The notes under the pieces: generated by a model
Seen by the model: the letters and a program-made list of their open reading frames with translations, nothing else
What the model was told of the DNA's origin: nothing
The model's database searches: none
NCBI GenBank assembly: GCA_021018995.1
Contig: CM037588.1
Coordinates: 152,353,725-152,417,724, forward strand
Length of the DNA: 64,000 nucleotides
Direction of reading: 5' to 3'
From: Chloranthus sessilifolius
Taxonomy: Eukaryota > Streptophyta > Magnoliopsida > Chloranthales > Chloranthaceae
In this document: positions 1-64,000 of the stretch, one piece after another
How positions within the stretch are numbered: position 1 is the first letter of the stretch
Layout of the letters: every line of letters begins with the position of its first letter
Position numbers and translations under genes: made by a program

Positions 1-71
1 AGAAGGATAGATTAAAGGCATAGGAAAGAAAGGATAGAGATTTGGAAGATCTGCTCAAAGAAGTGATCAAA

Positions 72-495
72 TCGATTAATCGAAATGGGAGTTCGATTAA
101 TCGATTTTGGCCAAGAAGTTGAAAAGTCATGGAAGCCCGATTTCAATTAATCGAAATGAATTTCGATTAATCGATTTGGATTTCGATTAGTCGATTTGGA
201 AATCGACTAATCGACTGAGAAGCTTCAGCCACTGGAGGAAAGTAACCTGGTGAAATCGACTAATCGAATTGGAATTTTGATTAATCGATTTCGGATTTTA
301 ATTAATCGATTTAGGATCGATTAATCGATTTTGTGATTTCGATCACTCGATTTGAGAATCGACTCCATTAGGTTAGAGACTTCGATTAATCGATTTGGGA
401 TCGATTAATCGAATTTGAATTTCGATTAATCGGTTTTGAGAATCGATTAATCGATTTGGGTTTCGATTAATCAATTTTGGGAATCGATTAATCGA
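72..495 (+). repeat. Palindromic-word array (TCGATTAATCGA) in 5' LTR of A
   Basis: Many exact or one-substitution copies of the 12-bp perfect palindrome TCGATTAATCGA, separated by AT-rich spacers of about 7-10 bp that differ in sequence. Many imperfect copies have TTGA or TCAA in place of TCGA, as expected from deamination of methylated CpG. It is not a simple tandem repeat, because the spacers do not repeat. Confidence 0.9.
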
Positions 496-1545
496 CTTTG
501 ACAGTTTTGCTTAAACTTTATAGTTGACTTTGAGATTCAGGGAGGGTCTTGGACCTTCTTTGTTACATCTTTAGTGATGAGTTACATGTGTTATGTTATA
601 CCATAGGTGGTACGTGTGATCATAAGTACAAGGAGCCGCGTGGGACCTTGATGTTGGGAGTTTTAAAGACTTGAGGTAGGGAACACCTTGAACATGTACT
701 TTAATTTCAAGAGCATGTATGTAGTGATGTAATTATCAAATTTAAGTTGTTTTTAAATTGTGAAAAGCTTTGTGAAAATGGGTGCGTGTGTGATACCAAA
801 AATGTGATAAAGGCATCTGTGTGATGCAAGTAACTAAGAACAAGTAATCTAATGAGATTGAGACATCCTCAGGGGATGAGGAAGTAATAAAGGCATCAGG
901 TGTGATGCGGTTATATATACATCCCAGGGATGTATACATAGGATTGAATAATTACTGTTGAGGCCTAACTGATATAAGATAGCACACTTACATGATGATC
1001 AACTATATGTAATGCACATGATATTTTTGTTATTTGAGGTTTGGAGGATACCCCACCGACGTGGCGGGATACCCACGACTGACGCGACAGGATATCCGTG
1101 ACCGGTACGGCCGTGAATTCGTATACCGGCACGAAGGTTTATCCGTGACCGTAAGTACATCCCAGGGATGTTGCGCCTAGTGAGAAAAGGGCTTGGGTCG
1201 TATTCCCAGGGAATACATTTTTTACAACTGTCTAATTAGATGACGATGAAGGGTATATCATCGGGGCTCGATGCTATATTGCTCAGGGATTACTTAAGTT
1301 GAAGATTTAAGTTTTGCTTTATGCCTGTTCAGTGTCATTCATGATTAAATCAACAGTAATGCAATACATGCAACTTACCAATAAATTGAGTGTAAATCAT
1401 CTGCTTTTAATTGGTTTTCTAACAAATACATAGATTCATCATGCTTTGAATATCATGGAATATATGTGAGTTTTGATTTATATGTTCATTGTGTTGTTCC
1501 CTATTAAGCTAGGATGTAGCTCACCCCTTTAGACTATACGTCACA

Positions 1546-1650
1546 GGTCCACTGATAGCAGCAACGGAGGCTTCGGGGGACGTGGATCCGGGTGATTCAG
1601 AATACGTACCTGGAGACGAGTTGGAGCCTCCTCCCGAGGACTTCTTCTAG
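1546..1650 (+). other. Conserved 35-codon open block in the LTR (A, 5' copy)
   Basis: Opens at CACAG|GTCC, which resembles a splice acceptor, and reads through to TAG with a peptide starting GPLIAATEASGD and ending ELEPPPEDFF. The same 105-bp block occurs without any indel in all five LTR copies of this family in the window. Many differences between families are synonymous. No function is known to me. It could be a second exon of an LTR transcript or a constrained RNA element. Confidence 0.5.
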
Positions 1651-2020
1651 GTGACTCTGTTGTGCACTTTGATAGAGAGTCAGTTTTGTGAGTAGATTAG
1701 TGCGGCTTGGTATGTCAAGCCTTTATTTTTGAAACAATGTAATTAAACTAGATTATTCTTTTGGCGAACCATCTGGGGTGATCTGATTATCATCGATGGT
1801 TCGGGTCGGTTCTCTGTTCATGCAGTGGCATGAAAGTAGAACTGTCTTTTGAATATGTCAGTTGGGCATATTAACGTTTTTCCGCTTTAATGAAATTAAT
1901 TGCTTTATTTGTTAAATTGTGCTTGTTATACCAATGTTCCGTGCTAAGTTTTGGGGTACGGTCCGGAGGATCATACTAATGGCACGGGTTTCAGGGTGCC
2001 AAAATCCGGGCTGTCACAGT

Positions 2021-2032
2021 TGGTATCAAAGC
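2021..2032 (+). other. Primer binding site of A (initiator-Met tRNA)
   Basis: TGGTATCAAAGC lies two bases after the LTR end and matches the usual plant initiator-Met-tRNA site TGGTATCAGAGC with one change. Confidence 0.85.
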
Positions 2033-2121
2033 TATTTCTTTTTAGAAACTTTGACAATCATTCTTTTGTCAGAGCATAGGGACTTCTGCTAATAAAAACT
2101 TTGTTTTCACGTGCAGACCGT

Positions 2122-3492
2122 GATGTTACCTAGAGGAAGGGGCCGACCCAGGGGCGGCCATAATAGAAGTTTACGTAGTGGAGATGGGTACATCTCTCCT
2201 ACAAATAGAGTACCTATAGGAGATGGAGGGGCTTCTGGCAGTGGTGGCCAAGGAAGCCAAGACCAGGAAGAGGGCCGTGATCGAGATCGTCAGGATCAAG
2301 ATCAAAGAGAGCAAGAAAGAATAAGAGAGCGAAATGAGGATAGAGAAGAGCGTCAGAGGATGATGCACACCATGGAGACCATGGCGGCTGCTATGGCTCA
2401 ACAGGCAGCATCTCTGGCAGCTCATACGGCGAATGAGCAGCATCAGCCACCGACACCTCCAAAGAGTGGCTGACACCAGGATGAGACCTCCTAGTTTTTC
2501 TGGATAGGGAGAGCCCATAGTGGCAGAGCACTGGCTGAGTGAGATGGAGAAAGTTTTTAGTGTACTGACGCGCACAGAGGACGAGAGCGTCCGTTGGGCA
2601 GCCTATATGTTGGACGGGGAGGCTGGGCCTTGGTGGAAGTCCTTTTCACGGACTAGGGCTCAGGAGACCCGAGACATGCCATGGACTTGGGATGAATTCG
2701 TTGAGGAATTCAATAAATAGTACTTCCCTGAGGTAGTGAGGAATCAAATGGAAATCCAATTTCTATAGCTTACTCAGGGGAAGATGACAGTGAGAGACTA
2801 TGGAGTAGAGTTCATGCGACTCGCTCGCTTTGCGCCTGACTACGTCATCACAGAGATGATGAGAGCAAAAAGGTTTCAGCAAGGGTTGAGATCAGACGTG
2901 AGGGGAGGAGTAGCACCATTCCAGCTGAGGACCTATGGAGAGGTCATGAGTAAGGCCTTGGCGGTAGAAGAAGAAAATAATAACAAATACCGCCAGAGGG
3001 AGCAACAGGGAAGGTGGAACACTGATCAGAACAGAACGGGGAATTATGAACCGGTGAACAAAAAGCTGAGGTTCATATCGAATAATCAGAAACCACCGTT
3101 TCAAGGAGGCTATGGAAGACCGACGCAGCAGAACAACCAACAGAGATTTCCATTGCTTGCGTCGGGGAGGCCAATACGCTACGAGAGCCCTGCGATTACT
3201 ACGGGAGCTACAGTCACACATGGGGCTTCTCGAGCAGCTTCTTCCACGCCACGTGAGACTTATGCCAAGTGTGGCAAGCCTCACAAGACAGCAGACTATA
3301 GGGTAGGCACTCGGGGTTGCTTTCGATGTGGCAAGTTGGGGCACTCGATCAGGGAATGCCCTTAGGTGAACAAAGGGAAGACGACTTCAGCACCTATTCT
3401 ACGACCTATACAAGCAAGGAAGCCGATCGTCCAAGGAAGAGCCTACGCAGTCACAGCTCAAGAGGCTCAGAATATGAACGATGTCATTCAAG
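2122..3492 (+). pseudogene. gag of element A, broken
   Basis: Codes for the nucleocapsid precursor. An R/G-rich and then D/E/R/Q-rich N-terminal part (2122-2473) is followed by a Retrotrans_gag domain in pieces (2520-2720 and 2784-3365). Recognisable motifs are RWAAYMLDGEAGPWW and MTVRDYGVEFMRLARFAP. The C-terminal zinc knuckle CFRCGKLGHSIREC (C-x2-C-x4-H-x4-C) is complete. The B copy starts with ATG where A has GTG at 2111; the next ATG is at 2122. In-frame stops at about 2473, 2718 and 2767 and a frameshift near 2480 make it non-functional. Several stops are TAG or TAA where B has CAA or CAG, consistent with cytosine deamination. Confidence 0.85.
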
Positions 3493-3646
3493 GTGAGCTT
3501 TTCTTTTAAATAAATAATTTCAATTTATGAAATTTTAGATAGAGAAGGTGCATCTATATTTAGAAAAAAATATATAAGAGGAACTTGCATGTGAAAAATC
3601 TAGTATATTGATAATAAACAACATATATATGTGTATGTATAATTAG
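3493..3646 (+). other. Candidate intron between gag and protease in A
   Basis: The donor CAAG|GTGAGC and acceptor AATTAG|GTGG restore one frame from the gag tail (..VIQ) into the protease (GLHIYKKG..ARVLIDP). The intervening 154 bp is AT-rich and has in-frame stops. Element B has a donor and acceptor at the same place. Splicing is inferred; a programmed frameshift or stop suppression would be the alternative. Confidence 0.55.
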
Positions 3647-4105
3647 GTGGATTACACATCTATAAGAAAGGAAGCGACGTGTCATACGAAGCTCGAGTGT
3701 TGATAGACCCAGTGTCTACCCACTCATTCGTTACCCCTTCGCTTCACAAAGAAGATGAAAGTCGACCTAGATGAGTTAGACTTCATTTTAACCGTGACGG
3801 TTCCTACTGGGAAAGCGGTTGATACCAAGAAGGGTTGCAACTCCGTGATTGTGAGGGTCATGGATGGAGGCGATTTTGAGCTACCCGCGAACCTAATTCT
3901 GTTAGATATGCAAGGATTCGACGTGATCCTTGGCATTGATTGGCTATCGATTCACTGTGCGACAGTAGATTGCAAGAACAAAATTGTCACTTTTAGACCG
4001 AATACAAGGAGATCGTTCCGATTTAGAGGAGAAAGAACGACGCACCTACCACTTATCTCGGCTGTACTATTGATCGAAAGATACTTAGCATTGTTGAAGG
4101 AGTAA
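3647..4105 (+). pseudogene. Aspartic protease region of A, broken
   Basis: Retropepsin-like domain. The active-site region reads VLIDPVSTHSF, where B has VLIDPGSTHSF, so the glycine after Asp-Pro is lost here. A frameshift near 3735 separates it from the rest (VDLDELDFIL... to ILLDMQGFDVILGIDWL). The ILGIDWL segment is the usual downstream motif of plant Ty3/gypsy proteases. The reading frame stops at 4103. Confidence 0.8.
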
Positions 4106-4527
4106 AAAGAGGAGAAGAATGTGATCTCTGAAATAGCAATTGTGCAAGACTTCGATGTATTTCGGAGGAGTTACGGATTACCTCGGAGAGAAATAGAATT
4201 AGCCATCGACTTAGCACGAGGCAGCATGTCTAAAGCACCATACTGAATAGCTCCTGCTGAGTTGTAGGAGTTGAAAGAGCAGCTACAAGAGTTAATAGAC
4301 AAGGGTTTTGTTAGACCGAGCGTGTCTCCATGGGGAGCACCGGTCTTGTTTGTAAAGAAGAAAGATGGGTCAATGCGTCTGTGCATTGACTATCGATAAT
4401 TAAACAAACTCACTATTAAGAACCGATACCCTTTGCCTAGGATAGATGACTTGTTCGATCAGCTGTAAAGAGCAAAGTATTTCTCAAAGATCGATCTGAG
4501 ATCGGGATATCATCAGTTGAGAGTCAA
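4106..4527 (+). pseudogene. Reverse transcriptase of A, 5' part
   Basis: Carries the fingers and first palm motifs: [20 protein letters not shown], then MRLCIDYR, a stop (TAA where B has CAA), [15 protein letters not shown], another stop and [13 protein letters not shown]. It is cut at 4527 by a solo LTR. The frame continues exactly at 7064, after one copy of the target duplication GTCAA. Stops at about 4245, 4267, 4399 and 4468 show it was also decaying by point mutation. Confidence 0.9.
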
Positions 4528-4886
4528 TGTGACAGCCCGAATTTCGGCACCCCGAAACCCGTGCAATCAACACGATCATCTTGACCGTGCCCCTTAGCTA
4601 TGCACGGAATATTAGTATATTAAGCAATGAACTGAACTAAAATAATAAATAAAGCTGTAGAATTTAATTATCATTTAAATATTTCTCAAAAGATAGTTCT
4701 ACCTTCATGCCTCTGCATGAATGGAGAGCCGATCCGAACCATCGATGATAGCTAATCATCACAGATGATTCACCCAAAAGAATAATCCCAAACTTTAGTT
4801 ACATTATTTAACCAAAAACCAGGCTTGACATACCAAGCCGTACTAATAATCTCACAAAAACCCTCAAAGCTGCACAACAGAGTCCT

Positions 4887-4991
4887 CTAGAAGAAGTCCT
4901 CGGGAGGTGGCTTCAACTCGTCTCCGGGTGTCGGGTCTGACTCACCAGGGTCAACGTCCCCTGAAGCCTCGGCAGCTGCTAATAGTGGACC
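4887..4991 (-). other. Conserved 35-codon open block (solo LTR copy)
   Basis: Same 105-bp block, open on the - strand. It begins GPLLAAAEASGD and ends ELKPPPEDFF plus stop. Length is identical to the other four copies. Confidence 0.5.
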
Positions 4992-6014
4992 TGCGATATA
5001 TAGTCTAAAGGGTGAGCTACATCCTAGCTCAATAGGGAACAGAACACAATTGAACATATAAATTACAACTCATATATATTCCATGATATGTCATGCATGA
5101 TGTGTCTATGCAGTTATTGATGAAAAACAGTTGAAAAGAATCATAATTTACTGGTAGTTTACTCATGTCTTTTAATTATTCATGAATGACACTGAGAAGG
5201 CCTAAAGCAGAACTTAACCTTTCAACTTAAATAATCCCCGAGCAATATAGCATCGAGCCCTGATGAGATACCCATCATCGTCATCTATATAAAACATTTT
5301 AAACGTATTCCCTGGGAATACAATTAGTACCCAAGCCCCTTTCCCTTGGGGATCGGTGGCGGGGTTTCACTTATCTCAACTCAACACCCCTGGGGTGTGC
5401 TACGTCTGGATAAACCTCCGTGACCGGCCTATGGTTTCGCCAACAGATCGGTCACGGATATCATGTCACACAACGTGGGTATCCCATCACGTCGGTGGGG
5501 TACCCTATCAAACCTCAAATAATAAAAATATCAGGTGCTTTACATATAGTTATTCACCGTGTAAGTGTGCTATCTTATATCAGTTAGGCCTTATCAGACA
5601 TAATTCAATCTCGGATACATCCCTGGGATGTATCCATTCACTTACATCACACCTGATGCTCTTATTTCTTTACTTCTTCATCCTCTGGGGATGGCTCATT
5701 ATGATTACTCTTTTAGATGTCACACGCGCACGCTTTTCACAAACTCTTAAGAAACAAAAACAGTTTGAATTGAATTCTATATCACTACATACATGCTCTT
5801 ACAAAATAAAGTGCATGTTCAAGGTGTTCCCTACCTCAAGTCTCTATTTGATCATGCATCAAGGTCCCACGTGGCTCCTTGTGCCCAAACTCACACGTAC
5901 CACCTATGGTACCACATAACATATGAAATACATCACTAAAGATGTAACCAAGAAGGTCCAAGACCCTCCAAGAATCTTAAAGTCAAACTCAAAAGTCAAC
6001 AAAAACTGGCACAG

Positions 6015-6471
6015 TCGATTAATCGAACTCCAAAGTCAATTAATCGAATCTGGTTCGATTAATCGATTCCCAAAATCAATTAATCGAAACACAAAGTCGA
6101 TTAATCGATTCCCAAAATCGATTAATCGAGATTCCCATTCGATTAATCGAATCCCCATTCGATTAATCGAAATTCTCTACTCTATCTTTTCGATTCTCAA
6201 TTCGAGTAATCGAATTCCCAAAATCGATTAATCGAAATTCGAAATCGATTAATCGAAATCCCATTTCGACTAGTCGATTTCCCCAGGTCTTTTTCCTCCA
6301 TCCACTGGAGTCCACTGGAGGTTCTCAGTCGATTAATCGACACCAAAATCAATTAATTGAAAATCAAAGTCGATTAATCGAAACTCAATTCGATTAATCG
6401 AATTCGGGTTCTTTGACTTTTCAACTTCTTGGCGAAAATCGATTAATCGAATCTCAATTTCGATTAATCGA
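6015..6471 (-). repeat. Palindromic-word array in the solo LTR
   Basis: TCGATTAATCGA and one-base variants, most about 20-21 bp apart. It occupies the same position in the LTR as in A and B. Confidence 0.9.
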
Positions 6472-7063
6472 ATTTGCCAGATTCAGCCCCCTTTTGGCTG
6501 TTCTTTCCAATCTTTTTCCTTCATTTTTCTAAGTACTTAATCTATCATTTTAAACATTCTTAACTACAATTAAGCTCTTCAATCTATGCATTTAATCTAC
6601 AAGAATTTCTTACCTTCAATCAATCTCAAATTGATTAGGTCAAGTGGTTGGAAAGGTTAGGGTTTCCAACTTTGCTTCTAGCGGATCCCTCACGTCGAAT
6701 CCGGCGTTTAAATGCTCAAATCCCCCTTCCAATCAGTTGCAATAACTCCTTACTCACTCCCCTTCTTTACTCCTCTCTCTCTCTCTCTTCTAACTCTCTC
6801 CAACAACTCAACCATTGATTTTAGGGTCATTAAACCCTTTTTATCTCCCTCTAGCTTGTGTGTTGAGCACATGCACCTGAACTAGGTGTATGTGGCTTCA
6901 GATTTACATCACACTCCACATATTTACTCAAATTTTTGCATCTCATCCATTTATCGCACCCTATGCCAACTATTGAACTCCTATTTAGTCAAACCTATGA
7001 CCAGTCGGGCACAGATCCCGAGGTCACTGTTTAACGTGATCTTTTTCGGGATATTATAGTCAA

Positions 7064-8159
7064 GGCAGAGGATATTCAGAAGACTGCATTCAGGACTCGA
7101 TACGGACACTATGAGTTTCTGGTGATGCCGTTTGGGTTGACAAATGCCCCGGCGTCATTCATGGATTTGATGAATAGGGTGTTTAAACCACACCTAGACT
7201 CTTGTGTCATAGTGTTTGTTGACGACATCCTGATCTATTCAAAATCAGAAGAAGAGCATGAAGAGCACTTGAGAATAGCCCTATAAACTCTATGTGAACA
7301 CCAGTTATATGCCAAGCTCAGCAAATGTGAGTTTTGGTTAGAAGAAGTTAGCTTTTTGGGACATGTTGTCTCGAAGCTTGGTGTCACCGTAGATCCAGCA
7401 AAGATCGAAGCAGTGGTGAATTGGGAGCAACCAAAGACCGTGACCAACATCCGCAGTTTCCTTGGATTGGCAGGTTACTACCGACGTTTCGTTGAGGGTT
7501 TTTCAAAGATATCAGGACCGCTCACGAGACTCACACGGAAAGATGTGAGGTTTGAATGGAGTGAGGCATGCGAGAAGAGTTTTCAAGAACTCAAGAAGAG
7601 ACTCACTTCAGCTCTAGTGTTAGCTATACCTTCAGGCAGTGGAGGGTTTAGAGTGTATAGCGATGCTTCGTATACTGGTTTGGGTTGTGTGCTTAATCAG
7701 CACAAACAAGTAATAGCGTATGGGTCGAGACAGTTGAAAGAGCATGAAAAGAATTACCCGACACATGACCTGGAATTAACAGTGGTCATTTTCGCGCTCA
7801 AGATTTGGAGACATTATTTGTACGGTGAGACATTTGAGATCTTCACCGACCATAAGAGCCTCAGATATCTGTTTATACAGAAGGAACTATATATGAGACA
7901 GCACAGATGGATGGAGTTTCTCAAGGACTATGACTGTTCCATACAGTACCATCCAGGCAAGGCTAATGTGATAGCTGACGCCTTGAGTCGGAAGAGTTCA
8001 GCTCAATTGGCTAATCTAATTTTGGGTATGCACAGATGGAAGCTGTTTGAAGATCTGGCCCTATACGATGCAAACATTGAGTCTCAAGCTACAGGAGCCT
8101 TCTTGGCTAATATCTCAGTGAGACCGATGATATTGAGCATATCCATGAACTACAGATGA
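7064..8159 (+). pseudogene. Reverse transcriptase (3' part) and RNase H of A
   Basis: Continues the RT after the solo [21 protein letters not shown], catalytic FVDDILIYS, then [20 protein letters not shown] and GLAGYYRRF. RNase H follows with [27 protein letters not shown] and [16 protein letters not shown]. There is a stop near 7285, but from 7356 the frame is open for 267 codons. The order and spacing are normal for Ty3/gypsy pol. Confidence 0.9.
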
Positions 8160-9558
8160 AAGACCCGACGCTAACGAAGATTCGTCAAGATGTAACTGAA
8201 GGCATTACATCTGAGTTTTCAATCAAGGAGGATGGTTCCTTATTGTTCAAGGGCCGTCTCTGTATTCCGGACAATGTCGATCTGCGGCGAACAATTCTGG
8301 ACGAATCACACAAATCAAGCTATGCTATCCACCCGGGAAACACGAAGATGTATCAAGATCTGAAAAAGAACTATTGGTGGAGAGGCTTGAAATAAGATGT
8401 GGTAGATTACATATCGCGGTTTTGACGTGTCAGCAAGTCAAAATCGATCATAGACACCCCGCAGGTCTATTGCAACCTCTACCTATACCGGAATAGAAAT
8501 GGGAATCGATTTCTATGGATTTCATCGTTGGACTACCGCGTACTGTAAAGAAGCACAATGCCATTTGGGTAGTGGTCGATCGATTGACTAAGTCAGCGCA
8601 CTTCTTGCCTTACAACACAATGTACACGGCAGGAAGACTGGCAGAGCTGTATATGAAGGAGATTGTCCGTTTCCATGGGATTCTGAGTAGCATAGTTTCA
8701 GACCGTGACCCATTGTGTACATCAAAGTTCTAGAAGAAATTTCAAGAAGGAATGGGAACGCGACTAGATTTCAGTACGACATTCCATCCATAAGCGGCAG
8801 ACGGTAGCGAGGTCAATCAGATCATTGAGGACATGCTTAGGGCATGTATGTTGGAATTGCAAGGATCGTGGGATCAACACCTACCCTTGATCGAGTTTGT
8901 ATATAACAACAGTTTTCAGATGAGCATTGGGATGGCACCATATGAAGCACTTTACGGACGGTGATGTAGATCGTCCATCAATTGGGAAGAAATGTGTGAG
9001 AAATTTATTTTGGGACCCGAAATATTTGAAGATAATGCCACCTATGTTTGGATGATAAGGGCAAAACTCAAAGCAGCTCAGAGCAGACAGAAATGCTACG
9101 CCGATATCAAGCGGACGAGTGTAGACTTCAAAGTGGGTGAACACGTGTTTGTGAAAGTGTCACCTATGAAGGGGGTGATGAGGTTTGGAAAGAGAGGGAA
9201 GCTAAGTCCCCGCTACCTAGGGCCTTTTGAAATTTTGGGTCGAGTAGGGGAAGTTGCTTACCGCATTGGATTGCCACCGTTATTCGATCCAGTACATAAT
9301 GTCTTCCACGTATCTATGCTCAGGAAGTACCTTAACGACCCTGACCACGTGTTAAGCGGTCAAGCTTTTGAGATGCATGAGGACATGACCATGATCGAAG
9401 AGCCGGTGGAGATTTTGGATCGAAAGGAACAAGTATTGCGAACGAAAGTGATTCCACTAGTACTTGTCCGATGGAAGCATCATCCTGCCGAGGAAGCTAC
9501 ATGGGAACGAGAGGCCGATGTGAAAGAACAATATCCAGCCTTGTTTCCGACGGCTTGA
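8156..9558 (+). pseudogene. Integrase with chromodomain-like tail of A, broken
   Basis: The HHCC zinc-finger region (8290-8450) and catalytic core ([10 protein letters not shown] near 8514; VSDRD near 8697) are recognisable but interrupted by stops at about 8393, 8495 and 8731 and by frameshifts. The last 188 codons (8992-9558) are open and hold the GPY/F region ([19 protein letters not shown]) and the tail [29 protein letters not shown] typical of Tekay-type chromoviruses. In that family the tail is thought to guide integration to chromatin. Confidence 0.88.
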
Positions 9559-9778
9559 GAGTCAAATTGTATCACCGCAAGCATGTTTGTGGATTTAACG
9601 ATATGCTGTAATTCAACGTCGATCTTATGATCAATTTATATATAAAAAAAAAGAGACAATGTTATCCACGACATGGCCGTGACGATGTGTTTTGTAGAAC
9701 TTATGACCTACTGATCATAAATGACCAAGAAAAATCAAGAAGACAGAAAATTTTGAAATTTACAGAATCTGATCAAAA

Positions 9779-10404
9779 TCGATTAATCGATTTTCAAATC
9801 GATTAATCAATTTGGAAATTTGATTAATCGATTTAGAAATTCGATTAATCGATTTTGGTCGATTAGTCGACTGGCATGCGCCAGTGACTAGAAACTTGAA
9901 TAAGGATTAGAAAAATGACAAAGTGAAATTTTGATTAATCGATTCTTGTTTCGATTAATCGATTTATGTTTTTGATTAATCGAATTGAGGGTTCGATTAA
10001 TCGAATAGTTTGAGATTTTTAGAAGAACTTAGAGGGATTTTATGTAATTTTGATTAATTGAGGAGGATTTCGATTAATCGAACTGGAAGTTCGACTGATC
10101 GAGTTACTTAAGGATTTTTAAGAATATTGAAGGACCACACGATTTCGATTAATCGAAGTAAATCTCAATTAATCGATTTTGTAATTTCGATTAATCGAAA
10201 TGGATTTCGATTAATCGACTAGCTCACACCTGTGAGCTCTAAAACTTGAAAATTTTAACGGATACGATTTCGATTAATCGAAATAGTTTCGATTAATCGA
10301 TTTTTACTTTCGACTAATCGATTTTGGAAATCGATTAATCGATTTCGCGCGGCTTACCCAAATTTTGAAACTTGATTAATCGAATTTGAATTTCGATTAA
10401 TCGA
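9779..10404 (+). repeat. Palindromic-word array upstream of the extra ORF of A
   Basis: A second array of TCGATTAATCGA words, outside the LTR, between the integrase stop and the extra ORF. Spacers vary. Many words carry single C-to-T or G-to-A changes at the CpG sites. It ends eight bases before a TATA-like box. Confidence 0.9.
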
Positions 10405-10411
10405 AGCCAGT

Positions 10412-10421
10412 CTATATATAC
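10412..10421 (+). promoter_or_regulatory. TATA-like box upstream of the extra ORF of A
   Basis: CTATATATAC lies directly after the array and 230 bp before the ATG. Element B has CTATATATATAAA at the equivalent place. The leader between it and the ATG contains the AGGGTTTT and AAACCCTA motifs common in plant 5' leaders. Confidence 0.45.
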
Positions 10422-10650
10422 ATAAGTTGGGGTTTTGGTGCCCATTCCAAAACTTCAAACTTTGGGCGCCATTTCTTTTTCTTCTTCCTCTTCTCCAACC
10501 GACCAAGGTAGCTAGGGTTTTGGGGCATCCTTCATCAATTTCGGACCAAGATCACCTACTTTCACAATGAAACCTACGATAAACCCTAGTTTAACTCTTT
10601 TTCTTCAAATTTGAGCTATAAAAACCCTAGTTTTAGCTACTTTCACTAAA

Positions 10651-12080
10651 ATGCCACCCAAAATACGGTTGCCTTCGAAGAAGGCGGCCTCTAAGCTCTC
10701 AATTCGGCGTAAGAACGCCGCACCGCCACCACCTACCCCATCACCGGTGAGGACTCCATCACCGTCGGCATCGAAGACCACCTGCGGTTCGACGAGCGCG
10801 TCTTCGCGCGAGTCTTCACGCAAGTCGACACCCATGCCGCCACCACCCACCAATGTAATTCAACCCAACGAGTGGTGGGCAGCCAAGACCTTTGAGGTCG
10901 AGTGCATCATCGACCCAACCCTCTTCACAAACCCTGATGTACCGAGCGAGACCCAATGGGCTCGCAATTACCTCCAAAATGCCGGTCTCGGTAATATTTT
11001 GAAACCAATCCGGGGTTCCTACTACCCTAGGTTGGTTAGATTGTTTTACCAAGGGCTAACGGATGGCCCTACCGACGATATTGTGTTGACCAAGATTGAG
11101 GGTCGGGAATACACAATCACCCGTCGCCACATACACGAGGTACTCGAGTGTTACTTTGATTTCACACCAGAGACCACCCTCTTTCCACCCTTCGAGGAAG
11201 AGGCCAAATTTGAAGAGATCATAGCCCGTATGACCAACGGGAAGACGGGGTCGGGATCCTCCATTAGGAGGGTCGACCTTCCCCACTATATGTGGATGCT
11301 TGATTCAATAATTAAGTGTAACCTATACCCACTATGCCACGATACAGAGCGCGTAGAGAAAGTGTAACAAGCACTTTATGCGGCCTTCTGTGGCCGATGG
11401 TTTGATGCGACCATGCTTATCCTAGAGGGGATGAGGTACATAAAAGGTAAGTTGATGAAGGGCAACTTGAGGCCCAAGGAGAAGATGCCGTATGCTCAGC
11501 TCATATCGAGCATGTTGGAGTGTTACTCCAATGCTCTCGAGTATGTGGTATCGCCCCATGAGGTGAGGGCAACAGACCAAGTGAAGACGTTTTCAAAGTC
11601 TTCCTGGAGCTGTAGTTACAATTTATTGAAGCGGACCCTACCGGCTCCGGGTCTCATTCCAGCAGCAGCAACAGCTCCAGTACCAACACCACCCCCACCA
11701 CCACATCTGGACCCACCCGTGGGTGGGGCACACCCAGTTGAGCCACCAGTGGAGGGGGCACCCTCCCATACCACCGCTTCACCTACGCCGCCAGCACAGT
11801 CCGTTGCAGCTACACCTACTTCATCCTACTGCCGCCGAGCACCCCACTCCGGTCCTACCATTGAGGACGTGTTGGCACGCATGGAGGCCAACAACGAACG
11901 GATGAACCGGATGATGGACTTCCTTATGTTCCATACGCTCCGCTACATCTACCCATTGGACTACCAGCGGCGCCTCGCTTAGGAGGAGGAGTGGACAGCA
12001 GGCTAGACCGCCTTCCATAGGGGTCCAGTCTTCCATCCTAGCACATCGACGGCCGACGCTCGGCTCTGCACACAAGAGCT
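10651..12080 (+). pseudogene. Extra ORF of A (putative plant transposon protein-like), broken
   Basis: Sense ORF between pol and the 3' LTR, matching the intact 507-codon ORF of B along its whole length. It has a basic Ser/Pro-rich start, the core PNEWWAAKTFEVE, RGSYYPRLVRLFYQGL, IEGREYTITRRHIHEVLE, LPHYMWMLDSIIKCNLYP and GMRYIKGKLMKGN, then a Pro/Ala-rich linker and a short C-terminal helix. A stop at 11365 (TAA where B has CAA) splits it, and more stops follow at 11980 and about 12004. The core resembles the plant 'putative plant transposon protein' domain found in repetitive ORFs. Its biochemical role is not known to me, and it is not a standard Tekay gene. Confidence 0.75.
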
Positions 12081-12376
12081 TTGAGACGGATCACCCAATG
12101 ACCCAGGAGCCACCCCGGTCGAGCGGCCGATCCAGCCACCCGGTGAGCCATGACGCCGACGATCCATGAGCTACACCTGATATTTAGATTTCCATTGTAT
12201 TTTGTATGCACATTTTGTTAGCTTACATATGTATTAAACCAAATTGTAAAAATTTGAGTAAATCAATAGAACAAATTTTATCATATGTTGCCAGTAGTAT
12301 AATTTTTGTAAACTATGAGTATGGGACTTGTTAACATTATCCATGGGTGACTTACTAGGCCACCTCACCTCCGTGT

Positions 12377-12396
12377 GGGGGGGGGGGAGGGGGGGG
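12377..12396 (+). other. Poly-G tract upstream of the 3' LTR of A
   Basis: Runs of 11 G and 8 G separated by one A. A similar G run sits at the same relative place in B (45702-45714), after the same ACCTCACCT word. It could form quadruplexes or be a sequencing-sensitive homopolymer. Confidence 0.7.
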
Positions 12397-12444
12397 TTAC
12401 CCAAAGGACGGCGCCTTGAGTTATTTTTGAGGATGAAAATTCGC

Positions 12445-12457
12445 AAGGTGGGGAGGA
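12445..12457 (+). other. Polypurine tract of A
   Basis: A mostly purine stretch, AAGGTGGGGAGGA, directly abuts the TG that opens the 3' LTR. It is identical in B. This is the usual plus-strand primer position. Confidence 0.8.
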
Positions 12458-13032
12458 TGTAATATCCTAAAAAATTTTGTTAAATAGTGACCTTGGGATT
12501 CGTGCCTGACTGGTCATAAGTTTGACCAAGTAGGAGTTCACTAGTTGACTCGAGAAGTGATGAATGGATATGATGTGAAAATGAGGTAAGTAGGTGGAGG
12601 GTAGCGTAAATCTCGAGTCACATACACCTATCGAGGTGTATGTGCTTAACACCAAGACAAGAGGGATATAAGGGTTTAATAACCCTATTTCTCTTTTGTT
12701 TGAACTATTGAAGAGAGAGTTAAGAGGAGAGAGAGAGAAGTGAAGAGGAGTTATTGAGGAAGAGGTGAATGCAAATCAAAGGGTAGATATGTGGATTCAT
12801 TGACGGATTCAAGGCGATTGGGATCGTGAAGCAAGTGATGGAACCCTAGCCATCAAACCCAACAAAGCTATCCCTTGAAGGGATTCTTGAGGTAAGTTTT
12901 AAATCGAAGTAATACATAGATGTAGGATGATTAAATTCTGTCAAATATGCTTAGAAGGAAAGATTAAAGGCATAGGAAAGAAAGGATAGAGATTTGGAAG
13001 ATCAACTCGAAAGGAGGCTGAATCTGGCCAAA

Positions 13033-13377
13033 TCGATTAATCAAAATGGGAGTTCGATTAATCGATTTTGGCCAAGAAGTTGAAAAGTCATGGAAGCCAG
13101 ATTTCGATTAGTCGATTTGGAAATCGACTAATCGACTGAGAAGCTCCAGCCACTGGAGGAAAGTAACCTGGTGAAATCAACTAATCGAATTGGAATTTCG
13201 ATTAATCGATTTCAGATTTCGATTAATCGATTTGGGATCGATTTATCGATTTTGTGATTTCGATCACTCGATTTGAGAATCAACTCCATTAGGTTAGAGA
13301 CTTCGATTAATCAAATTTGAATTTTGATTAATCAATTTCGAGAATCAATTAATCGATTTTGGGAATCGATTAATTGA
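13033..13377 (+). repeat. Palindromic-word array in 3' LTR of A
   Basis: Shorter than the 5' LTR array (72-495) by a few words. Several words are eroded to TCAATTAATCGA, TTGATTAATCAA or TCGATTAATTGA. Confidence 0.9.
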
Positions 13378-14443
13378 CTTTGACAGTTTTGCTTAAACGT
13401 TATAGTTGACTTTGAGATACAAGGAGGGTCTTGGACCTTCTTTGTTATATCTTTAGTGATGAGTTACATGTGTTATGTTGTACCATAGGTGATACGTGTG
13501 ATCATGAGTATAAAGGTGCCGCGTGGGACCTTGATGTTGGGAGTTTCAAAGACTTGAGGTAGGGAACACCTTGAACATATACTTTAATTTCAAGAGCATA
13601 TATGTAGTGATATAATTAACAAATTGAAGTTATTTTTAAATTGTGAAAAGCTTTGTGAAAATAGGTGTGTGTGTGACACCAAAAATATAATAAAGGCATC
13701 CGTGTGATGCAAGTAACTAAGAACAAGTAATCTAATGAGATTGAGACATCCCCAGGGGATGAGAAAGTAATAAAAGCATCAGGTGTGATGCGATTATGTA
13801 TACATCCCAGGGATGTATACATAGGATTGAATAATTACTGTTGAGACCTAACTGATATAAGATAGCACACTTACACGGTGAATAACTATATGTAATGCAC
13901 ATGATATTTTTGTTATTTGAGGTTTGGAGGATACCCCACCGACGTGGCGGGATACCCACGGTGTGGCAGGATATCAAGTGGCCGATGCACTGACGAATCC
14001 GTACACCAGCACGGAGGTTTATTCGTGACCGTAAGTACATCCCAGGGATGTTGTGTGATATTTAACCTCGCCACCTAGTGAGAAAGGGGCTTGGGTCGTA
14101 TTCCTAGGCAATATATTTTTTACAACTGTCTAATTAGATGACGATGAAGGGTATCTCATCGGGGCTCGATGCTATATTGCTCGGAGATTACTTAAGTTAA
14201 AAATTTAAGTTTTGCTTTAGGCATGTTTAGTGTCATTCATGATTAAATCAACAGTAATATAATACATGCAACTTACCAGTAAATTGAGTGTAAATCATCT
14301 GCTTTTAATTGGTTTTCTAGCAAATGCATAGATTCATCATGCTTTGAATATCATGGAATATATGTGAGTTTTGATTTATATGTTCATTGTGTTGTTCCCT
14401 ATTGAGCTAGGATGTAGCTCACCCCTTTAGACTATACGTCGCA

Positions 14444-14548
14444 GGTCCACTGATAGCAGCAGCGGAGGCTTCGGGGGATGTGGATCCGGGTGATTCGGAT
14501 TACGTACCTGGAGACGAGTTGGAGCCTCCTCCCGAAGACTTCTTCTAG
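14444..14548 (+). other. Conserved 35-codon open block (A, 3' copy)
   Basis: Same length and frame as 1546-1650, ending ELEPPPEDFF plus TAG, with a few substitutions and no indel. Confidence 0.5.
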
Positions 14549-14916
14549 GTGACTCTGTTGTGCACTTTGATAGAGAGTCAGTTTTGTGAGCAGATTAGTG
14601 CGGCTTGGTATGTCAAGCCTTTATTTTTGAAATAATGTAATTAAACTAGATTATTCTTTTAGCGAATCATCTGGGGTGATCTGATTATCACCGATGGTTC
14701 GGGTCGCTTCTCTGTTCATGCAGTGGCATGAAAGTAGAACTGTCCTTTGAATATGTCAGTTGGGCATATTAACGTTTTTTCGCTTTAATGAAATTAATTG
14801 CTTTATTTGTTAAATTGTGCTTGTTATACTAATGTTCTGTGCTAAGTTTTGGGGCACGGTCCAGAGGATCGTTCTGATGGCACGGGTTTCGGGGTGCTGA
14901 AATCCGGGCTGTCACA

Positions 14917-15642
14917 TCTTTTAAGAAAAGTCTGAAGTTCTAGGAACCAAAAACCTAGAGTGCAACTCAACCCTTTTATTTATAAAAATTTTTAGAGCGA
15001 ACCTCAAATTTTTCAAAGGGAACAAGCTTGAGAATTGATGTTGTGTCTAATGGTTGTGAGGTAGGGGCCTATTTATAGGTGTTCGGGCAATTATACGCAT
15101 ACAAGTTTGTGCACAATTAAGGAATTGTGCGCATACTATCCTAGGTATAAATGAATTGTGTGCAGGTTCCCCTGTGCATAATTCGGGGGAGGTCGGTCAC
15201 CGACTGTGAAATGACCGGTTGACTGGCTCAGCCGGTGTAGTCTAGTTTTAGTCTGTTTGGGACTGATTATGAGCATACGGGAATGCGCATAATCAAATTA
15301 TGTGCATATGTACATGTGCATAATTCCGAACCTAGGGTGGTGCACGGAAGGTGTACCCCAGTCCAATTTGGACTGATTGTACGCAGGTGGGCCTGCACAC
15401 AAGCGAATTATGCGCATACCTATATGCGCATAATTCGAGGACCTCTCGAGCTGGGTCAGGTATGAGTTTGTGAGCCAAGATTTCAGCCACAAACTCAATC
15501 ATACATCATAGTGTATAATCCGCAAACTGCGGGCTTTTAGGATTTCTGGAGAGGGTTGCCCCTTTCCGAAAATCATAGGCAAGGTCAAAGGTTGACTGAA
15601 CATGTTTATGTATTCCGAGAGGGTGAAAAATGGGTGTCTACA
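14917..15642 (+). repeat. Truncated LTR of another family, cut by A
   Basis: No coding signal. The right end GGGTGTCTACA at 15642 has the TG..CA form of an LTR end, and the left side is cut at the 3' end of A. It holds repeated TGCGCA/TGTGCA words flanked by AATT, arranged as pairs 14 bp apart (six pairs seen, one with a 9-base rather than 8-base gap). One pair is a perfect inverted repeat at 15404-15437. Confidence 0.5.
15404..15437. repeat. Perfect 15-bp inverted repeat, 4-base loop
   Basis: CGAATTATGCGCATA (15404-15418), spacer CCTA, then its exact reverse complement (15423-15437). Confidence 0.95.
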
Positions 15643-17000
15643 GTTATCCTTCATCCATTTGAAAATTTGCTAACTTTTGTTTGGCTTTACACTTATTAGT
15701 GTAATGACCAAACCTATGACATTTATAACATTTAATGTCATCTTTAGATTTTTTAATTATTTTTCTCGATTTTCATGAGAAAAAGAGGGCTTATCGTCCT
15801 TTTTAGAAAAGTGGCAATATTTTCGTTTAGATTGTTTAGGAAAATCTTTGAATATTTTTCCTTTTCCTTTGGAAGAAAATTTGATTTTAGTATCATAGGT
15901 GAATTGATCACAAAATTCACTTAATTCTTTACAACCAGTGAGTCGTTATTGCTTTAATTATTAATATAATTTTAAATCATTACACAAGCTTAATCCTTCA
16001 CGAATAATAATACTCGTGAGTTGACTATAAGTAAATTGATTATAATTAATGACTTGGTGATCATTTTGATCATAATGTTTATTTCTAACTCTTTTAGCAA
16101 GTAGGCTGGGAAGTCCATCAATGAATTTGACTTTCCAATATTCATTGTTGATATTATTGTGTTGCATGACTTTGGTCATAAAAATATCTTTGTTCCATTT
16201 AAAATGGGTTAAAGAAGGGCAACGAAATTTTTTTAAAACTCTCGGCCTCGTTCATATTGATGAGTCCAAGAACCAACAAATGAAGAATAATGTTGTTTGT
16301 CAAAGTGTAAACAACATCGGTTTAGTAGTACTGAGAATTTCATTACATTGAGTAGGAGTGAGAATATTATCCCACCATCTTTTCAACATGCCAATAAAAT
16401 CAATAGTAATGAAACATGCAATTTGTTGATCAGTATTATAACCCTATTTACAAACGGTACTATACCTAAATATCTCATGTATAATTTCAAAGATGGCATA
16501 CTCAGATTTACCATCGATGTTCCATTCATAAATAGATTTATTATTATAAGATGTTTGCACTTACAAATAATCTTCTTCATAAAAAAGATCTTAGGGTGTA
16601 GATCTAGGATAATAATGTCTAGAATTTAAATCCCATCTATTTTTAGATTTAAGTGTACATTGAATTGTATTGAATTCCATTTCATTTTGTAGCGATTCAA
16701 AATTGTTTTGTATTTCTACAATATTAGAAATTTCATTGTCAGATTTAGTAATTACATTGATTTGTAGATTATCTTTCTTATCTGGTTTAAGAGATAATCT
16801 TTTTAACCTAGAGGTTAATTTATCAAGAAATTCATCTTGCTTCATAATTTGGGTTTTTGAAGATAAATTAAATCCAGTAATTTCTACTGGTGATTTAATA
16901 TTGGGTTGTTCCCGATTTATAACAGTTGGATTTGAATTTTTAAGAATAGAAAAAAATGAAGTATTATTTTCTATCCGATTTAATTAATTACTAATTATTT
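15643..17000 (-). pseudogene. Endogenous caulimovirid coat-protein region, broken
   Basis: Remnant of a plant pararetrovirus of the florendovirus/petuvirus type. Read on the - strand it has a coiled, Lys/Asn-rich upstream part (16591-16845), a capsid-like part (around 15961-16550), and a CCHC zinc knuckle of the form C-x2-C-x4-H-x4-C at 15689-15730. The capsid part matches the pattern of caulimovirid coat proteins (aromatic-Lys-Phe-Ile-x-Gly-Leu-Pro, then Glu-Gly-Leu-x-Leu-Cys-Asn-Asp). Stops and frameshifts interrupt it throughout. The polymerase that should follow is absent, because the sequence ends at the LTR remnant at 15642. Confidence 0.8.
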
Positions 17001-17849
17001 GAAGATTTAGATTAGTAAAATTATTGTTTGTAAAGATTTGATAAATCTACTTTTACTGATTTCTGTGTTGCTTCAACAGGTTTAATGAAAGCAGTTGCTT
17101 CTAAAGTTGTTAAATGAACTTGGGTTAATCTTAAAGCTTCTACTGGAGGATGAATTGATTGAATTATAGAACCATCCAATTTCTACCAAGATTTATGACA
17201 TTCTTTGAGGATATGAATCTTTCTTTCTTCCTGAGTCATTTCAGAAAATTGGGTTGCTTTAAATCATGTAACAAAGGAATAATTTGATAAGAGAATTTTA
17301 CGTATTTATAAAATTCATTCTTAAATTCTTATAATTTTTCATTTGAAATTTTTTTAAAATACCATGCACGAAATGATGCATATTTTCCTGATAAAGTTTG
17401 GAATTTATTTGTTGATAATTAATAATAAAATCTGAGTTTTATTTGATCTATAATTTTTTTCTAAATTGATAAATTCATCTCACTAACAGTAGGAGATTCC
17501 CTCTGTTATTGGGTGTATAACCCATGAGGGATTTGTTGTTCTGAGATCTGAATTCCTTCAAGATTGGGTTGATCAAGGTCAGAAATAACCAATGAGGTTA
17601 TTCTTGAAACAGAGTTTCTAAACAAAGATGCCATAAAAACTTTATAAGGTGCTCGAGATTCATAATATGATCTTCGAGAGGGAGTCCTTAAAGTTGACGG
17701 TCGATCAAATTTAAGAATTACATCTCATTGATGTGTCTGAACTATTTGTTCAATATTCTGATTAAGGATAGGACTTGGTGGTACATTTTGAGTGATATTC
17801 TATGATTCTGGAAAAGTAATTTCTTTCTAAGGAATCAAGCGAGGAGAAG
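17001..17849 (-). pseudogene. Linker between viral movement and coat regions
   Basis: AT-rich sequence between two caulimovirid domains that are joined in one polyprotein in florendoviruses and petuviruses. It has only short open stretches. I assign it by position, not by a motif. Confidence 0.5.
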
Positions 17850-18480
17850 CAATAGTAGTGGGTAATAAATTGGTCTCAATTAAGACCATCTTCCCTAGTG
17901 TACTACGGTAATTCACTTTAGAAACTAGTGAAGTCATCACCTTATAATAAAGGTGATATATCAGAGCAATTGTCTCTAATCCACGAAGAAAATTGTATCA
18001 TTTTATTTGAAGATTTAGAGTACAAGCATATAATATATTTCAATCTGATAAAGAGAGAGTCAATTTTGGATAAACATTGAAATAGATTGAACCATGGCGT
18101 AGGCTGGTCTCTACTGCAGCCATCAGAGAAGGGTGTGAGTTAAGGCATCTAGCATCTTTCAAGATTTTCAGTAGACTATTATTATTACCCAATAAAGTTA
18201 AAGGTTTAAAGGCGATTTGGATACATCCTAAATGTAGGAATCTGAATTTATGAAGAACGATTTATAGATCCTCATTAGACAAGAGTTGAAGGCCTTCACG
18301 ATCTTTATTTAAAATGAGTTTTTGCATAGTTATTTTGATTGACATTTGGCTGGACCAATTAGTCCAACCATATTTATAAATGGTTTTAGGATTAATTGAT
18401 GAAATTGTCCATCTAGTCATTCGGCTTTGAACATCAGACCATTGAACAAGTTCATTATTTTTAATTAAATTTGATTTCAT
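17850..18480 (-). pseudogene. Endogenous caulimovirid movement-protein region, broken
   Basis: On the - strand the first 72 codons (18262-18480) are open. After a stop the same frame continues with the pattern of a caulimovirid 30K-type movement protein: a hydrophobic His-Leu-Gly stretch, a Phe-Lys-Pro-Leu-Thr-Leu motif, a Tyr-Phe-Asn-x-Tyr-Pro motif and a Leu-Ser-Leu-Ser-Asp motif. Further stops follow. Its position before the coat region on the same strand is the normal viral order. No restored reading frame is given. Confidence 0.75.
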
Positions 18481-18838
18481 ATTTTAAAAATTAAAAATTG
18501 GCATTGAGTATAACCAATAAGAGTGTAATTACATATGTGAATAGTAAAGTTAAAATACTAATACTATAGTAAATAGTAACCGAAAGACTATCTATATATA
18601 TAGTAAATATTATTCATCATCTTCTCCAGATCCATATGGATAATACTTAGACCGACAAATTTATCACAAACTTACTCGTTTGTCAACAATTTACAAGGAC
18701 CAAAATGGCAACGTAATCCACTGCTTTTTGGCTAACGCCTCAACACGAATTTTTGGCAACTCATAAGCGCGTTAATAAATGTTTGGATCTTCCTTTGTAC
18801 CCATATAAATCAAAGAAGAAAATTAACAGAGTTTAATA

Positions 18839-18912
<74 letters not shown>

Positions 18913-18995
18913 TAGGAGCACTACATACTATCTCTCAAAATTTCTATATTACATACCTGCCATATGTAATTACCAATGATTTAGGCAATAAATAT
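18481..18995 (-). other. Viral leader region with TA microsatellite
   Basis: Non-coding on both strands. It lies between the viral primer site and the movement-protein frame, where a caulimovirid leader would be, and is interrupted by a TG/TA microsatellite. Confidence 0.45.
18839..18908. repeat. (TG)n(TA)n microsatellite
   Basis: About 15 bp of TG followed by about 55 bp of TA. Plant endogenous pararetroviruses are often reported next to TA repeats, so this may mark an insertion or recombination point. Confidence 0.95.
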
Positions 18996-19008
18996 GGCTT
19001 TGATACCA
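18996..19008 (-). other. Caulimovirid-type Met-tRNA primer site
   Basis: On the - strand it reads TGGTATCAAAGCC, complementary to initiator-Met tRNA with one mismatch. It lies upstream of the movement-protein frame, as in caulimovirid genomes. Confidence 0.6.
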
Positions 19009-19187
19009 AATATATATCATTCGAAAAACAAGGGAATCTGAATTCTCACATGTCCAAATGGATGACCTATCATCCTTATCCAATGCTAAATCAATTTCTT
19101 CAAAAATGTATTAGATTCATGCATTAATACACTTCTGCAAAGTCTTCCGACAAGTTTCCAACGATGATTATCAATTCAAAACCACAG

Positions 19188-19430
19188 ATGGAAGAAAACT
19201 TTCACACCAATCTCCATGTGGAATATATGTATACTCCATAGCAATTAAAAGACGCTGATAAACTACTTTCACAAATGATCACCAAAAATAATTTAGATCT
19301 TTTAGAATCTTTGGAAAATGAAATTGTTGTCTATGAAGATGAAATACTACAAGGACCACAAGATCCCTACAGTCCTGCATCCGACTACTCGATTTACTAT
19401 CATAATCTCGAAAATCACATGGAAGCCTAA
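19188..19430 (+). pseudogene. Small + strand ORF remnant, probably viral terminal ORF
   Basis: 81 codons including the stop, with one internal TAG near codon 18. It is acidic, with a Leu/Glu-rich helical middle and a Tyr-rich end. It lies just upstream of a 35S-like promoter on the same strand, where caulimovirids have their last ORF. It is on the opposite strand to the coat and movement regions, so the locus is rearranged. No domain is recognised. Confidence 0.4.
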
Positions 19431-19636
19431 TGGTCAGCCACTTGCTAGCTCAAGTATCGTGATTATAATTGTCTGACATTATTCCTCATGTCAGTTAAAA
19501 ATAATTACCTTTGATAATGCAAAAGGATGAAGCTTATAATGGACCCTACCACGATGTCCAATTAGTCATCATCTAGCAAAAGCAAATTGTCAACCAATAT
19601 GTCACAATCAACAGTTGTCCTCAATAATTCAACCAC

Positions 19637-19763
19637 TGACGCAAGTCATGACGTCACAACTTAATAATTTGGGACGAAGCGACTGCAACCTCTCTACTCA
19701 ACACACGTGTCCCTCACTTTTGCAGATTTCAATCATTTTCAAGTCCGACTCCATCTATTAAAA
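19637..19763 (+). promoter_or_regulatory. 35S-like promoter with as-1 element
   Basis: TGACGCAAGTCATGACG (19637-19653) has two TGACG boxes exactly 12 bp apart, the spacing of the as-1 element of caulimovirus 35S promoters, which TGA-type bZIP factors bind. A G-box-like CACGTG lies near 19705 and a weak TATA-like CTATTAAAA at 19755-19763. The direction would be rightward. The gap from as-1 to TATA is longer than in CaMV, so activity is uncertain. Confidence 0.6.
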
Positions 19764-20199
19764 ACTACGCTTGAAACTTGTCCAAGCATCCGAAAATAAT
19801 TCGAAAAAATATTTTGGACATTTCTTCTTTCTTTCTTTTGTTTAAGTGTGTATTGGGAGTTTTAGAGAGAAAGCTCATTTGGTATCACTCTTTCCCTTAC
19901 CTTTGTAATTATTAGTTGTTGAAAATATATGTGCATATAATTGTTGCATAGTATATTTAAATAGTATAGCATAGTAATTATTGTTCCCTAATTTATTTAT
20001 AGGTGCCTAATAATGTATACTGTAGTGATTCAAATTTCATGTCTTTGATACACCTAATTTATTTATACGTGCCTAATAACGTATACAAAACATGCATTGA
20101 TTTTTTAAACATTCTAATTAAAAATATATATTTTGGTTTTTCAGTAATTGACACAAGTTATGTGATAACCTATTGGTTAAAGGCTTGAATTTGAGATAA
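19764..20199 (+). other. Non-coding stretch after the viral promoter
   Basis: AT-rich, with a TTTCTTTCTTTC tract at 19830. It is compatible with the start of a viral leader up to about 19900. Between 19990 and 20100 a short direct repeat (GTGCCTAATAA..GTATAC, twice) occurs. No gene seen. Confidence 0.35.
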
Positions 20200-20649
20200 A
20201 AGATTTGAGGATCGAGCATCATAATCTCATTTAAAGTTTTTCTTAAGAATAGAGGTTCTTCCTGTAAGAAAACCCTAGAGACCTTAGAGAAGAGATTCTA
20301 GATCCTCCTTTTCTATAACTTTCTTTTTAAAAGATCGACGAAACTTTTGCATTTATTCTCAAGCGGCCTTCGCCTCCTTCAAGAGTCATCGTTGTAGTAA
20401 GAAACTCGATTGAATCGTGGAGATACGATCGTTCTAGGTATGGAGAAATCAAAATTTTCCTATGAACTTAAAATATTAATTTAAAAATGAGTTTCATGTT
20501 AATTAATACTTTTATTACATAAATAATGAATGGTATGATTAGATAGGATACATGTTATGATTGATGTTTTTTAATGTTGATGTTTTTGAGCTAAAAAGAG
20601 ATTGGGTTAAATCCCACCATGCGATGCGATTTGAGACACTTTAAGGAGT

Positions 20650-20890
20650 GGTCGCTAGTCGAAATCGATCGATCGAGTTTGGGAATCGAATCGATCAATC
20701 AATTTATGGACTATAAATCACAGTATGCTCACGGGTCGAAATCGATTGATTGATTTCTGGACAATAATTCATGGTTTGCTCTAAGGTTAGAATCGATCGA
20801 TCAATTATGACTGATACTAGTTTGAAAATTCTTGGAGAGAAATTAATTGATCGAGCTTGGAAATCGATCGATTTTGGGCAGACAAGTTCA
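20650..20890. repeat. TCGATCGATCGA-type palindromic words
   Basis: Words such as ATCGATCGATCGA, TCGATCAATCAA and TCGATTGATTGA, about seven in 240 bp. They are less regularly spaced than the arrays of A, B, C and D. Confidence 0.7.
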
Positions 20891-21077
20891 CGGATTTAGA
20901 TTCGGGGACAAACTTTTGTATCCTTCTTTTCAGTTCTTTTTACAATAGTTCAATTAAATGCTAAGGTTTATGCACAACAATTATATTTTCATGCACTTTA
21001 ATATTTTATGATGGTCTACAAATTATATGATTAAGATACATGAACATGATGAAATGTTAAGCAACGATCATGTTTAA

Positions 21078-21302
21078 TTAGACCCAACGCCTGAGAGCGA
21101 CAAAGTCTAACGAATATTAAATAATAAACATGATTAGACCCAACGTCTTGAGAGGGACGGAGTCTAACGAACATTAAATGATAAGAATTATTAGACCCAA
21201 CGTCTTGAGAGGGACAGAGTCTGACAAAACAATAAATAAGGATACATTAGACCCAACATCTTGAGAGAGACGAAGTTTAAAAGTTAACATTTTGAGATGG
21301 AT
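21078..21302. repeat. 56-57 bp tandem repeat, about four copies
   Basis: Units begin TTAGACCCAACG at 21078, 21134 and 21191, and TTAGACCCAACA at 21247. Each contains TTGAGAGGGACGGAGTCTAA or a variant. Confidence 0.95.
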
Positions 21303-21912
21303 AAGTAAAAGATGAATTTAAAAATAAGAGATAAACTCATGTGACATTGATATCCATGTTATACTCAATTTCTTATAGTTTATTGAAATTATGAATGCCA
21401 CAAGCACACACTCATGAATTATAGAAATATTTGCATTGCGATGATTGAAATTTTATATTTTAATGTATACATGTCTAGTCTATACAAGTATAAATTTACA
21501 CCACTTATTAATACGAGTGGCTAAATGAGACAAGTGTAGTTGAGGATAACATATGAGTTTATGGTGATGAGACTGCACGTGGTGTTCATGAACCTGAGAT
21601 GGATAGCGATGAAGGCTTCGTAGCCTAGCTATTTATTTCTTTTTAATATTATTATTTTTAAATGGATGAGACAACAATTGACTAGTAATTTCATTAAGAA
21701 TGTTTTAAGCTTTTAAATATGTTAGACTTTATAATTGGAAAAAAAATATTAACATGACTTTTATTACTATTTATTAATGCTTATTGATTTTTTTCCCCTT
21801 TTGTTGTTTAAGGTGCTTTTAGTGCCTTATAATATTTTTTTTTCGTAGTCTATGATATTTTATGGTACGACCTAAGATCTTAAAATAAGAGGTGAGATTT
21901 AGAGTCACTACA

Positions 21913-23590
21913 GATACGTATTGGTATCGGCCAATTTTTGATACCTTGTAAAGAACAACTAAAAACAAAGACAAATAAAAAGAAGAAGAAACCTTAGCAA
22001 ATTGTATCGTTGGTTTCAACTAGGTCTGACCTTGAGAGTTTGGGATCCCAAGGCGAGCTCCTAAAATCGGGGCCTTCTTCATATTAATCCAAAAAGAAAT
22101 TTTATTAATTTTTTTTTAACAAATAAAATAATGCTCATCTCTCTCATTATGACAAATTTCTTTGATATTTTTCAAAATTTTGCTAAAATTTACGGAAACA
22201 AAAGTTGGACGTATCTTTCAGAAAAATTTCATTGATTTCTCCGAAATCGCCAAATTTCATTAATTTCGGTGAAATTAACAAAATTTTGACAAATTTAATG
22301 AATTTTCTTTTAATTTTAATCGTTTTTGCAAAATAAATAAATTTTATAAATATTAATATACTTTATATATAATATTTTTTGTACTCCCCGAATTTTTTTT
22401 AAAACTTTTCAAAATTTTCCTGACCGAAATATTGCCAAAATTAAAAATTGTCACCATGGTTGCTTTTATATTACAAATATTTGCATATTTCATTTTACTA
22501 TTTATAATTTAAAAATGAAACTAATGAGTTAACGAAAATATATATTAAAGGAAAATAAACACAAAAATAAAAAAATTAAATAGTTGAATGTACCCCATGG
22601 ATCGAGTAATCTAACTAATACCACTGTACCATTTTTTAGTATGTTAAATGCCATTAAATCTTTCATGCCATTTTTTAGCACTTTAATAATCTCAAAATGT
22701 TACATAAATAGGTTCATTGGATAGCTCTCGTCAAGTAGATCCAAATTGATAGGTCATTTGTGAAAATTTGAGCTGTAATGAGCACGAGATCATTATTTTT
22801 AGTTGGGTCATTTAATAAGAAAAAAATTGTATATATAAATGATTCAATCAAACAAATTCGGATCGATTAAAATGGGGTTAGAGAATCCACTGGGAATATA
22901 CATAAGGCCAATCTGCCCAAGTGAGAAAGATGACCCTACCCATGACCAGCACCGACCCGACAAAGACCCAATCTGACCTATAAAACAATGCAAATACGGG
23001 GATGGGAAGAGTTGAATCCATAACCTATTGGGTAATAAGTAAAATAAGACAAGTAGCTCAACCAACTAACCCATTAACTTAATTTACTATCTTAGTACAT
23101 TGAAAATTATATTAATCAATAATCCAAAAAAACTTTTTAAAAGAGGGGGGACCCAAAAATTTGGGGGTTCGAGGCGGCCGCCTGATGGGCCTTGGCCCAA
23201 GGCCGGTCCTAGTTTCAACCCTGCAACTCCAATTAGATCTTATGTGACACCCAAAAACATGTTTAAATACCACATAGACATGCACAAGGCCGATCAATGA
23301 CCATTCATTTGTTATGTTATAATCAAAATAAAAAATGGTAAATTCTTTAAACAATAATTAAAAAACCACCGTCTATTTTTATACCATTAATCAAGCCTAT
23401 ATATTAATTTTTTAACCCCTAAGAACGGGTGAATCGTAAGAGGGAATGGTGCCGAGTGACCTTTGCAACAGTGGCGTATCCACATATAAGGTTGTGGGGG
23501 CCCAAGGCCCCACAAACCACTTAAATTTTCTATAGGGATCTCCTATGTACAAGATAAAATTAACCCACTCTATTTAAGAAGGCCCCCATA
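21913..23590. other. Unassigned repetitive AT-rich stretch
   Basis: No gene or complete element recognised. 22160-22450 is rich in short near-palindromes of the AAATTTC/GAAATTT type. 23130-23230 is G/C-rich with GGCCTTGGCCCAAGGCC. 23480-23540 has GTGGGGGCCCAAGGCCCCAC. Both look like ends of unrelated DNA transposon remnants, but I found no target duplications. Confidence 0.4.
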
Positions 23591-24338
23591 TGTGACAGCT
23601 CGAATTTTCCCAACCTAAAATTTTGAGATATATATTTTTTTTCCATCTTAAACCCAATGGAAAACCCGAACCGCCAGATCGTAGACCACAATTTGATATA
23701 GAATACTTGGTACATCCATAAATAAACAGAAATCAAAGCAATTATTACATATAGCATAATTAAAACCTCCAGATCAAAAATCCAACAAGAACAAAACTAA
23801 ATAAACACCAGTGATGACCAACCATCACCTAACAATAGTGTACACTAGTACGAATGTACCAAAACTTAACTCACCAAATCCACAAAACACAATTCTACGA
23901 TCCCTGAACAAAGTACAAATTCTTGTGCGAAAGCTCCCTTCTTTTAGTATGTAATCCGGGCCCTCCCAAACCTACACCTGTGACGTATAGTCAGGGTGAG
24001 CTAACAACTAAGCTCAGTAGAGGATAAACAACATAAATTTATATTTAACATTCGAAAACATAGCTTGATTTAAGAGTCAAAATCATCATTTAATTCTGCT
24101 TCCAAAAACTTAATCATTTCCCTTTTTTTTCAAACACATTTTTCAAAGCATTCATCAATTTCTTCTATTTCTAAACTCAACTTTAAACCTTTAACTTTAC
24201 CATGATATTCCATTCAAAAGTACACATATCCAAAAGAATCGAAAAGAATCCTAAAACAATTAGACTTATCCAAGTATATCCAAGATTTCACACGCATTAC
24301 AAATAATGTCGAATTTGCAAACACAAACACAAACATCA

Positions 24339-24792
24339 CAAGGGTGCCCAAGGGTGTTCCAAGTTTCCAATGGTGTTTAATGTTTCCAAAGTGTCCAAGG
24401 GATGCAACGATGTTCAATGGTATCCAAAGGTGTCCAATGATTCCAAAGTGTCCAAGGGTGTCCAAAGGTGTTCAATAATTCCAAGGTGTCCAAGGGATGC
24501 AATGATGTCCAAGGGTGTCCAAAGGTGTTCAATGATTCCAAGGTGTCCAAGGGTGTTCAATGTTTCCAAAGTGTCCAAGGAATGCAACGATGTTTAATGG
24601 TATCCAAGGTGTCCAAGGGATGCAATCATGTCCAAGGGTGTCCAAAGGTGCTTAATGATTCCAAGGTGTCCAAGGGTGTTCAATATTTCCAAAGTGTGTT
24701 CAATATTTCCAAAGTGTCCAACGGATGCAATGATATCCAAAGGTGTCCAATGATTCCAAGGTGTCCAAGGGATGCAATGATGTTCTAAGGGA
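24339..24792. repeat. GTGTCCAAGG minisatellite inside LTR D
   Basis: Irregular tandem copies of CCAAGGTGTCCAAGGG with GTTCAATG or GATGCAATGATG linkers. The open frames across it have no coding meaning. Element B inserted just beyond its right end. Confidence 0.9.
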
Positions 24793-24809
24793 TGCATATG
24801 CAGCGTATG

Positions 24810-26430
24810 TGTAATAGCCCGAAAAATCACGCTAAACTATGACCTCGGGATTCGTGCCCGATCGGTCACAGATTTGACCAATTAGGAGTTCGATAGTTAG
24901 TGTAGAGTGTGATGAGTGAATATGATGTGATGGGTTGTGTAGCCATGTGGTGTGTGTTGAAAATCTAAAGTCATATACACCTACTGAGGTGCATGCGCTC
25001 AACACACAAGCTAGGGGGGGGGAGATAAAAGGGTTTAATAGCCCTAAAATCAAGAGTTTGGTGGTTGAGAGAGAAGTAAAGAAGAGAGAGAGAAGAGTAA
25101 AGAGAGTGATTTATATAAGGAGTAAATGCTAGTTGAAGAAGGGAGATTTGAGCAAGAAACGTCGGATTCGACGCGAGGGATCCGCTAGAAGCAAAGCTGG
25201 AACCCTAGCCTTCCAACCACTTGATTTGAAATCAATTTGAGATTGATTCAAGGTAAATTTTTGTGAATAAAATGCATAGATCGTAGAGGCTAAATTGTAG
25301 TTGAAAATGGTTTAAATCATAGGATAATGGTTTAGAAAAATAGAGGAAAAAGTGTGGAAAAAGATTGGGAAGAACAGCTCGAAAAGGGCTGAATCTGACA
25401 ATTTCGATTAATCGAAATTGGGTTTCGATTAATCGAAATTGGCCAGGAAGTTGAAAAGTCAGAGGACCCCGATTTCGATTAATCGAATTGGAGTTCGATT
25501 AATCGACTTTGGATTTCGATTAATCGATTTGGGTATCGATTAATCGACTGGGAACCTCCAAATGGACCCGAAATTTGGAGGAAATGATTTGGGAAAATCG
25601 ACTAATCGAAATGGGATTTCGATTAATCGATTTCAATTTTCGATTAATCGATTTGGGATCGATTAATCGATTTTAGGAACTCGATTGCTCGAATTGAGAA
25701 TCGACTTGGCTGAACAGAGAATTTCGATTAATCAAATTAGAATTAGATTAATCGAATGAGAATCTCGATTAATCGATTTGAGAATCGATTAATCGATATT
25801 GACTTTCGATTAATCGATTTTGGAGTTCGATTAATTGACTGAGATAAATTATGTTGACCTTTGAGTTTGACTTTAAGATTATTGGAGGGTCTTAGACCTT
25901 CTTTATTGCATCCTTTGTGATGTGTTTCACCTGTTATGTAGTACCATAGGTGGTACGTGCGAACTAATGCACAAGGAGCCACGTGGGACCTTGATGCAAT
26001 GATCAAATGAAGACTTGAGGTAGAGAATACCTTGAACATGTACTTTATTTTACAAGAGCATGTATGTAGTGATATAGAATTCAATTCAAATATTTTATTG
26101 CTTAAGAATTGTGAAAAGTGTGTGTGCGTGTGACATCCATAAGAGTAATTATAATGAGCCATCCCCAGGGGATGAAGAAGTAAAGAGATGAGAGCATCAG
26201 GTGTGATGCAAGTGAATGGATGCATCCCAGGGATGTATCCAAGATTGAATCATGTTTGATAGGGCCTAACTGATATAAGATAGCACACTTACACGGTGAA
26301 TAACTATATGTAAGGCACCGATATTTTTGTTATTTGAGGTTTGATAGGTTACCCCACCGACGTGGCGGGATATCCACGACTGACACGGCAGGATATCCGT
26401 GACCGATACGGCGGCGAAACCGTAGGCCAG
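24810..26430 (+). repeat. 5' LTR of B, left part
   Basis: Matches 45778-47380. TATA-like GATAAAAGG near 25023, donor-like CAAG|GTAAAT at 25253, word array 25404-25838. It ends at the GCCAG duplication made by element C. Confidence 0.93.
25404..25838 (+). repeat. Palindromic-word array in 5' LTR of B
   Basis: TCGATTAATCGA words with spacers of 7-10 bp, giving centre-to-centre steps of 19-22 bp in each run examined. Confidence 0.93.
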
Positions 26431-28249
26431 TGTTGTGATATTTTTAATGTAATGTTTTACTCGCAAGTGCACGAATCGGTTTGTATATAGTGGGTGCGGA
26501 GTACGAGATCGTTCCCACGAGGATTAATGTTGAAACATCTAAAAGAGACAAGCAATTCTAGAAACCTATTAAGATTTAAGAGTATTCTACCAGTTTTATG
26601 ATTTAAGCGGTTGATGATAATTAATGACTACAAACTGAAATTCAATTTGATAATTCAAAAATAAAAGTGAAGATGATGATAAAGATGAAGATACTAAATC
26701 CTCCCATCTTTGGTCCGTTCTTCCTATAATATAAATCTAAGGATTAAATTATGAGATATTTCATTGGTAACAAACATCTTTTATGGAAGATCAATGGTCA
26801 ACACCCTAATAGGTTCCACGTTGCATCCCTGCAATCAGGACTTAGATGATTTTCATATATATAGATCTGGGATCAAGGGCACGGCTAGGCACGCATGATC
26901 TCAGGTTCAAATAAAAATCATCCCCAAAGTGGGTGAAAATTCCAACAAGAATACCACTTACAAATCTGAAATCAAGGGCATGGCTCGACACACTTTATTC
27001 AGATTAGGGATTATTTAAGATAAAATTACCATTACAGAACCAAGATCCAGGGCATGGCTCGGCACACTCGATCCCAGAACATAATCGTAATTAGATCCAC
27101 ATGATAAAAGCAAAAAGACCATAACAATGATTGGGTAAAATTACCGTCACAGATCTGAGATCCCGGGCATGACTCGGCACACGCGATCCCGGTTAGTGGC
27201 GGGGATTTCATCCATTCATGATAGCACAACAACCATAAAAATAAAATCTCATATTTTAATCCTAAATTTATATTATTAAAAGTACATCCCTCGGATGAGA
27301 ATCATTAGATCCTCATCCCTATAAATTTAGCCACACATATTGTAAGGAATTGACATAAATAAATAAAGACGGGAAAATAACATTAATTAAAATTACCTCA
27401 AACTTCAAAATAAATTACGTTGATCCACACGGATGATAATCTTCAGAAATAAAATAAATGCAGGAATAAACTTTGAACAAAATTTATGAACTGAAGGAAT
27501 GAGTACTGAAAAATTAAAGGGAACAAAGCTCTTAAAAAGAAATAATAAACTTCCATATTTCTAGGTCTAACTATGAAAAATAATGGCTAAAAACTAAGAA
27601 CACTAAAAACTAAAACTCTAATTCTAATCTCCTACGTTATTCTAATGCTGAAAAGATCTCCTCTCCGAAGTGTTTGAGTCGCTTTAAATAAACCCCGTCG
27701 CGCGGAAGTCTCCCAAGCCGACTTTTCCGGGTTGATTAATCGACCAATGGATGTCGATGCATCGAGCTAACCAAGAGTCCCAAAAAATAGACTTTTAGTG
27801 TCAGATTCGTGTCAGACTGAAATTCTGGCTCGATTAATCGACCTGTAGGGTCGATGCATCGACCCCAGAAATCCGTGAAATTCAGCACTTTCTTGTGGTT
27901 CAGACACTGCTTCGGTATTTCGGCCATAACTTTCTATTCCGAACTCGGATTGCGACAATTCTTCTGCCGTTGGAAAGATGACGAAAAGAGCTACAACTTT
28001 CATGTTTTGACAAATTTGTAATTCGGCCGTCTTGAAGGTCCAAATTTAGCCGCAAGTCGCACCAAGTTCTTGATTACCCGAAGTTGCAGTGTTTTGGCAT
28101 TATATTCAGAATTCTTGTACTGTTTTCTATACTTGGCTTGTATTTACCTGAAACACTTCAAATCTAATCAATCTTATCAGATAGCCTTCATCGGACAGCT
28201 AAATATAGGTATTTAGGGGTGAAATATCCTCATTTTTCAGTACTCATCA
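26431..28249 (-). repeat. 3' LTR of C
   Basis: 1819 bp; on the - strand it reads TGATGAGTACTG to TATCACAACA. It carries one TCGATTAATCGA-type and one TCGATGCATCGA word at 27732-27765 (22 bp apart) and another such pair near 27832-27864. A motif with GGGCATGGCTCGGCACAC is repeated four to five times between 26870 and 27190. Confidence 0.92.
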
Positions 28250-30295
28250 TACCCCCAAACCTATACTTTGCTAGTCCTCGAGCAAAGCAAACTAAAGAAA
28301 ATAAATGCCACTTTCGTAGGGAACACGATTGCACTTAGCATGTGCAACAAGCCTTTAAACCCCTAGGTGATCCTAGTGGAGGAGTTGTGTCTCCTGAGGG
28401 TTTACAGTGAAGTTACCCACAAACTTCAATATATTTTTGAAATCATCGATAAAATTGAGTTTTCAAAACATGATTCTGATAACATATATACCAAAAAACA
28501 AAAATCATTAATCAATTCAACATGCTAATTCTCAATTTTAAATAACAATGTTATACTAATCATACTAATATCCATTCAAATTAGTCTAATGCTCAAATCG
28601 TTAGATAGCTCATCCATTCATGCCTAAACGTGAAGTGTGTGCATAGCCAAACCAAAATTCATTCATCTCAAAACTAGTTCAAATGGAAAACTGTTGAATC
28701 TGTTGTTTTGACTCAATCCTCACTTTAGGTATACTCTCAAAATATAAAGACACCGATAGTGGATAAGTTTTCGCACATATGTGAGAGGTCAATACAAAGC
28801 AAATAAAATAGTCTCACATGATAAATGAAACACGATGCAATCAAAGAACAAAAATAAATCTCATAAGAAGATACTTGTATATCCTAAGCATGTCATATCA
28901 AGTGTCATAAGTATCACATATTTACTCTCCACAAGGCAGTTACTAATGCAAGATCAGATCATGAAGGTCTTTTTAGGGTTGTAATGGGGCTCAGGAAAGG
29001 GTAAGAAAGAATTGGAAGTTGGGATTCAAAGTCTCTGAGAAATTGGAAAAGAAACTCCTTTTTGATTTTTTCTATTTCTCTTCTTTTTCTTTTCTACTCT
29101 CTCACTATTTTTCTCAATTTTTTTCTATTTTTCTCAACTCACTTTTTCTCTTGAATTTCCTTTTCTTGAAGCACCTCAGATTTTTCATTATTTTTCACAA
29201 TTTTCTTTTTCTTTTTCTCCCCCTTTTTCTTTTTATTTTTGCCATACACTCTCAGTAAACACCACAACTCAGTATCTCTTCACTTACTCTCTTTTCGTTC
29301 ACTCTCATCCCTCGTTCCTAATTTCTCATAAATAAGAAGGGTAAAGCTGAATTTTCAGAAATGGTGAAGGGTTAAGGGTTAAAGGTTAACGTGGCTTATC
29401 AAAGAATGTATAAAGGTAAATTTTTAATAGGCTCAAAGGGGTACTAAAAAGATAAATTTATTTGAGGTGGGGCATTTTAAGCACAAACGAGCCAAAGATG
29501 GCCTTCAATCATGTCCTTAAAAGATAGTAATCTTGCCTATTTGTCTTGAGTAGATATACAGTACATTCTAACATAATGATATAAATTTGATTTCATGCAA
29601 AGTCACAAGTCAAAATGAAGTGTATGAGATAATGCAAAATAAGTCGTATTCAAAGAAAACTCCGAGTTTATATATTCACTCATCAATGACGGGAAATTAG
29701 CTCTAAAGCTCACTGGTTTTAGTATCCACTGAGATCCTAAGATTCAACATTCAAAACAGTTCATCGATTTCAAAGTCTTAGCTTGGTATCAGTGTAAAAA
29801 TTCTAAGCATGAATATCAAAATTATCCACAACATATCACATTAAGCTTCATCATCTTAGATACAAGTAATCAAAATATGACACTAGTATTCTCAAAATTA
29901 AATTCACATGCATCATCAACTAAAGTTTGAAAACAATCGTAAAATAATGTGCATGATGACTTCAAAAATTAAAAAAAAAAAAAAATTCAAATAAAACAAA
30001 TAAATGACGTAAAATAATTAACCATACCCCCAAACCTAAAGATGACAATGTCCTCATTGACTGAAAGAAGTAGCGCACCCCCAAACCTGTTTGAAAAAAG
30101 TACCTCAACACAAAGATCAGGTGCAGAGAATATGTGCATCAAATCGGAACATAAAAAATATATTGAAGGGAATATGGTTACACTATTGAGGGAATTAAAA
30201 ACAATCTAAACTAAATACAACAAAACAAAAAGGAACGAAAAAAAACTAATAAATCCTAAAACCTAAATCCTAAACTAAACATGAATCCAACTCTG
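28250..30295 (-). other. 3' non-coding part of C
   Basis: No credible gene. On the + strand ACCCCCAAACCT follows the LTR (28251) and recurs at about 30026 and 30076; on the - strand this gives AGGTTTGGGGGT, the likely polypurine primer region for the 3' LTR. 29060-29250 is a T/C-rich tract with low-complexity open frames. Confidence 0.6.
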
Positions 30296-30700
30296 TTAAT
30301 CATTGGTAGGCGGACCCATCCACCTCGGATCACTTAAATTGATATTCTTAGGCACAGGGAACAATTTCTCCCACAGATCAAGGGGAAATTGATGAGACAC
30401 CGCCGATTGTATGGGTGGAGGTGTGGAGACGAAAGTAGGAGATGAAGATGGGGGAGACGGTGACGGCATCACATCAATTATCTCGATATCAGTATTGACG
30501 CACGGTGTAGGAGATGTGGAGCGATTTACCTTTTTTCGAGATGGTTCTCCCCAGTAAGGAATGATCATCGGATCGAGGTCGATGATTTCAACATTGTTTG
30601 GCACAAAAGGGACCGTCCGATGAGAGCGGCGCTCCCGCTTTTTAGCAGTCTCCTCCATCTTTGATAATCGTGCTCTGGTGATGTATAATCGTCGGGCCAT
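30296..30700 (-). CDS. Small Pro/Ser-rich ORF of C, unknown
   Basis: 134 codons from ATG. A basic N-terminus (RLSKMEETAKKRERR) is followed by acidic repeats of the form VEIIDLDP and IEIIDVMP and a Pro/Ser-rich stretch. It ends at TAA. A palindromic-word array (30939-31185) lies about 240 bp upstream on the same strand. No domain is recognised. It may be the remnant of a larger element protein, and codon-level support is weak. Confidence 0.35.
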   Translation of the reverse strand: MARRLYITRARLSKMEETAKKRERRSHRTVPFVPNNVEIIDLDPMIIPYWGEPSRKKVNRSTSPTPCVNTDIEIIDVMPSPSPPSSSPTFVSTPPPIQSAVSHQFPLDLWEKLFPVPKNINLSDPRWMGPPTND

Positions 30701-30938
30701 AAGAAAGATTGTGCAGAGTTAATGAAAAGTGAGCCTAAAGGTGAATATAAAGGGAAAAAAATATAGAGTTGGAGTAGGAGTGGAAAGAGGTGTCCTGCAG
30801 AAAAGAAACAATGAAAAGTGTGGCAGTACGTCCAAGGGAGTCCACGGACGTGGGAAAAGAGGCAAATTAGAGTTCCAATAGGAGTGCCGTCGAAAAAAAC
30901 AAAAAAAAAAAAAAAAAAAAAAACGAAAAGCGGTGGGG

Positions 30939-30987
30939 TCGATTAATCGACCCTTAAAGGTCGATGCATCGACACCCAAAAATATTG

Positions 30988-31023
<36 letters not shown>

Positions 31024-31185
31024 GCAGCAGAGGGTCGATTAATCGATCCCAAAGGTCGATGCATCGACCCTTTGGGGGTCGATTCATCGACCTCCCAAAA
31101 AAAAAAAAAAATTTTTTTTTTTATTATTTTTATTTTTTTCGTAAAAAGTGGGTCGATTAATCGAGTATAACCCTCGATTAAGCGA
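30939..31185 (-). repeat. Word array in C, upstream of the small ORF
   Basis: TCGATTAATCGA, TCGATGCATCGA and TCGATTCATCGA words at 21-23 bp steps, interrupted by long poly-T and poly-A runs. Confidence 0.9.
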
Positions 31186-31358
31186 CACCATCTTGGCAGA
31201 GAGTTGGAAAATTGTGAAAATTGGCTTTTTAAAAGTGCGTTCCAACTACTCTAAAGGCAACCGGTAATTTGCAAAATTTTGACAATCCCACACAGATTAG
31301 AAAACACACTGTTTTATTGATAAAGACGATGATTACATGGACACATCTGATTTGACTC

Positions 31359-32643
31359 CTAAAATAAACAGTCTAAACAAAAGAAAGAAAAATAACACAA
31401 AACGAAAAATCCTAATCCTAGACTAATCAAACTAATCATCTCCATCCTCCTCGGCCTGGCGGGCCCTGGCGCGCATCTCATCATAACTATCAGGCCACAT
31501 ATGCTGCCCGTTCTGATGGAGGAAGGAACGATCATAGTGGCTACGGCGCAGGAGTGCACCATGTCGTCGCTGCTGCTCCTCTTGTAAAGAATGAATTTGG
31601 GCTTGGAGCGAACCAAGCGACACACCCTCCTCGGGTCCTTGATCAGGTGCATGTTGGTCATCCTGACGACGCTGACAATTGGCGTGGGGAGCCGGTTTGG
31701 TGCATCGAGGGCATCGTGGAGATTTCCAAGAGACGACATCTGCGGTTCCATTGGGACCACCATAACGATAGAAAGCAAGGTCCCGATATCATCATCCCGA
31801 GAACGGAAGCGAAGGAAATTAAGCAACTTCATAACATAATGGGGAAGTAGACCAACGGGCTTCACGATGGTAGGTTTAGCGAGTTCGTCATGGCCATACG
31901 CCATCATAAATGATCTTGAGCACGTTGATCCATGAATTGCGGTGGGCCCCATAAAGTGCTTGAACGCGATCACCGTGCGCCGTAAAGCGTGGCCGGGGAC
32001 AAAGATTGCTCTACCGACCACACTATCCCAAAACAAAAGCAAGCGGAACGCCGATCGCCTAGTGGCGATCCGAAGAAAATATGCCGCCAAGACATCTCGT
32101 TGATTATATCCTCCACGAGACTCGTCGAGTTCCTCACCCAGAATGTGATTGTGAGGGCGCCGCACGAAACATTAAAGACCTCCCAATGGTGTGCGGAAAA
32201 TCGGGCGACCACCCATCAATTGTAACAGTGAAGTGGGCGGCGACTTGATTCTCGATGGAGGCGGGCACCCATGCCATATTCTGATAGAATAACCGAACAA
32301 CGCGTTCGGACACTTTGATCATGGGTGGAGTGAGGAGAAAATGGGCATTGAGAGCCATCGCATAGGCGAGGGAAACGGCGCAGATAGGCAGTGCTTGAAA
32401 AGCCGCGAGATCAAAAACATATTCGGAACACAAGTCGCGGGTCGCGAAGCGACCACTTGGCTGATCACGTGGATGACCAGCAGGGCGTTGTACAAGTCTT
32501 CTTGCGGGCGGAAAGGTCGAAAACCATGATTGCTCGGAATGTGGAGGCGATCGAAAAACAAACTCAATCAAACTCGTAGTGAGAAACGTAGTGAGACTCC
32601 TCCATTTAAATAGGCGCAAAGGCGCCTCTCGGGACGGACACAA
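31359..32643 (-). pseudogene. Transposon-protein-like ORF of C, frameshifted
   Basis: Read on the - strand, three overlapping open frames follow one another (32643-32134, 32212-31970 and 32165-31359), so the gene is split by indels. It contains VVRLFYQNM and a following VTIDG segment, resembling LVRLFYQGL and TIEGRE of the extra ORF in A and B. Further on are LRIATRRSAFRLLLFWDS and RRTVIAFKHFMGP. I infer the same broad 'putative plant transposon protein' family. Sequence similarity is limited to a short core, so this needs a profile search. A word array lies immediately upstream (32653-33326). Confidence 0.5.
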
Positions 32644-32652
32644 TCGAAATAA

Positions 32653-33326
32653 TCGATTAATCGATCAAAAGTGTCGATTAATCGACCCTATTGAAAAGAG
32701 GCGCGTCAGAAGTCCCGACGCATGGAAAACACGCAACGTCTTTAAGTGAAAAGACGCAACGTACGGAAGTGGAAAAGTCGATTAATCGATGCACTTCATC
32801 GATTAATCGACAGAAAACGAGGCATAAAAAAACAAAAAAACGCATGCCCCGCAATAAAGGTCGATTAAGCGACTCACAAAGAATCGATTAATCGACATTA
32901 AATAAAAACAAAACTGACAAATTTTCAAGACAGCACAATTTTCAAAATGTGCAGTCGATGCATCGACTCAAGGAGTCGATTAATCGACTAAAAAAAAATC
33001 AAAAACCGTCATAAATGCAGTCTCCTTGAAAAAGGAGACTCCATAAATACTGTCGATTAATCGACCAAAAGGGTCGATTAATCGAGGTGAAGGGTCGATG
33101 CATCGACCCTGGTTGGGTCGATGAATCGACACAGCGGGTCGATGCATCGACTCCCAAAAGTTTTTTTTTTTTTTTTTTTTTTTTAAACATCGAAAAGAAA
33201 TTAACCAAAAATATAGACTGCATTGAAAAAGAAAACAGTCATTATGACTGTCGATCAATCGACTACAAGGAGTCGATTAATCGAGGGGGAGGGTCGATTA
33301 ATCGACATACACCGTCGATTAATCGA
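32653..33326 (-). repeat. Word array in C, upstream of the transposon-protein-like ORF
   Basis: TCGATTAATCGA, TCGATGCATCGA, TCGATGAATCGA and TCGATCAATCGA in short runs. Steps measured within runs are 21, 21, 23, 21 and 22, 21, 21 bp. Confidence 0.92.
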
Positions 33327-33457
33327 GGAAGAAAAATAATTTTTTTTTTTTTTTTTTTAAAGCGAAATTAATCTACAAGGTGTAAATTCACTCCGAGTCC
33401 ACCAGGATCCCAAATCTTCATGAAAAATTTTCTAAGTAGGATCAGCGATTTATTTAA

Positions 33458-34360
33458 TCATCTCGGTATTTCTCTTTTTGAGGACTTAGTTACACCCTCA
33501 TGGTGTGCCCAAGTGCCACCATTATGATCCATTTCTACCCTGTACTTGACATTCCCAAAATCACACTTCAGATTCAAACCCATGAATCTTTTTTCGGCAT
33601 TCTGTTGATTATCTATGTATTCAAAGAATGGGCAACAGATTTGAAATTCCTCTTTCTTCCCTAAACCGAATTCACACTCATCGAAAAAAGTTATGTTTCC
33701 CTTATTAGGTGTTGTAAGGGTGACATTTTCTTTCTCTTTCATCTCAATTTGATTCTCAACTCCCTCCTCGACATAAGTATCGTTCCATTCCATTTCCTCT
33801 TCTCCTCGCACTTGCACTACCTCAACGCTCGTTATGCCATTCTCAAGCATAGTGACCAATTGGTCATCCTCATATTTTTGAACAAAATCAGATGAGTCCT
33901 CTTGAAGATGTTCTTTATTCTGATCGGTAACAATGAGGGACTCCTCTATTTCAACTTTCCTTTGTAAGTACTCGATCATCTGACTAACTTGAGATTGTAT
34001 CCTAGAAATTCTTTGAGTATTGGTGTGCACCAAACCTTTTAAATATTCTGAGTAAGAAGAATTTTGGACTGGTTCATATGAGTTTGTGTCTTGAAAGTAT
34101 TGAGTTTGCTGTAAAAACTCATAAGGAAATTGGTTGGGATAAGAATTTTGATCATTGTACGGCATCATATCACACATTAGAGGTTGATTAAAATCCCACA
34201 TGTCATTAGATTGACTCTGCCAGTCATGAGTGTTCCAAACCGGATTTGGTTGGACTTGTTCAGGGTAATAATTTGAGTTATTCAAGGGACACATAGGTGA
34301 AATGTGCATCGAATTTCTACAAATAGCACATGATTTTAGATTGAATCCATACATTGACAT
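33458..34360 (-). CDS. Gag-like ORF of C with zinc knuckle
   Basis: 300 codons from the ATG at 34360. I chose this start because the longer open frame begins in poly-T. A CCHC knuckle, CAICRNSMHISPMC (C-x2-C-x4-H-x4-C, residues 11-24), is followed by an Asn/Gln/Tyr/Trp-rich stretch, as in the C-terminal half of Athila/Tat gag proteins. Next comes a coiled region around residues 105-150 and an acidic tail. The N-terminal capsid part of a normal gag is missing. It is the first ORF after the 5' LTR and is uninterrupted, so it may still be expressed. It could supply packaging or simply be a relic. Confidence 0.6.
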   Translation of the reverse strand: MSMYGFNLKSCAICRNSMHISPMCPLNNSNYYPEQVQPNPVWNTHDWQSQSNDMWDFNQPLMCDMMPYNDQNSYPNQFPYEFLQQTQYFQDTNSYEPVQNSSYSEYLKGLVHTNTQRISRIQSQVSQMIEYLQRKVEIEESLIVTDQNKEHLQEDSSDFVQKYEDDQLVTMLENGITSVEVVQVRGEEEMEWNDTYVEEGVENQIEMKEKENVTLTTPNKGNITFFDECEFGLGKKEEFQICCPFFEYIDNQQNAEKRFMGLNLKCDFGNVKYRVEMDHNGGTWAHHEGVTKSSKREIPR

Positions 34361-34404
34361 GATTTCACTAAAAATTTTTTTTTTTTTTTTTTTTTTTAAT
34401 AAAT

Positions 34405-34573
34405 TCGATTGATCGAGTGTGACTCGATCAATCGAGGCAAGGTCGATGCATCGACTCAAAAAAAATTTTTTTTTTTTTAAATTTTTTTTTTTTTTTTTAA
34501 ATTCGATTGATCGAGTCACACTCGATCAATCGAGGCAAGGTCGATGCATCGACAATGGGGGTCGATGCATCGA
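34405..34573 (-). repeat. Word array in C, upstream of the gag-like ORF
   Basis: TCGATTGATCGA and TCGATCAATCGA pairs followed by TCGATGCATCGA, in two near-copies of about 105 bp separated by poly-T. Confidence 0.9.
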
Positions 34574-34692
34574 CTCCCAGCAAAAAATTTTTTTTTTTTT
34601 TTTTTTTTTTTAATTAAGCAGAAATACTATTTTAATCCTCGAAAATTCCTAAAATTTATTGTCTACCAAAAATTCAGATTTTCTTAATTTAA

Positions 34693-34710
34693 TCCCCGAC
34701 AACGGCGCCA
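34693..34710 (-). other. Primer binding site of C (Asp tRNA)
   Basis: On the + strand TCCCCGACAACGGCGCCA. This matches the 3' end of plant Asp tRNA except one base (A for G). It lies six bases from the LTR. Confidence 0.8.
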
Positions 34711-34716
34711 AAAACT

Positions 34717-36532
34717 TGTTGTAATATTTTTAATGTAATGTTTTACTCGCAAGTGCACGAATCGGTTTGAATATAGTGGGTACGGAGTACGAGATCGTTC
34801 CCACGAGGATTAATGTTGAAACATCTAAAAGAGACAAGCAATTCTAGAAACCTATTAAGATTTAACAGTATTCTACCAGTTTTATGATTTAAGCTGTTGA
34901 TGATAATTAATGACTACAAACTGAAATTCAATTTGATAATTCAAAAATAAAAGTGAAGATGATGATAAAGATGAAGATACTAAATCCTCCCATCTTTGGT
35001 CCGTTCTTCCTATAATATAAATCTAAGGATTAAATTATGAGATATTTCATTGGTAACAAACATCTTTTATGAAAGATCAATGGTCAACACCCTAATAGGT
35101 TCCACGTTGCATCCCTACAATCAGGACTTAGATGATTTTCATATATATAGATCTGGGATCAAGGGCACGGCTAGGCACGCATGATCTCAGGTTCAAATAA
35201 AAATCATCCCCAAAGTGGGTAAAAATTCCAACAAGAATACCACTTACAAATCTGAAATCAAGGGCATGGCTCGGCACACTTTATTCAGATTAGGGATTAT
35301 TTAAGATAAAATTACCATTACATAACCAAGATCCAGGGCATGGCTCGGCACACTCGATCCCAGAACATAATCGTAATTAGATCCACATGATAAAAGCAAA
35401 AAGACCATAACAATGATTGGGTAAAATTACCGTCACAGATCTGAGATCCTGCATGACTAAGACACGCGATCCCGGTTAGTGGCGGGGATTTCATCCATTC
35501 ATGATAGCACAACAACCATAAAAATAAAATCTCATATTTTAATCCTAAATTTATATTATTAAAAGTACATCCCTCGGATGGGAATCATTAGATCCCCATC
35601 CCTATAAATTTAGCCACACATATTGTAAGGAATTGACATAAATAAATAAAGACGGGAAAATAACATTAATTAAAATTACCTCAAACTTCAAAATAAATTA
35701 CGTTGATCCACACGGATGATAATCTTCAGAAACAAAATAAATGCAGGAATAAACTTTGAACAAAATTTATGAACTGAAGGAATGAGTACTGAAAAATTAA
35801 AGGGAACAAAGCTCTTAAAAAGAAATAATAAACTTCCCTATTTCTAGGTCTAACTATGAAAAATAATGGCTAAAAACTAAGAACACTAAAAACTAAAACT
35901 CTAATTCTAATCTCCTACGTTATTCTAATGCTGAAAAGATCTCCTCTCCGAAGTGTTTGAGTCGCTTTAAATAAACCCCGTCGCGCGGAAGTCTCCCAAG
36001 CCGACTTTTCCGGGTTGATTAATCGACCAATGGATGTCGATGCATCGAGCCGACCAAGAGTCCCAAAAAATAGACTTTTAGTGTCAGATTCGTGTCAGAC
36101 TGAAATTCTGGCTCGATTAATCGACCTGTAGGGTCGATGCATCGACCCCAGAAATCCGTGAAATTCAGCACTTTCTTGTGGTTCAAACACTGCTTCGGTA
36201 TTTCGGCCATAACTTTCTATCCCGAACTCGGATTGAGACGATTCGTGCGCCGTTGGAAAGCTGACGAAAAGATCTACAACTTTCATGTTTTGCCAATTTT
36301 GTAATTCGGCCGTCTTGAAGGTCCAAATTTAGCCGCAAGTCGCACCAAGTTCTTGATTACCCGAAGTTGCAGTGTTTTGGCATTATATTCAGAATTCTTG
36401 TACTGTTTTCTATACTTGGCTTGTATTTACCTGAAACACTTCAAATCTAATCAATCTTATCAGATAGCCTTCATCGGATAGCTAAATATAGGTATTTAGG
36501 GGTGAAATATCCTCATTTTTCAGTACTCATCA
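34717..36532 (-). repeat. 5' LTR of C
   Basis: 1816 bp, nearly identical to 26431-28249. A short damaged patch near 35447-35462 differs from the other copy by clustered indels. Confidence 0.92.
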
Positions 36533-36537
36533 GCCAG

Positions 36538-37418
36538 TGCGGAGGCTTATCCGTACACAGTAAGCACACCCCAGGGGTGTTGAATTGAGATAAGTGAAAC
36601 CCCGCCACAAATCCCCAGGGGAAAGGGGCTTGGGTACTATATTTGTATTCCCAGGAAATACGTTAAAAGTATCTATATAGATGACAATAAAGGGTATCTC
36701 ATCTGGGCTCGATGCTATATTGCTCGGGGATTACTTAAGTTGAAAGTTTAAGTTTTGCTTTAGGCCTTTTCAGCATCATTCATGAGTAAATGAAAACATA
36801 AGTAATCAACAATAAAGAAATGCTTTTTTAACTGTTTTCATCAATAACTGCATAGACACATCATGCATGGCATATCATGGAATATATGTGAGTAATAATT
36901 TATATGTTCAACTGTGTTTGTTCCTTATTGAGCTAGGATGTAGCTCACCCTATAGACTATATGTCGCAGGTCCACTACTAGCAGCTGCCGAGGCTTCAGG
37001 AGACGCTAACCCCGGTGAGTCGGACCTTGCGGCCGGTGAAGAGTTGGAGCCACCTCCTGAGGACTTCTTCTAGAGGACTCCGTTGTGCCACTTTGAGGGC
37101 TTTTTGAGAGAGTTTTGTACGGCTTGGTATGTCAAGCTTTGATTTTGTTTAAACCATGTATATAAGGAGTTGGGATTATTCTTTTGGGACGAACCATCCG
37201 TGATGATTGCTATCATCGATGGTTCGGATCGGTTCTCCATTCATGCAGAGGCATGAGGGTAGAACTGTCTTTTGGGGAGTTGCTTAGTATAGATTTAAAT
37301 TCTGAAATTTCATTTATTATTCTATTGCATGCTTGATATACCAGTGTTCCGTGCTTAGCTAAGGGGCATGGTCAAGATGATCGTGCTGATGGCACGGGTT
37401 TGAGTGCCAAATCCGAAC
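36538..37418 (+). repeat. 5' LTR of B, right part
   Basis: Continues the LTR after C. It holds a CCCC-A-GGGG palindrome near 36570 and the 35-codon block at 36969-37073. The last ~40 bases and the primer site are altered compared with the 3' LTR, leaving only TATCAGAGC (37429-37437) of the Met primer site. Confidence 0.85.
36969..37073 (+). other. Conserved 35-codon open block (B, 5' copy)
   Basis: GPLLAAAEASGD to ELEPPPEDFF plus TAG. Identical to 47781-47885 except one substitution (Asn for Asp). Confidence 0.5.
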
Positions 37419-37514
37419 ATCGATTAATTATCAGAGCTATTTTCTTTTAGCAATTCTGACAATAATTCTTTGGTCAGAACATAGGGGCTTCTGCTAACGA
37501 AACTTTAGTTTCAA

Positions 37515-38877
37515 ATGCAGCCGCAAATGTCATCTAGAGGAAGAGGTCGACCAAGGGGAGGCCAACAGAGGAGTCTACGTAGTGGAGATGATTACATCTC
37601 TCCTACAAATAGAGTGCCTTTAAGAGGTACTGATGCCCCAGGGGGCAGTAGTAGTAGACAGCATAATGAAGAGGATCGAGATCGGCAGGATCAAGATCTA
37701 AGAGAACAAGAGAGAGTGAGAGAAAGACAAGAAGATAGAGAGGAGCGACAAAGGATGATGCACACTATGGAGACTATGGCAGCTGCCATGGCACAACAAG
37801 CCGCATCCTTCTGACTCATGCGTCGAAGAACGACCACCTACACCACCACTAGGACTGCGTTCTGTCCTCATCTTTTCTGAAATTTAGGAGGATGAGACCT
37901 CCTTCATTTTACAATGGCGACACAGAACCTGATGGAGAAAGTCTTTAGCGTGCTAACTTGCACGGAAGATGAAAGTGTGAGATGGGCAGCTTATCTGTTG
38001 GATGGGGAGGCTGGGCCTTGGTGGAAGTCCGTGATACGGACTCGGGTTCAAGAGACCCCAGAGTTGCCTTGGACTTGGGAGGAGTTTGTTGAGGAGTTCA
38101 ACAAACAATATTTTTCGGAAGTGGTGAGGAACCAGCTTGAGATACAATTTCTACAGTTAGTGCAAGGGAGGATGATAGTGAGAGAATATGGGGTGGAGTT
38201 TCTACGACTTGCCCGTTTTGCTCCGGATTACGTCGCTACTGAAGTGATGAAGTCCAAGAGGTTTCAGCAAGGTTTGAAGCCTGAAGTTAGGGGAGGCGTA
38301 GCTCCATTTCAGCTGAGGACCTATGAAGAGGTCATGAGTAAGGCATTGGTTGTGGAAGAAGAAAATACAAATAGATATAGACAGAGAGAGCAACAGAGAG
38401 GAGGAAATGAACAAGGAAGGATGGGGACCTATGAACCGGTGAACAAAAAGTCGAGGTTCGTAGCCCAAAATCAGAGACCACAGTTCCAAGGGGGTTTCGG
38501 AAGACCGGCGCAACAACAACAACACCAACAGAGGTTTCCATTACTTGCGTCGGGGAGACCTTTTCGCTATGAGAGCCCTGCCATGTCTACTGGCGCCACT
38601 GTCACACAGGGTTCTCGTACTGTTTCTTCCACACCTCGGGAGACTTGCGCAAAGTGTGGCAAGCCTCATAGGACGGTGGATTGTAGATTAGGAACTAGGG
38701 GTTGTTTCCGATGTGGCAAGGTGGGCCACTTGATCAAGGATTGCCCCGAGACGGATAAGAGAAAGACGGTTTCAGTTACAGCACCACGACCCATTCAAGC
38801 AAGGAAGCCGATCGTTCAGGGGAGAGCCTATGCAGTCACTGCTCAGGAAGCAGGGAACATGCATGACATCATCCAAG
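37515..38877 (+). pseudogene. gag of element B, broken
   Basis: ATG at 37515, R/G-rich then acidic N-terminus to 37815, a frameshifted patch at 37800-37912, then an open run (37914-38891) with RWAAYLLDGEAGPWW, MIVREYGVEFLRLARFAP, a Gln-rich linker and a zinc knuckle CFRCGKVGHLIKDC. Compared with A, a piece encoding about nine residues (VAEHWLSE..) is missing before MEKVFSVL. The distal part is inside a 289-bp tandem duplication (38677-39254). Confidence 0.85.
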
Positions 38878-39254
38878 GTGACACTCGTTAAAATTAAAGA
38901 AAATTTCATTTCATTTAAAATTTTAGATAGAGAAGGAGCATGCATTAGAAATTGTATAGATTCTTTGGATTGTAGATTGGGAACTAGGGGTTGTTTTCGA
39001 TGTGGCAAGGTGGGCCACTTGATCAAGGATTGCCCCGAGACGGATAAGAGAAAGACGGTTTCAGTTACAGCACCACGACCCATTCAAGCAAGGAAGCCGA
39101 TCGTTCATGGGAGAGCCTATGCAGTCACTGCTCAGGAAGCAGGGAACGTGCATGACATCATCCAAGGTGAGACTCGTTAAAATTAAAGAAAATTTCATTT
39201 CATTTAAAATTTTAGATAGAGAAGGAGCATGCATTAGAAATTGTATAGATTCTT
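38677..39254 (+). repeat. 289-bp tandem duplication across the gag end and intron start
   Basis: Two copies (38677-38965 and 38966-39254) with very few differences. Each holds a zinc knuckle, the gag C-terminus, the donor CAAG|GTGA and about 85 bp of the candidate intron. The locus therefore has two donors (38878, GTGACA; 39167, GTGAGA) for one acceptor. Confidence 0.95.
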
Positions 39255-39334
39255 TTCTCAAGACAAAGAGCTGTATGTGAATTAAGAGTGTAAATTGATG
39301 TGTAAATTATTGTATGTATGTATGTATACTATAG
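39167..39334 (+). other. Candidate gag-protease intron of B
   Basis: Donor CAAG|GTGAGA and acceptor ACTATAG|GTAC join ..IIQ to GTLNIYEKG in frame, as in A. The upstream donor at 38878 would give a 457-base intron that skips the second zinc knuckle. Confidence 0.55.
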
Positions 39335-39834
39335 GTACTTTAAACATATATGAAAAAGGATGCTTCGGTGGATATGACGCTCGAGTGTTGATAGACCCAG
39401 GGTCTACCCACTCATTCGTCACTCCACGTTTCGCCAAGAAGATGAAGATTGTTCCAGAGACATTGGATTTCGTCCTAAGCATGTCTATTCCATTTGGAGA
39501 GTTAGTAGACACGGAGTTAACTTGCAAATCCATCATTAGATTCGAGACTTAGAGGTGCATGAATTAGAAGCAAAGTTGATATTGTTAGACATGCGGGGTT
39601 TGATGTGATCCTTGGCATGGTGGTTGGACATTATTACATGCCCGTCGATTTGCAAGAACAAAGGTAGTCATTTTCGGACCCAACACAAGAAGATCATTTC
39701 GGTTTCAAGGAGTGAGGTCGTCATCCGTGCCCTTGATCTCGTGATGAAGGGCGAAAATAATCGAAAGGTTGCGATGGATACTTAGCTTTCTTAAAGGAGG
39801 ACAAGGAAGAAAAAACGTCATTTACGAGATAGCG
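39335..39834 (+). pseudogene. Protease region of B, broken
   Basis: VLIDPGSTHSFVTPRF is the active-site segment, with Asp-Pro-Gly in place of the usual Asp-Ser/Thr-Gly. The frame is lost at 39550. From there to about 39830 there are many one- and two-base indels relative to A (for example in the VILGIDWL region). Confidence 0.8.
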
Positions 39835-40740
39835 GTTATGTCGAGACTTCTGCGGCGTGTTTCAACGAATTGCCTGGATTACCTCCAGAAAGAAAAGTAG
39901 AATTCGCCATTGACTTAGCACCAGGAACGGAGCCTATTTTGAAAGCACCTTATAGAATGGCTCCTGCTGAGTTAAAGGAGTTGAAGGAACAACTTCTGAA
40001 CTTATGGACCGAGGTTTGGTTAGACCGAGTGTGTCTCCATGGGGAGCACCTGTCTTGTTTGTCAAGAAGAAGGATGGGTCAATGCGACTATGCATTGACT
40101 ATCGACAATTGAACAAACTCACTGTGAAGAACCGTTACCCTTTGCCTAGAATTGACGATCTATTCGACCAATTGCAAGGAGCAAGGTATTTTTCCAAGAT
40201 CGACCTGAGATCTGGGTATCATCGATTCTTGAGTCAAATGAGGACATTCAAGGAAGCGACTTTTGGACACGATATGGACGCTATGAATTCCTTGTGATGC
40301 CGTTTGGATTGACGAATGCTCCGGCGTCGTTTATGGATCTGATGAACCGAGTGTTTAAACCACACTTGGACTCCTGCGTCATAGTGTTTGTTGATGATAT
40401 ACTGATATACTCCAAATCCAAGACGGAACACGAAGAACATTTGAGGATTGCTCTACAGACGCTATGTGAACACCAATTGTACGCCAAACTCAGCAAGTGT
40501 GAGTTTTGGTTGGAAGAGGTTAGCTTTTTGGGACATGTTGTCTCAAAGCATGGTGTCACGGTAGATCCAGCAAAGATAGAAGCAGTAGTTAAATGGGAGC
40601 AACCAAAAGGCGTGTGGAGATGTCCAAAATTTTCTAGGCTTAGCAGGCTATTATCGACGTTTCGTCGAGGGGTTTTCAAAGATATCAGGACCTCTCACAA
40701 AGCTGACACGAAAAGACTCAAGGTTTGAGTGGAGTGAGGC
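39835..40740 (+). pseudogene. Reverse transcriptase of B, broken
   Basis: All main motifs are present in separate frames: [69 protein letters not shown], catalytic FVDDILIYS and [15 protein letters not shown]. Indels near 40005, 40230 and 40615 break the frame. Confidence 0.9.
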
Positions 40741-42732
40741 ATGCGAGAAGAGTTTTCAAGAACTCAAAACGAAACTCACTTCGGCTCCAGTGCTAGCGAT
40801 TCCTTCTGGCAGTGGAGGATATGCCGTACTGACGTCATACAAATGGCCTTGGTTGTGTGCTCAACCAACACAAGAAGGTGATAGCTACGGATCAAGACAA
40901 ATTTGAAAGAACACGAGAAAAATTACCCGACTCATGACTTGGAACTAGCAGCAGTCATTTTTGCGCTGAAGATTTGGAGACATTACTTGTATGGTGAGAC
41001 TTTTGAAATTTTCACCGATCATAAGAGCCTTCGGTATCTCTTTACACAGAAAGAACTCAACATGAGACAGCGCAGGTGGATGGAATTCCTTAAGGATTAC
41101 GATTGCTCCATACAATACCATCCAGGCAAGGCGAATGTAGTAGCCGACGCATTGAGTCGGAAAGGTTCAGCTCAGTTAGCTTGTTTGATTTTGGGTATGC
41201 ACCGATGGAAATTATTGGAAGACCTGGCATTCTACGATGCGAACATTGAGTCAAAAGCCACCGGATCCTTTTTGGCTAACATATCAGTAAAGCCAGTGAT
41301 ATTTGAGCATATCCACGATCTACAGATGAAAGATCCGACATTAATAAAGATTCATCAAGACGTGAGTGAAAGCATCAGGTCGGACTTCTCGGTTAAAGAA
41401 GATGGTTCTTTATTGTTTAAGGGCCGTCTATGCATTCCGGACAATGCCGATCTAAGACGAACGATTCTTGATGAAGCCCATAAGTCAAATTATGCTATCC
41501 ACCCTGGTAGCACCAAAATGTACCAAGATTTGAAAAAGAACTACTGGTGGAGAGGACTGAAGCAAGACGTGGCCGAGTACGTGTCACGGTGTTTAACTTG
41601 TCAACAAGTGAAGGTTGATCATAGACATCCTGCTGGACTATTGCAACCTTTACCAATCCCAGAATGGAAGTGGGAATCAATCTCAATGGACTTCATTGTT
41701 GGATTACCCCGTACTGCCAAGAGATACAATGCCATTTGGGTCGTCGTAGACCGATTGACCAAATCAACGCACTTTTTGGCGTACAATACTACGTATACGG
41801 CAGGAAGACTGGCAGACTTATACATGAAGGAGATCATAAGATTACATGGGATTCCAAGCAGCATAGTTTCAGATCGTGATCCACTATATACGTCCAAGTT
41901 TTGGAAGAAATTTCAAGAAGGAATGGGAACACGACTAGACTTTAGTTCAGCTTTCCATCCTCAAACTGATGGGCAGACAGAGCAAGTGAACCAAGTAATA
42001 GAAGACATGCTCAGAGCGTGCATGCTTGATATGCAAGGATACTGGGATGAGTATCTACCGATGCTCGAGTTCGCATACAACAACAGTTTCCAAACGAGCA
42101 TTGGCATGGCACCGTATGAAGCTCTGTATGGACGACGATGCAAGTCACCCCTCAATTGGGAGGAGACAGGTGAGAAATTTGTGTTAGGACCAAAACTACT
42201 TGAAGATAACGCTACCATCGTTCGAATAATCAGAGAGAGGCTGAAGTCAGCACAGAGTAGACAGAAAAGTTACGCCGACATGAAGCGGACTAGTGTCGAC
42301 TATAAAGTGGGTGAGCACGTGTTTGTGAAAGTGTCACCTATGAAAGGTGTAATGAGATTTGGTAAAAGAGGGAAGTTAAGTCCACGTTATGTTGGACCAT
42401 TCGAAATTTTGGGACGCGTAGGTGAAGTTGCATATCGCATTGGTTTACCACCGCTATTTGATCGAGTACATAACGTGTTCCACATATCGATGCTCAGAAA
42501 GTACGTGAATGATCCGTCTCATGTATTAGGAAAGCAACCTATAGAGATGTGTGAGGACATGAGCATGATAGAGGAACCAGTGGAAATCTTGGATCGAAAG
42601 GAACAAGTACTGCGCACTAAAGTGATTCCCTTAGTGCTTGTTCGGTGGAACAATCATCCAAAAGAAGAGGCTACTTGGGAACGAGAGGCCGATGTGAAAG
42701 AACAATATCCAGCCTTGTTTCCAACGACGTGA
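40741..42732 (+). CDS. RNase H, integrase and chromodomain-like tail of B
   Basis: The first part of RNase H is frameshifted at 40820-40905. From 40903 a 609-codon frame is open: the rest of RNase H ([27 protein letters not shown]), the HHCC finger (H..H near 41476-41500, C-x2-C near 41590), the DD-E core (Asp in [10 protein letters not shown], Asp in [12 protein letters not shown], Glu in QVIEDMLRA), the GPY/F region ([14 protein letters not shown]) and the tail [24 protein letters not shown]. All catalytic residues are present. Alone it cannot be made as an enzyme because the upstream pol frame is broken. Confidence 0.92.
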
Positions 42733-42944
42733 GAATTCAATGTAAACCACAAACGTGTTTGTGGAATCTCCACTATACTTGTAATTCAATGGAAATTTTG
42801 ATCCAATCTGATTTAAGGAACAAATTTATATGTACATGATCAAGTGTATGCAACTCTATGGAACTATGAACCACTTGAGGTCATAAACTACCAAAAGAAA
42901 TCAAAGAACCAAAGAAATAGAAAATCTGCAGAAATTGGACAAAA

Positions 42945-43705
42945 TCGATTAATCGAATTTCAAATCGATTAATCGATTTGGAATTTCGACTAATCGATTT
43001 TGTTCGATTAGTCGACTGGCATGTGCCAGTGACTGGAAAATTGAATAGGGGTTAGAATATACATAGAATGCAATTTCGATTGATCGAGTTATAATTTCGA
43101 TTAATCGATTTGGGATCGATTAATCAATTTTGGGAATTCGATTAATCGAATTGGGAATTCGATTAATCGAACTGCAAGTCGATTAATCGAACGAGCTGGG
43201 AATGTTAGAACAATTGGGAGTAAATTAATAAAATTTCGATTAATCGAAGCAGTATCGATTAATCGATTTTGGATTTCGATTAATCAAACTGGACCTCGAT
43301 TAATCGATTTACTAAAGGGAATTGGAAGAAATTGGAGTCAGATAGACGATTTCGATTAATCGAAGTGAATTTCGATTAATCGATTTTGAAATTTCGATTA
43401 ATCGAAATGGATTTCGATTAATCGAATACTTAAGGAATTCTGGAAATTTAGAAGTTACTGCACGATTTTGATTAATCGAAGTGAAATTCGATTAATCGAA
43501 ATGGATTTCGATTAATCGACTGGCTCGCGCCAGTGAGCTCAAAAACTTAAATTTTTAAACGGATACGATTTCGATTAATCGAAATGTTTTCGATTAATCG
43601 AAGTTAACTTTCGATTGATCGATTTGAGAAATCGATTAATCGATTTTGCGCGGTTTAACCTAGTTTTGAATTTCGATTAATCGAATCAGAATTTCGATTA
43701 ATCGA
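42945..43705 (+). repeat. Palindromic-word array upstream of the extra ORF of B
   Basis: By eye, 27 words in about 760 bp: 20 exact TCGATTAATCGA and 7 with one change. Thirteen neighbouring steps measured as 20, 21, 18, 19, 22, 21, 20, 19, 21, 20, 20, 22 and 20 bp, mean about 20. Spacer sequences differ. The array ends nine bases before a TATA-like box. Confidence 0.95.
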
Positions 43706-43713
43706 GCCGAGGC

Positions 43714-43726
43714 CTATATATATAAA
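43714..43726 (+). promoter_or_regulatory. TATA-like box for the extra ORF of B
   Basis: CTATATATATAAA directly after the word array and 219 bp before the ATG. The leader contains CTAGGGTTGGG and TAAACCCTAAA, typical plant leader motifs. Position and surroundings match A. Confidence 0.5.
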
Positions 43727-43944
43727 ATTGGGGATTTCATTTCCCATTCGAAATCATTTTTTGCTTGGGGATTTTGGGCGCTTCACCTTCTTCTTCTTCT
43801 TCTCCGACCATCCGGCGCTCTAGGGTTGGGTTTTGCCGTCGATTCGCTTCCGCAATCGCATCCAAAACCACGGTAAACCCTAAATTTGTGTTTTTCCCTT
43901 CAATTTGAGTTAGAGAAACCCTAGTTTAAGCTTATTTCACCACC

Positions 43945-45468
43945 ATGCCGCCCAAAACCCGGTTGTCTTCGAAGAAGGCAACCTCTAAGTTGCCGGTTAG
44001 GCGTAAGAACGCCACACCACCACCACCTACCCCATTGCCGGTGAGGACTCTGTCACCGTCGGCATCGGAGACCACCTCCGGTTCGACGAGCGCATCCTCA
44101 CGCGAGTCTTCCTGCGAATCAACCCCAATGCCCCCACCACCCACTAACGTGGTGCAACCAAACGAATGGTGGGCGGCCAAGACCTTTGAGGTCGAATATA
44201 TTATCGACCCTACCCTATTCACAAATCCCGATTTGCCGGGCGAGACCCAATGGGCTCGAAATGACCTCAACAACGTCGGTCTCGGCAACCTTCTCAAACC
44301 AATCCGGGGTTCCTACTACCCTAGGTTGGTTAGATTATTTTACCAAGGGCTTGTGGACGGCCCTACCGACGACGTGATTAAGACCACCATAGAGGGTCGG
44401 GAGTACATAATCACCCGTCGCCACATACACGAGGTACTCGAGTGTTACCTCGATTTCACCCCAGAGACCACCCTATTCCCACCCTTCGAGGAGGACCCTC
44501 GATTTGAGGAGGTCATGACCCCCATGACCAATGGCAAGAAGGGGTCGGGCTCCTTCATCAAGAGGGTTGACCTTCCCCACTACATGTGGATGCTTGATTC
44601 AATAATTAAGTGTAACTTATACCCAATGCGCCACGATACGGAGCGCGTGGACAAAGTGCAACAGGCACTTTATGCGGCCTTCTGTGGCCGATGGTTTGAT
44701 GCTACCATGGTCATCCTAGAAGGGATGAGGTACATCAAAGGAAAGCTGATGAAGGGCAACATGCGGCCCAAGGAGAAGATGCCATATGCTCGGCTCATCT
44801 CGAGCATGTTGGAGTGTTACTCCAATGATCCCTCCTACAGCATCTCGCCTCACGAGGTGAGGGCTACGGATCGCGTGAAGACGTTTTCGAAGTCTTCATG
44901 GACCCGTAGCTACAATTTATTAAAGCGGACCCTACCGGCTCCGGGTCCCGCTCCGGTAGCAGCAGCAGCAGTAGCACCGCCACCACCCCCACCACCTCAG
45001 CAGGACCCACCCGTGGGTGGGGCACACCCTATCCCCGCTGAGCCATCCGTGGAGAGGGCTCCCTCTCACACCGCAGCCTCACCGACGCCACCTGCCCACT
45101 CCGCGCCCGCGACACCCACCTCATCCTACCGCCGGCGCGCCGCATCATCTGGGCCGACCATCGAGGAGGTGTTGGCCCGTATGGAGGCCAACAACGAAAG
45201 GATGAACCAGAGGATGGACTTCCTCCTCTTTCACACCCTCCGCCACATCTATCCTACCGACTACCGCCGCTACCTCGCCCAGGAGGAGGAGTGGACCGCC
45301 GGACGCACAGCCTTCCACAGAGGACCCGTCTTCCATCCCACCACTGCAGACGCGGCGCCTTCGACATCTACCTCCGCTCACGATCGAGACGCCAGCAGCC
45401 ACGACCACCACCCGGCCACCACAGCCGCCACCATGCAGTACGCTCCCAGAGACACACCGGCTCTGTAG
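43945..45468 (+). CDS. Extra ORF of B (putative plant transposon protein-like), intact
   Basis: 507 codons from an ATG in a good context (CACCATGCCG) to TAG. Residues 1-70 are basic and Ser/Pro-rich. About 70-320 form the conserved core with PNEWWAAKTFEVE, RGSYYPRLVRLFYQGL, EGREYIITRRHIHEVLE, VDLPHYMWMLDSIIKCNLYP, ALYAAFCGRWFDATMV and GMRYIKGKLMKGN. About 335-400 is a Pro/Ala-rich linker. A helical IEEVLARMEANNERMNQRMD segment and a His/Ser-rich tail follow. The core matches what I know as the plant 'putative plant transposon protein' family; its function is unknown. It has its own TATA-like box and word array, and is the only full-length element gene left open in B besides integrase. Confidence 0.75.
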   Translation: MPPKTRLSSKKATSKLPVRRKNATPPPPTPLPVRTLSPSASETTSGSTSASSRESSCESTPMPPPPTNVVQPNEWWAAKTFEVEYIIDPTLFTNPDLPGETQWARNDLNNVGLGNLLKPIRGSYYPRLVRLFYQGLVDGPTDDVIKTTIEGREYIITRRHIHEVLECYLDFTPETTLFPPFEEDPRFEEVMTPMTNGKKGSGSFIKRVDLPHYMWMLDSIIKCNLYPMRHDTERVDKVQQALYAAFCGRWFDATMVILEGMRYIKGKLMKGNMRPKEKMPYARLISSMLECYSNDPSYSISPHEVRATDRVKTFSKSSWTRSYNLLKRTLPAPGPAPVAAAAVAPPPPPPPQQDPPVGGAHPIPAEPSVERAPSHTAASPTPPAHSAPATPTSSYRRRAASSGPTIEEVLARMEANNERMNQRMDFLLFHTLRHIYPTDYRRYLAQEEEWTAGRTAFHRGPVFHPTTADAAPSTSTSAHDRDASSHDHHPATTAATMQYAPRDTPAL

Positions 45469-45777
45469 CACCGACTGAGGGAATTGAGTGTCGTTATTTT
45501 GTATCAGTCATGATTTTGTACATGTATATTTTTGTATGCTAACTTATTGGCGTTTTGTAAAAATTTTCTGATATTAATAGAAAATCTAAATTTTTGTGTT
45601 AATTGTTTGCTTTCGTAAAAAAAAAAAAATTTGAATTCCATGCTTGTGTTGTGAATGCTTAAGTACGTCTGAGTCAACTGGACCACCTCACCTGAGAGTG
45701 TGGGGGGGGGGGGGAGAGAACCAGCCAGACAAACCTTGGGTTATTTTCGAGGACAAAAATTCCCAAGGTGGGGAGGA
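45469..45777 (+). other. 3' untranslated end, poly-G and polypurine tract of B
   Basis: Contains a run of 13 G (45702-45714) and the polypurine tract AAGGTGGGGAGGA (45765-45777) that abuts the 3' LTR. No gene. Confidence 0.8.
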
Positions 45778-46346
45778 TGTAATAGCCCAAAAAATCACGC
45801 TAAACTATGACCTCGGGATTCGTGCCCGATCGGTCACAGATTTGACCAATTAGGAGTTTGATAGTTAGTGTAGAGTGTGATGAGTGAATGTGATGTGATG
45901 GGTTGTGTAGCCATGTGGTGTGTGTTAAAAATCTAAAGTCACATACACCTACTGAGGTGCATGTGCTCAACACACAAGCTAGGGGGGGGGAGATAAAAGG
46001 GTTTAATAGCCCTAAAATCAAGAGTTTGGTGGTTGAGAGAGAAGTAAAGAAGAGAGAGAGAAGAGTAAAGAGAGTGATTTATACAAGGAGTAAATGCTAG
46101 TTGAAGAAGGGAGATTCGAGCAAGAAACGTCGGATTCGACGCGAGGGATCCGCTAGAAGCAAAGCTGGAACCCTAGCCTTCCAACCACTTGATTTGAAAT
46201 CAATTTGAGATTGATTCAAGGTAAATTTTTGTGAATAAAATGCATAGATCGTAGAGGCTAAATTGTAGTTGAAAATGGTTTAAATCATAGGATAATGGTT
46301 TAGAAAAATAGAGGAAAAAGTGTGGAAAAAGATTTTGAATCCGACA

Positions 46347-46781
46347 ATTCGATTCGAAATTGGGTTTCATTAATCGAAATTGGCCAGGAAGTTGAAAAGT
46401 CAGAGGACCTCGATTTCGATTAATCGAATTGGAGTTCGATTAATCGACTTTGGATTTCGATTAATCGATTTGGGTATCGATTAATCGACTGGGAACCTCC
46501 AGTGGACCCAAGGGGGGCTGGAGGAAATGATTTGGGAAAATCGACTAATCGAAATGGGATTTCGATTAATCGATTTCAATTTTCGATTAATCGATTTGGG
46601 ATCGATTAATCGATTTTAGGAACTCGATTGCTCGAATTGAGAATCGACTTGGCTGAACAGAGAATTTCGATTAATCGAATTAGAATTCAATTAATCGAAT
46701 GAGAATCTCGATTAATCGATTTGAGAATCGATTAATCGATATTGACTTTCGATTAATCGATTTTGGAGTTCGATTAATCGA
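46347..46781 (+). repeat. Palindromic-word array in 3' LTR of B
   Basis: Consecutive steps in its main runs are 20, 21, 20 then 21, 21, 19, 22, 20 then 20, 21, 20, 21, 21 bp. Confidence 0.95.
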
Positions 46782-47780
46782 CTGAGATAAATTATGTTGA
46801 CCTTTGAGTTTGACTTTAAGATTCTTTGAGGGTTTTAGACCTTCTTTATTGCATCCTTTGTGATGTGTTTCACCTGTTATGTGGTACCATAGGTGGTACG
46901 TGCAAACTAATGCACAAGGAGTCACGTGGGACCTTGGTGCAATGATCAAATGAAGACTTGAGGTAGAGAATACCTTGAACATGTACTTTATTTTACAAGA
47001 GCATGTATGTAGTGATATAGAATTCAATTCAAATGTTTTATTGCTTAAGAATTGTGAAAAGTGTGTGTGCGTGTGACATCCATAAGAGTAATTATAATGA
47101 GCCATACCCAGGGGATAAAGAAGTAAAGAGATGAGAGCATCAGGTGTGATGCAAGTGAATGGATACATCCCAGAGATGTATCCAAGATTGAATCATGTTT
47201 GATAGGGCCTAACTGATATAAGATAGCACACTTACACGGTGAATAACTATATGTAAGGCACCGATATTTTTGTTATTTGAGGTTTGATAGCGTGGCGGGA
47301 TATCCACGGACCCGACACACGGCGGGATATCCAAGTAACCCGTCTGGCGAAATCGTAGGCCGGTCACGGAGGCTTATCCAGACACGATAAGCACACCCGT
47401 GGGTGTTGAATTGAGATAAGTGAAACCCCGCCACCAATCCCCAGGGGAAAGGGGCTTGGGTACTATATTTGTATTCCCAGGGAATACGTTAAAAGTGTCT
47501 ATATAGATGACGATGAAGGGTATCTCATCGGGGCTCGATGCTATATTGCTCGGGGATTACTTAAGTTGAAAGTTTAAGTTTTGCTTTAGGCCTTTTCAGC
47601 ATCATTCATGAGTAAATAAAAACATAAGTAATCAACAGTAAAGAAATGCTTTTTTAACTGTTTTCATCAATAACTGCATAGACACATCATGGAATATATG
47701 TGAGTAATAATTTATATGTTCAACTGTGTTTGTTCCCTATTGAGCTAGGATGTAGCTCACCCTATAGACTATACGTCGCA

Positions 47781-47885
47781 GGTCCACTACTAGCAGCTGC
47801 CGAGGCTTCAGGAGACGCTGACCCCGGTGAGTCGGACCTTGCGGCCGGTGAAGAGTTGGAGCCACCTCCTGAGGACTTCTTCTAG
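47781..47885 (+). other. Conserved 35-codon open block (B, 3' copy)
   Basis: Same frame and length as the other four copies. Ends GEELEPPPEDFF plus TAG. Confidence 0.5.
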
Positions 47886-48240
47886 AGGACTCCGTTGTGC
47901 CACTTTGAGGGCTTTTTGAGAGAGTTTTGTACGGCTTGGTATGTCAAGCTTTGATTTTGCTTAAACCATGTATATAAGGAGTTGGGATTATTCTTTTGGG
48001 ACGAACCATCCGTGATGATTGCTATCATCGATGGTTCGGATCGGTTCTCCATTCATGCAGAGGCATGAGGGTAGAACTGTCTTTTGGGGAGTTGCTTAGT
48101 ATAGATTTAAATTCTGAAATTTCATTTATTATTCTATTGCATGCTTGATATACCAGTGTTCCGTGCTTAGCTAAGGGGCATGGTCAAGATGATCGTGCTG
48201 ATGGCACAGGTTTCGGGGTGCCGAAATCTGGGCTGTCACA

Positions 48241-50025
48241 GTATGTATGAATGTGTGTACGGATAGGCCGCCGTACCGGCCCAAAGGATGCAGTCAAAGA
48301 ATCCAAAGGATTCATAATGCAAATGCAAATGTCAAAAGTCCAAGCGTCGTTGAGTAAATCACAGTTCCAAGGGTGTCAAAATGATTCACGAGTGCCACCA
48401 GCGATCTCAAGATCTTACTTTCAAAACACGAGTCAAGCTCAACAATATCAAAGGTTATCTAGAATTGAACATTATCACATGCATAATCACGATTTCACGA
48501 GTTTATATTCCAAATCATAAGACTCCACTTCTAATATATTCAACTCCGATCAACTCATCATATTCATGCAAACACATCTAATACTATGAATCAAGTCAAA
48601 TCTATAAATTTAAGTCGAGTTTTCCCTACCTTAATCTTGAGGTTGCGCGAAGCCAAGCAAGGTCCTAACCATGGCCTTCCGCCTCAATCTATATCACAAG
48701 CACACAATGGTGCATCAAAGATCAACTCTACTCACTAATAAATTATATGCATTTAAGTATTTTCTCAAAACCAAGGTTGAAACGGATAAATTCATGCTAA
48801 TATAGAATTTGATATAATATTCTCCTTAAATTTTAACCTTTAAAACTTTAGATTTATAAGTTAGTCAAAACAAAAAAGTTATAGATCTCGTCGTCCTCTT
48901 TCCAACGCCATAAGAATCGCATCAATCGAAGTTCGGGGTAAAAAGTTACGGCCAAACTACTGAAGCAGTAGCGGCGAGCCCAGTCAAAATCGTTCAAACG
49001 ATTTACAATCGATCGAACGGTTTCTAATTTTGTTTGAACGATTTTCAAAATCGATTGAACGGTTTCTAATTTCGTTCGAATGATTTTCAAAATCGATCGA
49101 ACAGTTTCTAATTTCGTTCGAACGGTTTTCAAAACCGATCGAACGTTTCCAAACCGACCAGAAACCTTCAGATTTCACTCTTGACGAAATCGTTCGATCG
49201 ATTTTTAATTTCGATCGAACGGTTTCATCAGATTTCACCCAAAACTAATTTTGTTCAAACGGTTTTCAAAACCGATCGAACGGTTTCGTCAGATTTCACC
49301 CAAAATCGGCTTCAAGCATTTAACTCATTTTTTCTTTAAATCTTAACCCATTTTCTTCAAATCTCCCACTCATAATCTAACTAAGGATTAATCTACATAC
49401 AAATCACAACTTAAATCAAAATTTTTACCTTTAATCCAACGATTTTCTCCTCGATCGAATCGTCTTCTTTCTAGCAAGCAAATGGGTTTCCAAACCCCTT
49501 TTGATCTTTCCAAGCTCCACGATTTTTACAATTTCGACACGATCATTAGGTGATCATCCACACACACTTCGTACAATCCTCACTACGATTTAATCGATCA
49601 AAACACACCATTCTCTTTGCAAGAAAAATGGGTTTTCAAAACCCACATCGATCTACTATGAGCTCCACGCACAGGATCAAGCCAACACAATCGTAGACAA
49701 TTCTTCACAAAAACCCTTATATTTTCTTTCTTTCTCTCTCTAACTCACAAAAACTCACAAATCTTTGCAACCGGTTATGGCTTATAAATGAAGCCCTTCC
49801 CTCTCTTGTACTTAAAAGCCCGGTTCACGTGTAAAACACATACACGCCACAACAGGTGTATAAGACCCTATAGAATGATCTAACACCATACGGGTGTGCA
49901 CTTTTCACACCAAAGTTAATCCAATCTAAGTCATCAAGTTGACTTTTACCTGCTCAAAATTAATAACCTGACGGGCACATGTCCCGAGGCACACTATTCA
50001 AAGTCCAAATTTTTGAGATGTTACA
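48241..50025 (-). repeat. Solo LTR D, second half
   Basis: Continues D after the B insertion. No coding region. Holds the word array at 48988-49290 and a CT-rich leader near 49720-49750. Confidence 0.88.
48988..49290 (-). repeat. 21-bp-pitch TTCGAAC-core array in LTR D
   Basis: Cores TCGAAC, TTGAAC or TCAAAC (one TCGAAT) start at 48994, 49013, 49034, 49055, 49076, 49097, 49118 and 49139: one step of 19 and then six steps of exactly 21 bp. Two further pairs, 49194/49215 and 49255/49276, are also exactly 21 bp apart. Flanks alternate between AATCGA and TTTCGT types. Confidence 0.95.
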
Positions 50026-51032
50026 CCATATGTCAAAACCTCTCCTATAATTTAAATACTATTTACTTTATCTAATTATAACATAATCCTGCTCCAACTC
50101 TCTGGACCGAACCCAGTAACTCAAGCCATTCAAATATTTGTAATTTTCCTAATATAATAGCCATTCAAAATTTCTATAATACTAAAATTTTCTAATATTG
50201 AAGTCATTAAAAAATTTCCCAATATCAACAATAGTCTATAATAGACATTTATAGGTGCATTGAACATATGGTCATGGGTTGCTTCGACTCATGCAAATTA
50301 TGAGATGCATCAATTATTTATGATGATCTTCCACATTAACGATTAAGAAAAATGACTATTTGTGCATGTGCTAAAAAATCATTGATTATTATAAATAAGA
50401 GGATGGCAAAAAAAGTCGACCGTTTAATGGTATGCCTATGGTCTAGAGACTCATTATATGAAAGATTGGAATGAAAACCGATCTCCATGATTTTATTCAA
50501 AGCAATTAAGGTTTTTAGATGCCTGATTTTTCAACGCAGACATCATAAGCGCAAATAGAGGTGCTCATAATAAATACAGGAGACATTTATTATATACTCA
50601 AATTAAGTGGCACACAATTTAAAAGAAATATAATGTCATTTCTTTTACAGTCATATTTTGGGGACATGTGCCATGTAAATACACCATTTAAGGCATTCAA
50701 TTTGAAAGCTATGATCTAAAGATCGGCTTGAAACATGATCACTATCCTATGATTCAATGCAATCAAAGGCCATCATCTAACAAAGGTCGTTATTTGTGCT
50801 AATTTTTTTCATCAAAGATCTTTTGATTATGATGTTTAATTCGGATGGTTAGATGGTGTTTCGACATGATAAAATTTTCCAAAATATCAAGTCTTTCTTT
50901 AAAGCTATTACCAACTTTTTGTTGAAAGAAACTAATAATATTTATGTCAATTAGGGGTGCACCTCCCGGGAAGAAATCCTGTGTCAGCCATTGCTTTGTA
51001 ATATGGCATGCACAAGATCATATCATAGAAAG
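50026..51032. other. Intergenic stretch with TE fragments
   Basis: No gene. The part around 50450-50930 shares phrases with 63350-63560 inside the ATXR3 intron (TTTTGGGGACATGTGCCATG; GAAAGATTGGAA..GATCTCCAT; ATGCAATCAAA), so both are copies of one unclassified repeat. Confidence 0.55.
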
Positions 51033-51200
51033 TTTTTTTTTTTTGGATAACTCTGAGTGTTCAGACCAACTTGCACGCACCTCGATTAATCGCACGGGCC
51101 TTAGAGCTAACGACCAAGTAATATTCCAGTGGCCCGTGAGGGGATTCGAACGGGTGATCATTAGAGAGCAAATCCACGGCTTGACAAACCTTTGGGTTAC
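51033..51200 (-). mobile_element. tRNA-derived SINE
   Basis: 168 bp with a poly-T head on the + strand, that is a poly-A tail on the - strand. On the - strand CGTTCGAATCCC is a good Pol III B box. The flanks CATATCATAGAAAG (51019-51032) and CATATCATAAAAGG (51201-51214) form a near-perfect target duplication with one base missing. The body (CGGGCCACTGG, GGTCGTTAGCT, GAGGTGCGTGCAAG) is of a SINE type I know from many angiosperms. Confidence 0.75.
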
Positions 51201-51700
51201 CATATCATAAAAGGTTGAAACCTATGATGTTATGACACGTACTCTCTTTTTTATTCCTTCAGATTCTCTCCAAAAATTTAAGGGCTTAATAAATATAAGG
51301 ACTGCCAAACTTAAAAGTGGCTTTTTTGTTTTTCTTAATTAATTAATGCGCACGTAGTCCAGCCCGGGTTTGGCATATCTAAGTCCCATAGGGCCTCGCT
51401 TAGGGCTGGGCTAGGCCTAAGCTTAGGCTTTTACAGCTTGGCCCGGTCTCTTGATTGGATCCGATCTCTGTGAGCCATGTCTGTAAAGAATCGATGTCTG
51501 TAAAGACTCCTCCAGGCGTCTAAGATTCGTCAGCTGCCCGGACTCATGGTTGTAAATTCCACCCATTACCCCTCATGAAACCGTATATTCCACATCGTTC
51601 CCACTTAACTTTCGTTCTCGTATACGTATCCGTATTTCGACGTATGTTTGACTTGGACGGGTATTTTCACCGAGCCAGTATATTGGAATAAATAGCAGAG
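51201..51700 (+). other. Region upstream of ATXR3
   Basis: No gene. 51360-51450 has GGCTGGGCTAGGCC/GGCCCGG words like those in many plant hAT-type MITEs; no ends were found. The rest is probable promoter DNA. Confidence 0.4.
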
Positions 51701-51703
51701 AGG

Positions 51704-51712
51704 GTATAAAGG
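51704..51712 (+). promoter_or_regulatory. Candidate TATA box of ATXR3
   Basis: GTATAAAGG lies 482 bp before the ATG and just before a (GA)n-rich leader start (51752-51775), a common arrangement in plant promoters. Confidence 0.4.
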
Positions 51713-51734
51713 AAAAGAAAAAAAACCTTCGTTT

Positions 51735-52185
51735 TCTCAAACGGAAGAAATCGGAGCGAGAGAGAGAGAAAGAAGAGATAACAGAGATTCAGAGAGCTCT
51801 TCGTTCTTCTCTTTCATGGCGGATTTTGATCCCTACATTTTATAAACTCATTCAACGCGACGCATAAGTCGAAGCTTCTGAATCTCCTTCTCGATCCGTG
51901 TTGGTGAGTTTTTTTTTCAATTTAAATTTTTCGGTTTGGATTGGAACCCTAGAGTTTCAATTTTGAGGGTTTTGGTTTCTTGACGAGATCACGTTTCTCT
52001 GTTTGTGTTTTCTTCTTTTTTGTTTTTGTTTTTTTATTCGGTTCAGGAATTTGGGTTTTGCTTGGAATTAGGGTTTTGATTTCAGAGCTCCGATCGATCC
52101 AGTTCGAGAAACTGCAGTATGAGCATCGATAGCCCTAAAGGTTTGATAAATTAGGGTTCTTTCTCCGCCGTCTGCTGATATTTCC
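51735..52185 (+). other. 5' leader of ATXR3 with intron and two uORFs
   Basis: The leader is GA-rich at the start. A candidate leader intron runs 51904-52046 (TTG|GTGAG to TTCAG|GA). Two short upstream ORFs are seen: 51816-51845 (9 codons plus stop) in the first leader exon and 52119-52154 (11 codons plus stop) ending 31 bases before the main ATG. The transcription start is inferred, not visible. Confidence 0.5.
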
Positions 52186-55100
52186 ATGGGCGATGGCGGA
52201 GTCGCCTGTGTGCCTTCGCAGCTTGTTATGGAAAGGTTTCCGAATCCTGAAACGTTCTGCGGAGGCAATGGCGGTAATTTCAATTCGAAGTCTATTGTTC
52301 AATCACAGGTTCAGAGAAAGCCAGAGAAGAAGATGGAAGTAGAGAAAGAGGAATTGGAGAACGGCAAAATGGGTTCGGTGAAGGTGCAAAAAGTCAAGGT
52401 AGAGAAGGCAGAGCATGTTTCGGAAAAACGGAGAAAAAATGATACCGAGAGGGGTGAAATTGATACTGAGAAATTGCGAAAGAATGAAGTAGAGATGGGA
52501 GAGTTTGTTCCAGAGAAATGGCGGAAATCAGCAGTGGATAAGGAGGAATTCGGTTCCACGAGAGGGAGAAAGGGGGAATTGGAGAAGGGCGAGTTTGTCC
52601 CAGAGAAATGGCGACGAGGCGAGACAGAGAAGTCAGAGTTTAGTTCCGGGAGAGGGCGGAAAGGTGAATTGGAGAAGGGAGAATTTGTACCCGAGAAATT
52701 GCGAAAAGGGGATGCAGTGAAGGAGGAATTGGGAACGAAGAAAGGGCGAAAATGGGAAACAGAAAGGGGAGAATTTGTTACAGATAATGGGAGGAAAGGC
52801 GACCGGGAGCGCTCGCCAAAGAGGTTGTCGCGGTGGGAGAACACCCGCGAGAAGGACTCACGGAGTGGTAGTTCACGAGTTGCAGATGAGGATTTGGGCT
52901 CTTATAAGCATGAGTACAGTGATAGGAAGAATCACAGTAGAGAGTACACGTCTGGAAGTTGGCTAAAGCGGAATGGTGTTGAGTCTGATAGTAGTCACAA
53001 ATACCATGGTGATAATGGTGATTACTCGGTGTCAAAACTTCGAAGAATCTCTGATCACAATGGTCGCTCCAGTTATTCTGAGAAGTCTCTTTCACGCCGT
53101 TCAGTAGAGAAATCGTATAGAAATTCTTCTTCCTCCTCGTCAAGGTATTCTAGAGGAGCTCATGACAGACACGGCCGAAGCCCGGCAAGCCATTCTGAAA
53201 GGTCCCCGCTTGACCGCGCCCGGCATTATGATCACAGGGATCGAAGTCCAACCTACTCAGAGCGGTCCCCACATGATCGGTCCCGGCATTATGATCACAG
53301 GGACCGAAGCCCAGCCTACTCAGAGCGGTCCCCACATGAGCGCCTCCGGCATTGTGATCACAGGGACCGAAGTCCAGCCTATGCAGAGCGATCCCCCCTC
53401 GACCGAGTCCGGCACAACGATCATAGGGATCGTACCCCTGGTTACTCAGAGCGGTCTCCGCAAGATCGGGAACGGACTCGGGATTACCGAGAAACAAACC
53501 GGAAGAGTGGAGGCATTGAAAAACAGCAGAGTCGGTATGGGAACAAAGGGCTTGAAGAGAGGACTGGGCGGAAAGACTCCGGTGGAAGAGATTCTCATGC
53601 GCATTCCTCAACCAAACCATCACATACAAACAGTTCCAATGGTCCTGAGAAAATTGTTGATGATAAGTCTCACAAGGAAAAACAGTCCCAAAACCTGAGT
53701 GCAGATTGCAATGAGCCTCCTTCTCAGGTTAGTGGAGGTCCGGAAGAATTTCCATCAATGGAAGAGGATATGGATATATGTGACACACCTCCTCATGTGC
53801 CCGTAATGGCTGATCCAAACATGGGACAGTGGTTTTATCTTGATCATTTTGGTATAGAACAAGGACCCTCGAAATTGCGTGAACTTAAGAAGCTAGTTGA
53901 AGAAGGTTTCCTTCTTTCAGATCACTTGATAAAGCACTGCGAGAGTGACAGGTGGGTAACCGTCGAAAATGCTGCATCTCCCTTGGTTCCTGTGAATATA
54001 CCATCTGTCGTTTCAGATAGTGTGACTCAGCTGGTGGACCCTCCTGAAGCTCCAGGGAATTTATTGGTAGATGGAGGGGATGTTGGACAATCTGTTAATC
54101 AACCCACTCTGGAATTATCGATCTCTTCGCTGAAATCTACATTGCATCCGAAGGACAGGTTAGTTGCACCTGAATCTTTGGAAGCTCTCCACATTGATGA
54201 AAGGGTCGGCGCCTTATTGAAGGGTTATACTGTTATTCCTGGGAGGGAGCTAGAGAGTGTTGGAGGTATCTTTTTATTTTATTTTTCTATTTTATTACTT
54301 TCCTGCTTCCCAGTATACTTGTTTCTTCCCTTCTCTTATCGGTTGAATATATCTGGAAACCTTGCAGAGGCTTTGCATACGTCTTTTGAACATGCAGAGT
54401 GGGAGAAATTGGGTAGCTCAGAAGGTACCATACTTGCTTGGCTCTGATTGTATGTTTTACATTTATTTGGAATGATTCTAGTCTTTTAAAGCTATATTTT
54501 AACCGGCCTATAATAGATTGTGCTCTAAGTAGGGGTGTCAACTGACCGGGCCCGGACTGAAGAATCCTCTTATAAAAGGGGCTGGGCCTAAGGGAAAATT
54601 AATAAGCCCAGGTCTGGCCCGGCCCGGCCCGGGCCATTGACTCCCATGCCTTTAATTCAATTAGACAAAGAGGGCTGATGTGGTAGTCCTTAGGGACTAC
54701 CTTACTATCTACTGCTGCAGTTTCCTATGGCATGGATGGAGTGATCCATGGAGTTAGGAAAGCAGTGATGTCATCAGCCGGTCAAACACCGTGGATCCCA
54801 CCATAGTGTTTGAAGTGTGGGAGTAAACCATAGGAGAGTCCCAAAGGAATTCCTTAGTTTTTTTTCCTTGTAATAAAAAATACTGCTTTTAATAGTATAT
54901 AGGGTAATATACATCACTGTGCAATAAATAGAACATCATTATAGGGAAATTAATTAAAAAAGGGTTACAATTTGTAAAAATTATCTAAAACAAATCTATT
55001 TTCTACATTTTTTCAATGACATAATTTATTGCTGGACAGTCCAGCGAGTCCACAAGTTGCTGAACTGGCTAGCAACAAATGGATTGATAAGTGTAAGAGT

Positions 55101-58100
55101 GTAGGTATTAGGTGTGCGATCCATGCTCTACCTGTGTTGCACGGGTCAAAATTTTATGCATGTGGGATGCTTTTTCAACAATTTAGATAATTTACTAAAT
55201 TGTAATACCTTTTTAATAGTTTCCCTAGTATATTTAATATAATATTCATAATAATGTAAAATATTATATAACTAGATAAAATATAAAGAAGTACAAAATA
55301 TAATTACTTATTTTTTCCTTTTTGTTCACCTTCAATTGCTGTCCACATCTTCAGGTTTAACTGTGTCCAGGAGCCTATGAAAAATACGATGCAGAGTTTA
55401 TTAGTTTCATTCATGATGAGGAGTTTTATCATGCGTATATGCAGGTTTCACAAGGTTTCGAGCTTGCACTGTTGAGCTGTCTAGACATTCAAGAGAGGAG
55501 GAACCCTATAGAGGATTGGATGGCATGCAAAAAGAAACTGTTGAAACCAGATCGTTGGTACCGTCTGAGAAGGAGTATGTTTTTGTCAATGGTGACTCTA
55601 GCGATTGGTTTGCTGGTCGGTGGTCGTGCAAGGGTGGTGACTGGAAGAGGAATGATGAAGCCACTCAGGATAAATCTCTCAAAAGAAAAGTTGTTGTCAA
55701 CGAAGGTTACCCGCTTTGTCAGATGCCAAAGTCTGGGTACCAGGACCCTCGTTGGCAAAGAAAAGAAGATCTGTACCATCCTTCGCGTATCAAAAGGCTT
55801 GATCTACCACCTTGGGCTTTTTCTTGGGCAGAAGAAAAGAATGATGTCAGCAGTGACTCGAATAAAAGCATGCTTCTAAGCAGATCAAATCAACTCAAGC
55901 CATTGGTTGCAAGGGGCATAAAAGGAACTACTCTGCCAGTGGTAAGGCTAAATGCCTGTGTGGTCAAGGACAATGGTCCTCTAATCTGTGAGTCACGTAT
56001 GAAGGTTAAAAGTAATGAGCGGCAGTCTTCGAGATCTGTTCGGTCTTTCTCGGTAACCAGTGACAGTAAGCATTCGTTCTCCGAAGGAGTTTCTCGTTCA
56101 AAAAGGGTTCAGGAACGGGACCTACAAGGCTTACTCAAGTGCAGAACTAGTGTTAACATTCCAAAAGACCGTGTTTGCACTGTTGCTGAACTAGAATTAC
56201 CTTTGGGTGATTGGTACTATCTAGATTGTGCTGGCCATGAACATGGTCCTTCATCTTTCTCAGAGCTGCAGGCTTTAGTTGCTAACGGTACTATCCAGAA
56301 CAATAGCAGTGTCTTCAGGAAAATTGATAATATTTGGGTTCCAATTACCACTCCAGCAATGCCTTCTGAAGTTGCCCATGCCCAAGAAGAGAAAGAGGCA
56401 CCAACTGTCGATTCTGCTACCACTATTCTCGCACAGTCACAGGTTTCACAGAGTATGATGAACACAGCTTCTAGTTCATTTCACAGTCTGCATCCACAGT
56501 TTATTGGATACACACGTGGTAAGCTGCACGAGTTAGTCATGAAATCTTACAAAAGCAGAGAGTTTGCTGCAGCTATAAATGAGGTCTTGGATCCTTGGAT
56601 TAGTGCAAAGCAACCGAAGAAGGAAATGGACAAACACTTCCCATTTAGTTCTTCTATCACGAAAAGTTCTAGTATTTACAAGTCTCGGAAATCAGGTATG
56701 TAGCACTATCAAATTCATTAACTCCTGTAAATCTTACGTCCAGTTTTTCATATGGTTAAACCTTATGTGTTGTGTCTTTATATGTCCTTGCTTTAGTGTT
56801 CAACATCTTCTTAATCTGCTACTCATTTTCTGATATGCCACTTAAATGCAGAGGAAGATCACCTTCGTGCTGGAAAACGTGCTCGGTTGCTGGTTGATGA
56901 AAGTGGAGATGACTCTGAAATGGAAGACGATTTACTTACACATCAGATGAATGACTGTTCATTTGAGGATTTACTCGGTGATTCTTCTTTTGGTCAAGAA
57001 AACTGTATGACTCCCCAAACTGAGACAGAGAGTTGGGGTTTTCTGAATGGTCGTATATTAGCTAGGGTTTTCCATTTTTTGAGAGCTGACTTGAAATCCC
57101 TTGCCTTTTCTGCTGCTACTTGTAAGCGCTGGAACATGGCAGCCAAATTTTACAAGGGTATCTCCAGACAGGTTGATTTGTCATCTACCGGCCCTGAATG
57201 CACTGATCCCATGTTCCTGAAAGTCATGGTAGTTCTTTTTCTGTTGTAATCCTAGGTAACATTTGTTTAAGTGTTATTTTCCTGATCTAATCTCTTCCTT
57301 TGTCATTGCAGAGTTGTTATGACAAAACAAAGGTTACTTCTGTTGTCTTAATGGGCTGCACCAATGTTAGTGCTGGTGCACTTGAAGAAGTTCTCCATTC
57401 TTTTCCTTGCATATCTTCTATAGATGTCAGAGGTTGCAGCCAATTTAGTGAGTTGATGCACTTGTCTAAGAATGTCAAGTGGTTAAAAAGCAGTTGTTCA
57501 CGCAACACCAAAATTGTTGAGGAATCACATTCAAAGATAAGGAGCTTAAAACAGATAACCGAGAAAAGCTACTCTAAAGCTTTCAAAGGCTCAGCCGGTC
57601 ATTTGGAGGATTCTGGTGAACCAAGGGATTCCTTTGATCACGATTCTAATTTGGATAAGAAGGATTCAGCGAGCCACTCGTTCCGGCAGAGTTGTTACAA
57701 ACGTACGAAACTACTCGATGCTAGAAAATCCTCATCAGTTCTATCGAGAGACGCACGCATGAGGCGGTGGCTTCGCAGGAAGCCTGAGACTGGATATAAG
57801 AGGATGGAAGAATTTCTTGCCTTCAGTCTGAAAGACATCATGAAGGAGAATACTTTTGAATTCTTTATACCGAAGGTATTACCTCAAATCTTCGACTTCA
57901 CTGTTGTAGAGACAGACACTCTCTGCTTGCCCTATAATTTTCTGTTTTCTCCTTTGTGTTCTTATTGAATTAACCTATCAGGTTGCAGAAATTGAAGATA
58001 GGATGCGAAACGGTTATTATATTGGTCATGGCTTGAGCTCTGTCAAAGAGGATATTAGTCGAATGTGCCGGGATGCAATAAAGTAAGTTTGTTTGACATA

Positions 58101-61100
58101 TTTTTTGTTTGTAAATTCAGATGAATTTTAGACGCATAATGACCTAAACCACCCAGATTCTCGAAATTTCTTACCTGCCCCTGATATGACCAAAAATATC
58201 CTTGAGGTTTTCTTTTTAAATTTTTAAATATATATTCTATGACCTGCTTGGTTGTTATTATAATTATATTTTATTTTCTGAATTTAAATGACAATGTTAC
58301 CAGTTATAGAAACTTGGGGTGGATAAAGTAATTTTTTTTTCAGAATCTTGCTGGCTATGATCAAAAGGTGTAGGCGAGGTTATGCATATATATTTATATA
58401 TTTGGACCTGCTTGATTATTATTCTTATTGTGTTTTTTTTCTAATTTATTGGTACTCTTTCCAAGGAAATTTGGGGTGGATAAAGTAATTTTTTGTTCTG
58501 AAGTACGCTGTGTGGATGGCTTCAAAACTTTTTTTTGTCAAAATATGCTGATAATCTGATGCTACTAGGTGTTCTGACTATTGTTGTCATGGTTTTTCCT
58601 TAATATTTTATTCTGTGATTTTTTATAACTACATATGTTGTGGTAATACAGAGCAAAAAATCGTGGTGATGCCAGAGATATGAATCACATCATCATGTTA
58701 TTCATCCGACTGGTAACAAATTTGGAAGAAAATTCCAAGTCAGTTAATGGAAGGGATGAGATGGTAAAGACGTTGAAAGATAGTTCAATTGCTGGGTTTT
58801 CAGCAGCCTCTAAGTATAAAAAGAAACACAGTAAGTATATCAATGAAAGGAGAGGTATGAATAAGAGTAATAGCTCCTCCCATGTCAATGGTGTGGTCGA
58901 TTATGGAGACTATGCATCTGATCGAGAAATTAGAAGGCGCTTATCCAAATTAAATAAAAGGTCTTTGGATTCTGAAAGTGAAACTTCTGATGACCCTGGC
59001 TTTTCTGAAGAAGATGTTAGGGGTGATGGCGAGAGTACATCTTCTGACACAGAAAGTGACGTGGACATTCATTCAGGAGGTGGAACTGGAGATTTAAGAG
59101 GCGATGAATATTTCCCTGTAGACGAGGGCTTGGATTCTATGAGCGAAGAGCGTGAATGGGGTGCTCGCATGACAAAAGCAAGCCTTGTTCCTCCTGTTAC
59201 TCGGAAATATGAAGTCATCGATCAGTACGTTATCATTGCAGATGAGGAGGAAGTGCAACGGAAGATGCGGGTTGCTTTACCGGAGGATTATGCTGAAAAG
59301 CTCAGTGCCCAGAAAAGTGGCACTGAGGAGTCAGATATGGAAATTCCTGAAGTAAAGGAATACAAACCTAGGAAACAGCTTGGTGACGAGGTTCTAGAAC
59401 AGGAAGTCTATGGTATAGATCCTTATACGCATAATCTTCTTCTTGACTCAATGCCAGAAGAATCAGATTGGCCACTTTCAGAGAAGCATTTGTTCATTGA
59501 AGAGGTAAGCATGCTTAGGAATTCCCAATTACATTTTCACTCATTTGGTTGGTGATTGTGTATGAATCTCATAGTGGGACATGTTTCTTTTAGGTGCTTT
59601 TGCGTGCTTTGAATAAGCAAGTCAGGCGCTTCACTGGCGCCGGGAACACCCCTATGGTATACCCATTGAAACCTGTTGTTGAAGAAATCCTGAAGACTGC
59701 TGAGGAAGGTGGTGATATGCGCATGGTGAAAATGTGCCAATGTATCATAAAGGCCATGCAGAGTCGTACAGATGACAATTATGTTGCTTACAGGAAGGTA
59801 TGCTCTGACTATTTGTATCCTGCATAAATATCATTGTGTGTTGTTTTGGATTGTTTCTCTTTAACCTTTACTTTGTTATTTTGTTCACTACTCATCTGTT
59901 TTGGCTTGGGGACCAGGGCCTTGGAGTTGTTTGCAACAAAGAGGAAGGATTTGGTGAAGATGATTTTGTTGTGGAGTTCTTGGGAGAGGTACGCATATCA
60001 AATCTGATGCTGCTAGGGTTGTTGCTAAACATCCCACATTTTTTTACTCATTATTGTTGGGCCTTCTCATCATGGACGTCGTTTTTCATCATCATCATCA
60101 TGATCATGATCATCACCTTAGCTCATCTATTTCGGGCCGGCTTCTCGCCATAGTGATTTGACGTGTTTTTATGATTGGCTGTCTGCCTGACCCTAATCCT
60201 CCTTTTTTTTGTCCGGGCTTGGGACTGGCATAGTCAGAGTTATGCAATACAATAAGAAAAATTAGTGTCAAGTGTATCACTTCAACTTTAGAGCAGATAA
60301 TAATGCAGGATAAAGTGGTTTGTTCTTAACCTGCAGTTTCTTAAGTTTTTCTTACACTCAAAAGGTGATGATTTTTCTTTCAGGATTCTAGTTTAGTATC
60401 CGACATGTACTTACATCTTTTTTTTTTTTTTTTTTGTTGGTTGCATTGTATATCTTTCTAACCCTTTTCTACTTTTATGATCTATCTATCATTACTTCTA
60501 TAAATAAATGTCCTATTAAATCCACATGCTTACATAATTAGTTGTTAATGTATTGTATATTTCTTTTTGTGCTGCTAGCTTCCTTAAGACAATCTTAAAG
60601 ATCTCAGTAAGGGGAAATTACTAGGTTTCAAAACAGGGCTTAGTCACTGTGGCACAGCCCAATTGTTGGGTTGGCCGAGTTAACTAAAATTTACTATCAC
60701 CCAAAATGAGTCACATTATTTACACAGACAGTCTGTAACCGACATTAATAGTACTTTCCACACTTCTTGCTACCATCATTTATAGTTTGAAGTGAACCAT
60801 GCAAGAATGTTATTAAGAAAATAACAGCTTATGCAAAATATGAAGCTAACACTGTTGTTGCATAATTTTTTGAATTGATTTAGGTCTATCCGACTTGGAA
60901 ATGGTTTGAGAAACAGGATGGAATTAGGTCTTTGCAGAAAAACAATAAGGATCCAGCACCCGAGTTCTACAACATATATTTGGAGAGGCCTAAGGTATTT
61001 TATCAGCTGTTCAAGACTTTATGTTCTGTACTGACTACTGAGGCTTTCAGTGCTGCTTTTCTTTTCCATCATCCACTCAAGACATTTCGTTCATCTTATT

Positions 61101-61213
61101 TTACCATGGCAGGGTGACCGTGATGGATATGATTTAGTTGTGGTTGATGCTATGCACAAGGCAAACTATGCAAGCCGAATATGTCACTCTTGTCGACCAA
61201 ATGCTGAAGCAAA
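52186..61213 (+). CDS. ATXR3: ATXR3/SDG2-type histone H3K4 methyltransferase, 5' 11 coding exons
   Basis: Nuclear SET-domain enzyme; in Arabidopsis ATXR3 (SDG2) is the main H3K4 trimethyltransferase. Exons by GT-AG reading: 52186-54265, 54368-54424, 55445-56695, 56852-57228, 57312-57875, 57982-58082, 58652-59504, 59594-59797, 59917-59988, 60884-60994, 61113-61213. All phases agree and give 1923 codons plus two bases. The start MGDGGVACVP suits the family. The Lys/Glu-rich and SR-like N-terminus contains coding repeats. GYF-like domains lie at about residues 546-595 (GQWFYLDHFGIEQGP) and 966-1015 (GDWYYLDCAGHEHGP). An F-box-like stretch is near 1190. The SET domain starts at about 1830 (GLGVVCNKEEGFGEDDF) and reaches ICHSCRPN in the last exon. 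The end of SET, post-SET and C-terminus lie beyond the window (Arabidopsis has about 2.3 thousand residues). Codon use and frames are intact. Confidence 0.95.
53161..53475 (+). repeat. ATXR3: 63-bp coding tandem repeat in ATXR3 exon 1
   Basis: Five 21-residue units (53161, 53224, 53287, 53350, 53413), each of the type HYDHRDRSPAYSERSPHDR. This is an RS/RD-rich low-complexity part, common in nuclear proteins. An older, less regular repeat (KGELEKGEFVPEKWR type) lies at 52490-52720. Confidence 0.95.
54425..55444 (+). other. ATXR3 intron 2
   Basis: 1020 bp, donor GAAG|GTACCA, acceptor ATGCAG|GTTT. 54530-54650 holds a GGGGTGTCAA start and GGCCCGGCCCGG words typical of small hAT-type elements, without clear ends. 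The rest is AT-rich. No gene. Confidence 0.8.
58083..58651 (+). other. ATXR3 intron 6 with a diverged internal duplication
   Basis: The phrases GACCTGCTTG and GGGGTGGATAAAGTAATTTTTT each occur twice, 157-170 bp apart (58240-58340 and 58405-58495), showing an old local duplication. Confidence 0.75.
59989..60883 (+). other. ATXR3 intron 9
   Basis: 895 bp separating the first two SET exons. It has an ATC/ATG-rich stretch near 60090 and a poly-T run near 60417-60436. No gene or element recognised. Confidence 0.8.
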
Positions 61214-61805
61214 GTAAGCTTAAAGTTTGTGCCACTTCTGCTTTTCCTTTATTGTATATAAGTATGAGATATCACATTAGTAGAAGGCTGGTGCACTGCA
61301 CAATTTGGGCTTGCGTGGATTACTTTGACTTTTGAGAACTGAATTTTGGATGATTATATGTGAGAGGCCAGGGATCCAACTTCCAATGGGATTTCTGGAT
61401 TCTATTTCAGCTTTCCATCTAAATCATGGTGTGATGAGTCTGATGATGGTGAATCATCATGTTTTAAAAATACTATGAAGATTCTGTTCTATATAGTACA
61501 TACTTCAGACAAGGCCTCTTGCTTACATATAAGGAAAGCTTGAGACTCTATACAATTTTTTTCTTTATATGGAAGGGCTATTGAAAATTGGTATGCACTA
61601 GTCACTTTGATCCTCATGAAGATCAGAAATTTAGAATGCATTAAAAAACTACAATATATGAATCATGGGATGATGATTCATAACAGTTTTACTAGCCAGC
61701 CTGGGAGCAGCGTGTTAGCCTCTCAGGCATGAAAATGTGTCAACAATAGCACCACCAGTTGTGCCTTCATCCTCATTTTCATCTCCTGATTACAATGAAT
61801 ACTTC

Positions 61806-61995
61806 TTTTTTGAATCGGTAAAAGTAAATTGCATTAAAGGGAAAATACAAACCAAAAGCCACAGCGAGAAGCTGGAGCTAAAAGAACATGCTAAAGATAA
61901 AAAAAGAAAGGACAATGGAAACCCAAGCCCCAGTCCCCAACCCGAAGGGCAACCTGAAACCTTTCCTAGGAGACCCTCATACCAACGGAAGGGAT
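61806..61995 (-). mobile_element. 5'-truncated LINE tail in the ATXR3 intron
   Basis: 190 bp flanked by a perfect 12-bp duplication, AATGAATACTTC (61794-61805 and 61996-62007). On the - strand it ends with TTTACTTTTACCGATTCAAAAAA, the typical tail of plant L1-type LINEs. Confidence 0.85.
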
Positions 61996-62844
61996 AATGA
62001 ATACTTCGTTTGCGATTCCTTTTTGATGTATCTTTTGATAACAAACACTGAAGTCCGTGCCAAAGAAACCCATAAGAGACCCAGAGGTGGCATCTACCAA
62101 TCTGTTTTCATGGTATATAGTTTGATTGGCAAAGATCTCGGTGTTATAGATGCAACATTCATTCCATTCTGCTTCACATGCTTGGAAATGTATGGTCATA
62201 TTTAAAGTTTAGTCATTTATTGACATCATTTTGGTAATTTTAAGGTCTGCTGAGGTTCACAAGAGGGCCCTTTGGGCTTAGTTTGTCTTATTGATAGACG
62301 TGGTTTCAGATTATAGGCTTTCTCTCAATTTGATCTAACCTATCTTTATATTCTGCATACTGAATCCATTGTCACTGTTGAGGGTTTCTAACATGCCTTT
62401 CCCAATCTCCCCCGACATTTAATAAGAAACATTTAGTATATTCTTTAGTGGAGATAAATTGAAACGACAATCCAAAAGCACCCCCCCTTCTCTCTCTCTC
62501 TCTCTACCAGAAGTGGCATGAAGCAGGAGTACATATGAAAGAGGGAACACTAAGAAAATGTTAAATACAAGCTATTTTGGGTCTTGAAGCATCTTTCTAA
62601 TTGCAATATTCTAAAGGGGGAGAGACTAGAGATTCCATCCTTCCTTACACAAAGTAAGAGCTGGAACAAAATCAATTGCCGGAGTCAAGACCGTGCATTT
62701 TTGGAAAATGGGCCTAACACAGTTTTGTGTAGCTGGCAGGTGGATGCCTCTAGCTAAATTATCATGGGGAAACTTGGGATCAATAGGTTTTTCGTCTTGG
62801 GGCATTGTGGTTTCCCCTTTAGTTGTATTCATGGATGAAAATAT

Positions 62845-63125
62845 TGTCCGATACCGATACGTACCGATACGTAATCGTCCGATACGTATTGGTTTTGGAC
62901 CTAAACGATACGAAATTGGGTATTTCTCGGGGCCCCTTAAAAACAGTCAAATTATCGTTTGTATCGTCCGTATCGTCCTATGTATCGTCTGTACCGTCCA
63001 ATTTATCGTCCGATAATTTCAAATTATCATCCAGTGAGGCCCCCAACTTCAAGTGACAAAGGGAAAATACCAGTATGTATCGTCCGGTATGTATCCGTTT
63101 TGGAGCTGGACGATACGTACCGGTT
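62845..63125. repeat. CGATACGTATCG-type palindromic repeats
   Basis: Many copies of CGATACGTA, TATCGTCCGATA and TCGTCCGTATCG over 280 bp. Probably a fragment of an unclassified plant repeat. Ends not determined. Confidence 0.8.
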
Positions 63126-63477
63126 TTCTGAATTTTGATCCATGGTTGTATTGTATAGAGAGCTGTTATTTACCATTTTAGTTTATCAAGCGATATTAGA
63201 ATTTAATTCCTAGTCTTTGAGCACTAAAAAGGTAGTTGCCCTCCTTTTGAATTTTTTGGTTTAACCTTACCTATGATATGTGCATTTTTCTCCTAATTTT
63301 GAGTTTATATTAGGTACCCGACTTCGAGTGCCAATGCTCTTGGTACGCGGATAACTTTTGGGGATGTGTGCCATGTGGAACCGATTCGTTCTGTGTGATT
63401 TGACATCCATGATCTCAAGATCTATTTTGTAGAAGATTGGAACAAAAAATGATTTCCATCGTCTGATTAAATGCAAT

Positions 63478-63543
63478 CAAACACCATCTAAAATTAACGG
63501 TATATTTGATTTACATGGTACCATTAATTTTAGATGGTGTTTG
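63478..63543. repeat. Perfect 20-bp inverted repeat, 26-base loop
   Basis: CAAACACCATCTAAAATTAA (63478-63497) and its exact reverse complement (63524-63543). The arms extend imperfectly outward for about 25 more bases (TTTCCATCGT / ACGATGGAGA), so this is a fold-back or MITE-like repeat. Confidence 0.9.
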
Positions 63544-64000
63544 ACTGCTTTGAATCGAACGATGGAGATTGTTTATGTTCCCAATCCTTTCATACCAAAG
63601 ATCTTTAGCTTCTCTTCTTGTTAATACTAAAATGGCATCGTCTTTGTTCAAAATCTTCATTTTTTTTTCTCTCCAGTTGAATTTTTTTGCCGACATCTTC
63701 CTTGCTCGAAATTTCTGGCACGATCTTTGGTCTAGCATTGACCTCTTGCTCCTTTCTTGTACTGGGGAAACTTTTCGTTGTCTCCAATTATGCCATGATG
63801 GGCCTATATTAGTTCAAAATGTGTGGGGAAGGGGAGGAGCACCCTCAACTTTCCAGAAGCAGCGTGGACCATCCTATTGCTGATATATTACTGGTTGTAG
63901 GAGTTACTCAAATGGTGAGTGATCCTCACTCCTGTTTTTCTCTAAACTAGAGAATTGCCGAGAGGCATTATTTGTTCCTGAAAAGGTCACATCCACAACT

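What the first reader, a model, noticed from the sequence alone, without database searches (positions are those of the whole stretch)
42945..43705. Regular array of a 12-bp palindrome at about two helical turns upstream of a retrotransposon ORF
By eye, 27 copies of TCGATTAATCGA (20 exact) occur in about 760 bp. Measured neighbour steps are 18-22 bp, mean about 20. Words are conserved while spacers are not, which argues against simple slippage and for selection on spaced sites. About 21 bp places symmetric sites on one face of the helix, as for a dimeric DNA-binding protein. The array ends nine bases before a TATA-like box and is followed by a 507-codon ORF, so a promoter or silencer function is plausible.
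Basis: partly seen in the sequence, partly recalled or inferred. Interest (0 to 1): 0.88.

Follow-up and report, generated by a model that had tools for sequence, protein, structure and literature searches.

The report
Spaced palindrome arrays in plant retrotransposons
Large plant jumping genes carry rows of a 12-letter mirror-image DNA word, kept by selection, in their end repeats and just before an extra gene, and related jumping genes in the same genome use altered versions of the word, which suggests a private switch that each family may read with its own protein.

Summary
The array is real: 27 words (20 exact) at 42945-43705, ending 9 bases before TATATATATAAAA and followed by a 507-codon accessory ORF (aORF). 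It lies between pol and aORF of a Ty3/gypsy element (24810-48240, TSD GTATG); further arrays lie in its LTRs. The genome holds 241,617 exact words against 55 for the reversed control. Between lineages words diverge 3-11%, spacers mostly 20-45%; in LTR pairs of one insertion words decay like everything else. So the words were kept by selection during replication. Spacers are weakly alike, so the array was born by duplication. Three related elements elsewhere have an array of another TCGA-based word between pol and an aORF 34-47% identical, and a second array in, or where one expects, the LTR; their words are less strict. Best reading: binding-site arrays of a self-specific control module for the LTR and the aORF promoter, most likely read by the aORF product (VANC-like); a host factor is the main rival. 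Closest precedents: Sirevirus palindromic motifs and VANDAL/VANC repeats. No binding, transcript or methylation data were available.

The parts
24810..48240 (+). Ty3/gypsy element B carrying the focal array; TSD GTATG at 24805-24809 and 48241-48245; 5' LTR split by element E
   Evidence: Self-comparison; ends and TSD read by eye; Pfam domains
37914..38891 (+). gag ORF of B (Retrotrans_gag, CCHC zinc knuckle)
40903..42732 (+). End of pol of B: RNase H, integrase, SH3_Tf2-1, chromodomain-like end (24.7 bits, cut-off 25.1)
42945..43705 (.). Focal array INT_B: 27 words TCGATTAATCGA (20 exact), CpG observed/expected 3.1
43715..43727 (+). TATA-like box TATATATATAAAA, 9 bases after the last word; TATATATA also in element A, 8 bases after its last word
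   Evidence: read by eye; alignment
43945..45468 (+). Accessory ORF (aORF), 507 codons, weak PF20167 (Transposase_32) match, dN/dS 0.18 and 0.17 against the two pieces of the copy in A
46366..46781 (.). LTR array of B, 3' LTR (16 words, 12 exact)
25404..25838 (.). LTR array of B, 5' LTR (17 words, 12 exact)
45778..48240 (+). 3' LTR of B; TATA-like ATAAAAGGG (45993-46001) and donor-like GGTAAAT (46220) lie before the array, acceptor-like CGCAGGTCC (about 47780) after it; start site and intron are inference
9779..10404 (.). Internal array INT_A of the related element A (22 words, 12 exact), upstream of its broken aORF (10651 on)
72..495 (.). LTR array of A, 5' LTR (17 words, 8 exact)
13033..13377 (.). 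LTR array of A, 3' LTR (13 words, 3 exact)
6015..6471 (.). Array in solo LTR C (about 4528-7056, minus strand, TSD TTGAC read by eye) inserted in A (18 words, 13 exact)
26431..36532 (-). Element E (TSD GCCAG, LTRs 98% identical; Athila-like by a primer-binding-site-like sequence, label recalled) with words TCGATTAATCGA and TCGATGCATCGA in LTRs (27732-27862, 36015-36145) and internally (30939-31185, 32653-33326, 34405-34573)
48990..49283 (.). Array F of a different TCGA-containing word (TCGTTCGAACGA / TCGATCGAACGG), mostly 21-bp steps, in a minus-strand stretch that looks by eye like a related LTR into which B inserted (relationship not tested)

Best explanation
The array is a cis-acting block of DNA-binding sites for a sequence-specific, probably dimeric protein. 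It belongs to a control module that a group of plant Ty3/gypsy retrotransposons carries twice: in the LTR and abutting the TATA box of the 3' accessory gene. I propose that the accessory gene's product (or a complex containing it) binds its own family's words. By doing so it would switch on or keep unsilenced both the LTR transcript and its own promoter, a self-reinforcing loop that favours copies bearing the matching word. Shown: words kept by selection during replication; the array between pol and aORF repeated in related elements; the word differing between those elements within one genome. Inferred: that a protein dimer binds, that the aORF supplies it, and that the effect is activation or anti-silencing.
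For: (1) Selection: internal arrays of A and B differ at 13/252 word sites and 91/352 spacer sites (Fisher 3e-12). For LTRs, differences fixed before insertion are 4/135 in words, 53/174 in spacers and 271/1297 outside. In LTR pairs of one insertion words are not spared: 18/304 vs 13/374 vs 133/2846. With copies from elsewhere in the genome, 11 of 12 comparisons agree at p below 0.05 and 10 of 12 below 1e-4. (2) Letters: in seven arrays of this family T1, A4, T9 and A12 vary in 1 of 520 cells, the centre (5-8) in 28 of 520, CpG positions in 33 of 520 (LTR pairs are not independent). (3) The aORF is under purifying selection, dN/dS 0.18 and 0.17. (4) Layout: array, then 8-11 bases, then a TATA-like box, then the aORF, in B, A, L033 and L034. 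A second array lies in the LTR in L017 and L034 (direct repeats), at an LTR-like place in L019 (leader and donor-like sequence before it) and 3.4 kb before the pol match in L026, where the 5' LTR would be (LTR not verified). (5) Family-specific words in one host: TTAA centre with aORFs at least 67% identical to B's (L017, L027); TCGATCGATCGA-like in L026/L033 (aORF 47% and 38% in two pieces); TCGACCGGTCGA-like in L019 (38%); TCGACCGGTCGA and TCGACCGATCGA in L034 (34%). All families share the same host factors, so a changed word is easier to explain by an element-encoded reader. (6) 241,617 exact words genome-wide against 55 for the control; TCGACCGGTCGA 3,173 against 33.
Against: No DNA-binding domain is recognised in the aORF. 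PF20167 is below its cut-off (32.6 of 45 bits), and the structure model is unusable (mean pLDDT 34). The arms are strict only in the A/B family: in L019 10 of 19 words lack T1, in L033 4 of 13 lack A4. In L034 seven words are TCGACCGATCGA, not a perfect palindrome, against five TCGACCGGTCGA, which weakens the dimer argument there. Element E, whose aORF is at best very distantly related (BLASTP E 0.005 for one piece of 176 aa, none for the other; hhalign probability 17), uses the same TTAA word, which fits a host factor, a shared factor or a hitchhiker. Two distant aORF relatives (L023, L025) have no 8-mer repeated 4 or more times in the 1,259 and 1,820 bases read upstream. L019 has no clear TATA box after its array. 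L034 was chosen because it holds the word, and its internal array has only three clear words. In the LTR the array appears to lie downstream of the likely start site. There are no expression, binding or methylation data.
Confidence: 0.46

Rival explanations
1. Host-factor enhancer: the words are sites for a plant transcription factor that the elements use to be transcribed in certain cells or under stress. The arrays are promoter/enhancer boxes with no element-encoded reader, as proposed for Sirevirus repeated motifs.
For: Same selection and layout evidence; the different element E uses the same word 39-40 bases before TATA-like sequences at two places (LTR and 32653, read by eye); Sirevirus motifs matched mainly stress-related sites in PLACE (PMC2829016, section 9).
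Against: The word differs between related families in one genome while the layout stays, which needs several host factors or a permissive one.
Confidence: 0.38
2. Silencing or chromatin role: the CpG-dense palindromes recruit CG methylation or a repressor, or stop it spreading. The array is a silencer or boundary rather than an activator site.
For: CpG observed/expected 2.65-3.1 in four arrays of this family, against 0.84 for the window; word CpGs decay after insertion (10/52 against 2/104 at other word positions in the A LTR pair; 4/65 against 3/134 in the B pair), as expected for methylated CpG.
Against: Selection acts while the element replicates, so the words must help the element; a host silencing tag would be selected against. 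Non-CpG arm letters are fixed too in this family.
Confidence: 0.07
3. RNA-level role: the self-complementary words fold or pair in genomic RNA (dimerisation, packaging, or decoy dsRNA).
For: The transcript of the array folds far better than shuffles (z -13.1, 20 shuffles), a direct result of palindromes; in E two pairs of words form perfect hairpins.
Against: Changes in sense orientation show no clear G-U bias: 22 wobble-tolerated against 17 wobble-breaking in 101 words. The 20-21-bp steps and the position next to a TATA box point to duplex DNA. Centre letters vary and arm letters do not in this family, which pairing alone does not predict.
Confidence: 0.05
4. Neutral tandem repeat: the array is slippage-born filler and the words look conserved only because the unit was copied recently.
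For: Spacers inside an array are more alike than shuffled ones; 116-bp higher-order repeat; [quoted passage not shown]
Against: Matching words in diverged copies differ about 4-6 times less than the spacers between them, and this sparing is absent after insertion. Copying would homogenise spacers too.
Confidence: 0.04

Closest known systems
Sirevirus (Ty1/copia) palindromic repeated motifs, RM (PMC2829016; passages, sections 9 and 10)
   Same: High-copy palindromic boxes (8-32 per element) in the LTR and, only where an extra ENV ORF exists, in the linker, 77 of 79 of these upstream of ENV; CpG-rich clusters; a TATA box shortly after the clusters in the LTR.
   Different: Those are Ty1/copia Sireviruses and were reported as absent from classic retrotransposons. 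Their core is CGG-CCG, except Tnd-1 (ACAATCGATTGT). Regular 21-bp steps and a selection test are not described in the sections read. Here: Ty3/gypsy elements, TCGA-N4-TCGA core, array touching the TATA box of the aORF, LTR array apparently downstream of the LTR TATA.
VANDAL/VANC anti-silencing system of Arabidopsis (PMC5735166 passages; PMC10398659 passages)
   Same: [quoted passage not shown] an unrelated element (AT9TSD1) also carries the VANC6 motif, as E carries this one.
   Different: VANDALs are transposons of another class and VANC binding is shown by ChIP-seq and EMSA. The motifs are 8-9 bases and 'palindrom' does not occur in the text of PMC5735166. Here the carrier is an LTR retrotransposon and binding is untested.
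Athila-type 3' accessory/env-like ORFs with PF20167 (PMC11728184 passages; PMC7264820 first of three parts)
   Same: Sense ORF between pol and 3' LTR with a partial Transposase_32 match; a sunflower Athila aORF of 487 aa with the same partial match and a predicted nuclear signal.
   Different: Here it sits in a chromodomain-type element with its own TATA-like box and array. The sunflower Tekay aORF is on the 5' side and matched no known domain.
Grande accessory gene (title seen only in the reference list of PMC11963269)
   Same: By its title, an accessory gene in the 3' internal region that makes a nuclear protein from its own promoter.
   Different: PMC7264820 lists it as antisense; no palindrome array was mentioned in what I saw.

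Membership tests
Sirevirus repeated-motif system | Palindromic motif in at least 8 copies, in the LTR and upstream of the extra 3' ORF | tested here: met
   B: 27 internal, 16 and 17 LTR words; A: 22 internal, 17 and 13 LTR words
Sirevirus repeated-motif system | Carrier is a Ty1/copia Sirevirus | tested here: not met
   Retrotrans_gag PF03732 and Ty3_capsid; integrase after RNase H, then SH3_Tf2-1: Ty3/gypsy order
Sirevirus repeated-motif system | CGG-CCG core | tested here: not met
   Core is TCGA-N4-TCGA; CCGG appears only as a centre in L019 and L034
VANC-type anti-silencing system | Element-encoded accessory protein under selection | tested here: met
   aORF dN/dS 0.18 (238 codons) and 0.17 (204 codons)
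VANC-type anti-silencing system | Motif repeats that differ between related families of one genome | tested here: met
   TTAA, TCGA and CCGG/CCGA centres
VANC-type anti-silencing system | Carrier is a VANDAL transposon with a VANC protein | tested here: not met
   LTR retrotransposon; Pfam gives only weak PF20167 and PF19321 (E 0.06) for the aORF
VANC-type anti-silencing system | The protein binds the motif and removes methylation | not testable with these tools
   Needs ChIP/EMSA and bisulfite data
Tekay/Del chromovirus lineage | Chromodomain at the integrase C terminus | tested here: inconclusive
   PF00385 in the expected place, E 2.2e-05, but 24.7 bits against cut-off 25.1
Tekay/Del chromovirus lineage | Falls in the Tekay clade of a reverse-transcriptase tree | not tested
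   Lineage name recalled from long LTRs and layout; no reference set was available
PF20167 Transposase_32 | Score above the curated cut-off | tested here: not met
   32.6 bits against 45
Simple tandem repeat | Units alike over the whole period, no difference in constraint between parts | tested here: not met
   Words diverge about 4-6 times less than spacers between lineages, though spacers keep some likeness

The most novel reading that the evidence does not exclude
Plant LTR retrotransposons evolved their own counterpart of VANC: the PF20167-like aORF product binds TCGA-N4-TCGA-type arrays of its own family in the LTR and at its own promoter to activate or unsilence them. Word and protein co-diversify, splitting one genome's Ty3/gypsy elements into several non-cross-reacting regulatory groups.
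Probability: 0.38. Interest if true: 0.9.

Novelty: new variant of a known kind. Interest (0 to 1): 0.73.

Why it matters
The function of sense accessory ORFs in plant Ty3/gypsy elements is unsettled in the papers seen here. This finding hands them a testable partner: a 12-bp palindrome under measurable selection, at two places in the element, with a family-specific form. If the aORF reads it, LTR retrotransposons have independently reached self-specific activation or anti-silencing, and co-variation of protein and word gives a recognition code to solve. Even if a host factor reads it, the genome carries about 240,000 exact sites, a very large sink for that factor.

Tried and rejected
Helical phasing across the whole array: not supported. 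Protein homologs of the aORF in the 5.8-billion set: none at E 0.001 among 7989 scored candidates; I did not check whether that set holds plant proteins, so this says little. IMG/VR scans: no spaced word pairs; one match to the aORF (L001, 38% over residues 413-469, E 1e-4) was judged chance after a look at its ORFs and word counts; no relative of the integrase. Bacterial/archaeal genomes: three contigs with one spaced pair of words each; the script read L002 (pair before a tRNA-like sequence, by eye) and then failed; L003 and L004 were read; all judged unrelated without further test. Structure of the aORF: pLDDT 34, so no fold search was run. Pfam on six broken ORF pieces of E: nothing below E 0.09. 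In one search the last line compares a pol piece of A with a guessed, mis-registered stretch of B; its numbers are discarded. In one search the L016 'spacer' span is stretched by a stray word at 2109, so L016 rows are weak; L016 against its close relative A3 shows no difference (20/168 vs 130/1497, p 0.2), and L017 against C only p 0.03. In one search word columns were defined from any sequence; repeat the test with other definitions. L035 holds CCGG-type words but no aORF match was found in it; unresolved.

Full report
What is there. The window is plant DNA from a 2.17-Gb assembly (C5:152353725-152417724), with an ATXR3-like gene on the right (GYF_ATXR3 domain). The focal array lies inside a Ty3/gypsy element, B (24810-48240), flanked by the 5-bp repeat GTATG. 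Its 5' LTR is interrupted by a second element, E (26431-36532, repeat GCCAG). B has gag, pol ending in a chromodomain-like match just under its cut-off, then the array, a TATA-like box and a 507-codon accessory ORF, then the 3' LTR (45778-48240). A relative, A, occupies the left end of the window and has the same parts, diverged; a solo LTR, C, sits inside A. Ends and target repeats were read by eye.

The observation. 27 words (at most 1 mismatch), 20 exact, at 42945-43705; 20 of 26 steps are 18-22 bp, six are longer gaps. Both LTRs of B, both LTRs of A, the solo LTR and the internal region of A hold arrays too: 130 words with at most 3 mismatches in these seven arrays, 80 of them exact. The gap pattern is conserved: 18-72, later 57, and 63-19-21-21-41-21 at the end occur in the internal arrays of both A and B. 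Genome-wide there are 241,617 exact words against 55 for the same letters read backwards, which is also a palindrome. In 20 systematic 10-kb samples, 3 hold exact words, 45 in all, and 70 of 99 neighbour steps are 19-22 bp; the 2-mismatch scan behind that step count also catches words of the TCGA-centred family in L026. The first 100 exact words listed on contig 1 give 86 steps under 200 bp, 37 of them 19-21; other repeated values are 41 (5), 71 (5), 63 (4), 50, 84 and 115 (3 each).

Selection. The two internal arrays differ at 13/252 word positions, 91/352 spacer positions and 152/439 flanking positions. LTR arrays of different lineages: 13/204 vs 68/219 (A5-B5), 11/192 vs 57/212 (A5-C), 8/192 vs 57/223 (B5-C), 16/151 vs 63/188 (A3-B3). 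LTR pairs of one insertion are the control, because they diverge only after insertion: A pair 12/156 vs 6/189, B pair 7/199 vs 12/231, neither significant. Keeping only positions where both LTRs of A agree and both of B agree, fixed differences are 4/135 in words, 53/174 in spacers, 271/1297 outside (word vs spacer 4e-11), and all four word changes lie in the centre, positions 5-8. Comparisons with copies sampled elsewhere (L016, L017, L027) repeat this in 11 of 12 cases at p below 0.05. Fisher tests treat sites as independent, so p values are indicative.

What is read. Over the 130 words (LTR pairs not independent, solo LTR not turned) the letters T1, A4, T9 and A12 change in 1 of 520 cells, the centre in 28 of 520, and the CpG positions in 33 of 520. 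In this family the unit is therefore TCGA-N4-TCGA. In E, the second common word is TCGATGCATCGA (10 of 35), again a perfect palindrome, with few half-changed forms (TCGATTCATCGA 1, TCGATGAATCGA 1); other one-sided changes in E are TCGATCAATCGA 3, TCGATTGATCGA 2, TCGATTAAGCGA 2, TTGATTAATCGA 1. In A/B/C only 3 of 50 altered words are perfect palindromes. Dyad symmetry of the main words suggests a dimer on duplex DNA. Changes show no clear wobble bias (22 vs 17), which speaks against an RNA role although the RNA would fold strongly.

Birth of the array. Spacers resemble each other more than shuffled spacers in all six arrays tested, and a 116-bp repeat spans part of the focal array. The array grew by duplication; the words were then held and the spacers drifted.

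Relatives with other words. The aORF was searched in the 20 samples: five held a match. L017 (79-88%) and L027 (67%) have TTAA-centred words upstream. L019 (38%, E 8e-77) has 19 words resembling TCGACCGGTCGA (at most 3 mismatches, one exact; 1.6 expected, maximum 5 in 50 shuffles), nine between pol (its end read by eye) and aORF and ten near an LTR-like leader, mostly at 19-21-bp steps. L023 (35% and 28%) and L025 (28%) have no repeated word upstream. A sixth sample, L026 (pol 71% like B), has TCGATCGATCGA-like words in two places; reading on (L033) showed an aORF 47% and 38% identical in two pieces, with the array ending 8 bases before TATATATATA. L034, chosen because it is rich in TCGACCGGTCGA, has three clear words (TCGACCGATCGA, TCGACCGGTCGA, TCGACCGATCGA) between pol and an aORF 34% identical, ending 11 bases before TATATAAATA, and further words in both of its direct repeats (83% identical over 331 positions). 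TCGACCGGTCGA occurs 3,173 times genome-wide against 33 for its control. So the place and the step stay while the word changes with the family. The other families are looser than A/B: 10 of 19 words in L019 lack T1, 4 of 13 in L033 lack A4, and TCGACCGATCGA is not a perfect palindrome. In the window, stretch F shows yet another word, TCGTTCGAACGA/TCGATCGAACGG, 12 places with at most 4 mismatches.

Where in the LTR. A TATA-like ATAAAAGGG or ATATAAGGG, a GA-rich leader and a donor-like GGTAA precede the array, and an acceptor-like CGCAGGTCC follows it, in the LTRs that reach that far (the TATA-like string is AAAAAGGG in C). So the LTR array is probably in a leader intron, downstream of the start site; this is inference.

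Mechanism. Most likely the words are binding sites through which the element controls its LTR transcript and its aORF promoter together. I rate 'selected binding-site array' at about 0.88 and the full reading, 'read by the aORF product', at 0.46. For: purifying selection on the aORF (dN/dS 0.18 and 0.17), the abutting position of array, TATA box and aORF, and family-specific words inside one host. Against: no recognised DNA-binding domain, no usable structure, the same word in E with at best a very distant aORF, L023/L025 without arrays, no TATA box seen after the array of L019.

Known systems. Sirevirus repeated motifs are the closest in layout: palindromes in the LTR and, in ENV-bearing elements, upstream of ENV (PMC2829016, sections 9 and 10). 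VANDAL/VANC is the closest in proposed working: motif repeats differing between related families, read by an element protein (PMC5735166, PMC10398659, passages). Sense aORFs with a PF20167 match are reported in sunflower Athila (PMC11728184, passages). In the open-access library my searches (listings only, apart from the papers named) did not show this arrangement in Ty3/gypsy elements; subscription papers were not searched. Hence: new variant of a known kind.

Noticed in passing
window 34405-34435 and 34503-34533: In element E adjacent words TCGATTGATCGA and TCGATCAATCGA form two perfect inverted repeats with 14-bp stems whose 3-base loops are GTG in one and CAC in the other.
   Followed up: partly
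window 43016-43031 and 43520-43535; LTR counterparts near 46489 and 25548: A second motif, CTGGC(4)GCCAGTG in the internal array of B and CTGGGAACCTCCA in its LTR, follows a word at the start of long gaps; the first also stands in A with one letter changed.
   Followed up: no
window 38677-39255: A 289-bp stretch in the gag region of B is duplicated in tandem at 98% identity.
   Followed up: no
window 24343-24791: Complex tandem repeat of CCAAGGGTGTTCAATG-like units beside the 5' end of B, perhaps part of the stretch F that B inserted into.
   Followed up: no
window 27920-28010 and 48900-48960 (minus strand): By eye, a segment GGCC(A/G)TAACTTT...CCGAACT...GTTGGAAAG follows the word array in both E and F, two otherwise different elements, which hints at module exchange.
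   Followed up: no
L035 1-7001: CCGG-type words occur next to a stretch 77% like E, without an aORF match; element not resolved.
   Followed up: partly
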